Positions 1 through 64,000 of a DNA stretch of 64,000 nt are shown in pieces. Source of the stretch: Nocardia mangyaensis. Its GTDB lineage: Bacteria; Actinomycetota; Actinomycetes; Mycobacteriales; Mycobacteriaceae. Each line of letters begins with the position of its first letter. Positions within the stretch are counted from its first letter, which is position 1. The stretch is taken from assembly GCF_001886715.1 (NCBI RefSeq), contig NZ_CP018082.1:3410001-3474000 (forward strand), read 5' to 3'. Under the pieces are notes generated by a model. It did not search any database. It was not told where the DNA came from and was given only the letters and a program-made list of their open reading frames with translations. The translations under genes and the position numbers were made by a program.

Positions 1-460
1 CCGAACTGGCCCACACCCCGGCCAGGTAGCCCTGCACCTTGGCCCGTTCGGTAAGGGTGTAGAGGTCTCCGGCGATCACCATCGTCATCGGCTGGATCGC
101 CCCGGCGCCGATACCCTGGATGGCCCGGAACACGATCAGGCCCACCATGCTCGTGGCGAGCCCGCACAGCAGCGAGCCCAGCGCGAAGACCGCGATCCCG
201 ACCAGGATCACCGGTTTGCGCCCCACCATGTCGGCGAGCTTGCCGTAGATCGGCACCGTCACCGCCTGGGCGAGCAGATAGATCGAGAACAACCAGGGGA
301 ACAGCGCGAATCCACCGAGGGTGTCGGTGATGGTGAGCACCGCGGTGGCGATGATGGTCGAGTCGAGCGCGATCAATCCGGTCGCGAGCATCAGCGACGC
401 GAGAATCGGGCCCCGCTCGGAGCGCAGGCCGATGGCCGGACTCGCGGTCTCCGTTGCCAC
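1..460 (-). CDS. MFS drug-efflux transporter, DHA2 type (N-terminal part)
   Basis: The first ~153 residues of a major facilitator superfamily transporter are present; the C-terminus lies beyond base 1. The GTG start at 460 is preceded by GAGAGG seven bases upstream. The reading has the 14-TM EmrB/QacA signature: an early helix with LDSTIIATA, then a loop with GKLADMVGRKPV (motif A) and a third-to-fourth helix region with RAIQGIGAGA, typical of proton-coupled multidrug exporters. It would sit in the cytoplasmic membrane. Substrate cannot be inferred. No regulator gene is adjacent within the window. Confidence 0.85.
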   Translation of the reverse strand, partial: MATETASPAIGLRSERGPILASLMLATGLIALDSTIIATAVLTITDTLGGFALFPWLFSIYLLAQAVTVPIYGKLADMVGRKPVILVGIAVFALGSLLCGLATSMVGLIVFRAIQGIGAGAIQPMTMVIAGDLYTLTERAKVQGYLAGVWASS

Positions 461-601
461 CGGCGATCCTCTCGTTGCTTCGACTGACCACTCTGGACAA
501 CGTATCGATGCCGGGACTGTTCCCGCCCGGTGTTTTCCCAGGATGTGACACGATCGGCCGCCCGCGCTGTCGTGCGGTGTGGTTCGCGTCGCGCGAGGTC
601 G

Positions 602-1141
602 TCAGTCGCGGCGCGATCCCGCCACCCACACAGGTCCGGTGAGCAGCCAGATCACGGTGATCACCCCGAGCGTGCCGAATACGCCCATCAGCTGCTCGCG
701 CTGCTCGGTGTCGGCCACCGTGTAGCTCAGCGCTACCGTCAGGACGGCGGCGATGGCGGCGGCGCCGAGCCAGCGGGCGAAATCGGCCCACTCTTTGCGG
801 GACCGTTCGGGACCGTATTTCGGGACCTTCACCGGCGCCGGTCCGCCCGCGAACCGGTAGGCGAAACGCTCGTCGAGCCACTGGATGATCCGGTGCCCGA
901 ACATCACGGTGCAGCCCAGGTAGATCCCGGCCAGCCGGTGCGCGAAGCCCACCTCCCCACCGCGATGCAGATCGATGGCCACCGCGACCACGAGCACGAC
1001 ATCGAGCACCGGCACCAGCGCCAGCGTCACCAGGCCCGCGCGCGGCAGCCGGACCGCGTAGCGCAGGAGCAGACCGCCGACGACCAGCACCCAGAAGCCG
1101 ATCTCGCAGCCCAGGATGGTCACCAGCACCGGGTTCGTCAT
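602..1141 (-). CDS. Conserved integral membrane protein, unknown function
   Basis: A 179-residue hydrophobic protein with about five predicted membrane segments and a polar stretch between the third and fourth carrying GGPAPVKVPKYGP. The ATG at 1141 is chosen because GAGGA lies nine bases upstream; an in-frame ATG at 1150 abuts that site. It is divergent from the sensor kinase gene with ~110 bp between them, so they may share a control region. Similar proteins are common in actinobacteria as I remember them, but I know no assigned role. Confidence 0.7.
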   Translation of the reverse strand: MTNPVLVTILGCEIGFWVLVVGGLLLRYAVRLPRAGLVTLALVPVLDVVLVVAVAIDLHRGGEVGFAHRLAGIYLGCTVMFGHRIIQWLDERFAYRFAGGPAPVKVPKYGPERSRKEWADFARWLGAAAIAAVLTVALSYTVADTEQREQLMGVFGTLGVITVIWLLTGPVWVAGSRRD

Positions 1142-1251
1142 CTCGTCCATTCCTCGACTGTGGCAGGCACACCGGTCCGCGGTCGTCGGGCTTTCCGCTC
1201 GCCGCGGGTCCGCCTTTCGGAGGACCCGAGACTTGGCGCGCGTGTGCTGGA

Positions 1252-2409
1252 ATGGGGGACATGTCTTCGTCGCGCGCGCCCATGAGTCGGCTCGCGGACG
1301 TGTTCGACAGTTCGACCACGGCCGCGGTCGGCATCTTCCTGGTCGGGCTGTTGCTGTGGGCCGCCGGGGGCTGGGCGGTCGTGGCGAATGACGACGTCTA
1401 TCCGCCGCTGGTGAAGCTCGCTCTGCTGTCCACGGCGTTCGCGATCCAGCTGACCGCGCAGCAACGGCCCGCACTGGCCTTCGGGCTGATGGTCGCCCTG
1501 CTGGCCGGGGATCTCGCGGTGAGTCCGTCGCTGCCGCTGTGGATCGCGCTGGCCGACGTCATCTTCCTCGCAGTCAGCAAGGGATCGGACCGGTTGGGCG
1601 TGGTGGTCGTCTGGTTCTCGCTGATCCTGACCCTGGGCGGGGCGCTCCTGGCGGCGGCCCTGCTCGATGTTCGGGTGGGGCTCTATGCCGCCTTGGCCGG
1701 AGTGGCGCTGACCTGGTCACCGCTCGGCTACGCACGGGCCGTGCGGGCCTCACGCCGGATGGCGCGGATGGAGCGCGAGGCGGCGCGCGCCCAACTCGCG
1801 GTTCTCGACGCCGAGCGTTCGGCCGCCCTCGGCGACGAGCGTCGTCGGCTGGCGCGCGACCTGCACGACACAGTGGCCGGTCACCTGTCCGCCGTCGCGA
1901 TCCTGTCCGAGGTGGCTCAGAAGGAACCGGGCAACACCACCGTCCTGCGTTCGATCCGGGCGGGCAGCCTGGCCGCGCTCGAGGAGATGCGCGCGACGAT
2001 CGACCTGCTGACCTCTCCCGACGACACCGCCGTCACCACCCGACTGTCATCGCTGGACGGATTGATCGACGCGGCGAAAGCGGCAGGCGCCGCGGTGGCC
2101 GTGCACCGGGCCGAGGGTCTGGAATTGCCCACCGCGGTCGAAGCCGTGATCACCCGCATCCTGGGCGAGGCCATCGCCAACGCCACCAAGCACGCCCCCG
2201 GCGCGCCCCTGGACATCGACCTCCGTCGTGACAGGACCCGCCTGGTGATCACCGCCTCGAATCCGATCGAGCCCGGTGCCCGCACCGGCGAGGGAAACGG
2301 AGTGCGCAACATGATGTTCCGTGCCGAATCGATGGACGGCTCGCTCACCGCCGACGCCGAGGACGGCATCTGGCGCGTCTGCGCGCGCATCCCGCTGGGG
2401 GCCGCGTGA
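1252..2409 (+). CDS. NarL-family sensor histidine kinase
   Basis: 385 residues. The N-terminal ~155 residues form about five to six membrane helices with almost no extracytoplasmic domain, suggesting sensing within the membrane. A short coiled stretch (about 165-195) leads to a HisKA_3 box with RDLHDTVAGHL, placing the phosphorylated histidine at H205. The HATPase domain has an N-box asparagine near N310 and a glycine-rich box GEGNGVRNM near 346-354. The stop overlaps the start of the response regulator gene by four bases, so the two are translationally coupled partners. The start is uncertain: ATG codons at 1261 and 1282 are alternatives and none has a strong ribosome-binding site. Confidence 0.9.
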   Translation: MGDMSSSRAPMSRLADVFDSSTTAAVGIFLVGLLLWAAGGWAVVANDDVYPPLVKLALLSTAFAIQLTAQQRPALAFGLMVALLAGDLAVSPSLPLWIALADVIFLAVSKGSDRLGVVVVWFSLILTLGGALLAAALLDVRVGLYAALAGVALTWSPLGYARAVRASRRMARMEREAARAQLAVLDAERSAALGDERRRLARDLHDTVAGHLSAVAILSEVAQKEPGNTTVLRSIRAGSLAALEEMRATIDLLTSPDDTAVTTRLSSLDGLIDAAKAAGAAVAVHRAEGLELPTAVEAVITRILGEAIANATKHAPGAPLDIDLRRDRTRLVITASNPIEPGARTGEGNGVRNMMFRAESMDGSLTADAEDGIWRVCARIPLGAA

Positions 2410-3053
2410 CGGTGACGGTGCTGGTGGCCGACGATCACGCCACCATCCGCGCGGGCCTGACCATGCTGCTCGAGTCCTCCGGACAGGTGCGGGTGGTCGG
2501 CGAGGCCGCCGACGGCGTCGCCGCGCTCCGGCAGGCCCGCGCGCTGAGCCCCGACGTGGTGCTGATGGATGTGCGGATGCCGCGCGTCGACGGACTGGCC
2601 GCCACCGCCGCGGTGGTCGCCGAGACGAACGCGAAGGTTCTGGTGCTCACCACCTTCGCCATCGACGAATATGTCCTCGGCGCCCTCTCGGCGGGCGCGA
2701 GCGGCTTCCTGCTCAAGTCGGTCGGCGGTGACGAACTGGTCCGCGCGGTGCTGGCGGTGGCCGAGGGCGACGCGGTGCTGGACCCGAAGGTGACCCGCGC
2801 GGTGATCGCCGCCCTGCCCAGGACCACGGCCCTCGCACCGCCCGATCTGTCGACACTCACCGACCGCGAGCGGCAGGTGCTCGCCGGCCTCGGTGCCGGC
2901 CTGTCGAACCATCAGATCGGCACCCGGCTGCTCATCGGGGAGACAACCGTGAAGACCCACGTGTCCCGGGTGTTGACCAAACTGGGCGTCCAGTCACGTG
3001 TGCAGGCCGCGATCATCGCGACCCAGGCCGGTCTCGAATCGCACCGACCCTGA
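2406..3053 (+). CDS. LuxR/NarL-family response regulator
   Basis: 215 residues. The receiver domain has the acidic pair D9/D10, phospho-acceptor D55 in LMDVRMP, switch threonine T82 and K104 in FLLKS. A C-terminal LuxR-type helix-turn-helix (about 148-210) contains TDRERQVLAGLGAGLSN and GETTVKTHVSRVLTKL. It starts with GTG in a GTGA overlap with the upstream kinase, which is almost certainly its phosphodonor. The target genes are not evident; the divergent membrane protein upstream of the kinase is one candidate. Confidence 0.93.
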   Translation: MTVTVLVADDHATIRAGLTMLLESSGQVRVVGEAADGVAALRQARALSPDVVLMDVRMPRVDGLAATAAVVAETNAKVLVLTTFAIDEYVLGALSAGASGFLLKSVGGDELVRAVLAVAEGDAVLDPKVTRAVIAALPRTTALAPPDLSTLTDRERQVLAGLGAGLSNHQIGTRLLIGETTVKTHVSRVLTKLGVQSRVQAAIIATQAGLESHRP

Positions 3054-3114
3054 ACGCGGCGATGCCCCGGCACCAAGAGATCGGTTCCGGGGCATCGGGG
3101 TGTCGGGGCGGCGT

Positions 3115-3261
3115 TCAGCGTGCTGGATGCGGGTCGGACTGGTCCGGACTGTTGCGGCGGGATTCAAACCAATAGGTCAGCGAAACCGTGGCGTAAGACG
3201 CCACTACCACTGCCGCTGTCACCAGAAGAAACGCGACGATCAAGGGAATCAGGAAAGCCAT
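3115..3261 (-). CDS. Small single-span membrane protein
   Basis: A 48-residue protein: MAFLIPLIV begins a ~25-residue hydrophobic helix that is followed by an aromatic-basic boundary (YWFESRR) and a short polar tail. The ATG at 3261 has a strong Shine-Dalgarno, GAGGAGG, at good spacing, which supports translation despite the small size. Topology would be N-out or hairpin-free with a cytosolic basic tail. It is convergent with the response regulator gene. Function unknown; I recognise no family. Confidence 0.55.
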   Translation of the reverse strand: MAFLIPLIVAFLLVTAAVVVASYATVSLTYWFESRRNSPDQSDPHPAR

Positions 3262-3447
3262 GTGCCCTCCTCGCGGTACGGTAGATGTGCGATGAAGGTG
3301 GTGGTCAGCGCCTCGTCGCGCCGATTTCTGGACATGCCCCGCGCGTTCGATTCTAGGGCCACGGCGCGACCACGGCACGACCCCGCGGGTGTGATGGCGG
3401 TCATGATCCGTGCGGAGTGTCGCCCAGGCCACCGAAGTGTCCTGAGG

Positions 3448-3459
3448 TTGAATGTTCAA
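3448..3459. promoter_or_regulatory. TTGAA-N2-TTCAA palindrome upstream of small membrane gene
   Basis: A 12-bp perfect dyad with five-base arms lies 75 bp upstream of the 3535 start, in an AT-richer patch of a ~270-bp intergenic region. Dyads of this shape are typical of small dimeric repressor sites, but no cognate regulator is adjacent. The rest of 3262-3534 shows no recognisable gene. Confidence 0.3.
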
Positions 3460-3534
3460 TAGATCTGGGGTTCTACCGCGTCACGAGTTCTCGACATCGG
3501 CTTCACCACGAACAACCGACGAAGGAGCACGATC

Positions 3535-3831
3535 GTGAGCATGATCCTGGCCGCACTGCACGACACCTACGGCATCGCCGTCGCCCAGGTGGGCAACCCG
3601 ACGCCGGAGGCACCGCCGATGGCCGACAAGGTTATGCAGCTCAGCCGGTACTTCACCTGGGGAATCCTGCTCTCCGGCGTCACCGCCATCACCTACGGCG
3701 GTGGTCGCTTCGCCTGGGAGAAGTGGAACGGCGGCGGTCTGCAGTCGCCGAAGATGATCGCCAGCGCGATGGCGGGCGGCGCGGTCGCCACCAGCGCGGG
3801 CACGATCATGAACGCCGTCATCGGCGCCTGA
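3535..3831 (+). CDS. Small two-helix membrane protein, pilin/TrbC-like layout
   Basis: 98 residues from a GTG at 3535 with GAAGGAG seven bases upstream; an ATG two codons in is the alternative. A ~30-residue polar leader with PTPEAPP is followed by two hydrophobic helices (about 40-58 and 73-95) joined by a short loop with GRFAWEKWNGGGLQSPK. This layout resembles VirB2/TrbC-type small membrane subunits of secretion or conjugation machines, but no other such genes are nearby, so the resemblance may be only architectural. Function unknown. Confidence 0.6.
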   Translation: MSMILAALHDTYGIAVAQVGNPTPEAPPMADKVMQLSRYFTWGILLSGVTAITYGGGRFAWEKWNGGGLQSPKMIASAMAGGAVATSAGTIMNAVIGA

Positions 3832-3983
3832 CAACCCCGCCCGTGGTGTGCGCGCCACGGGCGATACGCGCCACCGGGGCCTACGCGGTGGCATCGACGC
3901 CGACGGCCTCGCCGCGGCGGTGATCTGCTTCGTCCCCGATATGCCTGTTGCCGAGGTCTTTCGGCCTGCCTACGGTGGCCGGT

Positions 3984-4430
3984 ATGACGCTGACCGAGAT
4001 CGCTGCCCTGCCCAAACCGACCACGGAGGTCATGCGCCGCCGCGCCCGCGCCGCCGGACTGCCGACGCGCGAATACCTGCGTCGCGAATTGTTCGCGCTG
4101 GCGCAGCGGCGGATCGCACTGGACGGCGTTGTCGACTTTCTCGCTGCCGAGCGGCCGGGCCATCCGTCTCCGGCCCCCGATGCCGACGCCGCGGCCGTGA
4201 TCCACGCCTACGAGCTGCCCGCGCACGTGTGGAGCGTCCTTGCCGATCGTGCCGCAGCATCGGCGATTTCGCTGGCCGACTACATGCGCCAGGAGTTGAT
4301 CACCTCGGCTCGCCGCAGCACGGTCGCAGATGCCCTGCTCGAGTTCGACGAGGTACTCGAGCGGGACCCGAGCCTGGTCATCGACCGGGAAGCCGTGGCC
4401 GCATCCATCCGCTACGCCCGGGGCGAATAG
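3984..4430 (+). CDS. Orphan double ribbon-helix-helix antitoxin-like protein
   Basis: 148 residues made of two related halves about 69 residues apart. The first has PTTEVMRRRARAAGLPTREYLRREL (split here as PTTEVMRRRA and AGLPTREYLRREL) near 12-36; the second has ELPAHVWSVLADRA and SLADYMRQEL near 78-105, each followed by a short helix (ALDGVVDFLA and VADALLEFDEV). Each half looks like the FitA/VapB antitoxin pattern of strand, helix and a YxRxEL helix. A single chain could thus form the DNA-binding dimer unit by itself. No PIN-domain toxin gene is adjacent. Start at 3984 is preferred over the upstream in-frame ATG at 3948 because similarity begins there. Confidence 0.65.
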   Translation: MTLTEIAALPKPTTEVMRRRARAAGLPTREYLRRELFALAQRRIALDGVVDFLAAERPGHPSPAPDADAAAVIHAYELPAHVWSVLADRAAASAISLADYMRQELITSARRSTVADALLEFDEVLERDPSLVIDREAVAASIRYARGE

Positions 4431-4466
4431 GCGCCCACTCGGGCCCGGTCGCCGCATCCCGGACCT

Positions 4467-4545
4467 GGACTGTTGATCACCAGGCTCTGGTGGCGTGCGC
4501 TACTCGGGGCGGATGCTTCCCTGGGCGCCTGGTGATCAACTGTCC
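4467..4545. repeat. 19-bp inverted repeat with 41-bp loop between convergent genes
   Basis: Left arm 4467-4485 and right arm 4527-4545 are reverse complements at 18 of 19 positions (core TTGATCACCAGGC). The repeat lies between the 3' ends of the antitoxin-like gene and the serine hydrolase gene. It could fold into a long-stem hairpin in either transcript, but there is no T-tract, so it could equally be the terminus pair of a small lost element or a protein-binding site. Confidence 0.6.
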
Positions 4546-4569
4546 AATGTTGTATCGGGCAGCCTGGAC

Positions 4570-5820
4570 TCAGACGTGGAAGAACTGGGCGGTGGGGGAC
4601 ACGGGTGGGAAGGTGCCCGAGATCTGGGCGACCAGTTTCGCGGGGCGATCGGTGTCGGTGGTGGCCTTGCCGCTGGTGAGGATGGCGCCGGCGAGGTTGC
4701 GGGCGGGGTCGGCCCAGCCGTACTGGGTGGTCAGGCCGCTGCGGCCGAAGTGGGTGGCGGTGTCGCGGCCGAACTTCGAGCGCCGGGCGCCCAGTTCGAA
4801 GCCCGCGCGGCTGACCCGGCCCGCGAGGCCGGGCAGGCGGTCGGCGGGGGCGATCGCAGCGCGCAGGGCGTCGGGATCGATGATCCGTGTTCCGTCGAGT
4901 TCACCACCGCGTGTGAGGATTTCGTAGAATCGGGAGAGTTCCTCGGCAGTCGTCACGAGGTTGCCGGAGGGGAGTTCGGCGGTGAGGAATGCGTCGTTGT
5001 CCCGCTTCGACACTCTGTCCATCCCGCCGCCGAGCGCCTTGCGCGCCAAGAACATCGACAACCGCGATGTCGGCGGCCCGGTCTTCACACTCGGCACGAC
5101 CTTGCCGACATCGGCCGGATCGACCCCGAAGTTGGTCCACCGGAAGCCCAGTGGCGTCAGCACCTGCTCGTCGAGGTGTTCCCGCATCCGCTTGCCGGTG
5201 GCCCGCTGGACGAGTAGCCGCTGAATCAATCCGCTGGTCAACGCGTGATAGACCCGGAATCGGCCCGGTGGCCAGCTCGGCACCAGGTCGGTGAGCGCCG
5301 CGCGAGCCAGATCCTCGTCGAGCACCACCTCGGCACCCTTGTAGGGCGGGGTGATGAACGGGATACCCGCCGAATGCGAGAGCACATCAGCGATGGTGAT
5401 CGTGCCCTTGCGATGCGCGGCGAATTCCGGAATGTAGTCGCACACAGGGTCGTTCAGCGCGAAGGCGCCCTGTTCGGCGAGCATCGACATCACCGTGGCG
5501 GCCACCCCCTTCGCGGTGGAGAATCCGCAGAACGGGCTCTCCGGCGTCACCAGGATCTTCGCGGCGTCCGGCCCATCCTCGGGCGCGTTACCCCACCCGT
5601 GCCCGATCGCCCGGTTGAGCACGACCTTGCCGTTGCGCCGCACACACACCTGGATGGCAGGCGTCGTCCCCATCCGGTACCACGCCCGTACCGATTCCCA
5701 CACCGCCTCGACTTCGCGCGCCGACGACCCGGCATCCCGCGGATCGTCCTCGTACCCGATGGTCGTCACCGCATCGAGATCCTCGAGGACCGTCACCAAC
5801 GTCCCGCCCACTGCACTCAT
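4570..5820 (-). CDS. Serine hydrolase of the beta-lactamase/EstB family
   Basis: 416 residues, the usual length for PF00144 esterases and penicillin-binding-like hydrolases. The catalytic S-x-x-K motif is STAK with S101 and K104 after FCGF, followed by the conserved helix and DVLSHSAGIP near 148. The second motif tyrosine lies in YHALTSG (about 190). The C-terminal motif is FGRSGLTTQYGW in place of the classical KTG/HxG, as in esterase-like members. There is no signal peptide, so it is probably cytoplasmic. It likely cleaves small esters or acts as a carboxylesterase; beta-lactam hydrolysis is not implied. Confidence 0.85.
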   Translation of the reverse strand: MSAVGGTLVTVLEDLDAVTTIGYEDDPRDAGSSAREVEAVWESVRAWYRMGTTPAIQVCVRRNGKVVLNRAIGHGWGNAPEDGPDAAKILVTPESPFCGFSTAKGVAATVMSMLAEQGAFALNDPVCDYIPEFAAHRKGTITIADVLSHSAGIPFITPPYKGAEVVLDEDLARAALTDLVPSWPPGRFRVYHALTSGLIQRLLVQRATGKRMREHLDEQVLTPLGFRWTNFGVDPADVGKVVPSVKTGPPTSRLSMFLARKALGGGMDRVSKRDNDAFLTAELPSGNLVTTAEELSRFYEILTRGGELDGTRIIDPDALRAAIAPADRLPGLAGRVSRAGFELGARRSKFGRDTATHFGRSGLTTQYGWADPARNLAGAILTSGKATTDTDRPAKLVAQISGTFPPVSPTAQFFHV

Positions 5821-6097
5821 CCCACCACACTAACCACGCGCCCACCCACCCCTGGCCCGCCGACCGACCCCTCCCCACCGCCCGTCTGTCCCGATGACTC
5901 CACCATCGCACCCACCTGAGCTGCGCCGTCCAACATCTCGCGCGGTGTCCCGCGCGTCGAGTCCGTGGCCCGCGCTGACCCCGGGCGCGTGATCGATGAG
6001 TCCTTCGTCGCACAGCAACGGCGTCGCGCGACCTGCGCGATTCCGGTCGGGAACGGCTATCGCCCCATCCGGGCGCACGCCGGACGTGCCTGCGGGC

Positions 6098-6772
6098 TCA
6101 GGGCTGGCCGGGGTTGAGCACGATGAACAGCCCGTTCGCCTCGGCGCACAGGCGCTCGCCGTCGTGCATGGTCGCCCGCAGGTACACCTTGCGCCCGTCG
6201 CGGCGTTCGGCGTGCGCGCGGACGGTGAGCGGGCGGTTGAGCGGGGTGATCGAGCGGTAGTCGATGGTCAGCGACGCGGTGCGGGTCACCGCCTTGGTGT
6301 GCAGGGCCGCGGTCATGCCGAGGATGTCGTCGAAGGCGACGGCGATCTGCCCACCGTGCGCGGCGCCGTTGCCGCCGAGGTGGAAGGTGCGGAAGACGAG
6401 CTCGGTGGTGACGCCCTCGCTGCTGCCGCTGACCACCGTGTACGGCGGCAGCGTGATGTTGCCGCGCGCGGGCAGGTCGGTGCGCGTCCAGCTGGGCGAT
6501 GACCACTCGTCGACCACCGCGGTACCGAGGCGGGCATTGAGCTGCTCGAGGGTCGAGATCGCCTCTTTGGCCAGCTCGTCGGAGGGATTGACCAGGCGTG
6601 CCCGGTCCATCAGCTCGCGCACCTGTTCGATCAGTTCGCCGTAGTGTGAGCCGCCCGCTGTCTTGTCGGCGCCTTCGTCCTTGCGCGCCTGGATCAGCTC
6701 GGCCATCGGTCGGAACCCGCCTTCGTGGTGCGCTTCGTCCGGGAGCGAGTTGCCGACCTGTGTATCGTCCAT
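6098..6772 (-). CDS. PaaI-type hotdog-fold thioesterase
   Basis: About 224 residues from ATG 6772 (a GTG at 6820 would add 16). An N-terminal helical section (to ~residue 80) precedes one hotdog domain with the conserved segment HLGGNGAAHGGQIAVAFDDILGM, which gives the HGG motif and the catalytic acidic residue on the central helix, then RTASLTIDYRSITPLNRPL and a C-terminal strand. These features fit acyl-CoA thioesterases of the PaaI/DUF4442-like group. Substrate unknown. It faces the HAD phosphatase gene divergently across ~190 bp. Confidence 0.8.
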   Translation of the reverse strand: MDDTQVGNSLPDEAHHEGGFRPMAELIQARKDEGADKTAGGSHYGELIEQVRELMDRARLVNPSDELAKEAISTLEQLNARLGTAVVDEWSSPSWTRTDLPARGNITLPPYTVVSGSSEGVTTELVFRTFHLGGNGAAHGGQIAVAFDDILGMTAALHTKAVTRTASLTIDYRSITPLNRPLTVRAHAERRDGRKVYLRATMHDGERLCAEANGLFIVLNPGQP

Positions 6773-6965
6773 ATGCAACACGTTATCGCTGCCGAGCTGG
6801 ATGTTCGCGTCGGGTGTCACCTACGCCGCACGCCCCGTGACGGGGCTCACGACGGGCGGGTCGGTCGATTAGTCTGGAACTCGATTATCGAGCAGGTCTG
6901 GACCTAGACGGAGAGTCGGCGCACCGGGGTGGTGCCCTCCGTGTGAGCGGCGAAAGGCTGGGCGT

Positions 6966-7616
6966 ATGGGTATCGCGGCGGTTGTGTTCGACATGGACGG
7001 TGTGCTGATCGATTCCGAATCGGTGTGGGAGCAGGTCAGACACGAGTACGTCGACCTCAAAGGTGGTCGGTGGCAACCGGATTCGCAGGTGAAGATGATG
7101 GGGATGAGCACCGTCGAGTGGTCGGCCTATCTCGCCGACGATCTCGGTGTCGCCGAGCCGGCTGATCAGGTGGCCGCCGATGTCATCGACCTGATGGCCG
7201 ACAAATACGCCCATCACGTCCCGCTGCTGCCCGGCGCCGTCGAGGCGGTGCGCCGGTGCGCCGAGTCCTGGCAGCTCGGCCTCGCCAGCTCGTCACCGGC
7301 CACTCTGATCGACCTGGTGCTGGCGAAATCGGGCCTGATCGACGCCTTCGCCGCGGTCCTGTCGACCGAGGAGGTCGGTCGCGGCAAACCAGCGCCCGAT
7401 GTGTACCTGACCGTCGCGCAGCGCCTCGGTGTCGACCCGAAAGACTGTACTGCCGTGGAGGATTCGACCAACGGATTGCGCTCGGCGCACGCGGCGGGGA
7501 TGCGGTTGATCGCCGCGCCCCGTCCGGACTTCCCGCCGTCGCGCGAGGCGCTGGCCCTGGCGGATGTGGTCATCGACGGTGTCGACCAGCTCACCACCGA
7601 AGTCGTCACCGGCTGA
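6966..7616 (+). CDS. HAD-superfamily phosphatase, beta-phosphoglucomutase-like
   Basis: 216 residues. Motif I is VFDMDGVLIDS with nucleophile D9 and acid/base D11; motif II is LASSSP near 105, motif III lysine lies in GRGKPAPDVYL near 140, and motif IV acidic pair is in AVEDSTNGLRSA near 165. The helical cap inserted after motif I is of the type found in phosphoglycolate and sugar-phosphate phosphatases/mutases. AAAGG sits eight bases before ATG 6966. The following gene starts four bases after the stop and is probably co-transcribed. Confidence 0.9.
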   Translation: MGIAAVVFDMDGVLIDSESVWEQVRHEYVDLKGGRWQPDSQVKMMGMSTVEWSAYLADDLGVAEPADQVAADVIDLMADKYAHHVPLLPGAVEAVRRCAESWQLGLASSSPATLIDLVLAKSGLIDAFAAVLSTEEVGRGKPAPDVYLTVAQRLGVDPKDCTAVEDSTNGLRSAHAAGMRLIAAPRPDFPPSREALALADVVIDGVDQLTTEVVTG

Positions 7617-7620
7617 TCGC

Positions 7621-8202
7621 GTGATCCTCACCGACCGTATCGCGCGGGCAGTCGCCGCCGGGGTCGTGATCCAGGTCTTCCGGCGGTGGGCCAAGCCCAG
7701 GGTGCGGGCCGGTACCCGCTTGCACACCAGTGCCGGCGTCGTCGAGATCGTCGGCATCGACCCGATCGCCGCGCACGACATCTCCGACGCGGACGCACAC
7801 GCGGCCGGTGAGCGTGATGCCGAGGTGGTGACGGCGAGCTTCCGCGGTTCTCCCGACGACCCGGTCTACCGGATCACGGTGCGTTACGCGGGCCCCGACG
7901 AGCGGGTGGAATCGAGTAGACGGGTCGATCTTTCCGCGAGCGACGTCGAGGACATCACCGCCGCGCTCGCGCGCTTGGACCGAGCCAGCCGACGCGGGCC
8001 GTGGACCGCCGAAGTTCTCGCCGCCATCGCGTCCCATCCTCGTGTTCGCGCCGCCGAGGTGGCGGTTCTGCTCGGCCGGGACAAGGATTCGCTGAAACTG
8101 GACGTCCGCAAACTCAAGAACCTGGGTCTGACCTGGAGCCTGGACATCGGCTACGAGATCTCACCGCGCGGCGCGGCGTTCCTGCGCGCGAGCGAGAGCT
8201 GA
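7621..8202 (+). CDS. ASCH-like domain protein with C-terminal winged helix, unknown function
   Basis: 193 residues from a GTG just after the HAD gene stop. The first ~75 residues carry a beta-rich module with RRWAKPRVRAGTRLHT and a later segment DDPVYRITVRYAGPDER, which together resemble the ASCH/PUA-like RNA-binding fold. The C-terminal ~80 residues, starting near GPWTAEVLAAIASHP, read as a winged helix: RAAEVAVLLGRDK, then LKLDVRKLKNLGLT and SPRGAAFL. It looks like a conserved actinobacterial family that I cannot tie to a function; nucleic-acid binding is an inference from the two folds. Confidence 0.7.
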   Translation: MILTDRIARAVAAGVVIQVFRRWAKPRVRAGTRLHTSAGVVEIVGIDPIAAHDISDADAHAAGERDAEVVTASFRGSPDDPVYRITVRYAGPDERVESSRRVDLSASDVEDITAALARLDRASRRGPWTAEVLAAIASHPRVRAAEVAVLLGRDKDSLKLDVRKLKNLGLTWSLDIGYEISPRGAAFLRASES

Positions 8203-8204
8203 GC

Positions 8205-8400
8205 TCACCTGCCCGTACTGCCGTCGATGCGCTCGCGGAGCAGATCGGCGTGTCCGTTGTGGTGGGCGCACCTCGATCATGTGCAGGTGGACCCACCGCA
8301 ACGTGGAGCCGTCGGTACCTGCCGATTCGCGGTGACGCAGGGTGATTTTCGCGGCGCCCCAGACGCACTGGCCGTCCTGCCCATCGATCCGGCACACTGG
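8205..8400 (-). pseudogene. Frameshifted C-terminal remnant of a DinB/DUF664 gene
   Basis: On the minus strand the region encodes STLRWVHLHMIE in one frame and, after a frame change around 8268, HHNGHADLLRERIDGSTG followed by a stop at 8205. Joined, these match the hallmark C-terminus of DUF664/DinB-like (mycothiol-dependent transferase-related) proteins, where TLRWVLLHMIEE runs into ARHNGHADLLRE. About 35 further upstream codons (containing CVWGAAKITLRHRES) are still recognisable, then coding sense fades at the start of the plus-strand gene at 8405. The N-terminal three quarters of the gene are gone. Its left boundary is certain, the right one approximate. Confidence 0.75.
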
Positions 8401-8404
8401 CCCG

Positions 8405-8878
8405 ATGGGTGCTCCCTCCGATGACTCGCCCGAGGTCGTGGTCCATGTCGGTGACGGCTCCGACGCGCCACGCCCGGTCGACCCCGCCCGACCAGGTCCC
8501 GCCCCAGCCGATCCCGCGTCCGACCATCCGTTCCTGTTGCTCACGCGCGACCCGGCGGAGCGGATCCAGGCCCGCTGTCTCGACGACGGCACCTACGAGG
8601 TCGAGCACACCGCCCAGACGCACAGCCGTCAGCTCTACACCAGCGACGCGCTGCTGGTCCGTGACATCGTCTGGTCCTGGATCCAGCGCGACAGCTGGTG
8701 GTCCGACACCGTCGCCTGGACCACCGTCGACCCCGCCCTCGCCGAACTGCATGCCCTGCACGAGGAACTCTCCGGCATGCTCGACGGCATGTCAGTGCTC
8801 GACACGGTCACCGACGAACTCGACAGCGCCCTGGCTCGCGCCGACGAACTGCTCGGCGACCTCGACCTCAACGACTAG
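8405..8878 (+). CDS. Hypothetical protein
   Basis: 157 residues, start ATG 8405. A Pro/Ala/Asp-rich N-terminus (to ~45) is followed by a compact region with HPFLLLTRDPAERI, TYEVEHTAQTHSRQLYTSD and a Trp-rich helix VWSWIQRDSWWSDTVAW, then an acidic C-terminal helix (LDTVTDELDSALARADELL). No signal peptide or membrane segment. I do not recognise a family. The 3' end overlaps the tail of the convergent MFS gene by 11 bases. Confidence 0.55.
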   Translation: MGAPSDDSPEVVVHVGDGSDAPRPVDPARPGPAPADPASDHPFLLLTRDPAERIQARCLDDGTYEVEHTAQTHSRQLYTSDALLVRDIVWSWIQRDSWWSDTVAWTTVDPALAELHALHEELSGMLDGMSVLDTVTDELDSALARADELLGDLDLND

Positions 8879-10151
8879 CCCGCGGCGCGACAGCGCCGAG
8901 CACCGCCGCGAGCACGCACGCGCAGGCGGCCGCGAGCCACACCGGCGTATACGAGCCGTCCAGCTCGCGGATCAGACCGCCCGCCAAGGCCATCGCTCCC
9001 GCGCCGACCTGATGGAACACGCTGATCCAGCCGAAGACCAGGGCGCTGTCATCGCCGAAACACGCACGGCACAGGGTCAGGGTCGGCGGCACGGTCGCCA
9101 CATCGAGGATGCCGAACACCACCGCGAACGCGACCAGGTCGGGGGACAGACCACTGCTGAACAGGGCGGGCAGCAGTGCCAGCGAGACGCCCCGCGCCGC
9201 GAAGAACACCGCGAGCAGGTACCGGGGTTCGACTCTGTCGGTGAGCCATCCGGCCGTGACCGTGCCGAGAATATTGGCGACGCCGATCACCGCGAGCATG
9301 CTCGACGCCGCCGTGGCCGCCATGCCGTGGTCGTGCGCGGCCGGAGTGAAATGGCTCCACATCAGGCCGTTGGTGGTCGCGCCGCAGAGCGCGAACATGG
9401 TGGCCAGCAACCAGAACCTGCGATCACGCAGCGCGGCGGTGAGCGCGCCGACAGTGCGAGCGAACGGATTCACCGCGCGGGTGTCGTCCGGATCCTCGCC
9501 CGGCGCGGCACCGTATCGGCCGACGCCGACCGACTCGGGGCGTTCGCGCAGGAACACGAGTACCACGATCAGCGCGAGGGCGGCGAAGGCGCCGCAGGCG
9601 AGGACCGGACGCTGCCAATGCTGGTGTGCGAGTAGCACCGACAGCACCGGTAGCAGCGCGAACTGGCCGAAGACACCGGCGGCGGTGAGGATTCCGGTGG
9701 CCAGACCGATCCTGCGCCGGAACCAGCGGTTCGCCACGGTCGCGCCGAAGACCATCGTGATCGACCCCGTACCGACGCCGACGGCCAAGCCCCACCACAG
9801 CGCGAACCAGACCACGGTCGGCGCCGCTGTGACCATCAGCACCGACGCGGCGACCAGAACCGCCAGTGCGCTCGCCGTCACCCGCCGGATGCCGTAGCGG
9901 TCCATCAGCGCCGCCGAGAACGGGGCGACCGCGCCGTAGAGGACCATGTTGACCGCCACCGCGACGCCGATCCCGCCGCGGCTCCACTCGCGCGTCGTCA
10001 CCAGGGGCTCGGTGATCAGCCCCGCGATCGTGGTGAACGATCCGGCCGCGATCAGCGCGAGCGCCGCGACCGCGACCATGGTCCACGCGGGATGGATGCG
10101 GGGCCTGGCGCGAGCGGAGGTGTCGTGGATTCTAGCGTCGGAGATCCTCAC
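8868..10151 (-). CDS. MFS transporter, OFA/monocarboxylate-like
   Basis: 427 residues with 12 predicted membrane helices in two halves separated by a cytosolic loop near 225-250. Motif A-like PFSAALMDRYGIRRV lies after TM2 and a second copy, TAGWLTDRVEPRYL, after TM8, as in the oxalate/formate-antiporter (OFA) and monocarboxylate groups. The GTG at 10151 has AAGGA six bases upstream. It is divergent from the HxlR regulator gene, and the dyad in the shared 110-bp gap makes HxlR control of this exporter or importer likely. Substrate unknown. Confidence 0.85.
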   Translation of the reverse strand: MRISDARIHDTSARARPRIHPAWTMVAVAALALIAAGSFTTIAGLITEPLVTTREWSRGGIGVAVAVNMVLYGAVAPFSAALMDRYGIRRVTASALAVLVAASVLMVTAAPTVVWFALWWGLAVGVGTGSITMVFGATVANRWFRRRIGLATGILTAAGVFGQFALLPVLSVLLAHQHWQRPVLACGAFAALALIVVLVFLRERPESVGVGRYGAAPGEDPDDTRAVNPFARTVGALTAALRDRRFWLLATMFALCGATTNGLMWSHFTPAAHDHGMAATAASSMLAVIGVANILGTVTAGWLTDRVEPRYLLAVFFAARGVSLALLPALFSSGLSPDLVAFAVVFGILDVATVPPTLTLCRACFGDDSALVFGWISVFHQVGAGAMALAGGLIRELDGSYTPVWLAAACACVLAAVLGAVAPRASR

Positions 10152-10226
10152 CTGGATCCTTCGGTAGTCCGGCTGTCCTACCGTCGTTCTAACAGCGTCC
10201 GATCACTTCTGACAGTATGTACATTT

Positions 10227-10242
10227 TCGTCCATATGGACGA
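10227..10242. promoter_or_regulatory. 16-bp perfect palindrome, probable HxlR operator
   Basis: TCGTCCATATGGACGA is its own reverse complement. It lies in the shared promoter region of the divergent MFS and HxlR genes, just upstream of a possible -10 hexamer GATACT (10247-10252) that would initiate almost at the HxlR start codon 10262. This placement suits autorepression and control of the transporter. It also argues against the upstream ATG codons at 10217 and 10235 as starts. Confidence 0.6.
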
Positions 10243-10261
10243 TAGGGATACTCTTGCAGGT

Positions 10262-10675
10262 ATGGAAGGTGAGGTCCGGCCGTCGGTTCGCCGAGCGATG
10301 ACCGTCTGTCCCGTCGAGGTGAGCATCGCGGTACTCGGGGGGTCCTGGAAGATGACGATCGTCAAGCATCTGCTCGCCGGGCCGGTGCGCTACGGCGAAC
10401 TGCGCCGCCGAGTCGGTGACGTGACACCGCGGGTCCTGACCCGGCAGTTGCGCGAACTCGAGCAGGACGGCATCGTCGTCCGCCACGCCTACCCCGAGGT
10501 GCCGCCCCGGGTGGACTACTCCCTGACGGCGACCGGGCAGGGTCTGCGTGGTTTCGTCACCGAACTCGACCGGTGGGGTGGGGAGTATGTGGCCGGACTG
10601 GCCGAGCGGGGTGAGGATCAGTCCTTGTCGCCCTCGCACCAGTCGTCGAAGGCGTCGAACTCGGCCTCGGCGTAG
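10262..10675 (+). CDS. HxlR-family transcriptional regulator
   Basis: 137 residues from ATG 10262. The winged helix-turn-helix of the HxlR family is complete: CPVEVSIAVLGGSWKMTIVKHLLAGPVRYGELRR, seen as a conserved cysteine-proline start, GGSWK..I and RYGELRR, then TPRVLTRQLRELEQDGIV and the wing YPEVPPRVDYSLT. These proteins commonly sense electrophiles or redox stress through the N-terminal cysteine, which is present here (about residue 17). A Ser-rich tail follows the fold. It probably regulates itself and the divergent MFS transporter. Confidence 0.9.
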   Translation: MEGEVRPSVRRAMTVCPVEVSIAVLGGSWKMTIVKHLLAGPVRYGELRRRVGDVTPRVLTRQLRELEQDGIVVRHAYPEVPPRVDYSLTATGQGLRGFVTELDRWGGEYVAGLAERGEDQSLSPSHQSSKASNSASA

Positions 10676-10693
10676 CCGCGTGCCCGCGCAGAA

Positions 10694-11701
10694 TCAGCAC
10701 CAGCCCGTGAGGTACATCAACCCCAGGCTGCCGGCTCCGAGGATCAGGCCGAGGACGCCGCCGAGGACCAGTGGTCGTGCGCCCGCGCTGCGCAGCCGGT
10801 CGATGCTCAGCGAGGTGCCGATCGCGGCGAGGACGACGGCTATGAGCCAACTGCTGGTGGTGGCGAGGGGGTGGGTGAGAGCAGCGGGGAGGATGTCGAG
10901 TCCCGCGATGACGGAGGCGGCGACGAACAGGACGACGAACAGCGGAAAGGCTTGACGCAGTGAGCCCGCCGGGGCACCGGTCTCCCCGGTGATGTGACGA
11001 CGCCCCACGTGCAGGCCGACGCACAGGGGGACGATGGCCAGGCTGCGGATCAACTTCACGATGACCGCGAATTGCGCGGCACCCGCACCGAAGACTACGC
11101 CCGCTGCCAGCACGGAGGAGGTGTCGTTGATCGCGGTCCCCGCCCAGAGGCCGAACGCCTCCTGCGACAGGCCGAGGGCCCGGCCCACGGGGGGATACAC
11201 CAGGACCGCGGCGACATTGAAGACGAAGATGGTGCCCAGGGCGTAGGCGACCCGCTGCCGGTCCGGCCGCAGGACCGCGGTGGCCGCCGCGATGGCGGAG
11301 GCGCCACAGATGGTGGTTCCCACCGCGACCAGAGTCGCCGATTCCCGATCGACCGCCAGCATCCGCCCGACCACGAACGCGGCGACCGCGCCGACGATGA
11401 GCGTGCCGATCAGCACGATCGCGGTCTCGCGTCCCACGCTCAGCACCGCCCCCATCGGCAATCCCAGCCCGAGCAGCACGATCGCCACCCCCAGTAGACG
11501 GCGCCGGGCGAGGTCGAGACCGGGATCGAACACCGCGTCCGCGCCCTCCCGGCGCCGAAGCAGGATTCCGGCCGCCGCGCCCCCGCCCAGTGCCAGCACC
11601 GGCGCCCCGACCATCGGTAGCGCTGTGCCGACCGGCGTGGCCACGGTGGCCACGAGTGCGGCGAGGGCGAGGCCGGGAGCGAGGGCACATGCGCGATTCA
11701 C
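10694..11701 (-). CDS. YeiH/PSE-family putative sulfate exporter
   Basis: 335 residues and about ten membrane helices, the normal size for UPF0324/YeiH proteins. Family-typical segments are LVAVGTTICGASAIAAATAVL (conserved helix with CGASAI, near 145) and the loop LWAGTAINDTSSVLAAG near 200. GTG 11701 is preferred because GAAGG precedes it; ATG codons at 11722 and 11749 lack a ribosome-binding site. The family is annotated as putative sulfate exporters, but transport has hardly been shown experimentally. It diverges from the YdcF gene. Confidence 0.8.
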   Translation of the reverse strand: MNRACALAPGLALAALVATVATPVGTALPMVGAPVLALGGGAAAGILLRRREGADAVFDPGLDLARRRLLGVAIVLLGLGLPMGAVLSVGRETAIVLIGTLIVGAVAAFVVGRMLAVDRESATLVAVGTTICGASAIAAATAVLRPDRQRVAYALGTIFVFNVAAVLVYPPVGRALGLSQEAFGLWAGTAINDTSSVLAAGVVFGAGAAQFAVIVKLIRSLAIVPLCVGLHVGRRHITGETGAPAGSLRQAFPLFVVLFVAASVIAGLDILPAALTHPLATTSSWLIAVVLAAIGTSLSIDRLRSAGARPLVLGGVLGLILGAGSLGLMYLTGWC

Positions 11702-11771
11702 CCCCTTACCTTCGCCGCGCATGGAAAGGGCAGGTAGAGGCCGAGTCATGAGGTGGGCATAAGTTGGCCTT

Positions 11772-12413
11772 ATGGCTCTTCGGGCGTGGTGGGACCCGCG
11801 ACTGTGGTTTGCTGGAGGTGTGCGGAAACGGACCCGGCTGACACTCGCCGCCGGCATCAGCGTGATGCTGTGGGGTGAATGGGCGAATTGGCGCGCCTCA
11901 CGCAGGTGGGTCGGCACCGTGCCCGCAGGGTCGGAGGCAGTCGTCGTCCTGGGCTATCGCAATGCCGGACCCGACGCCAATGCCATGAACAGGTGGCGGG
12001 TCAGGGCCGGACTTCGTTCCATCGATCCCGCCGCCGAGTCCCGGCTGGTCCTGTGCGGGGGTGCCTGCGCGGGCCCGCGGTCCGAAGCGGCGCTGATGGC
12101 GCGCTACGCGCGAGACTCCCGTGGCTACGAGGGTGAGATCGTGCTCGAGGAGTCCAGTCGATCCACCTGGGAGAACGTGGCTTTCGCGATTCCCTGTCTG
12201 AAGGATGTCGACCGGATCAAGATCGTCTCGCTGCCGACCCACGCCGAGACCGCGCGCCACTATCTCGCCGAGCAGAGTCCGGAGCTGGCCGAGCGGCTCG
12301 TCCGGGGCAAGGACTACCGGTTCGGTGAATGGATGCCACTCAAACCCGTGGTAGCGCTCTACGGCGTGGCCAAGGGTAGGCGCCGCCGAACCCGAGCCGT
12401 CGACGATGTCTGA
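11772..12413 (+). CDS. YdcF/SanA-like DUF218 protein
   Basis: 213 residues with one hydrophobic segment near 20-38, so likely membrane anchored with the domain outside. The DUF218 pattern is present: AVVVLGYRN opening strand, SRLVLCGGACAGPRSEA, LEESSRSTWENVAFA near 125-140 (the S-x-[ST]-x-E-N motif), and SLPTHAETARHYL. A GTG at 11820 is an alternative start. DUF218 proteins such as SanA and ElyC act in envelope maintenance; a similar role here is inferred only from the family. Confidence 0.8.
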   Translation: MALRAWWDPRLWFAGGVRKRTRLTLAAGISVMLWGEWANWRASRRWVGTVPAGSEAVVVLGYRNAGPDANAMNRWRVRAGLRSIDPAAESRLVLCGGACAGPRSEAALMARYARDSRGYEGEIVLEESSRSTWENVAFAIPCLKDVDRIKIVSLPTHAETARHYLAEQSPELAERLVRGKDYRFGEWMPLKPVVALYGVAKGRRRRTRAVDDV

Positions 12414-12436
12414 CACCCCCATCGCCGAACGTGCCC

Positions 12437-12442
12437 GATAAT
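12437..12442 (+). promoter_or_regulatory. -10 element suggesting a leaderless LysR transcript
   Basis: GATAAT ends six bases before the ATG at 12449, so transcription would start at or next to the A of the start codon, and there is no Shine-Dalgarno in between. A matching -35 at normal spacing is not obvious (CTGACA at 12410 is too far). Leaderless mRNAs are common in actinobacteria. Confidence 0.4.
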
Positions 12443-12448
12443 CACCCC

Positions 12449-13441
12449 ATGACGCTGCCACCCGGAACCCCTGACCTGGAGGTCCTCGACCTGCTCGTCT
12501 CGGTGGCCGCACTGGGCAGCCTCGGTGCCGCCGCCCGCCGCCACGGGATCAGTCAGCCCGCCGCGAGCATGCGGATCAGCGCGATGGAACGCCGGCTACG
12601 CGTGAAGCTGCTCGACCGCGGTCCCACCGGCTCGGAACTGACCGACGCGGGCCGGGCCGTGGTCGACCACGCGCGCACGGTGCTCGCCGCCGTGGGCGAG
12701 CTCGTCGACGAGGTGGACCGACTCCGTGCGGCCCAGGCGCCGCGACTGCGCATCGCGGCATCGAAAACCATTGCCGACCATCGGATTCCGCACTGGCTCG
12801 CCGCCCTGCGGCAGGATCACCCCGAGGTCGTCATCGCCCTGGAGGTGGAGAACTCGACCCAGGTCGCCGAACTCGTCAGGACGGGCGTGGCCGACCTCGG
12901 CTTCGTGGAGGGGCCGCATCCACCCGCCGGGCTCGGCAGCCGCGTGCTCGGCACCGACGACCTGGTCGTGGTCGTGGCCCGCGACCACCCGTGGGCGCGT
13001 CGCGAGGCCCCGGTGACGCTGCGCGAACTCGCCGCCACCGCCCTGCTCTGGCGTGAACCGGGGTCGGGCACCCGCGACACCGTGTGGGACCTGCTCAGCA
13101 CCGAGGGCCCACCGACAGGTCCGGCCGCCGAACTCGGGTCGGCGGCCGCGATTCTCGCCGCGGCCAGGACCGGCATGGCGCCCGCGGTGCTGAGCCGGTT
13201 GATCGCGGCACCGGATCTCGCCACCGGCTCCCTGGTCGCGGTCCCCACCGTCGACGTCGCCCGCCTGACCCGCAAGTTCCGGGCGATCTGGCGCCGAAAC
13301 AGCCCGCCGTCGGGGCCAGGCGAATTGCTCGTGATCCGGGCGACGCACCTCGAGCGCGCGCGCTCGGCAGTGGTGGGACTCGCCGATGAGATCGCATCGT
13401 CGCAGGTAGAGAGCTCGGACGTGAACGAGGAACTGGCGTAA
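12449..13441 (+). CDS. LysR-family transcriptional regulator
   Basis: 330 residues. The N-terminal helix-turn-helix spans about 10-68 with LGAAARRHGISQPAASMRISAMERRL, and the C-terminal ~230 residues form the periplasmic-binding-like effector domain (begins at PRLRIAASKTIADHRIPHWL, with ADLGFVEGP near 140). An upstream in-frame GTG at 12431 is possible but would lie across the -10 element. It precedes the GntR gene and the reductase operon in the same direction, so it could act on them; nothing proves that. Confidence 0.88.
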   Translation: MTLPPGTPDLEVLDLLVSVAALGSLGAAARRHGISQPAASMRISAMERRLRVKLLDRGPTGSELTDAGRAVVDHARTVLAAVGELVDEVDRLRAAQAPRLRIAASKTIADHRIPHWLAALRQDHPEVVIALEVENSTQVAELVRTGVADLGFVEGPHPPAGLGSRVLGTDDLVVVVARDHPWARREAPVTLRELAATALLWREPGSGTRDTVWDLLSTEGPPTGPAAELGSAAAILAAARTGMAPAVLSRLIAAPDLATGSLVAVPTVDVARLTRKFRAIWRRNSPPSGPGELLVIRATHLERARSAVVGLADEIASSQVESSDVNEELA

Positions 13442-13466
13442 CCATCCGGTAATTGCCCGAAGCGTC

Positions 13467-13479
13467 CCTCGTAACGAGG
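13467..13479. promoter_or_regulatory. 13-bp palindrome upstream of GntR gene
   Basis: CCTCGT-A-ACGAGG is a perfect dyad around one central base, located 20 bp before the GntR start. Its position in the short LysR-GntR gap suits an autoregulatory operator for the GntR protein and its downstream operon. Confidence 0.4.
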
Positions 13480-13498
13480 CGTTCGGAGCATGTGCCGC

Positions 13499-14314
13499 AT
13501 GACAGCCACTCCCTTCTCCACCGCGCGGCCCCGGCCGCCCGATCCCGGCCAGAGTCGCCGCAGCGCCCCAGCCCGGCGCATCCGCGACGTTCTGCGTGCC
13601 CGCATCCGCAGCGGTGTCTATGGTGACCGCCCCCTGCCCGCCGAGGCCCAACTGGCCGCCGACTTCACCACCAGCCGCAACATCGTCCGTGACGCGCTCG
13701 CCCTCCTCCGCGACGAGGGTTTGATCGACCGTGTACCCGGTGCGGGCACCTTCGTGGTCGCGGAGAAGGCGGTGCAGGGCCTGGATCGACTGCGCGGCCT
13801 CGCCGAGACTTTCGAAACCCGCAGCGACCGGGTGGTGAACCGGGTTCTGCTCGCCGAGGTGGTCCCGGCCACGCCGTTGGTCGCCGAACGGCTCGAACTC
13901 GAATCCGGTGATCCGGTCGTCGCCCTGGAACGGGTGCGCTACCTCGACGGCACTCCGCTGTCCCTGGACGCGAGCTACCTCAGCGCCGACGTCGGTATCC
14001 CGCTGCTCGACAAGGACCTCGACGGCTGTGACGTGTTCGGCCTCCTCGAGGCAGAACTCGGTCTGCCGCTGGGCTCGGCCGCTGTCGCGATCGAAGCGGT
14101 CGCCGCGGACCCGACCGTCGCCGGGCTCCTGCAGGTCCGGGCGGGGTCCCCCCTGCTGTTCCTGGAACGGCTCACCTACACCGATTCCGGTCGCCCCGTC
14201 GACCTCGAGTACATCCGCTACCGCGGGGACCGGTTCTCGCTGTCCGGACGGCTCGACCGCATCCCGGTGACACCGCGGCGCACCGGCAACCGTGACCACA
14301 ACGAAAGGGGTTGA
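13499..14314 (+). CDS. GntR/HutC-family transcriptional regulator
   Basis: 271 residues. An N-terminal winged helix (about 25-95) has LRARIRSGVYGDRPLPAEAQLAADF as LRARIRSG and LPAEAQLAADF, then SRNIVRDALALLRDEGLIDRVPGAGTFV in shortened form NIVRDALALLRDEGL and GAGTFV. The C-terminal domain is of UTRA type with repeated VVALERVRYLDGTPL and LLFLERLTYTDSGRPVDLE signatures. ATG 13499 is chosen with CGGAG ten bases upstream; ATG 13490 is too close. It ends five bases before the AprA-like gene, and is likely the operon's local regulator responding to a small-molecule ligand. Confidence 0.9.
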   Translation: MTATPFSTARPRPPDPGQSRRSAPARRIRDVLRARIRSGVYGDRPLPAEAQLAADFTTSRNIVRDALALLRDEGLIDRVPGAGTFVVAEKAVQGLDRLRGLAETFETRSDRVVNRVLLAEVVPATPLVAERLELESGDPVVALERVRYLDGTPLSLDASYLSADVGIPLLDKDLDGCDVFGLLEAELGLPLGSAAVAIEAVAADPTVAGLLQVRAGSPLLFLERLTYTDSGRPVDLEYIRYRGDRFSLSGRLDRIPVTPRRTGNRDHNERG

Positions 14315-14319
14315 TCCCC

Positions 14320-16083
14320 ATGCAGATCCCATCGCCCACCGACCGGCGAGAACTGGTCTGTGACGTCTTGATCGTCGGCGGCGGCACCGCGGGCACCATG
14401 GCCGCCCTCACCGCCGCCCGCCACGGCGCGAACGTGCTGTTGCTGGAGAAGGCGCACGTGCGTCACTCCGGTGCGCTGGCCATGGGGATGGACGGCGTGA
14501 ACAATGCCGTGATCCCCGGCAAGGCCAGCCCCGAGGACTATGTCGCCGACATCACCGTCGCCAATGACGGCATCGTGAATCAGCGCACGGTCTATGAGAC
14601 CGCGACCCGGGGATTCGAGATGGTGCAGCGGCTCGAGGGCTACGGCGTCAAGTTCGAAAAGGACGAGCACGGCGAGTACGCGGTCCGCAAGGTGCACCGC
14701 TCCGGCTCCTACGTGCTGCCGATGCCGGAGGGTCGCGATGTGAAGAAGGTGCTGTATCGCACCCTGCGGGCCCGTGACGTGCGAGCCAAGGTGACCATCA
14801 GCAACCGGGTGATGCCGGTGCGCGTGCTCACCGTCGACGGGCGCGCGGTGGGCGCGGTCGGATTCGACACGCGCAGCGGCGAGTTCGTCACCATCTCCGC
14901 GGGCGCGGTGATCCTGGCGGCCGGAGCCTGCGGTCGGCTCGGGTTGCCCGCGTCGGGCTATCTCTACGGCACCTACGAGAACCCCACCAACGCCGGTGAC
15001 GGCTACGCGATGGCCTATCACGCGGGCGCGGAGCTGTCGGGGATCGAGTGCTTCCAGATCAATCCGCTGATCAAGGACTACAACGGGCCGGCCTGCGCCT
15101 ACGTCGCGAACCCGTTCGGCGGCTATCAGGTCAATTCCGAAGGCAATCGCTTCGTCGATTGCGATTACTGGTCCGGTCAGATGATGGCCGAGGTCAAACG
15201 GGAACTCGACAGTGCCCGCGGGCCGATCTATCTGAAACTCAGCCACCTGCCCGACGCCACGATCCGCGAGATCGAGGGCATCCTGCACACCACCGAGCGC
15301 CCGACGCGCGGCACCTTCCACGAAGGGCGCGGTACCGACTACCGCACCAAGGACATCGAGATGCACATCTCCGAGATCGGCTTGTGCAGTGGCCATTCCG
15401 CCTCGGGTGTCTGGGTCGACGAGCACGCCGCGACCACGGTGCCGGGGCTGTACGCGGCGGGTGACATGGCGCTCGTGCCGCACAACTACATGATCGGCGC
15501 GTTCGTCTACGGCGACATCGCCGGTGCGAACGCGAGTGAGTTCGGCTGTGCCGCAGCGCATCCAGAGCTGCCCGAAGACCAGATCGAGGCCGCGCACGAG
15601 TTGATCTACCGGCCGCTGCGCAACCCCGACGGTCCGCCGCAACCGCAGGTCGAATACAAGCTGCGTCGCTTCGTCAACGACTATCTGCAGCCGCCCAAGG
15701 CGCAGTCCTACCTCGCCTTGGGCGTCGAGGCATTCGAGCGGATGAACGCCGACATCGCCGCCATGAGCGGCCAGACACCCCACGAATTGATGCGCTGCGC
15801 GGAGGTGACCTTCATTCGCGACTGCGCCGAGATGGCGGCGCGCGCGTCGCTGCGCCGAACCGAAAGCCGCTGGGGGCTCTATCACCAGCGCGCCGACTGG
15901 CCCGCGCGCGACGACGCGGAATGGTTCTGCCACTTGAACCTGTATCGCGGTGCGAGCGGGGGGATGGAATTCCGCACCAGGCCGGTCGCGCCCTACATCG
16001 TGCCGGTGCCGGGGTTCACGCGGCCCGACGGCGTCGCCGATGTCGCCGCACCGGACCTCGTCGGCGCCTGGAGCGCGCGATGA
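14320..16083 (+). CDS. AprA-like flavoprotein (APS reductase/fumarate reductase superfamily)
   Basis: 587 residues. The Rossmann FAD motif is VLIVGGGTAGTMAAL with GGGTAG at 20-25. The next block, HSGALAMGMDGVNNAV (49-64) followed by PEDYVADI, resembles AprA of adenylylsulfate reductase (SGAVAxGLSAIN) more than fumarate reductase, including an asparagine at the equivalent of the AprA substrate Asn. The C-terminal FAD block has VPGLYAAGDMALVPH and a helix-rich capping domain. AAAGGGG precedes ATG 14320. It overlaps the HEAT gene by four bases and is followed by a ferredoxin of AprB type, so it probably receives electrons from that ferredoxin. Substrate unknown; sulfate-activating genes are not seen here. 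Confidence 0.8.
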   Translation: MQIPSPTDRRELVCDVLIVGGGTAGTMAALTAARHGANVLLLEKAHVRHSGALAMGMDGVNNAVIPGKASPEDYVADITVANDGIVNQRTVYETATRGFEMVQRLEGYGVKFEKDEHGEYAVRKVHRSGSYVLPMPEGRDVKKVLYRTLRARDVRAKVTISNRVMPVRVLTVDGRAVGAVGFDTRSGEFVTISAGAVILAAGACGRLGLPASGYLYGTYENPTNAGDGYAMAYHAGAELSGIECFQINPLIKDYNGPACAYVANPFGGYQVNSEGNRFVDCDYWSGQMMAEVKRELDSARGPIYLKLSHLPDATIREIEGILHTTERPTRGTFHEGRGTDYRTKDIEMHISEIGLCSGHSASGVWVDEHAATTVPGLYAAGDMALVPHNYMIGAFVYGDIAGANASEFGCAAAHPELPEDQIEAAHELIYRPLRNPDGPPQPQVEYKLRRFVNDYLQPPKAQSYLALGVEAFERMNADIAAMSGQTPHELMRCAEVTFIRDCAEMAARASLRRTESRWGLYHQRADWPARDDAEWFCHLNLYRGASGGMEFRTRPVAPYIVPVPGFTRPDGVADVAAPDLVGAWSAR

Positions 16084-16985
16084 GCGCGCGGCTGCTGGCC
16101 CTGCTCGACCTGGTCGACGAGTGTCCGGAGCTCGACGAGCTCACCCCGTTCCTCACCGACGCCGACCCGGAGGTCCGCCGCACGGCGTTGTCGGTGCTCA
16201 GCGAGACCACCGACGCGTGGGCGCGGGCGGCCCCGATCATCGCCGCGGCCCTCGCCGACGTCGACGTCGACGTCCGCCACACCGCGATCGGTCTGCTCAC
16301 CGAGTTGCTCGAGGTACTGGTGCCGGGGCCGGAGTTCGACGCCGTATTGCGCGGATGCACGACCGCACCCGAACCGGCGGTGCGCTCGGCCGCGATCGAG
16401 GCGCTGTGGCGGCACCGGCGAGTGAGCGCCGAGGAACTCGCCGGCTGGCTCACCGACCCGAACGTCGCGGTGCGCCGGACCGTCATCGGCGGGCTCACCT
16501 CCGTGGATGCGATCGATGAACTCGCCGCCGCGGCCGCCGACGACGACCAGGACGTGCGGATCGGCGTGGCGAAGGGTATCGCCGCCGTGGGCGACCCCCG
16601 CGGCGCGGTGACCCTGCTGGCCTTGGCCGAGGACCCGGAGCCGCTCGTGCGCGCCGCCGCCTTGGCGAGCCTGACCGGTACCGGCTGCGACGAACACGCC
16701 GCCGCCGTCGCCACCGCTGCCATCACCGACTCCGCCTGGCAGGTCAGGCAGGCGGCGGCGATCGCCTTGGCCGCCGCCGAGCCCGAACTCGCCGCGGCGC
16801 CGCTGCTGTCGGCGGTCTCGGACCCCAACCTCGACGTTCGCAAGGCCGCGGTGCGCGCACTGGCCGAGCGCATCGCCGAGCGCCGCGACATCACCTCCGC
16901 GCTGCAGCGGGCACTCGACGACCCGGACGCCGATGTCCGCGCCTTCGCCCGCATCGGCATCGCGAACTCTGGAAAGGAACTCTGA
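16080..16985 (+). CDS. HEAT-repeat protein of the AprA-like operon
   Basis: 301 residues composed almost wholly of about eight HEAT-like units of ~30-35 residues, each with a D-x-[DE]-V-R core: DADPEVRRTALSVL, DVDVDVRHTAIGLL, EPAVRSAAIEALWR, DPNVAVRRTVIGGL, DDQDVRIGVAKGIA, EPLVRAAALASL, SAWQVRQAAAIAL, DPNLDVRKAAVRAL, DPDADVRAFARIG. No catalytic residues are apparent. The ATGA and TGATG junctions on both sides lock it between flavoprotein and ferredoxin, implying a scaffold, assembly or electron-transfer docking role. That role is inference; PBS-lyase-type HEAT proteins can also act on cofactors. Confidence 0.85.
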   Translation: MSARLLALLDLVDECPELDELTPFLTDADPEVRRTALSVLSETTDAWARAAPIIAAALADVDVDVRHTAIGLLTELLEVLVPGPEFDAVLRGCTTAPEPAVRSAAIEALWRHRRVSAEELAGWLTDPNVAVRRTVIGGLTSVDAIDELAAAAADDDQDVRIGVAKGIAAVGDPRGAVTLLALAEDPEPLVRAAALASLTGTGCDEHAAAVATAAITDSAWQVRQAAAIALAAAEPELAAAPLLSAVSDPNLDVRKAAVRALAERIAERRDITSALQRALDDPDADVRAFARIGIANSGKEL

Positions 16986-17212
16986 TGGCCAAGGTCAACG
17001 CCCGACTCGACGTCCCCGTCTCGGTCGACGAAGCGAAGTGTATCGATGGCTGCACGCTGTGCGTGGACATGTGTCCACTCGATTCCCTTGCCATCCACCC
17101 GGATTCGGGCAAGGCGTACATGCACGTCGACGAGTGCTGGTACTGCGGGCCGTGTGCGGCGCGGTGCCCGGTCGGCGCGGTCACCGTCGACATCCCGTTC
17201 CTGTTGCGCTAG
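16985..17212 (+). CDS. 2x[4Fe-4S] ferredoxin, AprB-like
   Basis: 75 residues, two cysteine clusters: CIDGCTLCVDMCP near 19-31 (one extra residue between the first two cysteines) and CWYCGPCAARCP near 51-62, separated by a short hairpin with aromatic residues. This layout matches the Fe-S subunit of AprAB and related bacterial ferredoxins. The start overlaps the HEAT stop by one base. It is the likely direct electron donor to the flavoprotein encoded two genes upstream. Confidence 0.9.
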   Translation: MAKVNARLDVPVSVDEAKCIDGCTLCVDMCPLDSLAIHPDSGKAYMHVDECWYCGPCAARCPVGAVTVDIPFLLR

Positions 17213-17233
17213 AAGAAGAATGGATCGACGACC

Positions 17234-18655
17234 ATGAGCTCTCTCCGCCTGCGCGTATCCGCGCTGCTCCTCGGCGCCGCCGTCACCGTGTCGCTGGCCA
17301 CCGCCTGCGGTGCCGACGACGACGGCAAGACCGTTACCGTGAACATCGGCTACCAGTCCAAGACCATCAACACCGTCACCGCGGGCACGCTGCTGCGTGA
17401 TCGCGGCACCTTCGAAGCAGAGTTGGCCGAACTGGGCAAGACCACCGGTGTCACCTACCGGGTGGAGTGGAAGGACTTCGCCGCCGGACCTCCGCTGACC
17501 GCCCAGATGCTGGCCGGTCAGGTCGACATCGGATCGATGGGCGATGCCCCGATCCTGGTCAACGGCTCCAAGACCCGCGAGCACGCCGACGTGCGATCCG
17601 AACTGATCGCCGTCACCGGTTACAACCTTCGCGGATCGCTGAATCAGATCGTGGTGCCGCTGGATTCACCGGCGGCCACGCTCGCCGATCTGCGTGGGCA
17701 GGTCGTCTCGACCAGTGTCGGCTCGGCGGCGCACGGCATGCTCGCCACCGGCCTGTCCGCGGCCGGGATGACTCTCGACGACGTCCAGGTTCTCGGCCAG
17801 GATCCGGCGGTCGGGGCCTCGGCCTTGAATGGCGATCAGGTGGCGGCGCTCGCCCAGTTCGTGCCCTGGCCGCAGAAACTCGTCTTCGACGGCACCGCGC
17901 GTCTGCTCCACGATGGCGGCGCCGCGGGCATCGCGACTTTCCACGCTGTGGTGGCCAACGAGCGATTCGGCGTCGAACATCCCGAGGTGGTGACCGCTTT
18001 CCTCACTGCACAGCGGAAGACGACCGACTATCTGAACCAGCATCCGCTCGCGGCCGCCGAGCAGGTCGCGGCGGCCACCGGGCTGCCCGTCGAGGTGGTC
18101 TACCTCTACAACGGACCGAACGGCTTGGTCCACTTCGACCCGACGATCAAGCCACAGCTGGTCACGGCGCTCGGCGAGCTGCTGCCGTTCCTGCAGAGCC
18201 TGGGAGCGCTGTCGGATCTCGATCTCGGCGAGTTCGTCGACGACCGGTACCTGCGCACGGTGTACGGCGACGAATACGAGGCGGCCGCGGCCTCGGTCGA
18301 CTCGCCCGCACCGCTGACCGGGACCGACGACGCCTGTGGCGGAGCGGTCGACGGTGTGGTGACGGCCTCGGAGGTGTGGTTCACCGACTCCGAGACCACG
18401 GCCGTGGCCAAGACGCCGACGTGCCTGCTGCGCCGGATCGGGGCGAGCGCGGCGTCCGTGCGCGCGGCCTATGTCCCCGACCACGCCACCGGCATCCGGC
18501 TGTTCGCCGAGAGTGCCACCTGGGTCAGCGACCCAGGTGCCGGGCCGGAGGATCGCTTGCTGCCCTTCGCGATTCGCGCCGATGCCGAGAACTACGCCGC
18601 CGCGCGTCCCGGCACCGAGGTCATCGACTACCAGGCCGCACTGCAAGCCCGCTAG
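17234..18655 (+). CDS. ABC transporter substrate-binding lipoprotein with C-terminal NosL-like domain
   Basis: 473 residues, about 130 longer than usual NitT/TauT (SsuA-like) binding proteins. A lipoprotein signal ends in LATAC with C25 as the lipidated cysteine. Residues ~33-355 are the binding fold (VNIGYQSKTINTV, LAGQVDIGSMGDAPIL, HPEVVTAFLTAQ). Residues ~365-473 read like NosL, the copper-binding accessory lipoprotein of nitrous oxide reductase: C368-G-G, VWFTDSETTAVAKTPTC with C397, AAYVPDHATGIRL, then LLPFAIRADAENYAA. The usual NosL CGM is CGG here. It delivers substrate to the permease/ATPase encoded next. AAGAAGAATGG precedes the ATG weakly. Confidence 0.82.
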   Translation: MSSLRLRVSALLLGAAVTVSLATACGADDDGKTVTVNIGYQSKTINTVTAGTLLRDRGTFEAELAELGKTTGVTYRVEWKDFAAGPPLTAQMLAGQVDIGSMGDAPILVNGSKTREHADVRSELIAVTGYNLRGSLNQIVVPLDSPAATLADLRGQVVSTSVGSAAHGMLATGLSAAGMTLDDVQVLGQDPAVGASALNGDQVAALAQFVPWPQKLVFDGTARLLHDGGAAGIATFHAVVANERFGVEHPEVVTAFLTAQRKTTDYLNQHPLAAAEQVAAATGLPVEVVYLYNGPNGLVHFDPTIKPQLVTALGELLPFLQSLGALSDLDLGEFVDDRYLRTVYGDEYEAAAASVDSPAPLTGTDDACGGAVDGVVTASEVWFTDSETTAVAKTPTCLLRRIGASAASVRAAYVPDHATGIRLFAESATWVSDPGAGPEDRLLPFAIRADAENYAAARPGTEVIDYQAALQAR

Positions 18656-18686
18656 ATCTGTCACCGATGTGACCAGGAGGCTCATC

Positions 18687-19550
18687 ATGACCGTTTCCGC
18701 CGAACCCATCGCCGCCCCTTCGGGGGCCGCGCGGACCGCCATACCGCGCTCCGACGCGCCTACCCGTTTCGCCGTGCCACCCAGGGCCCGCCGGGCCGTG
18801 CTGACCGCGGTCCCCTTGGCCGGATTGCTCCTGGCCTGGTACCTGCTCACCACCAATCAGGTGGTGTTCTGGCTGCGTTTCGACAAGATCCCCACGCCGG
18901 CTGAGGTAGCCGACTCGCTGCGGGCCCAACTCGGCGCGGCGAGCTACTACCGCGACATCCTGGCCAGTACCCGGCGCATCCTCGTCGGCTTCGGCCTCGC
19001 GACCGTGTCCGGTGTCCTGATCGGCATGGCCGTCGGACGCTCGGCCGTGGTCAGCGCGCTGGTGCGCCCGGTGCTCGAGGTGTTCCGGCCGATCCCCGCG
19101 ATCGCGTTGGTGCCGCTGGCCATCCTGCTCTTCCCGACCGGGGAGCAGGGCATCGTGTTCATCACCTTCTTCGCCGCGTTCTTCCCGGTCGCGGTGAGCA
19201 CCATCCACGCCATGCACGCGCTGCCGCGGGTGTGGGAAGAGGCCGCGCAGACTTTGGGCGCGCGTCGGCTCGACATCCTCTTCCGGATCGCGCTGCCCGG
19301 TGCGCTGCCCGGCATCTTCTCCGGACTCTCCGTCGCCATGGGTGTGGCGTGGATCTGCGTGATCAGTGCCGAGATGATCTCGGGCCAATTCGGCATCGGC
19401 TACTTCACCTGGCAGTCCTATGGCCTGCTCGACTACCCGGGGGTGATTGTCGGGATGCTCACCATCGGCCTGCTCGGCTGGTTCACCGCGTGGTTGGTCG
19501 AGCTGGCGGGACGCCGGGTGAACCGGTGGCTGCCCAGGGCGCAGCGATGA
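18687..19550 (+). CDS. ABC transporter permease, NitT/TauT type
   Basis: 287 residues from an ATG with perfect AGGAGG six bases upstream. A ~35-residue polar N-terminus precedes six membrane helices. The EAA cytoplasmic loop is VWEEAAQTLGARRLDILFRIALPGALPG in pieces EEAAQTLGA and ALPGALPGI near 180-205, the contact to the ATPase. Sequence style matches SsuC/TauC/NrtB permeases for sulfonates, taurine, nitrate or similar anions. It overlaps the ATPase gene by ATGA. Confidence 0.92.
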   Translation: MTVSAEPIAAPSGAARTAIPRSDAPTRFAVPPRARRAVLTAVPLAGLLLAWYLLTTNQVVFWLRFDKIPTPAEVADSLRAQLGAASYYRDILASTRRILVGFGLATVSGVLIGMAVGRSAVVSALVRPVLEVFRPIPAIALVPLAILLFPTGEQGIVFITFFAAFFPVAVSTIHAMHALPRVWEEAAQTLGARRLDILFRIALPGALPGIFSGLSVAMGVAWICVISAEMISGQFGIGYFTWQSYGLLDYPGVIVGMLTIGLLGWFTAWLVELAGRRVNRWLPRAQR

Positions 19551-20302
19551 GCGCCGGTGCCGCGGTGCGGCTGGACAACCTGCGCATCGCCTACGGCGAC
19601 AGCCTGGCCGCCGAAGTGGACCTCGAGATCGACGCGGGCCAGATCGTGGTCCTGCTCGGGCCCTCCGGATGCGGCAAGTCCACCGTCTTGCGGGCGATGG
19701 CCGGCCTGCTGCCGCCGGTCGGCGGCACCGTCACCGTCGACGGTGGGCCCGCGGCGCAGCATTGCTCGATGGTGTTCCAGGAGGACGCGTTGCTGCCGTG
19801 GCGCTCCGCCGCGCGCAATGTCGAATTCGCGCTGGCGCTGCGCGGTGTCGTGCGCCGGGAGCGCCGGGGCCGAGCGCGGGAATTGCTGAACCTGGTGGGA
19901 CTCGACGGCTTCGGCGACCACCTGCCCGGTGCACTGTCGGGAGGCATGCGGCAACGGGTGCAGCTGGCTCGGACGCTGGCCGCCCGCCCTCGGGTGCTGT
20001 TGATGGACGAACCGTTCGGTGCGCTCGACGCGCAGACTCGGGCCGACATGCAACGCCTGCTCGTCTCGGTCTGGGAGCAGCGCCGGACCACGGTGTTGTT
20101 CGTCACCCACGACGTGGACGAGGCCCTGCTGCTGGCCGACCGGATCGTGCTGCTCACCCCGCGACCCGCTCGCATCCAGCGGGTCATCGAGATCGACTCG
20201 CCGCGGGCACCCGGTGCCCGGTTCGAACCCGAATTCGCGCGCCTGCGTTACGAGATCCTCGCCGCCCTCGGTGAGCCGAGCGAAAAGGAACCCCAGCCAT
20301 GA
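19547..20302 (+). CDS. ABC transporter ATP-binding protein, NitT/TauT type
   Basis: 251 residues. Walker A is GPSGCGKST (about 37-45), Q-loop VFQEDALLPWR, signature LSGGMRQR near 130, Walker B VLLMDEPFGALD and switch histidine in FVTHDVDEALLLADR. These are all intact. The stop overlaps the next ferredoxin start in an ATGA, keeping transport and redox genes in one translational unit. Confidence 0.95.
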   Translation: MSAGAAVRLDNLRIAYGDSLAAEVDLEIDAGQIVVLLGPSGCGKSTVLRAMAGLLPPVGGTVTVDGGPAAQHCSMVFQEDALLPWRSAARNVEFALALRGVVRRERRGRARELLNLVGLDGFGDHLPGALSGGMRQRVQLARTLAARPRVLLMDEPFGALDAQTRADMQRLLVSVWEQRRTTVLFVTHDVDEALLLADRIVLLTPRPARIQRVIEIDSPRAPGARFEPEFARLRYEILAALGEPSEKEPQP

Positions 20303-20634
20303 CTTTCGTCATCGGAGCCGCCTGCGTGGACGTGATGGACCGCGCCTGCGTGGAGGAATGCCCGGTCGACTGCATCTACACCGGTGACCGGATGGCCTAC
20401 ATCCACCCCACCGAATGCGTGGATTGCGGTGCCTGCGAGCCGGTCTGCCCCGTCGAGGCGATCTCCCTCGCCGGGGACGTCCCGGCGGGCCAGGAAGGTT
20501 TCGTCGCCACGAACGCGGCCTTCTTCGATACACCCTTACCCGGTCGTGACAGCGCGCTGGGCTCGCCGGGCAGCGCGGCCCAGGTCGGTGATCTCGGCGT
20601 CGATACGCCCTTCGTGGCGGAGTACGAGAAATGA
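20299..20634 (+). CDS. 7Fe ferredoxin (FdxA-like)
   Basis: 111 residues. The pattern C9-x7-C17-x3-C21-P-x2-C25 followed by CVDCGACEPVCPVEAI supports one [3Fe-4S] and one [4Fe-4S] cluster as in actinobacterial FdxA/FdxC. A ~50-residue C-terminal extension with GFVATNAAFF is normal for this group. It lies directly before the FprA gene with ATGA overlap, so electron flow NADPH to FprA to this ferredoxin (or to the AprB-like one) is the simple reading. Confidence 0.92.
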   Translation: MTFVIGAACVDVMDRACVEECPVDCIYTGDRMAYIHPTECVDCGACEPVCPVEAISLAGDVPAGQEGFVATNAAFFDTPLPGRDSALGSPGSAAQVGDLGVDTPFVAEYEK

Positions 20635-21995
20635 CCCGCCCGCTTCGCATCGCGATCGTGGGCGCGGGCCCGGCCGGTATCTACGCCGCCGACGCATTGA
20701 TGAAGTCCGACGCCGAGGTCTCGATCGACCTCTACGAACGCATGCCCGCACCGTTCGGGCTGATCCGCTACGGCGTCGCCCCCGACCACCCGCGGATCAA
20801 GGGCATCATCACCGCCCTGCACAAGGTCCTCGACAAAGACCAGGTCCGCCTGCTCGGCAACATCGACTACGGCACCGACATCACCCTCGATGACCTGCGT
20901 CAGTTCTACGACGCGGTGATCTTCTCCACCGGCGCCAACGCCGACCGCGCCTTGGCGATCCCGGGTATCGACCTCGACGGCTCCTACGGTGCCGCGGACT
21001 TCGTGTCCTGGTACGACGGGCACCCCGACGTGCCCCGCGCGTGGCCGCTGGACGCGGAAAAGGTCGCGGTCCTGGGTGTGGGCAACGTGGCCTTGGACGT
21101 GGCCCGGGTCCTGGCCAAGACCGGTGACGAGCTGCTGGCGACCGAGATCCCGCCCAACGTTTACCACGGGCTCAAGGCCAACAAGGCCGTCGAGGTCCAC
21201 GTCTTCGGCCGTCGCGGCCCCGCCCAGGCCAAGTTCACCCCCCTGGAACTGCGCGAACTCGACCATTCCCCGACCATCGAGGTCATCGTCGATCCCGAGG
21301 ACATCGACTACGACGAGGGCTCTGAAGCCGCCCGCCGTAACTCCAAGCAGGTCGACATGGTCGCCAACACCCTCGAGCAGTGGGCGATCCGTGATCAGGG
21401 TGATCGCCCGCACAAACTGTTCCTGCATTTCTTCGAGTCCCCCGCCGAGATCCTCGGCTCCGACGGCAAGGTCGTCGGGCTCAAGACCGAACGCACCCAG
21501 CTCGACGGGACCGGCAATGTCAAGGGCACCGGTGAGTTCCGGCAGTGGGATGTGCAGGCGATCTACCGGGCGGTGGGTTACCTGTCGCAGAACGTCAACC
21601 AGTTGCCCTTCGATGATCAGGCCGGCACGGTGCCCAACGAGGCCGGTCGGGTGATCGGTGATGACACCGCGCAGGGTTCGGCGCGTTTCATGCCCGCGAC
21701 CTATGTCACGGGTTGGATCAAGCGTGGTCCGGTCGGTTTGATCGGCCATACCAAGGGTGATGCCAACGAGACCATCGCCTGCCTGCTCGATGACGCCAAG
21801 GACTTCGCTCCCGCGCCCAGCCCCGAGCTCGATGCGGTGACCGAGTTCCTCGAGGGCAAGGGTATTCCGTTCACCACGTGGGCGGGCTGGTATCGCCTCG
21901 ATGCTCACGAGCGGGCGTTGGGTGAGCCCGAGGGGCGTGAACGGGTCAAGGTCGTCGAACGCGAGGACATGCTCCGCGCCAGCCTCTGCCACTGA
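20631..21995 (+). CDS. fprA: Ferredoxin--NADP+ reductase, FprA type
   Basis: 454 residues, the length of mycobacterial FprA (adrenodoxin-reductase-like). The FAD motif VGAGPAGIYAADAL lies at ~9-22, then YERMPAPFGLIRYGVAPDHP. The NADPH motif is VGVGNVALDVARVL near 147, and the C-terminal FAD contact is TGWIKRGPVGLIGHTKGDANET near 360. It transfers hydride from NADPH to FAD and on to ferredoxin. Being inside this operon, it may be a dedicated copy rather than the housekeeping one. Confidence 0.93.
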   Translation: MTRPLRIAIVGAGPAGIYAADALMKSDAEVSIDLYERMPAPFGLIRYGVAPDHPRIKGIITALHKVLDKDQVRLLGNIDYGTDITLDDLRQFYDAVIFSTGANADRALAIPGIDLDGSYGAADFVSWYDGHPDVPRAWPLDAEKVAVLGVGNVALDVARVLAKTGDELLATEIPPNVYHGLKANKAVEVHVFGRRGPAQAKFTPLELRELDHSPTIEVIVDPEDIDYDEGSEAARRNSKQVDMVANTLEQWAIRDQGDRPHKLFLHFFESPAEILGSDGKVVGLKTERTQLDGTGNVKGTGEFRQWDVQAIYRAVGYLSQNVNQLPFDDQAGTVPNEAGRVIGDDTAQGSARFMPATYVTGWIKRGPVGLIGHTKGDANETIACLLDDAKDFAPAPSPELDAVTEFLEGKGIPFTTWAGWYRLDAHERALGEPEGRERVKVVEREDMLRASLCH

Positions 21996-22006
21996 AAGGG
22001 CGATCC

Positions 22007-23152
22007 ATGCAACCACCGATTCCGACCGAACAGCAGATCAGGGCGGCGCTCGCCGGCGTCGACGATCCAGAGATCGGCCGCCCGATCACCGAACTGAACA
22101 TGGTCGAGACAGTCGTGGTCGACCCCGCGGGTGTCGTGAGTGTGCGAGTGCTGCTCACCATCGCGGGATGCCCCTTGCGCGCGAAGATCAGCGACGACAT
22201 CCGCTCCGTGGTGACCTCCCTTGCGGGGGTCACCGGCGTGGCACTCGAATTCGGCGTGATGACCGAAGCTCAGCGGCGGGAGCTGCGCACGCAGCTGCGC
22301 GGCCCCGAGGCGGAATCGGCGTCGGCGCTGGCCGCACCTGACTCGCCGACCAAGGTGTATTGCGTGGTGTCGGGAAAGGGCGGGGTCGGGAAGTCCAGCG
22401 TCACCGTCAATCTGGCCGTGGCGCTGGCGCGGCGGGGCCTGCGTGTCGGCGTCATGGACGCCGACGTCCACGGCCACTCGGTGCCCGCGCTGCTCGGCAT
22501 CACCACCGGACCGACGCTGGTCGAGCGAATGATCATGCCGCCCAGCGCCTTCGGAGTCCGAACGATTTCGATCGGCATGTTCGTCGACGGCAACGCTCCC
22601 GTGGTCTGGCGCGGACCCATGCTGCATCGCGCGCTGCAACAATTCACCAACGACGTCTACTGGGGTGAGCTGGACATCCTGCTGATCGACATGCCACCAG
22701 GCACCGGTGACATCGCGATCTCGCTGGCCCAGCTGCTGCCTGCCGCCGAACTGCTCGTGGTCACCACGCCGCAGCGCACCGCCGCCCGCATCGCCGAACG
22801 CGCGGGCGCTCTCGCCGCGCAGACCGGGCAGCGGGTAGCGGGCATCATCGAGAACATGTCCTGGTACGACACGGCCGACGGTGTGCGGCACACGCTGTTC
22901 GGCGCGGGCGGCGCCACCGCCGTCAGCCGGGCACTGAGCGCGTTGCTCGACACCCATTGCCCGGTGATCGGCCGGATACCGTTCGACCCTGTGGTCTGCG
23001 CGGCGGGTGACGAGGGCACGCCGTTCGTCGAGGCCGACCCCGGATCGGCGCCCGCCCGCGCGATCGGGGAGATCGCCGCCGCGCTCGGGCTCGGCAACAC
23101 CCGCCCGAAGCCGCGATGCCTGCTGCCGCTGATGCCGGTCGGGGCGCCGTGA
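22007..23152 (+). CDS. mrp: Mrp/ApbC-family Fe-S cluster carrier ATPase
   Basis: 381 residues. An N-terminal MIP18/DUF59 domain (about 8-85, with GRPITELNMVE and GCPLRAKI) precedes a deviant Walker A P-loop SGKGGVGKSSVTVNLA near 120, then VGVMDADVHGHSVP and IDMPPGTGDIA. The CxxC that bridges clusters between subunits in many Mrp proteins is absent at IIENMSWYDTADG; some actinobacterial members also lack it. GAAAGGG precedes ATG 22007, 11 bases after fprA. It probably loads Fe-S clusters on the ferredoxins of this operon. Confidence 0.9.
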   Translation: MQPPIPTEQQIRAALAGVDDPEIGRPITELNMVETVVVDPAGVVSVRVLLTIAGCPLRAKISDDIRSVVTSLAGVTGVALEFGVMTEAQRRELRTQLRGPEAESASALAAPDSPTKVYCVVSGKGGVGKSSVTVNLAVALARRGLRVGVMDADVHGHSVPALLGITTGPTLVERMIMPPSAFGVRTISIGMFVDGNAPVVWRGPMLHRALQQFTNDVYWGELDILLIDMPPGTGDIAISLAQLLPAAELLVVTTPQRTAARIAERAGALAAQTGQRVAGIIENMSWYDTADGVRHTLFGAGGATAVSRALSALLDTHCPVIGRIPFDPVVCAAGDEGTPFVEADPGSAPARAIGEIAAALGLGNTRPKPRCLLPLMPVGAP

Positions 23153-23193
23153 GCCGACCGGCCCGGCGTCGGAGCGCGGGCGGAATCCCTTGG

Positions 23194-23262
23194 TGTACTG
23201 CTCGGTACAGGGAAATGGTGCGTAAGGGGTCGCGACAGATCTAGTCTGTAGTCGCTACGCAC
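23194..23262. promoter_or_regulatory. IclR promoter with nested dyads
   Basis: Three nested or neighbouring inverted repeats precede the IclR gene. TGTAC-N6-GTACA is at 23194-23209. GTGCGTA (23218-23224) pairs with TACGCAC (23256-23262). Inside it, ACAGA (23235-23239) pairs with TCTGT (23245-23249), flanked by GCGAC/GTCGC. A possible -10, TAGTCT (23242-23247), lies at the very centre. A dimer-of-dimers IclR protein binding here would block its own promoter. Confidence 0.6.
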
Positions 23263-23278
23263 TGTGGAGGTTGGATCA

Positions 23279-24109
23279 ATGACGGTCGAGATCGTGACCG
23301 AGCCCGCGCCGGATGAGTTGTGGAGCGGATCGGGCCGGGAGACTGCCACACCGCCGACGTCGATGATCGAGCGGATGACGCTCATCCTCGACGCCTTCGA
23401 CTCGACCACCCCTTCCCTCACCCTGCTCGGCCTGTCCGAACGTACGGGGCTCCCACGGTCGACCGTGCACCGCATCCTCGACCAGATGATCCGGCTGCGC
23501 TGGCTCGCACACACCCCCGGCGGCTATCGGCTCGGCCTGCGAGTGCTGGAACTGGGCGGTCTCGCCGCCGAGCACAACGAGCTGCGCGAGGTGGTCGGCC
23601 CGCTGCTCTACGACCTCAGCCAGCGCACCGGCCTGATCGGGCACCTGGCCGTGCTGGACGGCCGCGAGGTGCTGATCCTCGACCGGGCAGGCGGACGCAG
23701 TCGCGTGGCGATCCCGACGCGGGTCGGCGGGCGCCTGCCCGCGCACTGCACCGCGGTCGGCAAGGCGTTGCTGGCGACCCTGGAACCGGGCATCGCCGAG
23801 GCCTCGCTGCGTGGCAGCACCGCGCGCACGGCCCGCACCATTGTCGACCGCGCCGAACTGCACCGTGAACTGGCCCGCATCCGCAATCGGCAGGGCGTGG
23901 CCGTCGACACCGAGGAATCGCTGCCCGGCGTCGCCTGCGTGGCGGTGCCGATCCGCGGACGCGGAGTCGCGCTGGCGGCGATCTCGCTGTCGGGCACCGT
24001 CAACGGCGAGCGCAGCGCGCTCGACACCGCCCGCCTCGCCCGTGCCCTCGCCGAGGTCGCCAAGGAGGCGTCGCGGGCCCTCGCACCCCGGCACGGACGC
24101 CCCCATTAG
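23279..24109 (+). CDS. IclR-family transcriptional regulator
   Basis: 276 residues from ATG 23279 with GGAGG eight bases upstream. The N-terminal winged helix (about 30-90) has LTLLGLSERTGLPRSTVHRIL and a wing GGYRLGLRVLELG. The C-terminal effector domain has VLDGREVLILDRAGGRSR, LPAHCTAVGKALLA and GVAVDTEESLPGVACVAVPI, all typical. It follows the Mrp gene after ~125 bp with its own dyad-rich promoter, and may control the upstream operon by acting at a distance or only itself. Confidence 0.9.
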   Translation: MTVEIVTEPAPDELWSGSGRETATPPTSMIERMTLILDAFDSTTPSLTLLGLSERTGLPRSTVHRILDQMIRLRWLAHTPGGYRLGLRVLELGGLAAEHNELREVVGPLLYDLSQRTGLIGHLAVLDGREVLILDRAGGRSRVAIPTRVGGRLPAHCTAVGKALLATLEPGIAEASLRGSTARTARTIVDRAELHRELARIRNRQGVAVDTEESLPGVACVAVPIRGRGVALAAISLSGTVNGERSALDTARLARALAEVAKEASRALAPRHGRPH

Positions 24110-24118
24110 CCGCGGGAG

Positions 24119-25813
24119 TCAGCCCCGAGCGCGGCGCGCCATCGCACGTCCGGCCGCACGTCCGGAGAAGATGCAGCCGCCGAGGAACGTGCCCTCCAGC
24201 GCGTTGTAACCGTGCACGCCGCCACCGCCGAAACCGGCGACCTCACCGGCCGCGTACAGCCCTGACAAGACCGCGCCGTCCGGACGCAGCACCTGGGAAT
24301 CCAGGTCGGTCTGCAAGCCGCCGAGGGTCTTTCGGGTCAGGATGTTCAGGCGCACCGCGATGAGCGGGCCGTGCGCGGGATCGAGGATGCGGTGCGGCTT
24401 GACGACCCGGCCCGCCTTGTCGCCGATGTACCTGCGCGCGTTGCCGATCGCGGCCAGTTGCGCGTCCTTGGTGTAGGCATTGGTCACCTCGCGGTCCCTG
24501 GCCACGATCTGGCGCTCGAGTTCGGCGGCGTCGAGCCGGGGCCCGCGCGCGATGGCGTTCATCCCGTCGACGAGCTCGGTCAGCGAATCGGCGACGACGA
24601 AGTCCACCCCGTGCTGCTTGAACGCCTCCACCGGACCCGGCGCGCCCTTGGCCAGCCTGCTGCGCAGGGTGAGTTTCAGGTCCTTGCCGGTGATGTCGGG
24701 ATTCTGCTCCGAGCCCGAGAGCGCGAACTCCTTCTCGATGATCGTCTGGTCCAGCACGAACCACGAGTAGTCATAGCCGGTGGACAGGATCTGGCGCATG
24801 GTGGCATTGGTGTCGAAGCCGGGAAAACACGGTGCGGGCAACCGAATACCGTTGGCGTCGAACCACAGTGACGACGGGCCGGGAATGATCCGGATGGCGT
24901 GATCGGGCCAGACCGGATCCCAGTTGTTGATCCCCTCGGTGTAGTGCCACATCCGGTCGCGATTGACCAGCGCCGCGCCGGCCTGCTCGGAGATGCCGAG
25001 CATCCGGCCGTCCACAGAGGCGGGCACGCCCGAGATCATCGTCTCCGGGCACGGGCCGAGGCGTTCGGTGGGCCAGTTGCGTCGGATCAGGTCGTGCGCG
25101 TGCCCGATCCCGCCCGAACTCACCAGCACCGACGGTGCGTGGACGCTGAACTCGCCCAGCACATCCCGGTTCGAGGCCACACCGCGTTCAGTCTCGCTGG
25201 GTGCGAGCACGCTACCGGTGACCCCGGTGACCGCACCGTCCTCGACGATCAGTTCGTCGACCCGATGCCGGAACGCGAAGCGCACCAGGCCGCGCGCCTC
25301 ACCGGCCAGCACAGGCTCGAGGAAGACCCGGACCACTTCGGGTCCGGTACCCCAGGTCAGGTGGAAGCGGGGGACCGAGTTGCCGTGCCCGTCGGCCAGG
25401 CCGCCACCGCGCTCGGCCCAGCCGACCAGCGGTGTGAATCGCAATCCCAAGGCGTGCAGGTAATCCCGCTTCTCCTCGGTCGCGAACCGGACATAGGCGC
25501 GGGCCCACTCGCGAGCCATCCGGTCCTCGTCGTCGCGATCGAAACCCGCCGAACCCAGCCAATCCTGGAGCGCGAGTTCATAGGAGTCCTTGACACCGAG
25601 ACGGCGCTGCTCCGGGCTGTCGACCAGGAACAGTCCGCCCAGCGACCAGAACGCCTGACCACCGAGATTGGCGCGGTTCTCCTGATCGAGGACGAGCACC
25701 TTGCGCCCGGCCAGCACGAGTTCGTGCGTGGCCACCAGTCCCGCCAGTCCGGCGCCGACGACGATCGCGTCGGGGGTGAAGTCATCGGTGGGTGTTGGCG
25801 CTGCGCTCGACAT
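24119..25813 (-). CDS. FAD-binding dehydrogenase, KstD/Rv0785-like
   Basis: 564 residues. The FAD motif AIVVGAGLAGLVATHEL is at ~17-33, followed by VLDQENRANLGGQAFWSLGG. The C-terminal FAD block is LSGLYAAGEVAGFGGGGVHGYNALEGTFLGGC near 515-545 (cited in parts GLYAAGEVAGFGGGG and NALEGTFLGGC). This is the length and style of the actinobacterial FAD-binding dehydrogenases related to 3-ketosteroid delta-1-dehydrogenase and fumarate reductase. Substrate unknown; steroid genes are not adjacent. ATG 25813 lacks a clear Shine-Dalgarno. The gene is convergent with the IclR gene nine bases away. Confidence 0.85.
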   Translation of the reverse strand: MSSAAPTPTDDFTPDAIVVGAGLAGLVATHELVLAGRKVLVLDQENRANLGGQAFWSLGGLFLVDSPEQRRLGVKDSYELALQDWLGSAGFDRDDEDRMAREWARAYVRFATEEKRDYLHALGLRFTPLVGWAERGGGLADGHGNSVPRFHLTWGTGPEVVRVFLEPVLAGEARGLVRFAFRHRVDELIVEDGAVTGVTGSVLAPSETERGVASNRDVLGEFSVHAPSVLVSSGGIGHAHDLIRRNWPTERLGPCPETMISGVPASVDGRMLGISEQAGAALVNRDRMWHYTEGINNWDPVWPDHAIRIIPGPSSLWFDANGIRLPAPCFPGFDTNATMRQILSTGYDYSWFVLDQTIIEKEFALSGSEQNPDITGKDLKLTLRSRLAKGAPGPVEAFKQHGVDFVVADSLTELVDGMNAIARGPRLDAAELERQIVARDREVTNAYTKDAQLAAIGNARRYIGDKAGRVVKPHRILDPAHGPLIAVRLNILTRKTLGGLQTDLDSQVLRPDGAVLSGLYAAGEVAGFGGGGVHGYNALEGTFLGGCIFSGRAAGRAMARRARG

Positions 25814-26005
25814 GTCAGGAACGTAGCATTCGCGCGCGGTCGGGCGGGACGATTCGAGACGTAACCGTGGCTCGACAGATGCCGACTGCAGGCCGTATCG
25901 CTGCAGGTCAGCGGGTATTCCGTGAGTGAGCACACCGAATGTCGTTGTGGCAGGCGGTGATCGCTCGTTCTCTATTTCTCACAACGGCGTGAGTGGGTGG
26001 GCACG

Positions 26006-26668
26006 ATGACCAACCGGAAGGTAATTCGAATCGGCGCGAGGCACGCGGCGCGTGCGCTGTCGGTGGTGCTACTGGCCATGGGGATCGGGACAGCGATGTC
26101 TCCTGGGCTGACGGCGTGGGCGCGCAGTTGCGCCCCGCTCGACGTCGTGATCGCCCGTGGCACAGCGGAACCCGGACATCTCGGCGCCGCGATCGGCGAC
26201 CCGCTCTATGCGGTGTTGAGTGCGCAACTACCGGTCGACACCACCGCCCACCGGGTCGAGTATCCGGCTGACCTGCTGGTTCCCACGTCCATCAGCGACG
26301 GGACGCGGGCCATGACCGGACATCTGCTGGCTCAGGCCGCGGCCTGCCCTGGCCAGCGTTTCGTGCTGGTGGGCTACTCGCAAGGCGCGTTGGTCACCCA
26401 CGGTGTCCTCGGCTCGCCGGCGACGACCGTGGTGCCGGGCATGTGGGTGCTGCCGCCGGAGCTGTCCTCGCGCGTCGTCGCGGTGCTGCTGTTCGGTGAC
26501 CCACTGCGACTCGTCGGCGGGACGGTCGCGCCGTGGTATGCCGATCGCACCGCGAACTATTGCGCCGCAGGCGATCCCGTGTGCGCGGGTGGGGTCTTCC
26601 CGGCCGCGCACGGCAGCTACCAGTGGGCGTTCGCGGCCGCGGCCGGACAGGTGAACAGTCGGTTGTGA
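26006..26668 (+). CDS. Secreted cutinase-family serine esterase
   Basis: 220 residues. A basic start and hydrophobic segment form a signal peptide (about 1-40; possible cleavage after AWA in TAWARSC). The cutinase fold shows oxyanion-side DVVIARGTAEPG, nucleophile in VGYSQGALV, aspartate in YCAAGDPVCAGG and histidine in HGSYQWAF, with four cysteines placed for two disulfides (SCAPL with ACPGQ, and YCAAGDPVC). Cutinase-like proteins of mycolate actinomycetes act as esterases, phospholipases or thioesterases at the envelope. A GTG at 25997 is the alternative start. Confidence 0.88.
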   Translation: MTNRKVIRIGARHAARALSVVLLAMGIGTAMSPGLTAWARSCAPLDVVIARGTAEPGHLGAAIGDPLYAVLSAQLPVDTTAHRVEYPADLLVPTSISDGTRAMTGHLLAQAAACPGQRFVLVGYSQGALVTHGVLGSPATTVVPGMWVLPPELSSRVVAVLLFGDPLRLVGGTVAPWYADRTANYCAAGDPVCAGGVFPAAHGSYQWAFAAAAGQVNSRL

Positions 26669-26675
26669 GCCGGGT

Positions 26676-27299
26676 TCACGCCCGGACGGCGGGCAGTACC
26701 CCGGACAGGACGATGCCGACCTGCGCCACCGCGCGGTCGGTGCTGCCGGTGGGCTGGAACAGGTGGCTCAGGGTGAGCCGGACCATGATCTCGACGATCG
26801 AGGTCAGTTCGTCGTCGGCGAGTTCGCTCATCCGGTACTGGTCGCGGACAGTGCCGGTGAGCGCGGCGACGGCCCGGCCGAGTACGGGTTCCGGGTCGCT
26901 GACCAGGGCGGGCAGCAGGGCGGTGTCGGCATCCTGGCGGGCCGACAGCACGGCCTTGATGAGGGTGTTGTCGCCCGCGTTGCGCAAGGTGTAGTCCGCC
27001 GCGGCGGTCATTCCGGCCAGCGGATCGTCGGGATGCTCGGCGAGCGTCTCGGCGACGCCGGTGAGGTAGATGCTGGTCTCGCGCTCGATGAGTGCCTCCG
27101 CGAGCGCCTGTTTGGTGCCGATCTCCTTGTAGAGGACCGGTCGGCTGATGCCGACCTCCTTGGCCACGCGCGACATGTTGACCGCGCCCCACCCTTCGGC
27201 GACGACCATCGTGCGGGCGGCGTCGAGCATGCGGTCGCGCAGCAGTTGACGCATCTCGGTCTGGAAGTTCGGCGATTCGGCCACTCGATCATCGTACAT
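26676..27299 (-). CDS. TetR-family regulator divergent from alkB
   Basis: 207 residues. The N-terminal helix-turn-helix is complete (ILDAARTMVVAEGW-type start, here RMLDAARTMVVAEGWGAV, then SRVAKEVGISRPVLYKEIG). The C-terminal ~140 residues are the variable ligand-binding and dimerisation domain. It is transcribed away from alkB with a 128-bp shared gap that is AT-rich and full of short dyads. In Rhodococcus-type alkB operons a TetR protein (AlkU/AlkX-like) is usual and represses the operon; the same role is inferred. A GTG at 27284 is an alternative start. Confidence 0.88.
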   Translation of the reverse strand: MYDDRVAESPNFQTEMRQLLRDRMLDAARTMVVAEGWGAVNMSRVAKEVGISRPVLYKEIGTKQALAEALIERETSIYLTGVAETLAEHPDDPLAGMTAAADYTLRNAGDNTLIKAVLSARQDADTALLPALVSDPEPVLGRAVAALTGTVRDQYRMSELADDELTSIVEIMVRLTLSHLFQPTGSTDRAVAQVGIVLSGVLPAVRA

Positions 27300-27319
27300 G
27301 TGCTATCGAATCTGCTCGT

Positions 27320-27390
27320 TCATTGACAACATAGCCAAAAGTGTATTCACTGAGGACACTATCGGCTAGCTTGTAAACAAAGTAAGCAGA
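27320..27390 (+). promoter_or_regulatory. alkB promoter/operator region
   Basis: The AT-rich gap holds TTGACA (27323-27328) as a good -35, a possible -10 TATTCA (27344-27349) at short spacing, and several small dyads that could be TetR sites: AGTG-TATT-CACT (27340-27351) and TTGT-AA-ACAA inside GCTTGTAAACAAAG. The exact start point cannot be fixed by eye. Confidence 0.45.
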
Positions 27391-27427
27391 ATCTGGGACT
27401 GTGTCTCGGCGATCAGGAGAAATGACG

Positions 27428-28654
27428 ATGACGACATCTCGAATCGATGACCACGAAGGGTCGGCCGCGGTACTGCACTGGCGTGATCCCAAGCGCTACC
27501 TGTGGTTGTTCGGTCTGGTCGCGCCCAGTTCGGCGCTGGTCGCCACGGCTTTCGTGTGGATCTTCAACCAGTTCGGCTGGCACGCGGCCGCCCCGGTCTG
27601 GTGGTGGCTGGGACCGGTGCTGCTCTATGTGCTGCTGCCGATCCTGGACCGCTTCTTCGGCCCCGACGGCAAGAACCCGCCGGAGGAGGTGATGGAACTG
27701 CTCGAGAACGACCGGTACTACCGCTACTGCACCTACGCCTACATCCCGCTGCAACTGACCAGCCTGGTCTTCGCCTGCTATCTGTGGACTGCGGACAACC
27801 TGTCCTGGCTCGGAATCGACGGTGGCCTCGGGGTGGTGTCGAAGATCGGTCTCGCCTTCACGATCGGCGCGATGGGCGGCATCGGCATCAACACCGCGCA
27901 CGAACTCGGGCACAAGAAGGACGAGCTGGAACGCTGGCTGTCCAAGATCACCCTCGCGCAGACCGGTTACGGCCACTTCTACATCGAGCACAACCGGGGC
28001 CACCACGTGCGCGTCTCCACGCCCGAGGACCCCGCGAGCGCGCGCTTCGGTGAATCGTTCTGGGCCTTCCTGCCGCGGTCGGTGTGGGGCAGCCTGACAT
28101 CCGCCTGGGAGCTCGAACGCACCCGGCTGGAGCGAGTGGGCAAGGGCCCGTTCACCCTGCACAACGACGTGCTCAACGCCTGGCTGATGACGGTGGTCCT
28201 GTGGGCCGGGCTGGTCGCGGTGTTCGGTCCGGCCATCCTGCCGTTCCTGCTGATCCAGGCGGTCTACGGGTTCTCCCTGCTGGAGACGGTCAACTATCTC
28301 GAGCACTACGGGCTGCTGCGGCAGAAGACCGCCTCGGGCCGCTACGTACGCTGCACCCCCGAGCACAGCTGGAACTCCGACCACATCGTCACCAACATCT
28401 TCCTCTACCACCTGCAACGCCACAGCGACCACCACGCCAACCCCACCCGGCGCTACCAAACTCTGCGGCACATGGACGGCGCGCCCGAACTGCCCAGCGG
28501 CTACGCGAGCCTGATCGGGCTGGCCTACCTGACTCCGCTGTGGCGCAAGGTGATGGACCCGCGGGTGCTCGCCCACTACGACGGCGACATCACCCTGGTC
28601 AACATCCAGCCCGCCCAGCGGGCCAAGGTCCTGGCGAAGTACGGAGCGAACTGA
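27428..28654 (+). CDS. alkB: Alkane 1-monooxygenase
   Basis: 408 residues, an integral-membrane non-heme di-iron hydroxylase that oxidises n-alkanes at the terminal carbon using rubredoxin. About six membrane helices are visible. All histidine boxes are intact: HELGHKK from H158, EHNRGHH from E187, and LQRHSDHHA from L329, plus the NYLEHYG signature near 292. The ATG at 27428 has AGGAGA seven bases upstream; the ATG at 27422 is too close. The stop overlaps the first rubredoxin start (TGATG). Confidence 0.97.
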   Translation: MTTSRIDDHEGSAAVLHWRDPKRYLWLFGLVAPSSALVATAFVWIFNQFGWHAAAPVWWWLGPVLLYVLLPILDRFFGPDGKNPPEEVMELLENDRYYRYCTYAYIPLQLTSLVFACYLWTADNLSWLGIDGGLGVVSKIGLAFTIGAMGGIGINTAHELGHKKDELERWLSKITLAQTGYGHFYIEHNRGHHVRVSTPEDPASARFGESFWAFLPRSVWGSLTSAWELERTRLERVGKGPFTLHNDVLNAWLMTVVLWAGLVAVFGPAILPFLLIQAVYGFSLLETVNYLEHYGLLRQKTASGRYVRCTPEHSWNSDHIVTNIFLYHLQRHSDHHANPTRRYQTLRHMDGAPELPSGYASLIGLAYLTPLWRKVMDPRVLAHYDGDITLVNIQPAQRAKVLAKYGAN

Positions 28655-28830
28655 TGGCCGCCTACACCTGCCCCGTGTGCGGCTACGTCTACGACGAGCG
28701 GATCGGCGCTCCCCGTGAGGGTTTCGCCGCCGGGACCGCGTGGTCGTCGATTCCCGACGACTGGTGCTGCCCGGACTGCGGCGTTCGCGAGAAGGTCGAT
28801 TTCCAGCTGAGCGAAGGAGCAGCGCGATGA
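28654..28830 (+). CDS. rubA: Rubredoxin 1 of the alk operon
   Basis: 58 residues. Two C-x2-C-G knuckles, [10 protein letters not shown] (C6, C9) and CCPDCG (near 38-42), bind one iron. Between them is [15 protein letters not shown]. The second knuckle is preceded by WC rather than WV, a variation seen in AlkG1-type rubredoxins that often cannot replace AlkG2-type proteins in alkane hydroxylation. It is joined to alkB by TGATG and to the next rubredoxin by ATGA. Confidence 0.93.
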
Positions 28831-29009
28831 ATGACTACACACTGTTCCGCTGTGTGCAGTGCGGCTTCGAGTACGACGAGGCACTGGGCTGGCCCGAAGA
28901 CGGCATCGAGCCGGGCACCCGCTGGGACGACATCCCCGAGGACTGGTCGTGCCCCGACTGCGGCGCCGCCAAGGCCGATTTCGAGATGCTCGAGGTGAGT
29001 CGCGGATGA
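28827..29009 (+). CDS. rubA: Rubredoxin 2 of the alk operon
   Basis: 60 residues, knuckles [10 protein letters not shown] and [14 protein letters not shown], with the canonical [21 protein letters not shown] core given here as [12 protein letters not shown]. This is the AlkG2-like form, the probable electron donor to AlkB. It overlaps both neighbours by ATGA. Confidence 0.95.
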
Positions 29010-30196
29010 GCGGGCGCGTCGTCATCGTCGGCACCGGAGTCGCCGGTGCCACCGCGGCCCAGACCCTGCGCCGCGAGGGGTACGTGGGGGAGATCGTGCT
29101 TCTCGGCGCGGAACCGGACCTGCCCTACCGTCGGCCCGCGGTGTCGAAGGAACTGCTCGCCGGGACCGCCTCCTTCGATCGGACCGTGCTCAAACCGGTG
29201 AAGTTCTGGGCGGACAACCGGATCGACCTGCGGCCCGCCACGCGGGTGGAGTCGATCGATACCGACGGTGCGACAGTGCGATTGGGCACCGGTGAGATGC
29301 TGGGCTACGACAGTCTGCTGCTGGCTACCGGCGCCCGTGCGCGTTCGCTCGAGACCGCTGCCACCCGGGTCCACACGCTGCGAACGCGGTCCGATGTCAC
29401 CGCGCTGCAACAAGCGATCGATGTCGGGGGGTCCCTGCTGATCGTCGGTGGTGGACTCATCGGCTGTGAGGTCGCGGCGACCGCCCGTGGGCTCGGTGCG
29501 GAGGTGACGCTGTTGAACGCGGGACCCGCGTTGCTCGATCGGGTGGTGCCCGACAGCGTGTCCGAACTCGTGCGAGGCATCCATGTCGAGCACGGTGTCG
29601 AGGTCGAGAACGGCGTCGTGACAACGCAACTGGTCGATACCGGGGAAGGTGTCACTGCCACCGGCGCGGACGGTCGCACCTGGACGACGGCCGTCGCTCT
29701 GGTCGCGATCGGCTCGGAACCCGACACCACGCTGGCCGAAGCCGCAGGGCTGGCTGTCAACGACGGGATCGTCATCGACCAGCACTATCGCACCTCGGCA
29801 CCCGGGGTCTTCGCCGCGGGCGACGTCACCACCGGATTCCATCCGCTCCGAGAAGGATTCGATCGTGGCCAACACTGGAACACCGCCATGACCTCGGGCG
29901 CCGCGGCGGCCAAGGCGATTCTCGGCCAACCGGCCGGTCCCGTCGAGGTGCCGTGGGGCTGGACCGACCAGCATGGCCTGTCCCTGCAATTCGCCGGGTG
30001 GATACACCCCTACGACGAAATCGCGGTCGACGGAACCCTGGAATCGCGGGACTTTCTCGCGGTCGCCCTGCGCGGCGGTCGCCCCGTCGGCGCCGTCGCC
30101 ATGGCCAGGCCGCGAGAACTGCGCGCCACCCGCGCACTCATCGCGGCCGGCGAACCCTGGTCCGCGATACCGCCCGAGCTGGCCCGGGTTCGCTGA
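29006..30196 (+). CDS. rubB: Rubredoxin reductase, NAD(P)H-dependent
   Basis: 396 residues. FAD motif [18 protein letters not shown] at ~5-22, then [13 protein letters not shown]. The NADH motif [21 protein letters not shown] lies near 145-165, and the second FAD contact is [14 protein letters not shown] near 262. It moves electrons from NADH through FAD to the rubredoxins encoded upstream. ATGA overlap with rubredoxin 2 completes a four-gene operon. Confidence 0.94.
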
Positions 30197-30273
30197 ACAA
30201 CGGCTGCACGCTGCGGTCAACCGTGTCCCTGGCCGTCGCGTTCGAACACGGCACCGCCACGCCCGTCCGGCTT

Positions 30274-30302
30274 CCGGGTCCACTGGTTCGCCGGAAACCC
30301 GG
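30274..30302. terminator. Possible hairpin after the alk operon
   Basis: CCGGGT (30274-30279) pairs with ACCCGG (30297-30302) across a 17-base loop, with further partial pairing outside (TT/AA). It lies between the convergent rubB and Nudix genes. There is no T-tract, so termination is only plausible. The rest of 30197-30341 shows nothing else. Confidence 0.3.
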
Positions 30303-30341
30303 GAACCTGCGGGCGTGGGGGTGACCGTCTCCGGCGCGCCG

Positions 30342-30824
30342 TCACGCCGCGGGCAGGCCGTCCTCGAGATAGACCGTCGTTCCCTCCACCCGGGCTCGGC
30401 GCGCCGCCGCCACCCGTCGGGACAGGACGCCCGGGAGTCGCTGTGCGGCTTCGGCGGCATCACACCACGACCACCCTCGCAGCTCCTCGGACCGCAGCGT
30501 GATGCGCGCCGTCCGATCGGCACCGAGCAACCCGCCGTCATAGACCAGCATGACGCCGTCATTCGGGTAGATGCCGGGCGGGACCCAATCCACCACCAGT
30601 AGCCGACCGAGCGGCACCGTGAGGTCCAGTTCCTCGCTGATCTCGCGGATCACCGCGGCCCGAGGCGACTCACCGGATTCGACGACACCACCGGGTAGCT
30701 CCCAGTGGTCCTTGTAGGTGGGCTCGACCAGCAGCACCCGGCCCACGTAGTCGACGAACAGCGCACCCGCGCCCATGCGCTTACCAGGCAGCTCGGTGAT
30801 CAGCTCAGCTCGCTCGGCGTCCAT
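30342..30824 (-). CDS. Nudix hydrolase
   Basis: 160 residues. The Nudix box GGVVESGESPRAAVIREISEEL (positions near 44-65, in parts GGVVESGE and REISEEL) is intact apart from Asp at the last glycine. The preceding strand is LFVDYVGRVLLVEPTYKDHWELP. It hydrolyses a nucleoside diphosphate linked to an unknown group. ATG 30824 has AGGGTGG five bases upstream; GTG 30833 abuts that site. Confidence 0.88.
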   Translation of the reverse strand: MDAERAELITELPGKRMGAGALFVDYVGRVLLVEPTYKDHWELPGGVVESGESPRAAVIREISEELDLTVPLGRLLVVDWVPPGIYPNDGVMLVYDGGLLGADRTARITLRSEELRGWSWCDAAEAAQRLPGVLSRRVAAARRARVEGTTVYLEDGLPAA

Positions 30825-30943
30825 GCACGCCACCCTATGTGGCAGCGCGTATTTGGAGGCCGACTGCGGAAATTCGGTCGAATGGATCCGGGTGAGGCCG
30901 CGTGAGGCCGAAAGGTGTCGGTGCTCGGTTCTAGGGTGCGGAT

Positions 30944-31825
30944 ATGGGACATGGAGAGGATACGAAGCGGATCGTCGTCACCACCCCGGTCGGGCACGTG
31001 GGCTCGCGGGTGGTGCGGTTACTGGTGCAAGCGGGCGTTCGACCGACGGTGCTGATGCGCGATCCAGGCCGGTTGACGCCCGAACTCCGGGAGTATGTCG
31101 ACGTAGAGCAGGCCGACCAGGGCGACGCGGACGCGGTGGTGCGGGCGACGCGCGGGGCCGATCGCTTGTTCTGGGTCGACCCACCCGCCCTGGTCGACGG
31201 CGACCCGGTCGCCGGCTACGCGCGCATGGGGGAGTCCGCGGCCCGAGCGGTGACCGAGAACGGGATCGGCGCGACGGTGTTCCTGAGCAGCGTGGGCGCC
31301 GAGCTCCGATCGGGCGCGGGGGAGATCGACGGACTGGCCCGGACCGAACAGTTGTTGGACGCGACCGGCGCGAATGTCGTGCACCTGCGTTGCGGCTACT
31401 TCTTCACCAACCTACTCACCCAACTCGACGAGATCCGAGCCGGAACCCTGTCGACCCCTTGGCCCCTCGACCACGCCTTGGCCTGGGTCGACCCCCGCGA
31501 CATCGGCGAGATCGCCGCCGCCCGCCTGCTCTCGGACACCTGGTCGGGACGCGAGGTACAGGGCGTCCACGGCCCGGAGGACCTCACCTTCACCCACGTC
31601 GCCGAAATTCTGAGTCGCGAACTGGGCCACGAGGTGACCCCGATCCAGATCTCCCAGGACGACCTCCGAGCCGCCCTGACCTCGGCGGGCCTGGGCCCCG
31701 CCCACGTCGACGGCATCGCCGGGATGTCCGCGGGCCTCGGCCCCGGCTTCGTTCCCGAGATCCCCCGCACCCTACTCAGCACCACCCCGACAACCTTGGC
31801 GGCCTGGGCCCGCACGCACCTGTGA
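30944..31825 (+). CDS. NmrA-like NAD(P)-binding protein
   Basis: 293 residues, atypical short-chain dehydrogenase fold. The Rossmann start is RIVVTTPVGHVGSRVVRLL, where the usual GxxGxxG is PVGHVGS, followed by VLMRDPGRL (a phosphate-contacting Arg typical of NADP binding). VFLSSVGAEL and the C-terminal GPEDLTFTHVAEIL match the NmrA/QOR2 group. Likely a redox sensor or quinone/NAD(P)H reductase. It is monocistronic and ends in a strong terminator. Confidence 0.8.
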   Translation: MGHGEDTKRIVVTTPVGHVGSRVVRLLVQAGVRPTVLMRDPGRLTPELREYVDVEQADQGDADAVVRATRGADRLFWVDPPALVDGDPVAGYARMGESAARAVTENGIGATVFLSSVGAELRSGAGEIDGLARTEQLLDATGANVVHLRCGYFFTNLLTQLDEIRAGTLSTPWPLDHALAWVDPRDIGEIAAARLLSDTWSGREVQGVHGPEDLTFTHVAEILSRELGHEVTPIQISQDDLRAALTSAGLGPAHVDGIAGMSAGLGPGFVPEIPRTLLSTTPTTLAAWARTHL

Positions 31826-31862
31826 CGAGCGACCACGCCTGGTCATGCGCCGGTCGAGAAAG

Positions 31863-31910
31863 ACGAAACCGGTCCGGTCACGAAAGTTCGTGACCGGACC
31901 GCTGTTTCGT
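31863..31910. terminator. Bidirectional terminator with 22-bp stem
   Basis: CGGTCCGGTCACGAA (31870-31884) pairs perfectly with TTCGTGACCGGACCG (31887-31901) around a two-base loop AG. Outside, ACGAAAC (31863-31869) pairs with GTTTCGT (31904-31910) after a two-base bulge. Short A- and T-rich flanks on either side suit termination of both convergent transcripts (NmrA-like gene and the acyl reductase gene). Confidence 0.85.
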
Positions 31911-31921
31911 GTGGTGTAGGA

Positions 31922-33946
31922 CTACCAGTGCACGCCGGGCAGGACGCGGCTCATGCGGGCCGCGGAGCCGGGCATCACCATGAGGGGGGTGAGGACCGGG
32001 GCCAAGGCGGTGAGGGCGTTGCGGGTGGGCTCGGCCGGTTCGGTCTGGTCGGGTTCGCCGGGGAGTGCGGCGGGCTTGCCCTTGGCGGCGGTGGATTCGC
32101 CGAAGAGGCGGAACCCGGTGTGCATGATGGTGCGCTTGACCGAGGGCAGGAACATCTCGACGGCCTGGGCGAAGGTCCCGACGGGCGTGTCGATGCGGTC
32201 GGGGCGTTCCAGCAGGGCGCGGACCACCACATCGGCGGCGCGGTCCGGGTCGGGCAGGGGCAGGGCGCGGTAGAGGTCGGTGGGGGCGATCATGGGGGTG
32301 CGGATGAGTGGCATCCGGATCGAGGTGAAACCGACTCCGTCACCACGGTTCTCGACGGCGGCGATGTCGCTGAAGTTGTCCAGGGCGGACTTGCTCGCGG
32401 CGTAGGCGGCGAAGCGCGGGGCCTTGGTCTGCACGGCGATCGAGGAAATGTTGACGATGTGCCCGAACTGCCGTTCGCGCATCGATGGCAGCAGCGCCAG
32501 GATCAGCCGCACCGCGCCGAAGTAGTTCACCGCCATGGTCCGCTCGAAATCGTGCATACGGTCCACCGAGTTGGCGACCGAACGGCGAATCGAGCGGCCC
32601 GCGTTGTTGATCAGGTAATCGACGTGGCCGTGGTCGGTGAGTGCCTGCTTCACCAGGGTTTCCACGCCGACCGCGTCGGTGATGTCGCACGGGTAGGCGA
32701 ACGCCGTGCCGCCGGCGGCACGCACGGATTCGGCCGCCGCGGTGAGATCGTCGACACCGCGCGCGACCATCAGCACGGTCGCGCCGCGACGACCGACCGC
32801 GTGCGCGGTGGCCAGACCGATGCCCGAGGACGCACCGGTGATCAGCACGACCCGGCCCGCGAGCCGGTCCGCGTCGGCGGCGGGCCGCCCACGGTGCGGC
32901 GCCAGGTTGTCGCGCCAGAAGTCCCACAGGCGCCCGGCGTAGGTGTCGAAGGCGGGCACGGTGAGACCGGGCAGCTGCGCCTGGGTGGACTCGGCCACGA
33001 ACTGCGCGTTGAACCCGATGTGCGGGGCGACCTCGGCCGGAATCCCCGCCTGCTCGAAGAGGAAGTCACGCACCGCGTGCGCACCGGGCACCTGGCCGAG
33101 CCCGGTGAGCGCGCGAGCACTGCCGGGAACGGTGCCGATGCCGACCGGACCGCCCGCGGCCTGGGCGAGGGCGCGGTAGATCTCACCGAAGGGCTGCGGG
33201 TCCGGGTTGACCAGGTGGAACGTGCGGCCGTCGAGACCGTCGCGGCGCACCAGCCGGACCATCGCCTCGGCCACGTAGTCGACCGGCACCACATTGGTCG
33301 CGCCCAGATCGGGCAGCGGCAACGGCAGGTCGGCCGGCAGTGCGGCCAGGGCCGAGATGGCGGAGAAGAAGTAGTAGGGACCGTCGATCTTGTCCATCTC
33401 GCCGGTGCGCGAATCACCGACCACGACCGCGGGCCGGTAGACCCGCCAGCGCACGTCGGTGGCCTCGCGGACGAGCTTCTCGGCGGCGAACTTGGTGCGG
33501 TGATACGGCGAAGTCAGGTTCTGGCCGAGGTCGAAGTCCTCCTCGAAGAACTTGCCGCGGTGATCACCCGCGACGGCCACCGAGGACACGTGGTGCAGCA
33601 CGGCGTCGAGGCGGCGGGCCAGCTCGATCACCGAGCGGGTGCCCGCGACATTGGCCGCGTGCGCGGTCGCCTCGTCGGCGGTCATGTCGTAGACCGCGCC
33701 CAGGTGCAACACGTGATCGGCGCGCGGCGGCTCGTCGCCGAGGCCGAGACCCTCGGCCGTCAGGTCGCCGACCAGGGCGAATACGCGATCGCCGTGGGGG
33801 TGCTGCGCGGTGAGGTCGTTGAACTTGGTCAGCGATTCGGCACGCACCAGCACGTGCACGATCGCGGTGGGGTCGGCCGCGAGCAGCCCCCGCACCACTC
33901 GCCGACCAAGAAATCCGGTACCGCCTGTCACGATGTAGGAAACCAT
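31922..33946 (-). CDS. Two-domain SDR acyl reductase, AcrA1-like
   Basis: 674 residues. The N-terminal ~370 residues form an extended SDR with YIVTGGTGFLGRRVV and a Y-x3-K in SPYHRTKFAAEKL, of the type that reduces carrier-bound acyl groups. The C-terminal ~290 residues are a classical SDR: RVVLITGASSGIGLATA, LINNAGRS, NISSIAV and YAASKSAL. The same pairing occurs in mycobacterial AcrA1 (fatty acyl-CoA to aldehyde/alcohol). ATG 33946 has AGGAGG four to five bases upstream. It might make fatty alcohols or modify a lipid linked to the envelope; it lies 276 bp downstream of the glycosyltransferase unit and may be a separate transcript. Confidence 0.82.
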   Translation of the reverse strand: MVSYIVTGGTGFLGRRVVRGLLAADPTAIVHVLVRAESLTKFNDLTAQHPHGDRVFALVGDLTAEGLGLGDEPPRADHVLHLGAVYDMTADEATAHAANVAGTRSVIELARRLDAVLHHVSSVAVAGDHRGKFFEEDFDLGQNLTSPYHRTKFAAEKLVREATDVRWRVYRPAVVVGDSRTGEMDKIDGPYYFFSAISALAALPADLPLPLPDLGATNVVPVDYVAEAMVRLVRRDGLDGRTFHLVNPDPQPFGEIYRALAQAAGGPVGIGTVPGSARALTGLGQVPGAHAVRDFLFEQAGIPAEVAPHIGFNAQFVAESTQAQLPGLTVPAFDTYAGRLWDFWRDNLAPHRGRPAADADRLAGRVVLITGASSGIGLATAHAVGRRGATVLMVARGVDDLTAAAESVRAAGGTAFAYPCDITDAVGVETLVKQALTDHGHVDYLINNAGRSIRRSVANSVDRMHDFERTMAVNYFGAVRLILALLPSMRERQFGHIVNISSIAVQTKAPRFAAYAASKSALDNFSDIAAVENRGDGVGFTSIRMPLIRTPMIAPTDLYRALPLPDPDRAADVVVRALLERPDRIDTPVGTFAQAVEMFLPSVKRTIMHTGFRLFGESTAAKGKPAALPGEPDQTEPAEPTRNALTALAPVLTPLMVMPGSAARMSRVLPGVHW

Positions 33947-34222
33947 CGCCCCTCCTGAAAATGTTCGAAACACGGTGTCGCGCAACAGTGATCCGGCATG
34001 CGGCGGTGGATGCGGGCATCAACGGTTGAGGTCCAGCGCCAGTGGCTGGAAGAGAAACCGGGCACTTCGTCGTCCCGGCTGCGCTAACCGTACTCGCCAG
34101 TAACCTAGCCGGGCAAGCTGATGGCGGCGCGGTGCCGTGTGGGAATTGTCACCCATCACCGCAGGTCAAAGGGTATGTGTGACAGGAAATTTCAGTAACT
34201 GGGAGTTTCGGACAACTCGTCG

Positions 34223-35335
34223 CTACCCGCGCGAGCGGGCGGTGACGACCTCGTCGACGGTCTCGGCCATCCTGGCGCGGAACACCTCGGGGGCGAAGGT
34301 GTCGGCGTGCGTGCGAATGACCGCGGGATCGTAGGCGGCCGAGCGGAACTCCCGCATGCGCTCGGCCAGGGCCGCCACCACCGCATCGTCGGACCCGGCC
34401 GGGACGTACTCTCCGGTGACGCCGGGACGCACTGTGTCCAGGGCCCCGCCCGCGCCGACGGCGAGCACCGGCGTGCCACACGCCATCGCCTCCACCGGGA
34501 CGATGCCGAAGTCCTCGACGCCGGGCATGAGCAGTGCCTGGCAGCGGCGGTACATGTCCTGCAGTACCTCGGCGGAGGTCGCGCCGAGGAAGGTCGTCTC
34601 CGATCCGGCGAGCTCGGTGAGCTGGGCTCGGAACCGGCCCTCGCCGAGCACGACCAGGCGAACCCCGGCTTGCTGGGCCGCGCGAATGGCCAGGTCGGCA
34701 CGCTTGTAGGGGACCAGCCTGCCCGCGCAGAGGAAGAAGTCCTCGCGGACCACGGAGGGATCGGGGGTGAACCGGTCGACCTGGACCGGTGGGTTGATCA
34801 CCGAGGCGGGCAGGCCCCACCAGTCGGTAACGCGCTGGGCGACGGCGTGGGAGTTGGCGACCACATGCGTCAGGCGCGGCACGGCCCGCAGTTCGCCCCG
34901 GCGGGCCAGGGTGCCGAGCGCGCCGAGGGCGAGCTGGCCCGCCCGGCCACCGGCCTCCTGGGCGCGGAATTCGCGGTCCCAGGCCCAGCGGGCCGGGCTG
35001 TGCACGTAGGCGACCACCGGGGCGTCGGTGGCCAGGGCCGCCTGGGTGGCGAAAGCGTGATGGCTGACGACGACGATGTCGAAGTCGCGCAACGGCATTC
35101 GACGTAGCACGCGAGGCACCAGCGGCAGCAGGGGAGCGTGTCGACCACCGGTGTAGGCGTGCGCCCGGCTGAGCCAGGTGTCGTGCACGGTGCGCACGGG
35201 TTCGCGCAGACCGTCCGGATCGACGATCGGGGCGAAGACCTCGGCGTCCGGCCAGGTGTGGACGAATTCGCCGACCACCGCCTCGGATCCGCCGAACTCG
35301 GTGAAGCGTTCGTGCACGATGGCGACACGGGTCAT
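34223..35335 (-). CDS. GT4-family glycosyltransferase
   Basis: 370 residues in two Rossmann-like halves. N-terminal RVAIVHERFTEFGGSE binds acceptor; YVHSPARWAWDREF near 125 is typical of mannosyl/rhamnosyl-type GT4 enzymes. The C-terminal donor site has LCAGRLVPYKRADLAIRA and the E-x7-E motif in GVEDFGIVPVEAMACGTPV near 285. It is cytoplasmic or membrane-peripheral. ATGA overlap with the upstream aminotransferase gene shows a common operon for polysaccharide synthesis. Confidence 0.9.
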   Translation of the reverse strand: MTRVAIVHERFTEFGGSEAVVGEFVHTWPDAEVFAPIVDPDGLREPVRTVHDTWLSRAHAYTGGRHAPLLPLVPRVLRRMPLRDFDIVVVSHHAFATQAALATDAPVVAYVHSPARWAWDREFRAQEAGGRAGQLALGALGTLARRGELRAVPRLTHVVANSHAVAQRVTDWWGLPASVINPPVQVDRFTPDPSVVREDFFLCAGRLVPYKRADLAIRAAQQAGVRLVVLGEGRFRAQLTELAGSETTFLGATSAEVLQDMYRRCQALLMPGVEDFGIVPVEAMACGTPVLAVGAGGALDTVRPGVTGEYVPAGSDDAVVAALAERMREFRSAAYDPAVIRTHADTFAPEVFRARMAETVDEVVTARSRG

Positions 35336-36663
35336 CGGGAGGTGCTCGTTTCGAGGTGTCGGGGCGCCGCGGTACGACGCAGGGCGGGGGCGACCGGTCG
35401 GCCGCGCAGCAGACCGTCGACAGTGCCGCGTTCGATGGCCTGGCGATAGACCTCGGCCGCTTCGGTACACGCCGCGATCGTGGCGTCGACGGCGGCGGCA
35501 TCGTGGGCGGCGGAGGTGACGAACGACTGGCCGAGAATCCCGCGGACGAGCAGTTCCTGCAGAAACAGGGTCCGAAAGGCTTGCGACGGTTCACCTTCGG
35601 CGTCGAGCGTGCGGAAGACCAGGCAGGACGGCCGTCCACGAACCTGCAGGTGATCGGCGATCCCGAGGTCGGTGGCGACAGCGTTCACGCCCTCGGCCAG
35701 TGTCCGTCCCGCCCGCTCCATCCGTGCCACCGGGTTCTCGGTGCGGTAGGTCTGGACCACCGCCCGGAAAGCGGCCAGCGAAGCGGTCTCCGGGCCGTGG
35801 GTGGTCGACAGCAGGAAGACCCGGTCGTGGTCGGTGCGCAGGCCGCCGCGTTCCAGATGTTCGCGCTTGCCCGCCAGCGCCGAGATCGGGAAGCCGTTGC
35901 CCATCGCCTTGCCCCAGCACGACAGGTCCGGTGTCACCCCGTACACGGCCTGGGCACCGCCTGCCGACCAGCGGAAGCCGGTGATCATTTCGTCGAACAC
36001 CAGCAGCGTGCCGTATTGATCGCACAGTGCGCGAACGCCTTCGAGGTATCCGGGCAGTGGTTCGGCCATCGCGGTCGCGGCCTCCATGACCACCGCCGCC
36101 ACCCGGCCGTCGGCCAGGATCGCCGCGAGCGCGTCGAGGTCGTTGTAGGCAAACTTGACGGTGTCGACCGTCGGGATGCCACCGGCCATGTCGGTGGTGC
36201 CGATGAACCAGTCGTCGACGGAGAAGAACGGCTGATCGCAGATCGCGACGGTGTCGCGGCCGGTGACGGCCCGTGCCAGGCGTACGGCGGCGGTGGTGGC
36301 GTCGGAGCCGTTCTTGGCGAACTTCACCATGTCGGCGCCGGGCACGAGCGCGAGGAAATCCTCGGCGGCGAAGAGCTCGAGTTCGGACGGCCGGGTGAAA
36401 CTCAGACCGTCCGCGGCCGCCAGCGCCGCGGCGCGCAGGACCGGCTCGAAGCCGTGGCCGAGGGTCACCGCCCGCAACCCCATCCCGTATTCGACGAACT
36501 CGTTGCCGTCCACATCCCAGACCCGAGCACCCTTGCCGCGCACCAGAATCGGTGCCATGTCGTCGGGGTACTGATCAGAGCCCCTGGCGTAGGTGTGGGC
36601 CCCGCCGGGAATCAGATCGTGCAGGCGGGCCTGGATCGCGGTGCTGCGTTCGAAGCTACGCAT
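35332..36663 (-). CDS. Class III aminotransferase, glutamate-1-semialdehyde aminomutase-like
   Basis: 443 residues. The PLP fold is clear: NGSDATTAAVRLARAVTGR near 130, LLVFDEMITGFRW with the PLP-ring aspartate near 235, and the Schiff-base lysine in CWGKAMGNGFPISAL near 260. It resembles GSA aminomutase, but the genomic setting between a glycosyltransferase and an acetyltransferase suggests an amino-sugar or amino-acid decoration rather than heme synthesis. TGATG and ATGA junctions couple it to both neighbours. Confidence 0.85.
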   Translation of the reverse strand: MRSFERSTAIQARLHDLIPGGAHTYARGSDQYPDDMAPILVRGKGARVWDVDGNEFVEYGMGLRAVTLGHGFEPVLRAAALAAADGLSFTRPSELELFAAEDFLALVPGADMVKFAKNGSDATTAAVRLARAVTGRDTVAICDQPFFSVDDWFIGTTDMAGGIPTVDTVKFAYNDLDALAAILADGRVAAVVMEAATAMAEPLPGYLEGVRALCDQYGTLLVFDEMITGFRWSAGGAQAVYGVTPDLSCWGKAMGNGFPISALAGKREHLERGGLRTDHDRVFLLSTTHGPETASLAAFRAVVQTYRTENPVARMERAGRTLAEGVNAVATDLGIADHLQVRGRPSCLVFRTLDAEGEPSQAFRTLFLQELLVRGILGQSFVTSAAHDAAAVDATIAACTEAAEVYRQAIERGTVDGLLRGRPVAPALRRTAAPRHLETSTSR

Positions 36664-37901
36664 CAACTGTCCCGTTCGTCGGTCGTGGGTGTTGTTCTCG
36701 CCCACAGTGCGTGGTCGGTGCGAAGACCGGTGGGACCACGATGGTCCCGGAGCACGCCTTCGTGCGTGAAGCCCGCGGCGGCGGCGACGGACAGCGATAC
36801 CGGGTCGCTGGTGGGAATCTCCGCCGAGATCCGTCGCAGACCCAGCACGGTGAATCCGAAATCGACGACCTGGCGCAGGGCGGCCGCGCGCACGCCGATA
36901 TCGGCGAGGTCGGGGTCGGCCCAGGAGTGCAGACCGAGCGCGTGGCCCGGGAGATCCGGTTCGTAGAGCCGGAATTCACCGGCGTGACGACCGTCGACCC
37001 GCAGCACCAGGATCAGTTCCGTCGGCGACCGCGGTGTGCGACGCCGACCCAGGGGTGCGAGCGTGTGCACGACAACGGCCGGGTGGTTCGGCACCGCCAG
37101 GGACGCCGGTTCGATGCGCGGCCGCCATCGCAGCCGTTGCCAGGTCTGCCAGGCGAGGAGTCGACCGGCGGCGAGGGCGACCACCGCCGGGGACGGCCCT
37201 CCGCTTCGGCGCGGCGCCGTCGGCATGGCCGCGGACTGCCGGACCGCGGCTGTCTCGATGCCGGGAAACCCCGCATCCGGGACGTCGGCCGAGGTCAACG
37301 CCCACAGCGCGTGATCTCGCGGTGAGCCACCGACATCGAACGACAACGCCATCGTGGCCTCCCGCTGGAAGCCGAGGCTTCGCACACACCGGATGGCGGC
37401 AGCATTGTCCAGCGATATCGGCGCGATGATCCGGGTGATCCCGAGCGAGGTGAACAGGTAGTTCGCCACCATCGCGCTCGTCTGCACCATGACGCCGCGG
37501 CCTGCCCAGCGCGAGTCGATCCACCCGCTGAATTCCACAGTCCGCGATTCCTTGTCGACGATGTAGAACTCCGCCTGTCCCGCGAACTGTCCGTCGACCT
37601 CGATCACCCCGGAGTAGCGACGTCCGGCCCGCATGTCGGCCCACGCGACAAAGCACTCACGAGCCCACCGTCGGGGGAGGTGACGACGTTCCCAATCCAG
37701 CGGTGAGCTGATCGAATACGGTTCGATCCAGCGACGGTCACGTAGTCGGATCTCGTGCCACAGCGCCGCGTCGGACAACTGTGGACGCCGCAGCCGAATG
37801 ACGCAGGCACCGATGTCGACGGGGCCCATCGTGATCCGTGACAGGTCAGCGGCGGGCTGACCATACGATGTCGTCGTCCGGGACAACAGGGGATGTCTCA
37901 C
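36663..37901 (-). CDS. Tandem GNAT (RimJ/RimL-like) acetyltransferase
   Basis: 412 residues with two GNAT domains. The first (about 33-205) has VIRLRRPQLSDAALW, WIDSRWAGRGVMVQTSAMVANYLF with the acetyl-CoA loop RWAGRGV, and DNAAAIRCVRSLGFQREA. The second (about 265-405) has EFRLYEPDLPG, DIGVRAAALRQVVDFGF and VSLSVAAAAGFTHEGVLRDHRG; its acetyl-CoA loop is poorly conserved, so it may be structural. It may N-acylate the amine made by the downstream aminotransferase. GTG 37901 is used; ATG 37829 is an alternative. Confidence 0.78.
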   Translation of the reverse strand: MRHPLLSRTTTSYGQPAADLSRITMGPVDIGACVIRLRRPQLSDAALWHEIRLRDRRWIEPYSISSPLDWERRHLPRRWARECFVAWADMRAGRRYSGVIEVDGQFAGQAEFYIVDKESRTVEFSGWIDSRWAGRGVMVQTSAMVANYLFTSLGITRIIAPISLDNAAAIRCVRSLGFQREATMALSFDVGGSPRDHALWALTSADVPDAGFPGIETAAVRQSAAMPTAPRRSGGPSPAVVALAAGRLLAWQTWQRLRWRPRIEPASLAVPNHPAVVVHTLAPLGRRRTPRSPTELILVLRVDGRHAGEFRLYEPDLPGHALGLHSWADPDLADIGVRAAALRQVVDFGFTVLGLRRISAEIPTSDPVSLSVAAAAGFTHEGVLRDHRGPTGLRTDHALWARTTPTTDERDS

Positions 37902-37918
37902 TTTCGGTCCACCGTGAC

Positions 37919-39088
37919 TCAGTTCGGTGAGCGGCCGCTCGGCGACGAGTCGTTGCGGGTTCCGGTGGAGGGCGGCACAGGGGCGGCGCGAACAGGCCGG
38001 ACGCGGGGGAGCACCGTGGTCTCGGGATCGTAGGGCGCCGAGGGCTGCGCGGGGCGTTGATTGTCCCGCTGGTTGTCCGGGGTGCCGACGGCTTTCGGCG
38101 CGGGGTGGGCGCGGGGAACGGGCGCAGCCCTCGGAGCTGCGGTCGCCGGCGGAGCCGCGCGATTCGGCGCAGCGGGGTGAGCCGCTGGCGTGGCGACCGG
38201 CAGGTCTGCCGCGGCAGCGGCGGTCGTGGTCGGTGCCGCAGCCGACATGCCAGGTGGCCCGGTCTCGGCACCGGCGGCCGGCGGCGTCGGTCCCGCGGTG
38301 TCGGGCTTGCCACTGCGCCGCCGCCCGAGGGCTCCTCGGGCGAGCACGATGGCCTCCGCGACGATGATCAGGGTGGCGAGGGCCGCGAACAGACCTTCCT
38401 GGACCGGGTGGGGTGCGACCAGCTCCGAACGGGGGCTGCCGATCACGGTCAGGCGTGCCATACCGAGTACCTGGCGGAACTCGATCTCGCGGGCGACGTC
38501 GCGGGCGTCGAAGCTCAGTTCCGGTCGCAGCGGATCATCGGCCAGCCGCTCGGTGAAGGTATCCTCGACCACTCGGCGGTGGACTTCGAGATCCGCCGTC
38601 GACCGGGCAATGGCCTCGGCCCGCATCTGGGACGCGGTCCGGTCCAGCGACTGCTGCACCGCCAGCGCCAAACGCTCGGCGTGAACGGGCGAATCGGCCT
38701 GCGCCTTGATGATCAACAGCGACGGCGCCGGGCCCGTCATCGCCGAGACTCGCGGGCGCAGATCCGCCTCCGAGGAGGCGAGTCCGTTCTTGACCACATC
38801 CGACAGGACCCGGTCCTGCGTGATCATCACGATGTAGGGCTGGGTCAACTCGTTGAAGACCGCGCCGATGGATTGCTGGGAGATCTGCGCGGTGAGGCTC
38901 GCCTCATAGGTGCGCTCGCCGCGGTCGCGGACCAGCCACACGCCGCCGCCCACCAGAACCGCGATCACGAGGGCGATCGGCAGGGCCCGGAGCAGTTCGC
39001 GAAGGTGCGCGGCGATATTCACTCCGGAGACCGGCGGATTCGCTGGACCGTCCTTGTCCTTCGTGTCCACGACGCCGGTCTCCCTCAC
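37919..39088 (-). CDS. Wzz-like chain-length determinant protein
   Basis: 389 residues. Two membrane helices (about 34-54 and 232-252) bracket an extracytoplasmic helical domain, the Wzz/PCP layout. There is no Walker motif, so it is not a bacterial tyrosine kinase fusion. After TM2 a ~135-residue Ala/Pro-rich tail (PTPPAAGAE, APKAVGTPD, PPSTGTRNDSSPSGR) extends into the cytoplasm and is probably disordered. It likely sets polymer length with the Wzy-like protein encoded divergently. GTG 39070 with GGGAG nine bases upstream is an alternative start. Confidence 0.8.
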   Translation of the reverse strand: MRETGVVDTKDKDGPANPPVSGVNIAAHLRELLRALPIALVIAVLVGGGVWLVRDRGERTYEASLTAQISQQSIGAVFNELTQPYIVMITQDRVLSDVVKNGLASSEADLRPRVSAMTGPAPSLLIIKAQADSPVHAERLALAVQQSLDRTASQMRAEAIARSTADLEVHRRVVEDTFTERLADDPLRPELSFDARDVAREIEFRQVLGMARLTVIGSPRSELVAPHPVQEGLFAALATLIIVAEAIVLARGALGRRRSGKPDTAGPTPPAAGAETGPPGMSAAAPTTTAAAAADLPVATPAAHPAAPNRAAPPATAAPRAAPVPRAHPAPKAVGTPDNQRDNQRPAQPSAPYDPETTVLPRVRPVRAAPVPPSTGTRNDSSPSGRSPN

Positions 39089-39336
39089 ACTTCCCTCAAA
39101 CTCCGCACACCCGAATCCTGGCGATGTTATCTCGGGTTCTGGTATGCCGCGAGGGGGTGCGCCGTGGCGTCGGACACTTTACCCACCAGCGATCGCGACG
39201 AAACACCACCGCGCCGGAAAACCTGGCACAATTCGTGCACGTCGGTGTGGTTGTCTTCCGCTCGACACGTAGTCTGCACGACACGGGCCCGCGACGTCGC
39301 TGATTCGTGGTGCGGAGATCGCTGGAGGATTGATCG

Positions 39337-40167
39337 TTGGTGGGGGTTCGGGTGTCGGTCTGTGTGCCGGCGTTCAACGCGGCACGGACGATTGTCGAGA
39401 CTCTCGAATCGATCCGTGCTCAGGATTACGAGAATTTCGACATCGTCGTGGTCGACAATGCCAGCACCGACGGGACCGGTGACCTGGTGCGGGCCTTCGA
39501 CGACCATCGAATCCGGCTGCACACCAACACCAACGTGGTGCCGATGGCCGAGAACTGGAATCGGGCACTCGGCCTGGCCACCGGTGAACTGGTCAAGCTG
39601 GTCTGCGCCGACGATCTGATCACCCCGCGCTGCCTGTCCGAACAGGTCGGCTCGATGCAGGACCCGCAGATCGCGGTGGCCGGGGCGAAATTCGACATCA
39701 TCGATGACGAGGGCGTGACGCTGAGCCGGGCCCGTGGGTTGGGACCACTGATCGGCCGGTGCTCGTCGCGGACCGCGCTGGGTGCGCTGGTTCGCGCGCT
39801 GCCCGACGACGTGTGCCCGACGGCGGCGCTGATGTTCCGCCGCCGCGACATCGAGGCGATCGGGGGCGTCCGGACCGATTTCCTGTACGCCATGGACATG
39901 GACCTCGTCGCGCGGGCGTGCGCGACCGGCGCGTTCTTCGGTCACGATCAGGTGCTGGCGGTCAATCGAGCGTCGTTGTTCAACCATTCGTCCACGACCT
40001 CGACAGTGAGCAAACTCGTCGACGTGGTGCGTTTCAACCATCATCACCGGCGCGCACATCGCGACCTGGTCGGCCTCTCGGACGTCGTGATCGGCGACGG
40101 CGCGGTGGTGCGCCAGGCGCTGGTGCGGCTGGTCGCGCGGATCGAATACCTCGTGCGGAGAGGCTGA
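39337..40167 (+). CDS. GT2-family glycosyltransferase
   Basis: 276 residues, GT-A fold. VSVCVPAFNAARTI opens the nucleotide-binding part, IVVVDNASTDGTGDL follows, and the metal-binding motif is VCADDLITPRC near 88. The C-terminal acceptor part has AMDMDLVARA near 185. A TTG at 39337 is used since GGAGG is eight bases upstream; GTG 39340 is nearly equal. It is first in a six-gene polysaccharide operon and divergent from the Wzz-like gene across ~250 bp with no other recognisable feature. Confidence 0.9.
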   Translation: MVGVRVSVCVPAFNAARTIVETLESIRAQDYENFDIVVVDNASTDGTGDLVRAFDDHRIRLHTNTNVVPMAENWNRALGLATGELVKLVCADDLITPRCLSEQVGSMQDPQIAVAGAKFDIIDDEGVTLSRARGLGPLIGRCSSRTALGALVRALPDDVCPTAALMFRRRDIEAIGGVRTDFLYAMDMDLVARACATGAFFGHDQVLAVNRASLFNHSSTTSTVSKLVDVVRFNHHHRRAHRDLVGLSDVVIGDGAVVRQALVRLVARIEYLVRRG

Positions 40168-40170
40168 GGC

Positions 40171-41535
40171 ATGGGCTCCCCGTGGTATCTGGCCGCCATT
40201 CCGCTGGGTTGGCTGTTTCTGCGCTGGATCTGGGATCGGCCGCAGCGCGGACTGTTGCTGGTCGCGGCGTTGGTTCCGTTCAACGGCCTGCTCGAGATCG
40301 CGCCCGCCTGGCTCCAGGTCACCGGTTGGAAGGAACTGCTGCTGGTCCTGACGCTCGCCGTGGCCGCGTTCGTTCCGCACCGGCCCGCGGAGCCACGCCC
40401 CGCGTTGGCGTGGTGGCCGGTGGGTGTGGCGCTGTGCGTTTTCGGGGTGATCTCGGCGTTCGTCACCGCCGGAACGCTCGGCCTGTTCGCCATCAAGATC
40501 ACGTTCTTCTACTTCGTCGTGGTGCCGCTGATCCTCTACCTGCGGCCGTTCACCGCGCGCGACCGCGATCTGCTGGTGACGATCATGATGGTGGAATCGG
40601 TCGGCATCGCGGCCTTCGGTGTGGCGCAGCAGGCGATCGGTGGCGCGGGCCTGGCCCGGATGGGTTACGAGTACAACGAGACGATTCGCTTCGCCGGTGG
40701 CGTGCTGCGCTCGTTCAGCACCTTCAATCAGCCGTTCCCGTTCGCGTTCTATCTGGTGACGGTGCTGCTGGTCGGCGGGTCGGTCGCGATGGCGCACCCC
40801 AGGCGGCCGCGTAATCGGATGTTCTTGATGGCCACGCCGATACTGCTCGTCGGACTCGCGGCCACCGTCGTGCGGGCCGCACTGGTGGGATTGCTGGTCG
40901 GTGTGCTCGTGCTGGCGGTGGTGCGCTATCGGCAAGAGCTGAAGTACGCCTTGCTCGGTGGCGTCGGCCTCATCGTGGTCGGGGCCTTCGCGATGTCCTC
41001 GCAGGCCCGAAGTTCGCTGTTCTCGTCGTCGAGCCTCGCCGATCGTGGCACCGGGTGGAACTCGGTCATGCAGTCGATCGGGAGCCACCCGTTCGGTGAC
41101 GGACTCGGTTCGACCGGCGCCGCGAAGGCGCGTCAGCTCGTCCAGGAACTCGGTCCAATGGCCGAGAAGCTTCCCTACGCGACCGGCGAAGTCCAGATCT
41201 ACGGCCGCCCCTATCAGCCCGACAACTACTACATGAAGCTCCTCATCGAATTGGGCCCGATCGGGCTGTGGCTGTTCGCGGTGATCCTGGTGGTGATCTG
41301 GCTGATGGCCATCCGTGGTGCCCGCACGATGCGCGGCCCCGATTCGGCCCTCGCCCTAGGCATCGCGGCCTCGGTGCTGGCCTGCGCGGTATCGGCGGTG
41401 GCCTCGAGCTACTTCGAGATCTTCCCGAGCGATTTCTACTTCTGGTTGTTGGCCGGGGTTCTCGGCTGCGCCCTCACCCAGCAGTCCGCGTCCGAGACCG
41501 GTGCGCGAGATGCCGTACCCGAGCAGGTGTCGTGA
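40171..41535 (+). CDS. Wzy/O-antigen-ligase-like polymerase
   Basis: 454 residues with about ten to twelve membrane helices and one large periplasmic loop (about 295-360, containing DRGTGWNSVMQSIGSHPFGDGLGSTG in parts DRGTGWN and PFGDGLGSTG), the signature of the Wzy_C/O-antigen ligase family. It would polymerise lipid-linked repeat units outside the membrane. Starts three bases after the GT2 gene and overlaps the next by GTGA. Confidence 0.88.
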   Translation: MGSPWYLAAIPLGWLFLRWIWDRPQRGLLLVAALVPFNGLLEIAPAWLQVTGWKELLLVLTLAVAAFVPHRPAEPRPALAWWPVGVALCVFGVISAFVTAGTLGLFAIKITFFYFVVVPLILYLRPFTARDRDLLVTIMMVESVGIAAFGVAQQAIGGAGLARMGYEYNETIRFAGGVLRSFSTFNQPFPFAFYLVTVLLVGGSVAMAHPRRPRNRMFLMATPILLVGLAATVVRAALVGLLVGVLVLAVVRYRQELKYALLGGVGLIVVGAFAMSSQARSSLFSSSSLADRGTGWNSVMQSIGSHPFGDGLGSTGAAKARQLVQELGPMAEKLPYATGEVQIYGRPYQPDNYYMKLLIELGPIGLWLFAVILVVIWLMAIRGARTMRGPDSALALGIAASVLACAVSAVASSYFEIFPSDFYFWLLAGVLGCALTQQSASETGARDAVPEQVS

Positions 41536-42602
41536 ACAGCATGAGCAATGAGAAGCGCAGCGCGACAGTGTGTTTCGGCGCGCTTGCCTACCGCCCCGAT
41601 GGTGCGGGAGTCGCGACCTACCAGCGGGAGCTGCTGGCCCGGCTGGTCGGGGTGATGCCGCAGTCGCGATTGTCGGCGCTGGTGCAGGCCGATGCCGCCC
41701 CGGTGTTGCCCTCGGGTATCGCCGCCCTGACCCGGCCGGTCGCGGCGGGGGCGCGTCGCGCCTGGCACGGGGTGGCGCCCCTGCGCGGGTTCGACCTGTT
41801 CCACGGGCTCGATGTCGATGTGCCACTGGCGGGTCCGCGCGCCACTGTCGCCACGGTGCACGATCTGTCGGTCTTCGATGTGCCGTGGGCGTTCAGCCGC
41901 TATCGGGCGGGCGGCGAGCAACTCCTCGTGCGGACGGCGCTGCGCCGGGCCGATCTGCTCATCGCGGTCTCGGAGTTCACCGCGCAGCGGATCGCCGACC
42001 GATTCGGCCGCGAGGCCGTGGTGGTGCCACTGGCCCCCGCGACATGGGCACGGGTGCCCGAGGAACGGGCCGTGGACAAGGTACGCGCGCGGTATGGGCT
42101 GCCGGATCGGTTCGTGCTGCAGGTGGGCACCGTGGAGCCGCGCAAGCAGGTCGCCATGCTCGACGAGGCGACACGCCTGCTCGACATTCCCCTCGTCCTG
42201 GCCGGTGGCGGGTCCGACGGGCCCGCGGCACCCCGGTCCGCGCTCGGGCTCGGCTACGTCGACACCGCCGATCTGCCCGCGCTGTACGCGGCCGCGACCG
42301 TGGTGGCGTACTGCTCGCAGTACGAAGGATTCGGTCTGCCCCCGGTCGAGGCGATGGCCTGCGGTGGCGCGGTCGTCGCGAGTGCCGTCGGCGCGCTGCC
42401 CCAGGTCTGCGGCGACGGCGCGGTACTGGTGGAGCAGACGAACGTGCAAGCCTGGGTGCGGGCGCTGCGGCCGCTGCTGCACGACGAGAGCGCCAATCAG
42501 GACCTGCGTGATCGCGGTCTCGTCGCGGCGGCCGCATTGAGCTGGCAGTCCACGGCGGAGGCGACGGTCACCGCCTACCGCACCGCGGGGCTGCTACCGT
42601 GA
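41532..42602 (+). CDS. GT4-family glycosyltransferase
   Basis: 356 residues from GTG 41532 (ATG 41541 alternative). N-terminal GVATYQRELLARLV, then ATVATVHDLSVFDVPW and VSEFTAQRIADRFG. The donor domain has RFVLQVGTVEPRKQ and the E-x7-E motif YEGFGLPPVEAMACGG near 285, typical of mannosyltransferase-like GT4 enzymes. GTGA overlaps exist at both ends. Confidence 0.92.
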   Translation: MNSMSNEKRSATVCFGALAYRPDGAGVATYQRELLARLVGVMPQSRLSALVQADAAPVLPSGIAALTRPVAAGARRAWHGVAPLRGFDLFHGLDVDVPLAGPRATVATVHDLSVFDVPWAFSRYRAGGEQLLVRTALRRADLLIAVSEFTAQRIADRFGREAVVVPLAPATWARVPEERAVDKVRARYGLPDRFVLQVGTVEPRKQVAMLDEATRLLDIPLVLAGGGSDGPAAPRSALGLGYVDTADLPALYAAATVVAYCSQYEGFGLPPVEAMACGGAVVASAVGALPQVCGDGAVLVEQTNVQAWVRALRPLLHDESANQDLRDRGLVAAAALSWQSTAEATVTAYRTAGLLP

Positions 42603-44206
42603 CCGCCGAAGCCGCGCCCCCCGGTACCGATCACCCGCCCGGGCCCCTGGAATCCCGGTCGCGCGCGCTGTCGGGCCGGGCCGCGGCGAACAACACCGCG
42701 GCCATGCTGGCGAGCCGGATCTTCGCGGCGGTACTCGGCCTGCTCGGCACGACATTGATCGCGCGCGCGCTGCCCGCGGTCGAATGGGGATACTTCTCCT
42801 TCGTCTTCGGCCTGCTCGGGATGCTCGCCATCATCACCGACCTGGGCGTCGGCCGAGCGGTCATCGGCAAACTGGTGCACGGCGACCCCGCCGAATCGGC
42901 TGAGATCGCCACGTCGTTCATCATGTTGCGGACGGTGCTGGGTCTGCTGGGCTACGGGCTCGCCATGGCCTATGTGTTCGTGCTGCGCTGTCCGCCCGAG
43001 GTGATCGCCGCGACCGCGATCGCCGGGCTGGTGGTGGTCATCGCCACACCCAGCCACGCCCTGACGGTCCTGTTCCAGTCGACCATGCGCTTGACCTTGG
43101 TCGCCGCCGCCGAAGCCCTTGCCCGCACCGTGCAACTGGCGCTGACCGTGGTGGCGGTGCTCTGGGCACCCACCCTGCTGGTCGTCGTGGTACCCGCCCT
43201 CCTGTACGAGGTCGTCGCGGTCACGGTCAAGATCGTCGCGGTGGCGCGCGGTCACGGCGGACCCGTCCCCGCTCGGCGCGTCGAACTGCGCTGGTGGGGC
43301 GAGATGCTGCGCGAGGCACTGCCCTTGAGCATCGGCCTCGCGTTGATCATCATGCTGCAGAAGGTGGGCCTGCTGCTGCTCGGCCATTTCGACAGCTTCG
43401 AGTCCGTCGGCCTTTTCGCCATCGGCATGAAGTTCGCCGACCTGGTCGATACCGCGGCGATCGCTGTGGTCGCCCCGATGACGACCCTGCTGATCGCGCT
43501 GTGGCCGTCTGACCCGGATCGTTTCCGCCAGTACTTCCGCCGAGCCACTGTCGCGGTGATCGCTCTCGGACTCACTGCGCTGGTCGCCTTCTGGCCGGTC
43601 GCCACCCAGGTCGTCGCGCTGCTGTTCGGTCCGAACTTCGATGCCGCCGTCGACGCCAGCCGGATCCAGATCGTCGGCGGGCTCCTCGGGGCGCTCGCGC
43701 ACCTGGGCCTGGTGGCGCTGATGGCGACCGGCCGGAACCACTTGATTCCGTGGATCGCGTTGGCGGCCCTCGCCGTCAATCTCGGTGTGTCGTGGCCGCT
43801 GATCTCCCGATTGTCGTTCGAGGGGGCCGCCATCGCCGGATTGCTGGCGCAGGTGGTGCTGCTGGTCGCGGTGTGGCTGGCCCTGGTGCTCACGCTCCGG
43901 CTGCGCCGATTGGTGCCGATCGCCACGGTGGCGATGATCGGTGGCGTCGCCGGGGTGGTGATCGTCGCGGCGACCCGAATCGACCAGAGCTGGGGGCCTC
44001 CGTGGATTCTCACCTCGGTCGCCGCCTGCCTGATATATCTTCTTCTCGCCGGAGGCATCCTGCGAAAAACCGATGGATTGACGATACGAAACCTGCGGGG
44101 TCCGAAAGCTGATGAGACTGTGGCGAATCGCGCGAGCGGTGTGCACCGCGATGGTCGCCACCGCGATGATGCTCGGCTGCGCACCGGCGCCGACCGCGAT
44201 GAATGA
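42599..44206 (+). CDS. Wzx-like polysaccharide flippase (MATE/MOP superfamily)
   Basis: 535 residues with about 14 membrane helices. The N-terminal ASRIFAAVLGLLGTTLIARALP and WGYFSFVFGLLGMLAIITDLGVGRA are classic for PST/Wzx flippases that move undecaprenyl-linked units across the membrane. The last ~32 residues are read through the 5' end of the next gene in another frame and look non-functional (basic, Asp/Arg-rich), giving an unusual 95-base overlap. Confidence 0.9.
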   Translation: MTAEAAPPGTDHPPGPLESRSRALSGRAAANNTAAMLASRIFAAVLGLLGTTLIARALPAVEWGYFSFVFGLLGMLAIITDLGVGRAVIGKLVHGDPAESAEIATSFIMLRTVLGLLGYGLAMAYVFVLRCPPEVIAATAIAGLVVVIATPSHALTVLFQSTMRLTLVAAAEALARTVQLALTVVAVLWAPTLLVVVVPALLYEVVAVTVKIVAVARGHGGPVPARRVELRWWGEMLREALPLSIGLALIIMLQKVGLLLLGHFDSFESVGLFAIGMKFADLVDTAAIAVVAPMTTLLIALWPSDPDRFRQYFRRATVAVIALGLTALVAFWPVATQVVALLFGPNFDAAVDASRIQIVGGLLGALAHLGLVALMATGRNHLIPWIALAALAVNLGVSWPLISRLSFEGAAIAGLLAQVVLLVAVWLALVLTLRLRRLVPIATVAMIGGVAGVVIVAATRIDQSWGPPWILTSVAACLIYLLLAGGILRKTDGLTIRNLRGPKADETVANRASGVHRDGRHRDDARLRTGADRDE

Positions 44207-45182
44207 CCCGCCGGTCCGTGCCGGGCTCGGTATCTCCGGCGGGCACTCCTGGCTCCGGCTCGATGCCGCCGAACTGGATCGGCAGATGGCGATCGTCGCG
44301 GGTGCCGGTGCCACCTGGGTTCGTCTCGACATCGACTGGGCCTTGATCGAACCTGTTCGCGGACAGAAGGATTGGACTGCCACCGATCGGGTCGTGCGCG
44401 CGGCGCGCGCGCACGCGCTGTCGGTGCTGGCCATTCTCACCTACGCGCCGGCGTGGGCGGGGCCGCACGGCGGGGTCGGCGGCAGCAAAGCCGCCCCGCA
44501 TCCGGTGCTGTTCGGGGAGTTCGCCGGCGCTGCCGTCGATCACTACGGTGACCAGATCTCGCACTGGGAGATCTGGAACGAACCCAATGTCACCGCGTTC
44601 TTCGCACCGGCACCCGATGTCGGCTTGTACGCGCACCTGTTGCGGCAGGCGGCGCTGGCGGTGCGCGCGCGCCAGCCGCACGGTCAGGTCATCGTCGGCG
44701 GATTGGCGCCGTCGACGAACAACGGCCGGGACATCTCGCCGACCTCGTTCGTCGAGTCGCTCTACGCACTCGGTGCCGACGCCGACTTCGATGGAATCGC
44801 GATGCATCCCTATTCCTACCCGGAGTTGCCGGATTCACCGGCCTGGTACAACGCGTTTCAGAATCTGACGTGGATCAGGCGAATCATGGACGAGCGCGGC
44901 GACCAGGCGAAGTTGTTGTGGCCCACCGAATTCGGGGCGCCGACCGGGACCGGCGCGCGGGCGGTCAGCGAGCTTCGGCAGGCCGAGATCCTCGATCGGG
45001 GACTCGACATGATCGCCGAGCTCCACGAGGTCGGCCCGGTATTCGTGTACTCGCTGGTCGACGCGGGTGACGACCGCGACGATCTCGAGGACAACTTCGG
45101 CGTGCTCCGGCGGGACTACACCGAGAAGCCTGCCGTGGCGGTTCTGCGCGCACGAGCGGAGGGCCTGCGTGTCGGCCGATGA
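44112..45182 (+). CDS. Glycoside hydrolase lipoprotein, clan GH-A (GH39/GH5-like)
   Basis: 356 residues. A lipoprotein signal ends in MMLGC with C23 lipidated, so the enzyme is anchored outside the membrane. The TIM-barrel carries VRLDIDWALIEPVRGQ, acid/base glutamate in HWEIWNEPNVTAFF near 155 and nucleophile glutamate in LWPTEFGAPTG near 277. In polysaccharide operons such enzymes trim or release polymer. It starts inside the flippase gene and overlaps the next gene by 14 bases. Confidence 0.87.
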   Translation: MRLWRIARAVCTAMVATAMMLGCAPAPTAMNDPPVRAGLGISGGHSWLRLDAAELDRQMAIVAGAGATWVRLDIDWALIEPVRGQKDWTATDRVVRAARAHALSVLAILTYAPAWAGPHGGVGGSKAAPHPVLFGEFAGAAVDHYGDQISHWEIWNEPNVTAFFAPAPDVGLYAHLLRQAALAVRARQPHGQVIVGGLAPSTNNGRDISPTSFVESLYALGADADFDGIAMHPYSYPELPDSPAWYNAFQNLTWIRRIMDERGDQAKLLWPTEFGAPTGTGARAVSELRQAEILDRGLDMIAELHEVGPVFVYSLVDAGDDRDDLEDNFGVLRRDYTEKPAVAVLRARAEGLRVGR

Positions 45183-46272
45183 CGTGGTGCGCGATCTCGT
45201 GTTCGTCGCGCACTCGGCCCAGGCCTCGGGTGCGGAGAAGGTCATGCTCGGCCTGGTGGACCTGGCGCTGAGCCGAGGGCACCGGGTGCGGGTGGCCTGT
45301 CCCGAGGGCCCGCTTCGCGAGTTGCTGCCCGCGTCGGCCGGTCACGTGCGGATTCCAGAACTCGGCCTGGCGGGTCAGCGGGGCGGTCGACGGCTCCTCG
45401 CCGCGGCGACGATGGCACGGCACTGGTTGCGGGCCGCGGTCGTGCTCCGGGCACTGTCGCGGAGTGATCGTGCCGAGATCATCGTCAACTCGACCATGGC
45501 CCTGCCCGCCGTGGCGCTGGCACTGCCGCGCCGTCGGTCCGCGGTGTGGCTGGTGCACGATGTGCTGGCCAGCCGCCGTCAAGTGACGGTGGCCAGGGTG
45601 GGGCGCGCGGCGGTCCACCGCGCTGTCGCGGTCTCCGAACGCGCCGCCGCGCCGGTGCGGCAGCTGGGCTTCGAGGTGCAGGTCGCTGTGCAGGGGGTGG
45701 TGTGGCCGGTCGAACCGGTCCCCATGGTCGAGCGCACGCCGCTCGTGGTCGGCATTCTCGGTGTGATCACCGAGTGGAAGGGCCAGCACGTGCTGTTGGC
45801 CGCGGCCGCGGGACTTCCCGAGATCAGCGTTGAGATCGCGGGAACGGCCCACCCAGGTGACGAACCGTACCTGGCCGCTCTGCGGGAGCGGTCGCAGCGC
45901 GCGGATCTGGCCGGTAGGGTCAGCTTTCTCGGTCGGGTGGACGCCTGGGCGGCCCTGCGCGAATGGGACATCCTGGTGTCGGCGAGCGTACTGCCCGAGG
46001 CCGGTCCGCTGGTGGTGCTGGAGGCCATGAGTCTGGGTGTCCCCGTGGTGGCGACCGACCACGGCGGCAACGTCACCGAGGACGTCGCACTGTGCGTACC
46101 GGCCGACGACCCGATCGCTTTGCACGCCGCCCTGCAGCGGCTCGTGGACGACCCGCAGCTGCGCGTACAACTGAGCGAGGCAGGTCGTGCCCGCGTCGCC
46201 GCCTGCCACGACCGGTCCGAGACGGAGCCGAGGATGCTCGACATGATGCTCGGCTCCGAGTACGAGCGATAG
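45169..46272 (+). CDS. GT4-family glycosyltransferase
   Basis: 367 residues from GTG 45169 with GGAGGG five bases upstream. LVFVAHSAQASGAEKVML at the N-terminus, VWLVHDVLASR near 125, donor domain with VGILGVITEWKGQHVLL and E-x7-E in LPEAGPLVVLEAMSLGVPVV near 280. It is the last gene of the plus-strand polysaccharide operon and is convergent with the C-methyltransferase-like gene 18 bases away. Confidence 0.9.
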   Translation: MSADDVVRDLVFVAHSAQASGAEKVMLGLVDLALSRGHRVRVACPEGPLRELLPASAGHVRIPELGLAGQRGGRRLLAAATMARHWLRAAVVLRALSRSDRAEIIVNSTMALPAVALALPRRRSAVWLVHDVLASRRQVTVARVGRAAVHRAVAVSERAAAPVRQLGFEVQVAVQGVVWPVEPVPMVERTPLVVGILGVITEWKGQHVLLAAAAGLPEISVEIAGTAHPGDEPYLAALRERSQRADLAGRVSFLGRVDAWAALREWDILVSASVLPEAGPLVVLEAMSLGVPVVATDHGGNVTEDVALCVPADDPIALHAALQRLVDDPQLRVQLSEAGRARVAACHDRSETEPRMLDMMLGSEYER

Positions 46273-46290
46273 ACGCCAGGCCCGTGTCGA

Positions 46291-47406
46291 TCAGATGGAG
46301 ACGTCCTCGGCATCGGGTGGGCGGGGGCCGGCGGGATCGTCGATCATCCAGCGGCCGTCGAGGGAGGGCAGCGCGGCGCAGACCTCGGCGAGCAGGTCGG
46401 GCAGTGTCAACAGCACCAGGTCGGGGTCGGCGGCGACGAGGGCGGCGGGGGAGATGATGGGCACATCGGTGCCCGGCATGCGGCAGCCCTGTTTTCCGGG
46501 CGAGGCGTCGGCGACGCCGGCGAGCAGGCCGCGGTGGGTACCCGCCATGGCCAGGAGGGCGACGGCGCGCGAGGCGGCGCCATAGGCGTAGACCCGTTTA
46601 CCCTGTGCCGCAGCGTGTTCCAGCCAGTCACGCAACCCGCGCACGTGGTGGTCGACGACTTCCTGCACGGCGGCGATCGCCGCGGGAGTGAGCGCGGCCT
46701 CCTCGGCGGCGAGCACTCGCCCGACTGTCGGATCGGGCGCGTGGACGCCGTGCCGGGCGGCGACCAGTACGGTGCCGCCGTAGAGATCGAACTCCCACGC
46801 GGTGACCAGACTCATCCCGGCTGCCCGCAGCTGCGCCTGCAGCGTCGCCAGCGAGTAGTAGGCGAAATGGCCGTGCCGCAGAGCATTCCACTGTCCCTGT
46901 GCGACGATCGCGGCCAGCGAATGGTACTGGATCAGCAGCACGCCCCCGGGCGCGGTGGCGGCCACCCGCGCCGCGAACGCCGCCCGCTGGTCAGGTTCGT
47001 GCATGATCCCGAAGCAGTCGAGGACCACATCAGCCGCGCCGTCGGGTCGCTCGACGAAGCCGCGCTGAGCGAGTAGCGGCAGCCAGGTTCCGCCGTGCGG
47101 GCTGCCGAACTCGGTCACTGTCGATCCACGGAGCAGTCCGGCGGTGTGGACGCGACGCACGGCGTCGGCCGCCTGGTCGCGCAGGGCTTGTGGTTCGATG
47201 CCGTGGGGTTCGGCTGTGACAGTGTCATCGTCGGCGAGTTGCGCCAAACCGCAGTCGTCGCACCGGTCCATCCGCAGCCCGTGACCGGTCTCGGCCGGGT
47301 CGGGAGGTGAGTCGTGTGGTGGGAAGTGGTCGGCCGCGGGCACTGTGCCGAGGTCGAGCACGGTGGTGAGCGTGGATTCGCCGCAGCCACGGCAGCGCCG
47401 GGTCAT
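46291..47406 (-). CDS. C-methyltransferase-like protein with degenerate SAM motif
   Basis: 371 residues with the three-part layout of sugar C-methyltransferases (TylC3/NovU type): N-terminal zinc site C5/C8 and C49/C52, a methyltransferase domain, and the C-terminal GYGAxxK domain (YAYGAASRAVALLAM near 275). The SAM-binding loop, normally E-[VI]-x-S-N-D-G, reads TEFGSPHGGTW (98-108), so binding may be weakened or altered. The intact paralogue lies at 50422-51690. It starts 14 bases from the divergent RmlC-like gene. Confidence 0.8.
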   Translation of the reverse strand: MTRRCRGCGESTLTTVLDLGTVPAADHFPPHDSPPDPAETGHGLRMDRCDDCGLAQLADDDTVTAEPHGIEPQALRDQAADAVRRVHTAGLLRGSTVTEFGSPHGGTWLPLLAQRGFVERPDGAADVVLDCFGIMHEPDQRAAFAARVAATAPGGVLLIQYHSLAAIVAQGQWNALRHGHFAYYSLATLQAQLRAAGMSLVTAWEFDLYGGTVLVAARHGVHAPDPTVGRVLAAEEAALTPAAIAAVQEVVDHHVRGLRDWLEHAAAQGKRVYAYGAASRAVALLAMAGTHRGLLAGVADASPGKQGCRMPGTDVPIISPAALVAADPDLVLLTLPDLLAEVCAALPSLDGRWMIDDPAGPRPPDAEDVSI

Positions 47407-47420
47407 GGCAGGATTGCCCC

Positions 47421-47984
47421 GTGCGAATCGAGCGGACAGAGTTGGCCGACGTGGTGGTACTGGTGCCCGAACCGTTCCGCGACGATCGCGGCCTGTTCAC
47501 CCGGACCTTCGACGCCCACGAGTTCGACGCTCACCTCGGCATCGACGGCGCGGCGGCGGCGTTCGTGCAGGATTCGCAGTCGCGGTCGGTGCGGGGGGTG
47601 ATCCGCGGCATGCACGGACGTGGCGGGCGCGGCGAAGCCAAGCTGGTGCGGTGCGCGCACGGCGCCGTGTACGACGTGCTCGTCGACATCCGCCCTGACT
47701 CGCCGACCTTCGGTGCGCGGCAAGCCTTCCGGCTCGACGACGAGCGGTTCCACCACCTCTACGTGCCGCCGGGCTTCCTGCACGGCTTTCAGGCCCTCAC
47801 CGAGCTCGCCGATGTCTGCTACCGCATCGATCGCCCGCACGATCCGGCCGAGGATCTCGGCGTCGCCTACGACGACCCCGAGCTGGCGATCGACTGGCCG
47901 CTGCCCGCCGGGCTCGTGTCCGCGCGCGACGCCGAGGCGGGGAGCTGGGCCGCGCTGCGCGCTACGCTGACGCCGACGCACTGA
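47421..47984 (+). CDS. RmlC-like dTDP-4-dehydro-sugar 3,5-epimerase
   Basis: 187 residues, cupin fold. FRDDRGLFTRTFDAHEF opens it; the catalytic histidine is in RGMHGRG near 65 (normally RGLHyQ), followed by KLVRCAHGAVYDVLVDIR and the catalytic tyrosine region YVPPGFLHGFQAL. The QxP segment after the histidine is missing, so specificity may differ from RmlC. It epimerises a 4-keto sugar nucleotide before C-methylation or reduction. GCAGGA precedes GTG 47421 inside the 14-base gap. Its tail overlaps the convergent epimerase gene by 23 bases. Confidence 0.88.
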   Translation: MRIERTELADVVVLVPEPFRDDRGLFTRTFDAHEFDAHLGIDGAAAAFVQDSQSRSVRGVIRGMHGRGGRGEAKLVRCAHGAVYDVLVDIRPDSPTFGARQAFRLDDERFHHLYVPPGFLHGFQALTELADVCYRIDRPHDPAEDLGVAYDDPELAIDWPLPAGLVSARDAEAGSWAALRATLTPTH

Positions 47985-48996
47985 TCCGCCGCAATCGCGC
48001 GTCGAGCACCCCCGCGTCACAGAGCCCCTGCAGGTGCGGCAGGCGGGTGAACCGCTGGAAGAACGCCTCGGCGGTGAGCCCGCGCGCGGTGTACTCGGTG
48101 CGGAGTTCCACCGCGCCCGCCGGCACCGTCCACTGTGCCTCGAAACCGAGAACCTCACGCGCGGAAGAGAAATCGACCCGGTACGAGCGCGGATCGGCGC
48201 CGCTCTCGCCGGTGATCAGCAGGCGCGAACCCGGTACCGCCTCGACCACCGCGGCGGCGATCTCGGCGACGGTCAGATTGTTGACCTCGGAGCCGATGTT
48301 GAACGCCCGGCAGGAGAGGTCGGCGGCGGGTGCGGTCAGGCAGGTCGCGAACGCGGTCGCGATGTCACGCGCGTGCACCAGCGGACGCCACGGTGTGCCG
48401 TCGGAAAGCACCTTCACCTCACCGGTGAGCACGGCGTAGCCGACCAGGTTGTTGAGCACGATGTCGGCGCGCAGACGCGGCGAGAAGCCGAAAGCTGTGG
48501 CGTTGCGCAGGAATACCGGCGTGAAATCGTCATCGGCCAGGGCGGCGACATCGTCTTCGACGCGCACCTTGCTCTGCGCGTAGGGCGTGATCGGGCGCAG
48601 CGGCGCGTCCTCGGTGACCAGCTCGGTGCCCGCCGCGCCGTACACCGAACAGGTGGAGGCGTAGAGGAACCGGCGCACCCCGGCCTCCTTGGCCAGCCGC
48701 GCCAGCCGTACCGAGGCGTGATGGTTGATGTCGTAGGTGATCTCGGGCGCGAGCGCGCCCAGCGGATCGTTCGACAGCGCCGCCAGGTGGATCACCGCGT
48801 CGAAACCCCGCAACTGCTCCACGGTGACCTCACGCAGGTCCACCGCCAACCCCTCGGGATCACCGGCGAACTCGCCCAGCAGGCAGTCGGCGAAGTAGCC
48901 GATGTCCAGGCCGGTGACCGTGTGACCCGCCGCCTCGAGCACGGGCACCATCACGGTGCCGAGATAGCCCTGGTGCCCGGTGACCAGTACCCGCAT
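47962..48996 (-). CDS. NAD-dependent sugar-nucleotide epimerase/dehydratase (extended SDR)
   Basis: 344 residues. VLVTGHQGYLGTVMVPVL gives the TGxxGxxG NAD site; AVIHLAALSNDPLG near 70; catalytic serine/threonine in YASTCSVYG and Y-x3-K in TPYAQSKVRVE near 140. Substrate domain has FGFSPRLRADIVLNNLVG. It would oxidise, epimerise or dehydrate the nucleotide sugar made by the RfbF-like enzyme. ATG 48996 is used; ATG 49014 would overlap the upstream gene. Confidence 0.88.
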   Translation of the reverse strand: MRVLVTGHQGYLGTVMVPVLEAAGHTVTGLDIGYFADCLLGEFAGDPEGLAVDLREVTVEQLRGFDAVIHLAALSNDPLGALAPEITYDINHHASVRLARLAKEAGVRRFLYASTCSVYGAAGTELVTEDAPLRPITPYAQSKVRVEDDVAALADDDFTPVFLRNATAFGFSPRLRADIVLNNLVGYAVLTGEVKVLSDGTPWRPLVHARDIATAFATCLTAPAADLSCRAFNIGSEVNNLTVAEIAAAVVEAVPGSRLLITGESGADPRSYRVDFSSAREVLGFEAQWTVPAGAVELRTEYTARGLTAEAFFQRFTRLPHLQGLCDAGVLDARLRRISASASA

Positions 48997-48998
48997 GT

Positions 48999-49649
48999 TC
49001 ACTTCTGTTCCCATCTGATGATCGCCTTGTCGAGCACGAACGCCTCGGCATACGGTGCGTGGCACTGCACGCCACGCAGCCGGGCAAGCCCGAGGAAGGC
49101 CTGGTCGTCGAACCAGTCGCGGCCCGTCTGTGACCGATAGTGCTCGTGCAGCAGTCGCGACTTCTCCTGCGCGAGTTCGGTACTGATCGGGTGGTACAGC
49201 GTGGGTGCCGGAGTGTCGGTCTCCCACTTGAGGATCTCGTAGCCGAGGATCAGGTGGTCGCGGAACTCGGTCGGCACCAACTCGGCCAGCAGCCGGTGGT
49301 CCTGGTGCGCGTCGCCGCGGTGCGGGGCGAACACCACCTCGTCGTCGCCGTCGCGCCGGAACCGGGCCAGCGCGTCCTTGATCCGGTCCCAGTGCGCTGG
49401 CGCGCGCCCGTCGGGGATGTCGAGCACCTCGAGCTGCGGTTTCGTGCCGGAACAGAACGCTGTCAGCGCCGCGCGCTCCTCGTCTTCGCGCGCGGTTCCG
49501 GCACCGGAGAGCACCAGCGCCCGGACCTCGACCTCGGGATCGGCCCCGGTCAGTGCCAGCAGCGTCGCCCCCATGCCGATCGCGATGTCGTCGCAGTGCG
49601 CGCCGAGCACCGCGATCCGGCGCGGCGGGCGGGTGAACAGCCCGATCAC
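48999..49649 (-). CDS. PIG-L-family deacetylase
   Basis: 216 residues from GTG 49649 in a GTGA overlap. The zinc motif is AHCDD near 15-19, with Cys where the family has Pro (AHPDD), and the third ligand in PHRGDAHQDHRLL near 108. The family removes N-acetyl groups from sugars (GlcNAc-inositol, GlcNAc-PI) and antibiotics. In this sugar-nucleotide unit it may free an amine for further decoration. Confidence 0.85.
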   Translation of the reverse strand: MIGLFTRPPRRIAVLGAHCDDIAIGMGATLLALTGADPEVEVRALVLSGAGTAREDEERAALTAFCSGTKPQLEVLDIPDGRAPAHWDRIKDALARFRRDGDDEVVFAPHRGDAHQDHRLLAELVPTEFRDHLILGYEILKWETDTPAPTLYHPISTELAQEKSRLLHEHYRSQTGRDWFDDQAFLGLARLRGVQCHAPYAEAFVLDKAIIRWEQK

Positions 49650-50422
49650 GCCGACTCCCACACCATCCACGGCCGGGAACCATTGCGGTAGGCGTCGTCG
49701 AGTTCGGCACGCTCCTTGAACGTGTCGGCGGGCTTCCAGAAGCCCAGATGCTGATAGCCGAACAGCCTGCCCTGCCCGGCGAGCGCACCGCACGCGTCGG
49801 CGACGAGGTCGCCGCCCGGTGGCAGCAGCTCGAAGATCTCCTGACTGAGCACGAAGTAGCCGCCGTTCTCCCACAGCGGCATACGCGCCACCGGCATGAT
49901 CTCCTTCACCTCACCGGCGGGGGTCAGATCGACGCAGTGGAACGAGGACTGCGGCGGCACCACCATCATCGACGCGGCCGCACCCGATTCGTGGAAACGC
50001 TCGATCATGGTGTTCAGGGGCGCGTCGGTGAGGACGTCGGCGTAGTTGGCCAGGAAGTACTCGTCACCGTCGAGATGCTCGCGCACCCGGCGCAACCGCT
50101 CACCGATTGCGGACTCGACGCCGGTGTCGACGAAGGTGATCGACCAGTCGCTGATGTCGCTGCCGAGCAGTTCCACCTGACCGTTGCGGATCACGAAGTC
50201 GTTGGACGCCGACTCCTGGTAGGTGAGGAAGAAGTTCTTGATGTGCTCGGCGCCGTAACCCAGGCACAGCACGAACTCCTTGTGCCCGAAGTGCGCGTAG
50301 TAGCGCATCACGTGCCACAGCAGCGGGCGCGGCCCCACCAGCTGCATCGGTTTGGGAACGACGTCGTCGGAACCGCCGCGCATGCGCATGCCGTAACCGC
50401 CGCAGAACAAAACGACCTTCAT
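49646..50422 (-). CDS. RfbF-like sugar-1-phosphate nucleotidyltransferase
   Basis: 258 residues. The opening VVLFCGGYGMRMRG followed by PKPMQLVGPRPLLWHVMRYY is the nucleotidyltransferase signature with the catalytic lysine; VDTGVESAIGERLRRV, ENGGYFVLSQEIF and HLGFWKPADTFKERAELD with PWMVWE at the end match glucose-1-phosphate cytidylyltransferase (RfbF/AscA) closely in layout. It therefore probably makes CDP-glucose or a related nucleotide sugar. TGATG and GTGA junctions tie it to both neighbours. Confidence 0.88.
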   Translation of the reverse strand: MKVVLFCGGYGMRMRGGSDDVVPKPMQLVGPRPLLWHVMRYYAHFGHKEFVLCLGYGAEHIKNFFLTYQESASNDFVIRNGQVELLGSDISDWSITFVDTGVESAIGERLRRVREHLDGDEYFLANYADVLTDAPLNTMIERFHESGAAASMMVVPPQSSFHCVDLTPAGEVKEIMPVARMPLWENGGYFVLSQEIFELLPPGGDLVADACGALAGQGRLFGYQHLGFWKPADTFKERAELDDAYRNGSRPWMVWESA

Positions 50423-51690
50423 CAGTTCACCTTCGTGTCGGCGAGACCGGCTGCGACCGGCTCGCCCATCGGTACGCCGCGATGCAGCACCGGTAGCGGA
50501 TAGATCAGTTCGCCGCCCCACTCCCCGACATGGTGGAGCTGGGCGGTGATCTCGGATTCCAGATTCCACGGCAGGACCAGCACCACATCGGGCCGGTCGA
50601 GGTCGAGGCGCTCCGGCGGATGGATCGGAATCCGGGTGCCGGGGGTGTAGCGACCGTGCTTGTAGGGGTTGCGGTCCACGGTGTACTCGAGCAGGTCGGG
50701 CCGGACGCCGCAGTAGTTCAGCAGCGTATTGCCCTTTCCGGGCGCGCCGTAGCCGACCACTCGCTTGCCCGCCGCCCGGCAGTCGAGCAGGAACCGCAAC
50801 AGCTCCTGGCGCACCGACTCCGCTCGCGGGCCCAGCTCGGCGTAGCCCGCCGGATCGTGCAGCCCGGCCGCGCGTTCGAGATCGAGCACCTCGGCGACCC
50901 GCGGTGTCGCCACCGCCACCGGCTCGGGGCGTGCCCACAGCCGGATCGAGCCGCCGTGGGTGTCGAGCAATTCCACGTCGACGACCGTCAGCCCGGCCAC
51001 GGCCAGGGCTCGCTGCGCGGAGTACACGGTGTAGTACTGGAAATGCTCGTGGTAGACGGTGTCGAACTGGCCGAGCTGGACCAGGTTCAGCGCGTGGTGC
51101 ACCTCGATGCTGAGCCAGCCGTCGTCGCTGAGCAGGGTGCGCAAGGCGCGGGTGAAGCCGCGCAGATCGGGAATGTGGGCGTAGACATTGTTGGCGACCA
51201 CCAGATCGGCGGGACCGTGCTCGGCGCGCACCCGAGCGGCCGAGTCCTCGTCGAGGAACGTTGTCTCGGTGGGCACCCCCGCCGCGCGCGCCGCCGCGCC
51301 CACATTGACCGAGGGCTCGATACCGAGGCAGGGAATTGCGCGCGCGACCGCGTGGCGCAGCAGGTAGCCGTCGTTGCTCGCCACCTCGACGACGAACGAG
51401 TCGGTATCGAGGGCGAGCCGCTCGACGGCGGTGGCGACGAACTGCTCGGCGTGGCGCACCCAGCTCTGCGAGTACGAGGAGAAGTACGCGTACTCGGTGA
51501 AGGTCTCCTCGGGGGTGATCAGCGCCGGGATCTGCAACAGCAGGCAGTCCTGGCACAGGCGCAGGTGCAGCGGATACGTCGCCTCCGGCAGGTCGAGGTC
51601 GTCCGCGGCGAGGAAGCTCTCGCACGGCGGCGTGGCACCCAGATCGAGCACGCTCGTGAGTCGATCGGAATCACAGAGTCGACATTGCAC
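50422..51690 (-). CDS. Sugar C-methyltransferase (TylC3/NovU-like)
   Basis: 422 residues. N-terminal zinc site C3-x2-C6 and LCQDC near 50; SAM motif VVEVASNDGYLL near 100; active-site region HEHFQYYTVYS near 195; C-terminal domain VVGYGAPGKGNTLLNYCG, then DRNPYKHGRYTPGT and LVLPWNLESEI. All family hallmarks are intact, in contrast to the paralogue at 46291-47406. GTG 51690 has AAGGTGG seven bases upstream. It adds a methyl branch at C3 (or similar) of a 4-keto sugar and leads the minus-strand operon. Confidence 0.9.
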   Translation of the reverse strand: MQCRLCDSDRLTSVLDLGATPPCESFLAADDLDLPEATYPLHLRLCQDCLLLQIPALITPEETFTEYAYFSSYSQSWVRHAEQFVATAVERLALDTDSFVVEVASNDGYLLRHAVARAIPCLGIEPSVNVGAAARAAGVPTETTFLDEDSAARVRAEHGPADLVVANNVYAHIPDLRGFTRALRTLLSDDGWLSIEVHHALNLVQLGQFDTVYHEHFQYYTVYSAQRALAVAGLTVVDVELLDTHGGSIRLWARPEPVAVATPRVAEVLDLERAAGLHDPAGYAELGPRAESVRQELLRFLLDCRAAGKRVVGYGAPGKGNTLLNYCGVRPDLLEYTVDRNPYKHGRYTPGTRIPIHPPERLDLDRPDVVLVLPWNLESEITAQLHHVGEWGGELIYPLPVLHRGVPMGEPVAAGLADTKVN

Positions 51691-52043
51691 GGGGCCCCAC
51701 CTTCTTGCACGTTCGCGAGATCGTCCCGCACCGCTGCCGGACATGCCGAACGTCGGCCCGACGGGCTCAGACGTTACAGCGAGGGCGCCGGAACGGCCTC
51801 CTGAAACAGCTGGGACGGAAACTTGTCCGTGATATGTTTCGGAGTTGGACCAGCTCAGCGCCCGTCAGCAATCGGTTGGCGACGGCGACTGTTCCTCGCT
51901 CGCAAGTGATGTCACTCACCGGGCGAGATGACTGTACTGGATTGATGTCCACAGGCAATCGAATTCTGACGCGCTTGCCGGGCGATGGCCGCGTCTTCCG
52001 GCTAATCTCTGGAACACGTTGCGGCACTGCCTTTTCGGTGTGA
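51691..52043. other. Intergenic DNA between divergent polysaccharide units
   Basis: The 353 bases upstream of the CGTCCG dyad contain no convincing gene on either strand. Coding bias is lost and base composition is lower in GC than the flanking genes. Promoters for the minus-strand C-methyltransferase operon must lie here but I cannot place them with confidence. Confidence 0.5.
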
Positions 52044-52078
52044 CGTCCGCCGGACGGTCTGTAACAATCAGCGGACGG
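52044..52078. promoter_or_regulatory. CGTCCG dyad plus phased CGGACGG repeats
   Basis: CGTCCG-C-CGGACG (52044-52056) is a perfect 13-bp dyad, and CGGACGG recurs at 52051 and 52072, exactly 21 bp (two helical turns) apart. TAACAA between them (52062-52067) could be the -10 of the sugar transferase gene. The arrangement looks like a regulator site across a promoter. Confidence 0.4.
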
Positions 52079-52101
52079 GTATCGAATCGACGGAAGTAGG
52101 A

Positions 52102-52164
52102 CGGCCGCAGCGGCCGCGTTCCGATCGATGGGGATCGGGAAACGATTCGTCTCCCGAGGGGGAG
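52102..52164 (+). promoter_or_regulatory. Structured leader: three tandem hairpins, last one covering the SD
   Basis: CGGCCGC-A-GCGGCCG is at 52102-52116; CCGATC (52121-52126) pairs with GATCGG (52133-52138); CTCCC (52151-52155) pairs with GGGAG (52160-52164). The third hairpin contains most of the Shine-Dalgarno run GAGGGGGAG that serves ATG 52174. This could modulate translation of the priming sugar transferase. It matches no riboswitch class that I know. Confidence 0.5.
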
Positions 52165-52173
52165 TGTGGGTTC

Positions 52174-53670
52174 ATGAGCTACGAGCTCACCAGTGGTGGT
52201 GACCTCGATGTCGTCCGTGGCATCGGCATGCTGCGCACGCAGCGGGAGAGTTGGCAGGCCGCGTTCGTCCAGCGATTGGTCGTCACCGATGTCGTCGCGG
52301 TGTTCGGCGCGGTGGTCGCCGCGCAGATCATCCGCTTCGGTGGTCCAGCCGCGCCGCCACTGGCCTGGCCGCTGCCCTACGAGGTCGGCTATTCGGTGGT
52401 GTCACTGGCCTTGGCCGCGGGCTGGCTGGCGCTGCTGCACGGGTACGGCACTCGCACGCCGCAGGTGATCGGCACCGGGACCGAGGAATTCCGTCGGCTG
52501 GTGTCGGCGACGCTTGGCCTGTTCGGCGTGCTCGCGATCCTGGCCCTGCTCTTGCGGGTCGAAGTGGCGCGTGGGTATCTCGCCATCGCGTTGCCCGCCG
52601 GATTGTGCGCCCTGCTCGTGGGCCGCGCGGCTTGGCGACTGCGATTGCGGCGGTGGCGTGCGCAAGGCCGCTGCCACACCGCCGTGCTCGTCGTCGGTTC
52701 GTCCGAGGCGGCGCACGCGATGGCCACCGCCTTCACCGGTGATCCGGGGTCGGGCTATCGGGTGGTCGGCGTGTGCGTGCCCACCGGCGCGGTGCGGCCA
52801 CAGTTCGATGCGAGCGACGGTCCGGCTGTCCTCGGTGACGATCGATCGGTGCTCGACGCGGTGCGCCGCAGCCGGGCCGATTCGGTCGCGGTCGCCGCGA
52901 CCGATCATCTGGGTCCGGCCGAACTGCGACGCATGGCGTGGGCATTGGATCCCCTGGGGGTGGATCTGATCGTGGCGCCGGGCGTCGTCGACATCGCGGG
53001 CGTCCGGCTGACCAACCGGCTCGTCGCGGGCATGCCGATGCTGCACATCGACCCGCCCCGGTACGGCCGCGCCAAGTCCAGCCGCAAGGCGGTGTTCGAC
53101 TTCTGCTTCGCCGCGATCGTGCTGGTGCTCGTGGCGCCGGTGCTGGCCGCCATCGCGGTGGCCGTCAAACTGACCAGCGCGGGTCCGGTGTTCTACCTGT
53201 CGGAGCGGATCGGTCGCGACGGCGTTCCGTTCCGGATGATCAAGTTCCGCAGCATGCTCGTCGACGCCGATGCCGCCGTGGACGCGCTCATCGAACGTCA
53301 CGGCGGCAACCCGGTGTTCTTCAAGGTCAAGGACGATCCGCGAGTGACACCGGTCGGCCGATTCCTGCGCAAGTACAGCCTCGACGAGTTGCCACAGTTC
53401 TTCAACGTGCTGCGCGGGGACATGAGTGTGGTCGGCCCGCGCCCGCAGGTCCAGCGTGAGGTCGACAGCTACGACGGCGAGACCCGCAGGCGCCTGCTGG
53501 TCAAGCCGGGAGTCACCGGGCTATGGCAGGTCAGCGGGCGCTCGGACCTGTCACCGGAAGACTCTGTGCGCCTCGATCTCTCCTATGTCGAGAACTGGTC
53601 GATGTTCCTCGACCTCGCCCTGATCGGCCGAACCATCGGGGTGGTCACCCGCGGCGATGGCGCGTACTGA
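52174..53670 (+). CDS. Polyprenyl-phosphate sugar-1-phosphate transferase (WbaP/WcaJ-like)
   Basis: 498 residues. Four N-terminal membrane helices, a cytosolic CoA-binding-like domain (LVVGSSEAAHAMATAF near 165), another helix at KAVFDFCFAAIVLVLVAPVL (near 305), then the bacterial sugar transferase domain with SERIGRDGVPFRMIKFRSM, LRKYSLDELPQFFNVLRGDMSVVGPRP (in parts SLDELPQFFNV and GDMSVVGPRP) and PGVTGLWQVSGRS. It starts repeat-unit synthesis by moving sugar-1-P to undecaprenyl phosphate, so it primes the polymer made by the neighbouring operons. Confidence 0.94.
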   Translation: MSYELTSGGDLDVVRGIGMLRTQRESWQAAFVQRLVVTDVVAVFGAVVAAQIIRFGGPAAPPLAWPLPYEVGYSVVSLALAAGWLALLHGYGTRTPQVIGTGTEEFRRLVSATLGLFGVLAILALLLRVEVARGYLAIALPAGLCALLVGRAAWRLRLRRWRAQGRCHTAVLVVGSSEAAHAMATAFTGDPGSGYRVVGVCVPTGAVRPQFDASDGPAVLGDDRSVLDAVRRSRADSVAVAATDHLGPAELRRMAWALDPLGVDLIVAPGVVDIAGVRLTNRLVAGMPMLHIDPPRYGRAKSSRKAVFDFCFAAIVLVLVAPVLAAIAVAVKLTSAGPVFYLSERIGRDGVPFRMIKFRSMLVDADAAVDALIERHGGNPVFFKVKDDPRVTPVGRFLRKYSLDELPQFFNVLRGDMSVVGPRPQVQREVDSYDGETRRRLLVKPGVTGLWQVSGRSDLSPEDSVRLDLSYVENWSMFLDLALIGRTIGVVTRGDGAY

Positions 53671-53685
53671 CGACCCCGCCGACCA

Positions 53686-53717
53686 CTGACGCGGATCACG
53701 GGGCCGGTCTGCGTCAG
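53686..53717. terminator. Possible terminator hairpin after sugar transferase gene
   Basis: CTGACGC (53686-53692) pairs with GCGTCAG (53711-53717) over an 18-base loop, 15 bases after the stop. No T-tract follows, so its role as a terminator is plausible only. Nothing else is evident in 53671-53820. Confidence 0.4.
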
Positions 53718-53820
53718 GGCCGAGCACGCTGCCGGTGAGCGCGACGGCGGTGACACCGACGCGCTGGGAGAAAATTGTCGTGTCGGACTCGTCGGCGACC
53801 CGTTCGACCGGCGCCCGACT

Positions 53821-55764
53821 ATGGTCGAGTTCATGGCTACCGGCACATCGACGACGGCAGAACATCTCCGCGCGGCCCTGGACGGACCCTGGCGCGCGGT
53901 CCGCGAACAGGCACGAATCCAGCTCGCCGAAGACCGGTTCTTCGGGGACCCCGAACTCGACTACCACGCCCAGCGCGAGCGCGTGCTCGACCAGATGAAG
54001 GCGATCACCACCCTCGGCTACGCCGAGCGCGGGTTCCGGCCGGAGAACGGCGGCACCGGTGATCCGGGCGGCGCGGTCACCGGGCTGGAGATGCTGGCCT
54101 ACACCGACCTGTCGCTGTGGGTGAAAGCCGGTGTGCAGTGGGGCCTGTTCGGCGGTGCCGTGGAGAACCTGGGCACCGAACGCCACCGCGACCACATCAA
54201 GCAGCTGATCTCGCTGGACCTGCTCGGTTGTTTCGCCATGACCGAGTCCGGCCACGGCAGCGATGTCGCCGACCTCGAGACCACGGCGACCTACGACCCG
54301 GCCACGCAGGAATTCGTCATCCACAGCCCAACCCCGTCGGCGCGCAAGGACTACATCGGCGGCGCCGCGGTGCACGCGCGCATCGCCGCGGTGTTCGCGC
54401 AGCTGATCGTCGGCGGCGAGAACAAGGGCGTGCACTGCCTGCTGGTGCCGATCCGCGACGAGCGCGGCGCCGACCTGCCCGGCGTGACCACCTACGACGA
54501 CGGACTCAAAGGCGGCCTGCTCGGTGTCGACAACGGCCGCATCGTCTTCGACCAGGTCCGGATCCCGCGGGAGAACCTGCTCAACCGCTACGCCGATGTC
54601 GCCCCCGACGGCACCTACAGCTCCGAGATCGAGAACCCGAGTCGCCGCTTCTTCACCACCCTCGGCACCCTGGTGCGCGGCCGGGTCAGCGTCGGTGGCG
54701 CGGCCGCGGCGGGTGCGCGCGTGGCGCTGAGCATCGCGGTGCGCTACGCGCTGGCCCGCAGGCAGTTCGCCGACCCCGACACCGGCGAGGAGACCCTGCT
54801 GCTGGACTACCGCAGCCATCAGCGCCGGTTGCTGCCGTTGGTCGCGAAGTCCTTCGCGCTGTCCTTCGCGCAGAACGATCTCGTGCGCAAGATGGATCTG
54901 GTGCAGACCGGTCGCGAGACCGAACCCGGCGCCCAGCGCGCGCTGGAGAAGCGCGCCGCGGGTCTCAAGGTCGCCCAGACCCGGCACGCCACCCGCGCGA
55001 TCCAGGAATGCCGCGAAGCCTGCGGTGGCGCGGGCTACCTCACCGAGAACCGCCTGGTGACCCTCAAGGCCGACACCGATGTGTTCACCACCTTCGAGGG
55101 CGACAACGTGGTGCTCACCCAGCTCGTCGCGAAGGAACTGCTCACCGCCTACTCCGACGAGGTCCGCGACCTCGACGCGCTCGGCTGGGTGAAGTTCGCG
55201 GCCACCATGGCCGGCGATGTGGTGCGCAAGCGTTCGGGTGTGCGCCAGCTGATCCAGACCCTGCGCGACCGCAGCGACGAGACCGTCGACGAGGGTGACC
55301 TGTCCAAGCGCTCGGTGCAGCTGCAGCTGTTCGCCGACCGCGAGGACTACCTGCTGCGCACCGCCGCGCACCGATTGCGTGCCCGCGCCGCCGACACCGG
55401 CCCGTTCGAGGCGTTCAACAACGCCCAGGACCACATCCTGGCCGCCGGCGCCGCGCACATCGACCGGCTGATACTCGAGGAATTCGTCGACGGCATCGCC
55501 GCCATCGAGGACCCCGACGCCAGGGCACTGGCCGAAACCGTCTGCGATCTCTACGTGTATTCCACGCTCGAGGAGAACCTGGCCTGGTTCATCATGCACC
55601 GGTTCATGTCGGTGGAGCGGGCCAAGGCCGTGCGTCGCGGCGTCAACGAACTCGTCGACCGGCTGCGCCCCGACGCGCTGACCCTGGTCGAGGCGATGGG
55701 CGTGCCCGAGACCATGCTGCGCGCCGAGATGCTGCACGACGCCAGCGTTTTCGACCGCAGGTAG
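53821..55764 (+). CDS. Acyl-CoA oxidase/dehydrogenase family protein
   Basis: 647 residues, longer than ordinary acyl-CoA dehydrogenases (~390) and near acyl-CoA oxidase size. ACAD signatures: FAMTESGHGSDVADLETTA near 140, the middle beta-domain, and CREACGGAGYLTENRL near 400 with FTTFEGDNVVLTQLVAKEL. A C-terminal ~200-residue helical domain (RLRARAADTGPFEAFN onward) matches the ACOX type. It oxidises long or branched acyl-CoA with FAD in beta-oxidation. ATG 53833 is an alternative start; neither start has a strong ribosome-binding site. Confidence 0.87.
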   Translation: MVEFMATGTSTTAEHLRAALDGPWRAVREQARIQLAEDRFFGDPELDYHAQRERVLDQMKAITTLGYAERGFRPENGGTGDPGGAVTGLEMLAYTDLSLWVKAGVQWGLFGGAVENLGTERHRDHIKQLISLDLLGCFAMTESGHGSDVADLETTATYDPATQEFVIHSPTPSARKDYIGGAAVHARIAAVFAQLIVGGENKGVHCLLVPIRDERGADLPGVTTYDDGLKGGLLGVDNGRIVFDQVRIPRENLLNRYADVAPDGTYSSEIENPSRRFFTTLGTLVRGRVSVGGAAAAGARVALSIAVRYALARRQFADPDTGEETLLLDYRSHQRRLLPLVAKSFALSFAQNDLVRKMDLVQTGRETEPGAQRALEKRAAGLKVAQTRHATRAIQECREACGGAGYLTENRLVTLKADTDVFTTFEGDNVVLTQLVAKELLTAYSDEVRDLDALGWVKFAATMAGDVVRKRSGVRQLIQTLRDRSDETVDEGDLSKRSVQLQLFADREDYLLRTAAHRLRARAADTGPFEAFNNAQDHILAAGAAHIDRLILEEFVDGIAAIEDPDARALAETVCDLYVYSTLEENLAWFIMHRFMSVERAKAVRRGVNELVDRLRPDALTLVEAMGVPETMLRAEMLHDASVFDRR

Positions 55765-55788
55765 TTTCACTTTCGCCGCGCCCGCTCG

Positions 55789-56409
55789 TCACCTCGACGA
55801 GCTGGCGCGGCGTGCGTGTGTCCGGAGCATCTGCGAGATCCAGCACAGTCCGACCGCCATCGAGACTCCCGCCGCGGCGCCGCCGAGCACATCGGTGGGG
55901 TAGTGGTGGTCGCGTTCGACCATGCCGACCACGAGGGCGAGTACCGCGAGCACGGTCAGCGCCGCGATCACGCACCGTGCGCGCAGATCTCGCACCAGGC
56001 ACGCGAAAGCCGTCGCGACGGTGACCAGGTGGACGGTGTGCCCGCTCGGGTACGCGAGATAGTCGTGCAGCTGCCGCTCCCACACCGGTTTCAGTACCCA
56101 GGTGTTGATCGCCACCGCGACCTCGGGCACCACCAGCATGGTCAACGCCGCCCACCACCGCCGGCGCAGTGCGAACCAGGCGCATCCCGCGATGAGTGCC
56201 AGCAGCACCACGGGCCCGTTGCTCGGCGCGACGAGCCACTGTCCGAGCGTCGGGGAGACCGCTTCATCGATCCGCGTCGACATCGCGGCATCGAGTGGGG
56301 TCGGGCCGCCGTCCGCGGGGAAGGTCGCCGGGATCGCGGCGGTGACCGCGGCGCCCGCGGCGATCACCGTGGCGCGCAGGGCGCCGGAACGGGTCGCGGA
56401 GTCGATCAC
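55789..56409 (-). CDS. PAP2-family membrane phosphatase
   Basis: About 206 residues and six membrane helices. The three phosphatase motifs are KPVWERQ (near 115, first motif, shortened), YPSGHT (second) and ERDHHYPTDVLGG (third, with catalytic histidine). It probably removes phosphate from an isoprenoid or lipid phosphate at the outer face, possibly recycling undecaprenyl pyrophosphate for the polysaccharide locus. The GTG start at 56409 is weakly supported. Confidence 0.8.
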   Translation of the reverse strand: MIDSATRSGALRATVIAAGAAVTAAIPATFPADGGPTPLDAAMSTRIDEAVSPTLGQWLVAPSNGPVVLLALIAGCAWFALRRRWWAALTMLVVPEVAVAINTWVLKPVWERQLHDYLAYPSGHTVHLVTVATAFACLVRDLRARCVIAALTVLAVLALVVGMVERDHHYPTDVLGGAAAGVSMAVGLCWISQMLRTHARRASSSR

Positions 56410-56452
56410 GGAGGCGACGGTAGCCGTCGCCCCTCCGGTCGGTACCGACAGC

Positions 56453-57343
56453 TCAGGCAGGGCCGTAGGTGAGTACCAGCGAGACCAGGATCCACAGCAC
56501 CCACACCATGGCGACGAGCATGCCGAGGGCGAGGGTGATCCGCAGGAATGCGCGACCGAAGTGGAGATCGCCGCCGACGCGCGGGTACAGCTTCCACGGG
56601 CTGTACCACGGCGCCACCAGTCGACCCGACTGTGCGTCGCGCTCGCGCTGGGCCAGTTCCTCGGCATAGGCCTCGGCCTGGGCCTGGCTGGGGCCGCCGT
56701 GCCACAGCGTCACATCGATCGGGCCGAAGAATCCCTCGTCGAGCAGATCCTGCGGTCCCGGCAGATACGGCAGGATGCCCATGCCGCGGAACACGATCGC
56801 GATGTCGTTGGCCGTCCAGCGGTTGTGGTCCTTCTTGGACAGCATCTCGAAGTACATCTCCAGCCGGTGCGGATCGTCGGTGACGATCACGTCGAAGCTG
56901 GGATCGGTCCACTCCTGGTGGACGTCGATCTGGGCCTCGGGCATCGGCACGATGAGGCCGAGCCCGTGGACCGCGCGCTGGCCCAGCCCGCGCGCGGCGA
57001 GATAGTCCTGCAGGGCGAAGGTGTGCGCGCGCGAGCGTTCCAGCGGTGTCGACTTCTCCGTGTCGGTGAACTGGGCGATCTCGCCGGACACCATCCACGG
57101 GCCGTTGAGCGGGATCTCGAGCACACCGTCCTGGGGGACGGCGAACAACTCCGCCTCGATCACCACGCAGCTGGTCGGCGTGAAGACCACGGCGTCGAAG
57201 TGGTGCAGCTGGTCGGCGTGGAACATGCTGCAGTTGACGACGGCGATGCCGTGCGGATTGCCCGGCTCCCGCCAGGTGCGCAGCCAATCCAACAGTGCGA
57301 GCTCGGCTTCGGTGCCTGCCGCATTCTGCACGCGCACGAGCAT
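56453..57343 (-). CDS. NERD-domain membrane protein
   Basis: 296 residues from ATG 57343 with AAGGGTGG upstream. Residues ~8-130 fit the nuclease-related NERD domain: GTEAELALLDWLRTW, FDAVVFTPTSCVVIEAELF (the D-x..-x-E-x-K/E-like core, here IEAE instead of IExK) and LNGPWMVSG. The C-terminus has one membrane helix (FLRITLALGMLVAMVWVLWI). The lysine of the nuclease motif is missing, so nuclease activity is doubtful. Function unknown. Confidence 0.72.
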   Translation of the reverse strand: MLVRVQNAAGTEAELALLDWLRTWREPGNPHGIAVVNCSMFHADQLHHFDAVVFTPTSCVVIEAELFAVPQDGVLEIPLNGPWMVSGEIAQFTDTEKSTPLERSRAHTFALQDYLAARGLGQRAVHGLGLIVPMPEAQIDVHQEWTDPSFDVIVTDDPHRLEMYFEMLSKKDHNRWTANDIAIVFRGMGILPYLPGPQDLLDEGFFGPIDVTLWHGGPSQAQAEAYAEELAQRERDAQSGRLVAPWYSPWKLYPRVGGDLHFGRAFLRITLALGMLVAMVWVLWILVSLVLTYGPA

Positions 57344-57443
57344 GGGGACCACCCTTCTGGGTCGTTGGCGCCGCGGGCCGAGAACCGTTGGCGTACATCG
57401 TAGCTCGCTCGCCGGTCGATGCCGGGCAGGACGGTGCCGGTGT

Positions 57444-58841
57444 TCAGCTCGGTTCGGCGGGGAGTCGACCCGCCGCCACGGCCGCGACCAGCTCGGCGTG
57501 GTCGGCCTCGGTGCGGTCGGCGTAACGCACCGCGTACCGGGCGATCGCCGCCTCGAACCGGTCGTCCTCGGCTCCGTCGGTCTGCAGATAGCCCGCCAGC
57601 GCCCGTGGGTCCAGCGATCGTGCGTGCGCCCTGGCGAGCAGCGCACCGGCCAGTCTGCCGTAGTCGTCGAGGTCGTCGGCGGAGAGCTCGGCCGGATCGA
57701 TACTGCCCTTGAGGTTGCGGAACTGGCGCACGATGAACGGCAGCGGCTCGGCCAGCTCGACGGTCGTCCAGCCGAGCAGGATGTCGGTCTCGGACTGCAC
57801 CGTCCGCGCGCCCGCCACGATGCGCTCGCCCTCGTGCCGGGGCGCCGTCGCGGGCAGGAACGGCGCCAGCGCGGACGGGGTCGCTTGTTTGACCTGGAGA
57901 ACGAGCGACTCCCCGGCATTGCCGTGCAGCAGCGCCACGTAGCTGTGCAAGCCCACGCTGCCGGTGCCGACGATCCGGAACGCCACATCCGAGACCGCGA
58001 ACCGGGCCAGCAGATTGCGCCGCGATTCCCGGATGGTGCCGGCGTAGCGTTCCAGGCTGTCGATGACCGCCGCAGCGACCTGCGGGTCGACGGCGGTGAG
58101 GATCGGCGGGTCACTGACGAACCGGTGCTCGCTGATGCCGGTCTCGTGGTCCTCCAGATGCTCGGTCCACTTCGCCACCACCTTGGCGCTGGTGTTCTTG
58201 CGCGCCTTCTTGGCGGCCTTCTCGAAGTCGTCGAGCAGGTCCTCGGCCTTGGCGGTGGTCAGGATCGACTCGTCGTGCAGCACGCTCCAGGACTGCATGA
58301 ACGGCATCGTCGCGAGGTCGTCGATGGTGTGCCGGTAGGACCACGCGGCATCGCGCGCGGCGCGGACGCAGTCGTCCTCGGTGGCGCCGCTCTCCCGGCC
58401 GGCCAGCACCAGGCTCGCCGCCAGTCGTTCCAGGTCCCACTCCCACGGTCCGACGATCGTCTCGTCGAAGTCGTTGACATCCATGACGATCTGGCCGCGC
58501 TGAGTGCCGTAGAGGCCGAAGTTGGCAGCGTGAGCATCGCCACAGATCTGCGCGAGCAAACCGCTGACCGGACCCGCGGCGAGGTCGGCGGCCATCAACC
58601 CGGCGGCTCCGCGGAAGAAGGTGAACGGCGTCGCCGTCATCCGGCCGATGCGCAGCGGGACGAGCCGGTCGATCCGGCCGCGATTGCTGGTCGCGACGAA
58701 GTCGAGCACCGCGGGCCGATCCGGGCTGTGCGCGGCCCGATCGCGCAGGGTGACCGGAACCTGTTCACGGGCGGCGCGACCGCGCTCGCGGGCATCCTCG
58801 GCGGAGACGTAGGAGCGCAGATCGATACCACTGACAGACAC
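57444..58841 (-). CDS. DUF2252 family protein
   Basis: 465 residues. Matches DUF2252: RIGRMTATPFTFFRGAAGLMAADLA, CGDAHAANFGLYGTQRG, MDVNDFDETIVGPWEWDLERLAASL (in shorter pieces NDFDETIVGPWEWDL) and LLGWTTVELAEPLPFIVRQF. The HxxNFG and NDFDE motifs echo kinase-like phosphotransferase folds (H-x-D/N and D-F-D), but no activity is established for the family. The GTG at 58841 begins VSVSGIDL. It is divergent from the pgsA2-like gene across ~130 bp. Confidence 0.85.
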   Translation of the reverse strand: MSVSGIDLRSYVSAEDARERGRAAREQVPVTLRDRAAHSPDRPAVLDFVATSNRGRIDRLVPLRIGRMTATPFTFFRGAAGLMAADLAAGPVSGLLAQICGDAHAANFGLYGTQRGQIVMDVNDFDETIVGPWEWDLERLAASLVLAGRESGATEDDCVRAARDAAWSYRHTIDDLATMPFMQSWSVLHDESILTTAKAEDLLDDFEKAAKKARKNTSAKVVAKWTEHLEDHETGISEHRFVSDPPILTAVDPQVAAAVIDSLERYAGTIRESRRNLLARFAVSDVAFRIVGTGSVGLHSYVALLHGNAGESLVLQVKQATPSALAPFLPATAPRHEGERIVAGARTVQSETDILLGWTTVELAEPLPFIVRQFRNLKGSIDPAELSADDLDDYGRLAGALLARAHARSLDPRALAGYLQTDGAEDDRFEAAIARYAVRYADRTEADHAELVAAVAAGRLPAEPS

Positions 58842-58973
58842 GACCGCCGAGGTTAGCGGTTCGGTGTGCGGGCGGCAGCGCGGTGGCGACGACCAGGCCC
58901 GATGTGGACGCCGTCGGGGGAGTTTCGGCGTGGCCGGATGGCGCAACCCGGGGTCGGTGCGGTAAGCAGGGGC

Positions 58974-59609
58974 GTGGCAACCGAATCGGGAACGCCGGGC
59001 ACGCACGACACCGAAACCGGTGGCGTGTTCAGCGACCGCATCCTGACCGTGCCCAATGTGCTCAGCATGCTCCGCCTGATCGGAATACCGGTGTTCCTCT
59101 GGCTGCTGCTGGTTCGCCATGCCGACGGTTGGGCATTCACCCTGCTGATCGCCAGCGGTATCACCGATTTCCTCGATGGCAAACTCGCCAGGATGCTCGA
59201 CCAGGCCTCGCGCCTCGGCGCGCTGCTCGACCCGCTCGTGGACCGGCTGTATCTGGTGACGACCCTGGTGGCGTTCGTCGCGCGCGGGCTGATCCCGTGG
59301 TGGATCGCGGTGATCCTGATCGGTCGTGACCTGGTGTTGACCGCGACGCTGTCGGTGTACAAACGCCGTGATCTGCCCGCACCGACCGTGATCTACCTGG
59401 GCAAAGCCGCCACATTCGCGCTGATGTCCGCCCTGCCGTGGATACTCACCGGGGAAATGGACTGGGCGGGGGCCGGATTGGGCTGGGCGTTCGGCTGGGC
59501 CCTGCTGATCTGGGGCACCGCACTGTACGTGTGGACCGGGCTGCTCTACGCGGGGCTGGCGGTCGCCGTGGCCCGATCGATACCGCCTGTGCCGCACCGC
59601 GGGAGCTAG
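58974..59609 (+). CDS. CDP-alcohol phosphatidyltransferase, PgsA2-like
   Basis: 211 residues. The CDP-alcohol motif D-G-x2-A-R-x8-G-x3-D-x3-D is present as DGKLARMLDQASRLGALLDPLVD near 62-84 (in parts DGKLAR and GALLDPLVD). About six membrane helices. By position next to gcvH/garA it is the orthologue of Rv1822 (PgsA2), whose exact lipid product is uncertain. GTG 58974 is used; ATG 58938 is an alternative. The DUF881-sbp-DUF881 genes that separate pgsA2 and gcvH in M. tuberculosis are absent. Confidence 0.87.
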   Translation: MATESGTPGTHDTETGGVFSDRILTVPNVLSMLRLIGIPVFLWLLLVRHADGWAFTLLIASGITDFLDGKLARMLDQASRLGALLDPLVDRLYLVTTLVAFVARGLIPWWIAVILIGRDLVLTATLSVYKRRDLPAPTVIYLGKAATFALMSALPWILTGEMDWAGAGLGWAFGWALLIWGTALYVWTGLLYAGLAVAVARSIPPVPHRGS

Positions 59610-59651
59610 TCGATACTGTTGCGTGCAACGTTGACGACGAAAGGACGTCCT

Positions 59652-60050
59652 GTGACCCGGACCCCCGAGGATCTGCACTACACCGAGGAGCACGAATGGG
59701 TACGGCGGACCGGACCGACGGCGGTCCGCGTCGGTATCACCGACTACGCCCAGTCACAGCTCGGTGACGTGGTGTTCGTGCAGCTGCCCGAGGTCGACAA
59801 GGACGTGACCGCCGGCGAGAGCATCGCCGAGGTCGAGTCGACCAAGAGCGTGTCCGACATCTACGCTCCGCTGAACGGGAAAGTCGTTGCGGTGAACGAG
59901 GATCTGGTGCAGTCGCCGGAGACGCTCAACACCGATCCCTACGACGAGGGATGGCTGTTCGAGCTGGCCTTCGACGACGGGGCAGCGCTCGATTCCGCCC
60001 TTGGTGAACTGCTGGATGCGGCGGGTTATCAAGGAGTTATCGGGGGCTGA
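59652..60050 (+). CDS. gcvH: Glycine cleavage system H protein
   Basis: 132 residues. The lipoyl-lysine lies in AEVESTKSVSDIYAP near 60-70. DLHYTEEHEWVR opens the domain and NTDPYDEGWLFEL closes it. It shuttles the aminomethyl group between P, T and L proteins. AAGGA lies six bases before GTG 59652. The stop sits in GGCTG-AGT-CAGCC, a small hairpin that may attenuate read-through into garA. Confidence 0.97.
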   Translation: MTRTPEDLHYTEEHEWVRRTGPTAVRVGITDYAQSQLGDVVFVQLPEVDKDVTAGESIAEVESTKSVSDIYAPLNGKVVAVNEDLVQSPETLNTDPYDEGWLFELAFDDGAALDSALGELLDAAGYQGVIGG

Positions 60051-60200
60051 GTCAGCCTTCACAGTTCTCCCTGCACGGGTGCGCCCCGGCAGGGTACGGT
60101 CAAAGCCAAGCGGATACGTCGGGGAAATCGACGCCGGGATCTTTTTCCTGGCGATGTGATCGCGCCGGTCGTGTCGCCGAATACAGCACCTGTTTGCATG

Positions 60201-60206
60201 GATAAT
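60201..60206 (+). promoter_or_regulatory. -10 element of garA
   Basis: GATAAT, 24 bp upstream of the garA start, is the best -10 in the 179-bp gcvH-garA gap. No good -35 is visible, which is common for the actinobacterial primary sigma factor. A purine-rich Shine-Dalgarno, GAGGAGGAGAG, follows at 60214-60224. Confidence 0.45.
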
Positions 60207-60229
60207 CAGGTTCGAGGAGGAGAGAAACG

Positions 60230-60715
60230 GTGAGCGAGAACAGGGACCCGGGTTACGGGGAGACCGCGGCCGAGACGACATCGGTCTTCCGCGCGGACTT
60301 CCTCAACGAGGTCGACGCGTCGCGCTCCGGAGAGCCGGCCGGCGAACAGCCGGTGCAGGGCGTCGAGGGCCTGCCGGTCGGCGCGGCCCTCCTGGTGGTC
60401 AAGCGTGGCCCGAACGCGGGCTCGCGTTTTCTGCTGGATCAGCCGACCACATCAGCCGGCCGCCATCCCGACAGTGACATCTTTCTCGACGATGTCACCG
60501 TCAGCCGTCGGCACGCGGAGTTCCGTCAGGACGACGACTCGTTCCAGGTCGTCGATGTGGGCAGCCTCAACGGCACCTACGTCAACCGGGAGCCGGTGGA
60601 CTCCTCGGAGCTGCAGAACGGCGACGAGGTCCAGATCGGCAAGTTCCGGCTGGTCTTCCTGACCGGGCCGCGCGCCCAGGCGAACGAATCGGCGTCGGGC
60701 GCGGGGTCGCGATGA
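60230..60715 (+). CDS. garA: FHA-domain metabolic regulator GarA
   Basis: 161 residues. The N-terminal ETTSVFRADFL holds the threonine pair phosphorylated by PknB/PknG in mycobacteria. The FHA domain (about 55-145) has GRHPDSDIFLDD, VSRRHAEF and GSLNGTYVNREPV. Unphosphorylated GarA inhibits 2-oxoglutarate dehydrogenase and glutamate dehydrogenase; phosphorylation makes it bind its own FHA and releases them. Starts with GTG 60230. The gene is next to glycine metabolism genes as in mycobacteria. Confidence 0.96.
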   Translation: MSENRDPGYGETAAETTSVFRADFLNEVDASRSGEPAGEQPVQGVEGLPVGAALLVVKRGPNAGSRFLLDQPTTSAGRHPDSDIFLDDVTVSRRHAEFRQDDDSFQVVDVGSLNGTYVNREPVDSSELQNGDEVQIGKFRLVFLTGPRAQANESASGAGSR

Positions 60716-60752
60716 CCCCTACGGTGCTGGTGCCCGCGAAGGGCACAGTGCT

Positions 60753-61568
60753 GTGACGGGAGCGGCGCAGTGGGCGCGCGGAGGGATGTCGATCGGCTCC
60801 GTTCTCGACCTGCTGCGACCTGATTTTCCTGATATCACCATCTCCAAGATCCGGTTCCTCGAATCCGAGGGCCTGATCCGGCCGGAACGAACGCCGTCGG
60901 GATACCGACGGTTTTCTGTTGCCGACTACGAGCGGCTGCGCTTCGTGCTGACCGCGCAACGCGATCAGTATCTGCCGCTGAAGGTGATCAAGGAGCAGTT
61001 GGAGGCGATCGACAGCGGTGCGGCGACGCTGGGCGTGCGTGAAGCGCGCGCCCGCGCCCACCACCGGGGTGCCGCGGAGTCCGGACAGCGGTCCGGCTCC
61101 GCGGGCGCCGGGACCGAGGACGCGGCTCCGGCCGCGCCCCGCAGGCTCGGTGTCGTGCCGGGCGAAATCACCCCCGAGGAACTGCGCGTCGAAGTCGGCG
61201 TGCGGCTCACCAGGGCTGATGTGCTCACCAGGGCCGAGATCGACGACCGTTTCCTCGACGATCTGCTGCGCGCGGGACTCATCGTCCCCGGAGCGGGCGG
61301 CTTCTTCGAGCCCGATGCGGTCACGCTGGCACGCGCGGCCGCAGCGATGGCCGAGTTCGGGCTGGAGGCCCGGCACCTGCGCGCGTTCAAATTGGCCGCC
61401 GACCGAGAGGCGGCACTGGTTGCCCAGATCGCCGCGCCAATCGCCAAGAGTCGCGACGCCGACGCACGTGCCAGGGCCGAGGAGACCGTCCGCGAACTCG
61501 CGGCACTGTCACTGAACCTGCACGCGGCACTGGTGAAAGCCGCGGTGCGCACCGCACTCGGTGGCTGA
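60753..61568 (+). CDS. ftsR: MerR-type regulator FtsR (Rv1828-like)
   Basis: 271 residues. N-terminal MerR winged helix (about 12-80) with SIGSVLDLLRPDFPDITISKIRFLESEGLI (in parts IGSVLDLLRPDFPDI and KIRFLESEGLI) and PSGYRRF. A Gly/Ala-rich linker (110-130) is followed by a second conserved domain. Its Corynebacterium orthologue FtsR regulates ftsZ and cell division. GTG 60753; 37 bases after garA, likely same transcript. Confidence 0.9.
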   Translation: MTGAAQWARGGMSIGSVLDLLRPDFPDITISKIRFLESEGLIRPERTPSGYRRFSVADYERLRFVLTAQRDQYLPLKVIKEQLEAIDSGAATLGVREARARAHHRGAAESGQRSGSAGAGTEDAAPAAPRRLGVVPGEITPEELRVEVGVRLTRADVLTRAEIDDRFLDDLLRAGLIVPGAGGFFEPDAVTLARAAAAMAEFGLEARHLRAFKLAADREAALVAQIAAPIAKSRDADARARAEETVRELAALSLNLHAALVKAAVRTALGG

Positions 61569-61653
61569 CACACCCGACCCGGTGATCCGGTATAACCCCG
61601 GCAACGCACCGATTTCGGCGGAAACGTCCTCGTTGCCCGGCCGGGAATTCGCC

Positions 61654-61659
61654 TAGACT
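61654..61659 (+). promoter_or_regulatory. Putative -10 upstream of the BFN gene
   Basis: TAGACT fits the TANNNT consensus; TTGCCC at 61633-61638 is a possible -35 at short (15-bp) spacing. The same ten bases CTAGACTCGT recur before the glycine riboswitch at 63073. Confidence 0.4.
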
Positions 61660-61725
61660 CGTGGTACGTCGAGCTGGGCAGGGGTCGTGCCAGGCCGGCG
61701 GCGAGTATGGGAGGCAGGGCAACGC

Positions 61726-61809
61726 GTGAGTGAGCGTAGCGAGCGAACAGTGGACACAGTCGAGTCCTCGATCATGCCGGAGCCGAGCGCAAGCGAGGTG
61801 GAGGGATGA
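61726..61809 (+). CDS. 27-residue leader ORF coupled to the BFN gene
   Basis: GTG 61726 opens a 27-codon frame beginning VSERSERTVDTVESS and ending PSASEVEG, whose stop overlaps the next ATG in an ATGA. AGGCAGGG precedes it. The DNA contains GAGCGTAGCGAGCGAAC and CGAGCGCAAGCGAGG, which resemble short GC-rich repeat words common in Nocardia-like genomes. It may act as a leader peptide for translational coupling or be a repeat that happens to be open. Confidence 0.4.
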   Translation: MSERSERTVDTVESSIMPEPSASEVEG

Positions 61810-62279
61810 GCGAGATGCGCGTCATCGGCATTCGTGTCGAACAGCCACAGAACCAGCCCGTGCTGCTGCTGCGGGAGGCTGACGGTGAGCGGTACCTGCC
61901 GATCTGGATCGGGCAGGCCGAGGCCACCGCGATCGTGCTCGAGCAGGAGGGGGTCACCCCGATCCGTCCGCTCACTCACGATCTGATCAAGATTCTGATC
62001 ACCGAACTCGGGCACACCCTCAAGGAAGTGCGGATCGTGGATCTGCAGGAGGGCACCTTCTACGCCGACCTGGTCTTCGACGGCGATCTCCGAGTCTCCG
62101 CGCGGCCGTCGGATTCGGTGGCGATCGCGTTGCGCGTCGGATGCCCGATCTACGCGGAGGAGCCGGTCCTGGTCGAGGCGGGGCTGGTGATGCCCGACGA
62201 ACGCGAGGACGAGGTCGAGAAGTTCAAGGAGTTCCTGGAGTCGGTCTCGCCCGACGATTTCAAGGCCACCGACAGTTGA
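61806..62279 (+). CDS. Bifunctional nuclease family protein (BFN/DUF151, Rv1829-like)
   Basis: 157 residues. MRVIGIRVEQPQNQPVLLL, then LPIWIGQAEATAI, LTHDLIKILI, LQEGTFYADLVF and RPSDSVAIALRVGCPIYAEE form the conserved DUF151 core. Plant members show nuclease activity; the bacterial role is not known. The acidic C-terminus (EDEVEKFKEFLE) is usual in actinobacteria. It is conserved between the two MerR genes. Confidence 0.92.
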   Translation: MSEMRVIGIRVEQPQNQPVLLLREADGERYLPIWIGQAEATAIVLEQEGVTPIRPLTHDLIKILITELGHTLKEVRIVDLQEGTFYADLVFDGDLRVSARPSDSVAIALRVGCPIYAEEPVLVEAGLVMPDEREDEVEKFKEFLESVSPDDFKATDS

Positions 62280-62296
62280 TCGACCGGGCGATCTTC

Positions 62297-62317
62297 TATA
62301 CCTGAAGTAGAGGTCTA
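62297..62317. promoter_or_regulatory. MerR-type dyad upstream of the second MerR gene
   Basis: TATACCT (62297-62303) and AGGTCTA (62311-62317) are inverted at six of seven positions around GAAGTAG. ACCT-N7-AGGT is the shape of MerR-family operators, which sit in lengthened promoter spacers. FtsR or the Rv1830-like protein are both candidates to bind. Confidence 0.5.
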
Positions 62318-62448
62318 GGGAATCGCCGTCCGTGGTGCTTGGTGTGACGACTGTGCTCGTCGGACAATGGCAGGAGTAACCTCGAAGGTCGGGCAACATC
62401 CGTCGTGACTGTGGGGCCAGCGAACGTCGGCAGAGCAAGGAGCGGTCA

Positions 62449-63006
62449 GTGGAAGAGCAAACGCAGGATGTGGTTCAGCCTGGCTTGTTCCCGGACGACT
62501 CGGTGCCGGACGATCTGGTCGGTTACCGGGTGCCCAGTGCGTGTCAGGTCGCGGGAATCACCTACCGTCAACTCGACTACTGGGCCCGGACCGGGCTGGT
62601 CGTGCCGTCCATAAGAGGCGCGGCGGGGTCGGGGAGTCAGCGGCTGTACTCGTTCAAGGACATCCTTGTCCTCAAGATCGTGAAACGGCTGTTGGACGCG
62701 GGAATCTCTTTACAGAACATTCGGATCGCCGTCGATCACCTGCGCAGCCGCGGCGTGGCTGATCTGGCGGGGATCACGCTGTTCTCCGATGGAACCTCGG
62801 TGTACGAGTGCACCTCGCCCGAGGAGGTAGTCGATTTACTGCAGGGCGGGCAGGGCGTCTTCGGCATCGCGGTCAGCGGTGCCATGCGAGAACTGACCGG
62901 GGCGATCGCCGATTTCCCCGCCGAACGGGCCACCGCCATCACCGACCGCCCCGAGGACGAACTGTCCTATCGGCGCAAGGCGCGAGAGAACCGTAAGACC
63001 GGCTAG
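62449..63006 (+). CDS. MerR-family regulator (Rv1830-like)
   Basis: 185 residues from GTG 62449 with AAGGAG upstream. The MerR helix-turn-helix is at about 25-95: YRVPSACQVAGITYRQLDYWARTGLVVPS (in parts VPSACQVAGITYRQLDYW and ARTGLV) and SQRLYSFKDILVLKIVKRLLDAGISLQNI. A C-terminal ~90-residue region has VVDLLQGGQGVFGIAVSG. In mycobacteria the orthologue has been linked to cell-cycle and antibiotic tolerance. It ends in a good terminator. Confidence 0.9.
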   Translation: MEEQTQDVVQPGLFPDDSVPDDLVGYRVPSACQVAGITYRQLDYWARTGLVVPSIRGAAGSGSQRLYSFKDILVLKIVKRLLDAGISLQNIRIAVDHLRSRGVADLAGITLFSDGTSVYECTSPEEVVDLLQGGQGVFGIAVSGAMRELTGAIADFPAERATAITDRPEDELSYRRKARENRKTG

Positions 63007-63029
63007 TAACAAGAGTGATGAGCACTACA

Positions 63030-63065
63030 CCCCCGGCGTGCCCCTGGTGGCGCGGCCGGGGGTTT
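63030..63065 (+). terminator. Rho-independent-type terminator after the MerR gene
   Basis: CCCCCGGC (63030-63037) pairs with GCCGGGGG (63055-63062), followed by TTT. It separates the garA-MerR region from the glycine riboswitch transcript. Confidence 0.8.
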
Positions 63066-63073
63066 GCTCGTTC

Positions 63074-63079
63074 TAGACT
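63074..63079 (+). promoter_or_regulatory. -10 element for gcvP/riboswitch transcript
   Basis: TAGACT within CTAGACTCGT lies just after the terminator and just before the riboswitch, so transcription would begin about 63086-63090 with the aptamer at the 5' end. Confidence 0.55.
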
Positions 63080-63088
63080 CGTTGGTGC

Positions 63089-63300
63089 GTCGCCGTCGTG
63101 CGGGAGAGTCCTGGATTCGTGAGTCCGGGCGCCGAAGGAGCAGCACCTCCCCGTCAATCTCTCAGGCAACAGGGACCGCGCGATGATTCGACGCCTCTGG
63201 AAAGCGGTGGCACCCGGCTGCCCGCCCACGGGGAAAGGGGCACGGCCGCACCACCTGGCCGGGTCGCCGAATCTCTCAGGCGCACAGACAGAGGGGGAGG
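63089..63300 (+). ncRNA. Tandem glycine riboswitch
   Basis: Two glycine aptamers in tandem. The first (about 63096-63184) has GCGGGAGAGTCC, GGCGCCGAAGGAGCA and CAATCTCTCAGGCAACAGGGACCGC. The second (about 63190-63298) has CTCTGGAAAGC, an enlarged P3 stem, and GCCGAATCTCTCAGGCGCACAGACAGAGG (in parts GCCGAATCTCTCAGGC and ACAGACAGAGG). These cores match the glycine class. It controls gcvP, switching on glycine breakdown when glycine is high. Confidence 0.95.
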
Positions 63301-63348
63301 GCTGGTACCCGTCGACCACGAGGTCGACCCGCCCGACCTGGAGCTGCC

Positions 63349-64000
63349 GTGACCCGTTTGTTCGCCGACCGCCACATCGGACCCGATTCCGACGAACTCG
63401 CCCGGATCCTCGCGACCGTCGGTGTCGAGTCCATCGACGCGCTCGCGACCACGGCGTTGCCCGCCACGATCCTCGACGAGTCCGGCCTGGGCGCCTTGCC
63501 CGCCCCCGCCTCCGAGCACGAGGTGCTCGCCGAGCTGGCCGCGCTGGCGGGTGCCAATACCGTCGCCACCTCGATGATCGGCCTCGGCTACTACGACACG
63601 CTCACCCCGCCGGTGCTCGTGCGCAATCTGCTGGAGAATCCGGCCTGGTACACCGCCTACACCCCGTACCAGCCCGAGATCAGCCAGGGCCGCCTCGAGG
63701 CGCTGCTCAACTTCCAGACCATGGTCTCGGACCTGACCGGCATGGACGTCGCCAACGCGTCGATGCTCGACGAGGCCACCGCCGCGGCCGAGGCCATGAC
63801 GCTGCTGCGCCGCGCGGGCAAGTCGAAGTCGCCGCGGCTGCTCATCGATGCCGATCTGTTCCCGCAGACCAAGACCATCCTCGCCACCAGGGCTGAGCCG
63901 CTGGGCATCGAGATCGTCGAAGCCGAGCTGTCGACCGGGGTGCTGCCCGAGGGCGAGTTCTTCGGCGTACTGGTCCAGACGCCCGGCGCGTCAGGGCGCA
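63349..64000 (+). CDS. gcvP: Glycine dehydrogenase (decarboxylating), P protein, N-terminal part
   Basis: 217 codons of the ~950-residue P protein before the window ends. [60 protein letters not shown] (in parts [28 protein letters not shown] and LLNFQT) and [15 protein letters not shown] are hallmark GcvP sequences. The PLP lysine is further downstream. GGAG lies five bases before GTG 63349. It works with GcvH to decarboxylate glycine. Confidence 0.97.

Follow-up and report, generated by a model that had tools for sequence, protein, structure and literature searches.

The window, the whole 64,000-nucleotide stretch of the Nocardia mangyaensis genome that was analysed, holds an operon of ten contiguous + strand genes at 13490-23152, in which neighbours overlap by 1-4 bases or lie 5-28 bases apart, as tightly as the first-pass annotation had described. 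Two further genes lie ahead of it: a LysR gene that ends 48 bases before the GntR start on the same strand, so that the operon transcript may begin at LysR, and a YeiH-family gene that is alone in the genome in matching PF03601 in a profile search. The features are as follows:

10694..11917, - strand: YeiH-family putative sulfite/sulfate exporter (TIGR00698 122.6 bits, below the cut-off of 232.6)
12431..13441, + strand: LysR regulator, nearest NCBIfam model YeiE (NF040889 160 bits; cut-off of 480 not reached)
13490..14314, + strand: GntR/UTRA regulator (Pfam UTRA 128.7 bits, GntR 51.5)
14320..16083, + strand: FAD flavoprotein, AprA/PAPS-reductase-like alpha subunit of the PRK13800/PRK08275 family (gap of 5 after GntR)
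16080..16985, + strand: HEAT-repeat protein (overlap of 4 with the flavoprotein; Pfam HEAT_2 145 bits)
16985..17212, + strand: 75-aa 2[4Fe-4S] ferredoxin, beta-like subunit (overlap of 1; Pfam Fer4_7 38.4 bits)
17234..18655, + strand: SsuA-like substrate-binding protein (SBP) with a C-terminal NosL-like domain (gap of 21)
about 18684..19550, start codon uncertain, + strand: ABC permease of TauC/NtrB type (gap of 28; BPD_transp_1 84.5 bits; NCBIfam)
19547..20302, + strand: ABC ATPase of TauB/SsuB type (overlap of 4; ABC_tran 106.4 bits; NF008421 229 bits, below the cut-off of 357)
20299..20634, + strand: 7Fe ferredoxin FdxA (overlap of 4; NF045480 FdxA_Actino 145.5 bits, above the cut-off of 125)
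20631..21995, + strand: NADPH:ferredoxin reductase FprA (overlap of 4; PDB 1lqt 309.6 bits)
22007..23152, + strand: Mrp/ApbC-type Fe-S carrier ATPase (gap of 11; Pfam ParA/NUBPL 268.7 bits, FeS_assembly_P 64.7)

The flavoprotein passes the cut-offs of two NCBIfam models, NF010374 (PRK13800; 1207.7 bits against 1196) and NF006131 (PRK08275; 895.5 against 587), both named 'fumarate reductase/succinate dehydrogenase flavoprotein subunit', PRK13800 being flavoprotein and HEAT in one chain. The name implies a fumarate or succinate function, but the matching residues are missing: at the positions of SdhA His242, Arg286 and Arg399, which we take to be functional in succinate dehydrogenase/fumarate reductase, the alignment places Asn248 at the first and no arginine at the other two, and identity as a fumarate/succinate enzyme is rejected on these residues. 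The best PDB match is 8a8o, the FAD-dependent PAPS reductase of Methanothermococcus (190 bits); the likeness to an AprA/AprB pair seen in the first-pass annotation therefore holds, with PAPS reductase rather than AprA as the closest characterised relative. The cut-off is reached neither for the aprA equivalog TIGR02061 (140.1 of 641.75 bits) nor for the PAPSR-type PRK06854 (NF005331; 267.8 of 557). In the tree the family forms a clade of its own, separate from AprA/PAPS reductase and from Sdh/Frd and not branching firmly with any known enzyme; its grouping with AprA/PAPSR has support of 81/52 where long branches meet, which leaves the sister group unsettled.

The SGALAMGMDGVNN block noted earlier is present at residues 50-62, and the Asn at the AprA N74 position is kept. 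Asn74 is presumably an active-site position of AprA, as are Trp234, Arg265 and His398; Trp234 corresponds to Tyr219 and Arg265 to Leu250, both invariant in the 99 aligned rows, while His359 aligns with the GGH of PAPSR (AprA His398 compared). Because of the changes at Arg265 and Trp234, the AprA mechanism is not simply transferable, and of the earlier suggestion that the Asn region hints at a sulfo- or oxyanion-type substrate only the kept Asn survives, which is insufficient to fix the substrate given that the other AprA positions differ. AprAB shares with the window pair its architecture, that Asn and the PH(K/N)(F/Y) loop; the flavoprotein's TIGR02061 score, the two replaced residues and the short ferredoxin set them apart. 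As compared with the Methanothermococcus thermolithotrophicus FAD/2[4Fe-4S] PAPS reductase (8a8o, PMC10322725), other residues stand in for the PAPS-recognition loop (Lys120-Arg121-Ser122) and for the Trp/Tyr pair on the FAD side, a HEAT subunit and a dedicated importer are added, sulfate activation genes are missing from the operon, and the flavoprotein sits in a separate clade. In a structure model of the flavoprotein, the active site is poorly defined and pLDDT falls below 50 in several loops. The 75-aa ferredoxin finds its best PDB matches in polyferredoxins (65.5 bits) and then in AprB and PAPSR beta (28.6-32.8 bits); the C-terminal domain of AprB, PF12139, has no match in the genome, but the control genomes are likewise matchless. 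The HEAT protein corresponds to PRK13800 positions 610-896, and 71 of the 98 other loci carry HEAT as a C-terminal extension of the flavoprotein in one chain.

Six genes make up the conserved core: the flavoprotein, the 2[4Fe-4S] ferredoxin, HEAT and the ABC importer (SBP, permease and ATPase). All five partners are kept with the flavoprotein in 85 of the 98 loci, across three phyla, by bit-score thresholds that leave some annotated partners uncounted (the HEAT genes at L091 and L104); the ferredoxin is found in 95 and a GntR/UTRA relative in 82. The 99-locus set contains L104 and L107, which overlap each other, and its 80 actinobacterial loci are the best-scoring of at least 589, so that their counts describe close relatives. 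Within the genus, 44 of 59 genomes (the organism's own included) carry the flavoprotein; a full-length SBP is found in every one of these and in no genome of the remaining 15, and it lies within about 5 kb of 44 of the 46 flavoprotein genes and on another contig for the last two, both in draft genomes (G304, G347). This association exceeds chance, and the genes are thus not rarely together. As for the nine-gene unit originally proposed, the core stands, whereas FdxA, FprA and Mrp fall outside it: among the 98 loci Fd7 occurs in 11, FprA in three and Mrp in nine, and KorAB, an Nfn-like enzyme or DUF971 is present in others. The window's own reductase is a true FprA, as had been claimed, matching 1lqt at full length over residues 3-452. 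The slot after FdxA is filled by FprA, by KorAB (in five related loci) or by an Nfn-like enzyme, all of them ferredoxin reducers; given three different enzymes of this kind, the flavoprotein enzyme is probably a reductase, and we hold the reductive direction of the complex to be highly probable. The proposal of an import-and-reduction module, AprA/AprB-like and drawing on reduced ferredoxin, is supported, and both the SBP and the neighbours favour a substrate of sulfo type.

Part of the case for such a substrate lies in the SBP. Of the SsuA sulfonate-head ligands, Gln36 and Gly68 are kept in 18 of 18 SBPs and Gly86 is Gly or Ala, and at L095 and L106 a canonical SsuA, above the TIGR01728 cut-off, stands in place of the window-type protein. 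The window SBP itself misses that cut-off (127.3 of 163.5 bits), its tail pocket reads VPW against the DPW of SsuA, all 18 proteins have Ala or Thr at the Ser141 position (with an invariant Ser immediately before), and SsuA-fold proteins recovered in a fold search, with matched rows spanning residues 30-356 and the C-terminal domain outside, bind also nitrate, bicarbonate, taurine, thiamine precursors and PQQ; all of this counts against a sulfonate. The extra domain reported on the SBP is present and probably NosL-like: PF05573 (cut-off 24 bits) is the best match for six of seven C-terminal fragments, of which that from L090 alone exceeds the cut-off (32.9 bits), and gives none for the window fragment. 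SsuABC with SsuD/SsuE shares the SBP fold, part of the sulfonate-head residues and sulfite as the proposed product; it differs in that the window SBP has the NosL-like domain and a reductase replaces the oxygenase.

Sulfite-handling genes recur in some lineages, a YeiH relative and a YeiE-nearest LysR relative each occurring in six of nine window-type loci; sulfate-activating genes hardly do, CysDN lying within about 10 kb in two of 99 loci (L018 and L037) and Sat or CysH relatives near none of the 99, and the genome has a CysH gene of its own. Against release of sulfite from a sulfonate, YeiH is near only one (L015) of 73 other actinobacterial loci, themselves best-scoring relatives, and a TauE relative is near none of the best 80 of at least 589. 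LLM monooxygenase relatives flank ten of those 80, at 16 places in 1.01 Mb, a count in which one locus is the source of two queries and several loci are related Nocardia; control DNA (0.8 Mb, 40 stretches, four genomes) has none. Flanks against control give 3 and 0 for SsuA-like proteins, 1 (the query's own locus) and 0 for TauD, and 0 and 0 for TauE, so that a general organosulfur enrichment around the actinobacterial loci is suggestive only. A sulfatase at L021, inside a masked stretch, was left out of this count.

Taken as a whole, we put at about an even chance a sulfur-scavenging import-and-reduction system in which ferredoxin drives sulfite release from an imported sulfonate. A small sulfonate-type anion would be taken up by the SsuA-like lipoprotein and ABC transporter; electrons would pass from NADPH through FprA, the 7Fe ferredoxin and the 2[4Fe-4S] subunit to the FAD of the flavoprotein, and the reduced flavin would attack sulfur and free sulfite in the way suggested for AprA and PAPS reductase. 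An ordinary sulfite reductase encoded elsewhere in the genome would carry sulfite on to sulfide, while the YeiE-like LysR may respond to surplus sulfite and YeiH may pump it out; HEAT may be a structural subunit, and Mrp may load Fe-S clusters. Of the parts, a substrate of the sulfonate class is somewhat favoured, and flavin-sulfite chemistry is evenly poised.

A C-SO3 bond that is not activated offers a poor leaving group to flavin-sulfite chemistry, which counts against the sulfonate reading, and better leaving groups make it chemically easier for flavin N5 to attack sulfur. Sulfite release might be right with plain alkanesulfonates not the substrates, the enzyme acting instead on sulfur attached to a better leaving group, as in thiosulfate, in organic thiosulfates or thiosulfonates, in sulfamates or in sulfonates activated by an alpha-carbonyl. 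That A. caldus, a sulfur oxidiser, carries the module on a plasmid speaks for this, but two loci have canonical aliphatic-sulfonate SBPs and no thiosulfate-annotated gene was found in the neighbourhoods inspected, and we regard it as rather unlikely. Unlikely too, though appreciable, is a reductase that transfers hydride to C=C or the like in an organic anion or vitamin precursor without sulfur, as fumarate reductase, urocanate reductase and their kin within the fold do; the fumarate-type residues are missing, the ferredoxin subunit and the loop around VPHNYM are AprA-like, and some neighbourhoods hold sulfite exporters and canonical SsuA.

The oxidative enzymes of the fold family (NadB, SdhA) allow for a dehydrogenase that reduces ferredoxin, which the three ferredoxin-reducing enzymes in the slot after FdxA make very improbable. 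Identity as an APS or PAPS reductase is rejected on the cut-offs, the loop residues and the absence of linked sulfate-activation genes. Such an assimilatory enzyme in another guise would fit with PAPS reductase as the closest solved relative and with the PAPSR-type locus L108, which pairs its enzyme with the same transporter type (ATP sulfurylase by eye, with SsuB/SsuC relatives); the PRK06854 and aprA scores, the missing recognition residues, the absence of Sat and CysH relatives and the rarity of CysDN near the 99 loci, and the genome's own CysH reduce that prospect almost to nothing.

To call the system undescribed, as was done at first, is too strong, given the PRK13800 and PRK08275 models and a 2025 paper that predicts organosulfonate assimilation for an Acidithiobacillus caldus plasmid module of ferredoxin, APS reductase and GntR with a TauT-type transporter (PMC12375680). 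The module appears orthologous to the window core (L104, L107); in it an Nfn-like enzyme supplies the electrons, the transporter is encoded on the opposite strand and an ISL3 element separates the SBP and permease genes. A literature search on the operon and its chemistry gave no paper on function and no experimental test among the matches listed, and the excerpts of PMC10433963, PMC7661421 and PMC8557817 had no bearing on the operon.

More broadly, it is a tentative proposal, at somewhat under even chances, that in at least three phyla and in many aerobes an O2-independent, ferredoxin-driven flavoenzyme of AprA/PAPSR type cuts sulfite from imported organosulfonates, as a third arm of the superfamily. 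We know of no such desulfonation chemistry among oxygenases, lyases or glycyl radical enzymes, and aerobic sulfonate use is known via oxygenases. If the sulfonate reading is true, the label of fumarate reductase would hide a widespread family with which soil, plant-associated and photosynthetic bacteria acquire sulfur, and a reductive route independent of oxygen would bear on sulfonate cycling and perhaps on sulfonated pollutants. The module is also a compact test bed for substrate change in AprA-type flavoenzymes.

The ten-gene run that the first-pass annotation proposed as an import-and-reduction operon around an AprA/AprB-like pair holds in position, with every gene on the + strand, and the families named there agree with profile matches:

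GntR-UTRA regulator, + strand, family match
Flavoprotein, + strand, FAD_binding_2 with Succ_DH_flav_C
HEAT protein, + strand, family match
2[4Fe-4S] ferredoxin, + strand, family match
Substrate-binding protein (SBP), + strand, NMT1/SsuA-type
Permease, ATPase, FprA and Mrp, + strand, family matches
FdxA, + strand, score above the model cut-off

The genes are tightly packed (overlaps of 1-4 bases, gaps of 5-28), and a LysR gene ends 48 bases 5' of GntR on the same strand. A second fumarate-reductase-fold flavoprotein lies near the operon (24119-25933, - strand; FAD-binding dehydrogenase PRK12834, 962 bits), with an IclR gene (23264-24109) in front of it.

Across 98 loci (L-numbers; the best 80 of at least 589 actinobacterial matches plus 18 from a plasmid collection), the flavoprotein gene has a ferredoxin nearby in 95, a HEAT gene in 94, an SBP gene in 88, a permease gene in 90 and an ATPase gene in 92; all five are present in 85, and HEAT and flavoprotein are fused in 71. 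Five of the 13 loci without the complete set are short contigs or contig ends (L010, L011, L032, L071, L073); in L091 and L104 it is just the threshold that makes HEAT seem missing, and L104 encodes its importer on the opposite strand. The exceptions that do look real are L021, L042, L095, L101 and L106, from which an importer of this type is absent, and L019, whose SBP is apparently broken. Near L021 are a sulfatase and a TauD-family gene (7008-14952), and near L042 two luciferase-like monooxygenases (13647-16424). In L095 (Nostoc edaphicum plasmid, 9611-17330), the flavoprotein and ferredoxin genes are separated by genes for two HAD hydrolases, a methyltransferase, a GNAT protein and a Fos-like VOC protein, and a GNAT and an amidase lie 3' of Mrp; the Methylocystis locus L094 likewise has GNAT and amidase genes close by. 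These extra genes may hint at the substrate or the product. On A. caldus pTcM1 (L107, 5552-11325) the module's transporter genes occupy the opposite strand, and an ISL3-family element separates the shortened SBP gene from the permease side. On a Tsukamurella plasmid (L089, 14275-18561) nucleotidyltransferase, ThiF, Mov34 and SAVED genes adjoin the operon and, judged from annotation, look like a CBASS defence locus.

Prevalence is patchy: among 296 genomes drawn from across the phylum, 8 have the flavoprotein above its model cut-off, but it occurs in 44 of 59 genomes of the genus. A full-length SBP is present in all 44 of the latter versus none of the 15 flavoprotein-less ones; two further full-length SBPs have no adjoining flavoprotein (G050:C12:16712-18106, G349:C133:3652-5019). 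Some genomes carry two flavoprotein copies, at 91-96% identity for one and 76-77% for the other (G303, G350, and Nocardia salmonicida with L001 and L051).

FdxA is present in all nine loci of window-type layout (the window, L001-L008). Behind it stands FprA in the window, L001 (truncated by the contig end) and L002, a KorAB-type 2-oxoacid:ferredoxin oxidoreductase in L003, L004, L006, L007 and L008, and neither in L005. In L003, KorA scores 633 bits (cut-off 483, passed) and KorB 249 of 262, and the match to PDB 6n2n reaches 268.7 bits. The gene behind fdxA on pTcM1 encodes a GltD/DHODB-type protein of 1153 aa with weak Nfn likeness (PRK06567, 607 of a cut-off of 1072; NfnI alpha, 60 bits). 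Three different ferredoxin reducers in one slot argue for a system running in the reductive direction. The Fe-S helper also varies: Mrp occurs in seven of the nine window-type loci and three cyanobacterial ones, DUF971 in ten proteobacterial loci, and never both in one locus. Directly downstream of the fused flavoprotein-HEAT gene of L033 (Nocardia testacea, 12016-13596), a separate FdxA-FprA-like pair (45% and 36%) lies on the opposite strand.

The active-site alignment sets 99 family members (the window is one of the 82 actinobacterial ones) beside three reference chains and has 176 invariant columns. Among active-site positions of AprA, Asn74 is matched by Asn61, Trp234 by Tyr219 and Arg265 by Leu250; Asn248 replaces SdhA His242, and the two SdhA substrate arginines are absent from the family. 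The recognition loop of PAPS and APS reductases, whose role in the former is described in PMC10322725, gives way to KVHxxGxYVLPMP. The enzyme thus retains the architecture, with a distinct, conserved substrate site.

The genome yielded a single YeiH gene, which sits 1.6 kb upstream of GntR; the YeiE-like LysR is located between the two. In Salmonella, according to PMC12880088, YeiE binds sulfite and YeiH confers sulfite resistance. YeiH relatives lie near six of nine window-type and two of three cyanobacterial loci versus one of 73 other actinobacterial loci; among 17 non-actinobacterial loci, TauE/SafE is a neighbour of four (L090, L093, L096, L099), while no TauE relative is close to any of the best 80 of at least 589 actinobacterial ones. 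Given this unevenness, the sulfite context is lineage-bound. Sulfate activation and reduction genes were not found in the loci apart from CysDN near two of 99, both from Nocardia and within about 10 kb of the operon (L018, 18920-21171; L037, 15942-18154). The host encodes CysH and CysD elsewhere, beside a sulfite reductase gene recognised by eye. A PAPS-reductase-type AprAB in the actinobacterial genome G233 (L108, 4830-12029; 8a8o, 698.6 bits) is accompanied by ATP sulfurylase and sulfite-reductase-like genes, both read by eye, and by SsuB/SsuC-type genes related to the operon's ABC transporter, an apparent sulfate-assimilation operon of similar design. Its specificity loop reads R-W-N, versus K-R-S in Methanothermococcus and Q-W-Q in A. 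fulgidus, so that its substrate may be either APS or PAPS. The activation step present there is absent from the flavoprotein family's loci, which fits a substrate already bearing a sulfo group.

Reductive release of sulfite from an imported sulfonate-type compound stands at about an even chance, and the chemistry is its weakest step. Because the active site is altered and plain sulfonates have a poor leaving group, the substrate may instead be an activated sulfonate, a sulfamate or a thiosulfonate, or may contain no sulfur. Experimental work on the family is absent among the matches listed in the open literature; PMC12375680 predicts that plasmid operons, apparently the one of A. caldus among them, serve to assimilate organosulfonates. 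The family is already catalogued, under a misleading name, and what the present analysis brings to it is the conserved core, the interchange of ferredoxin reducers, the NosL-like domain of the SBP and the replacement of that SBP by a canonical SsuA.
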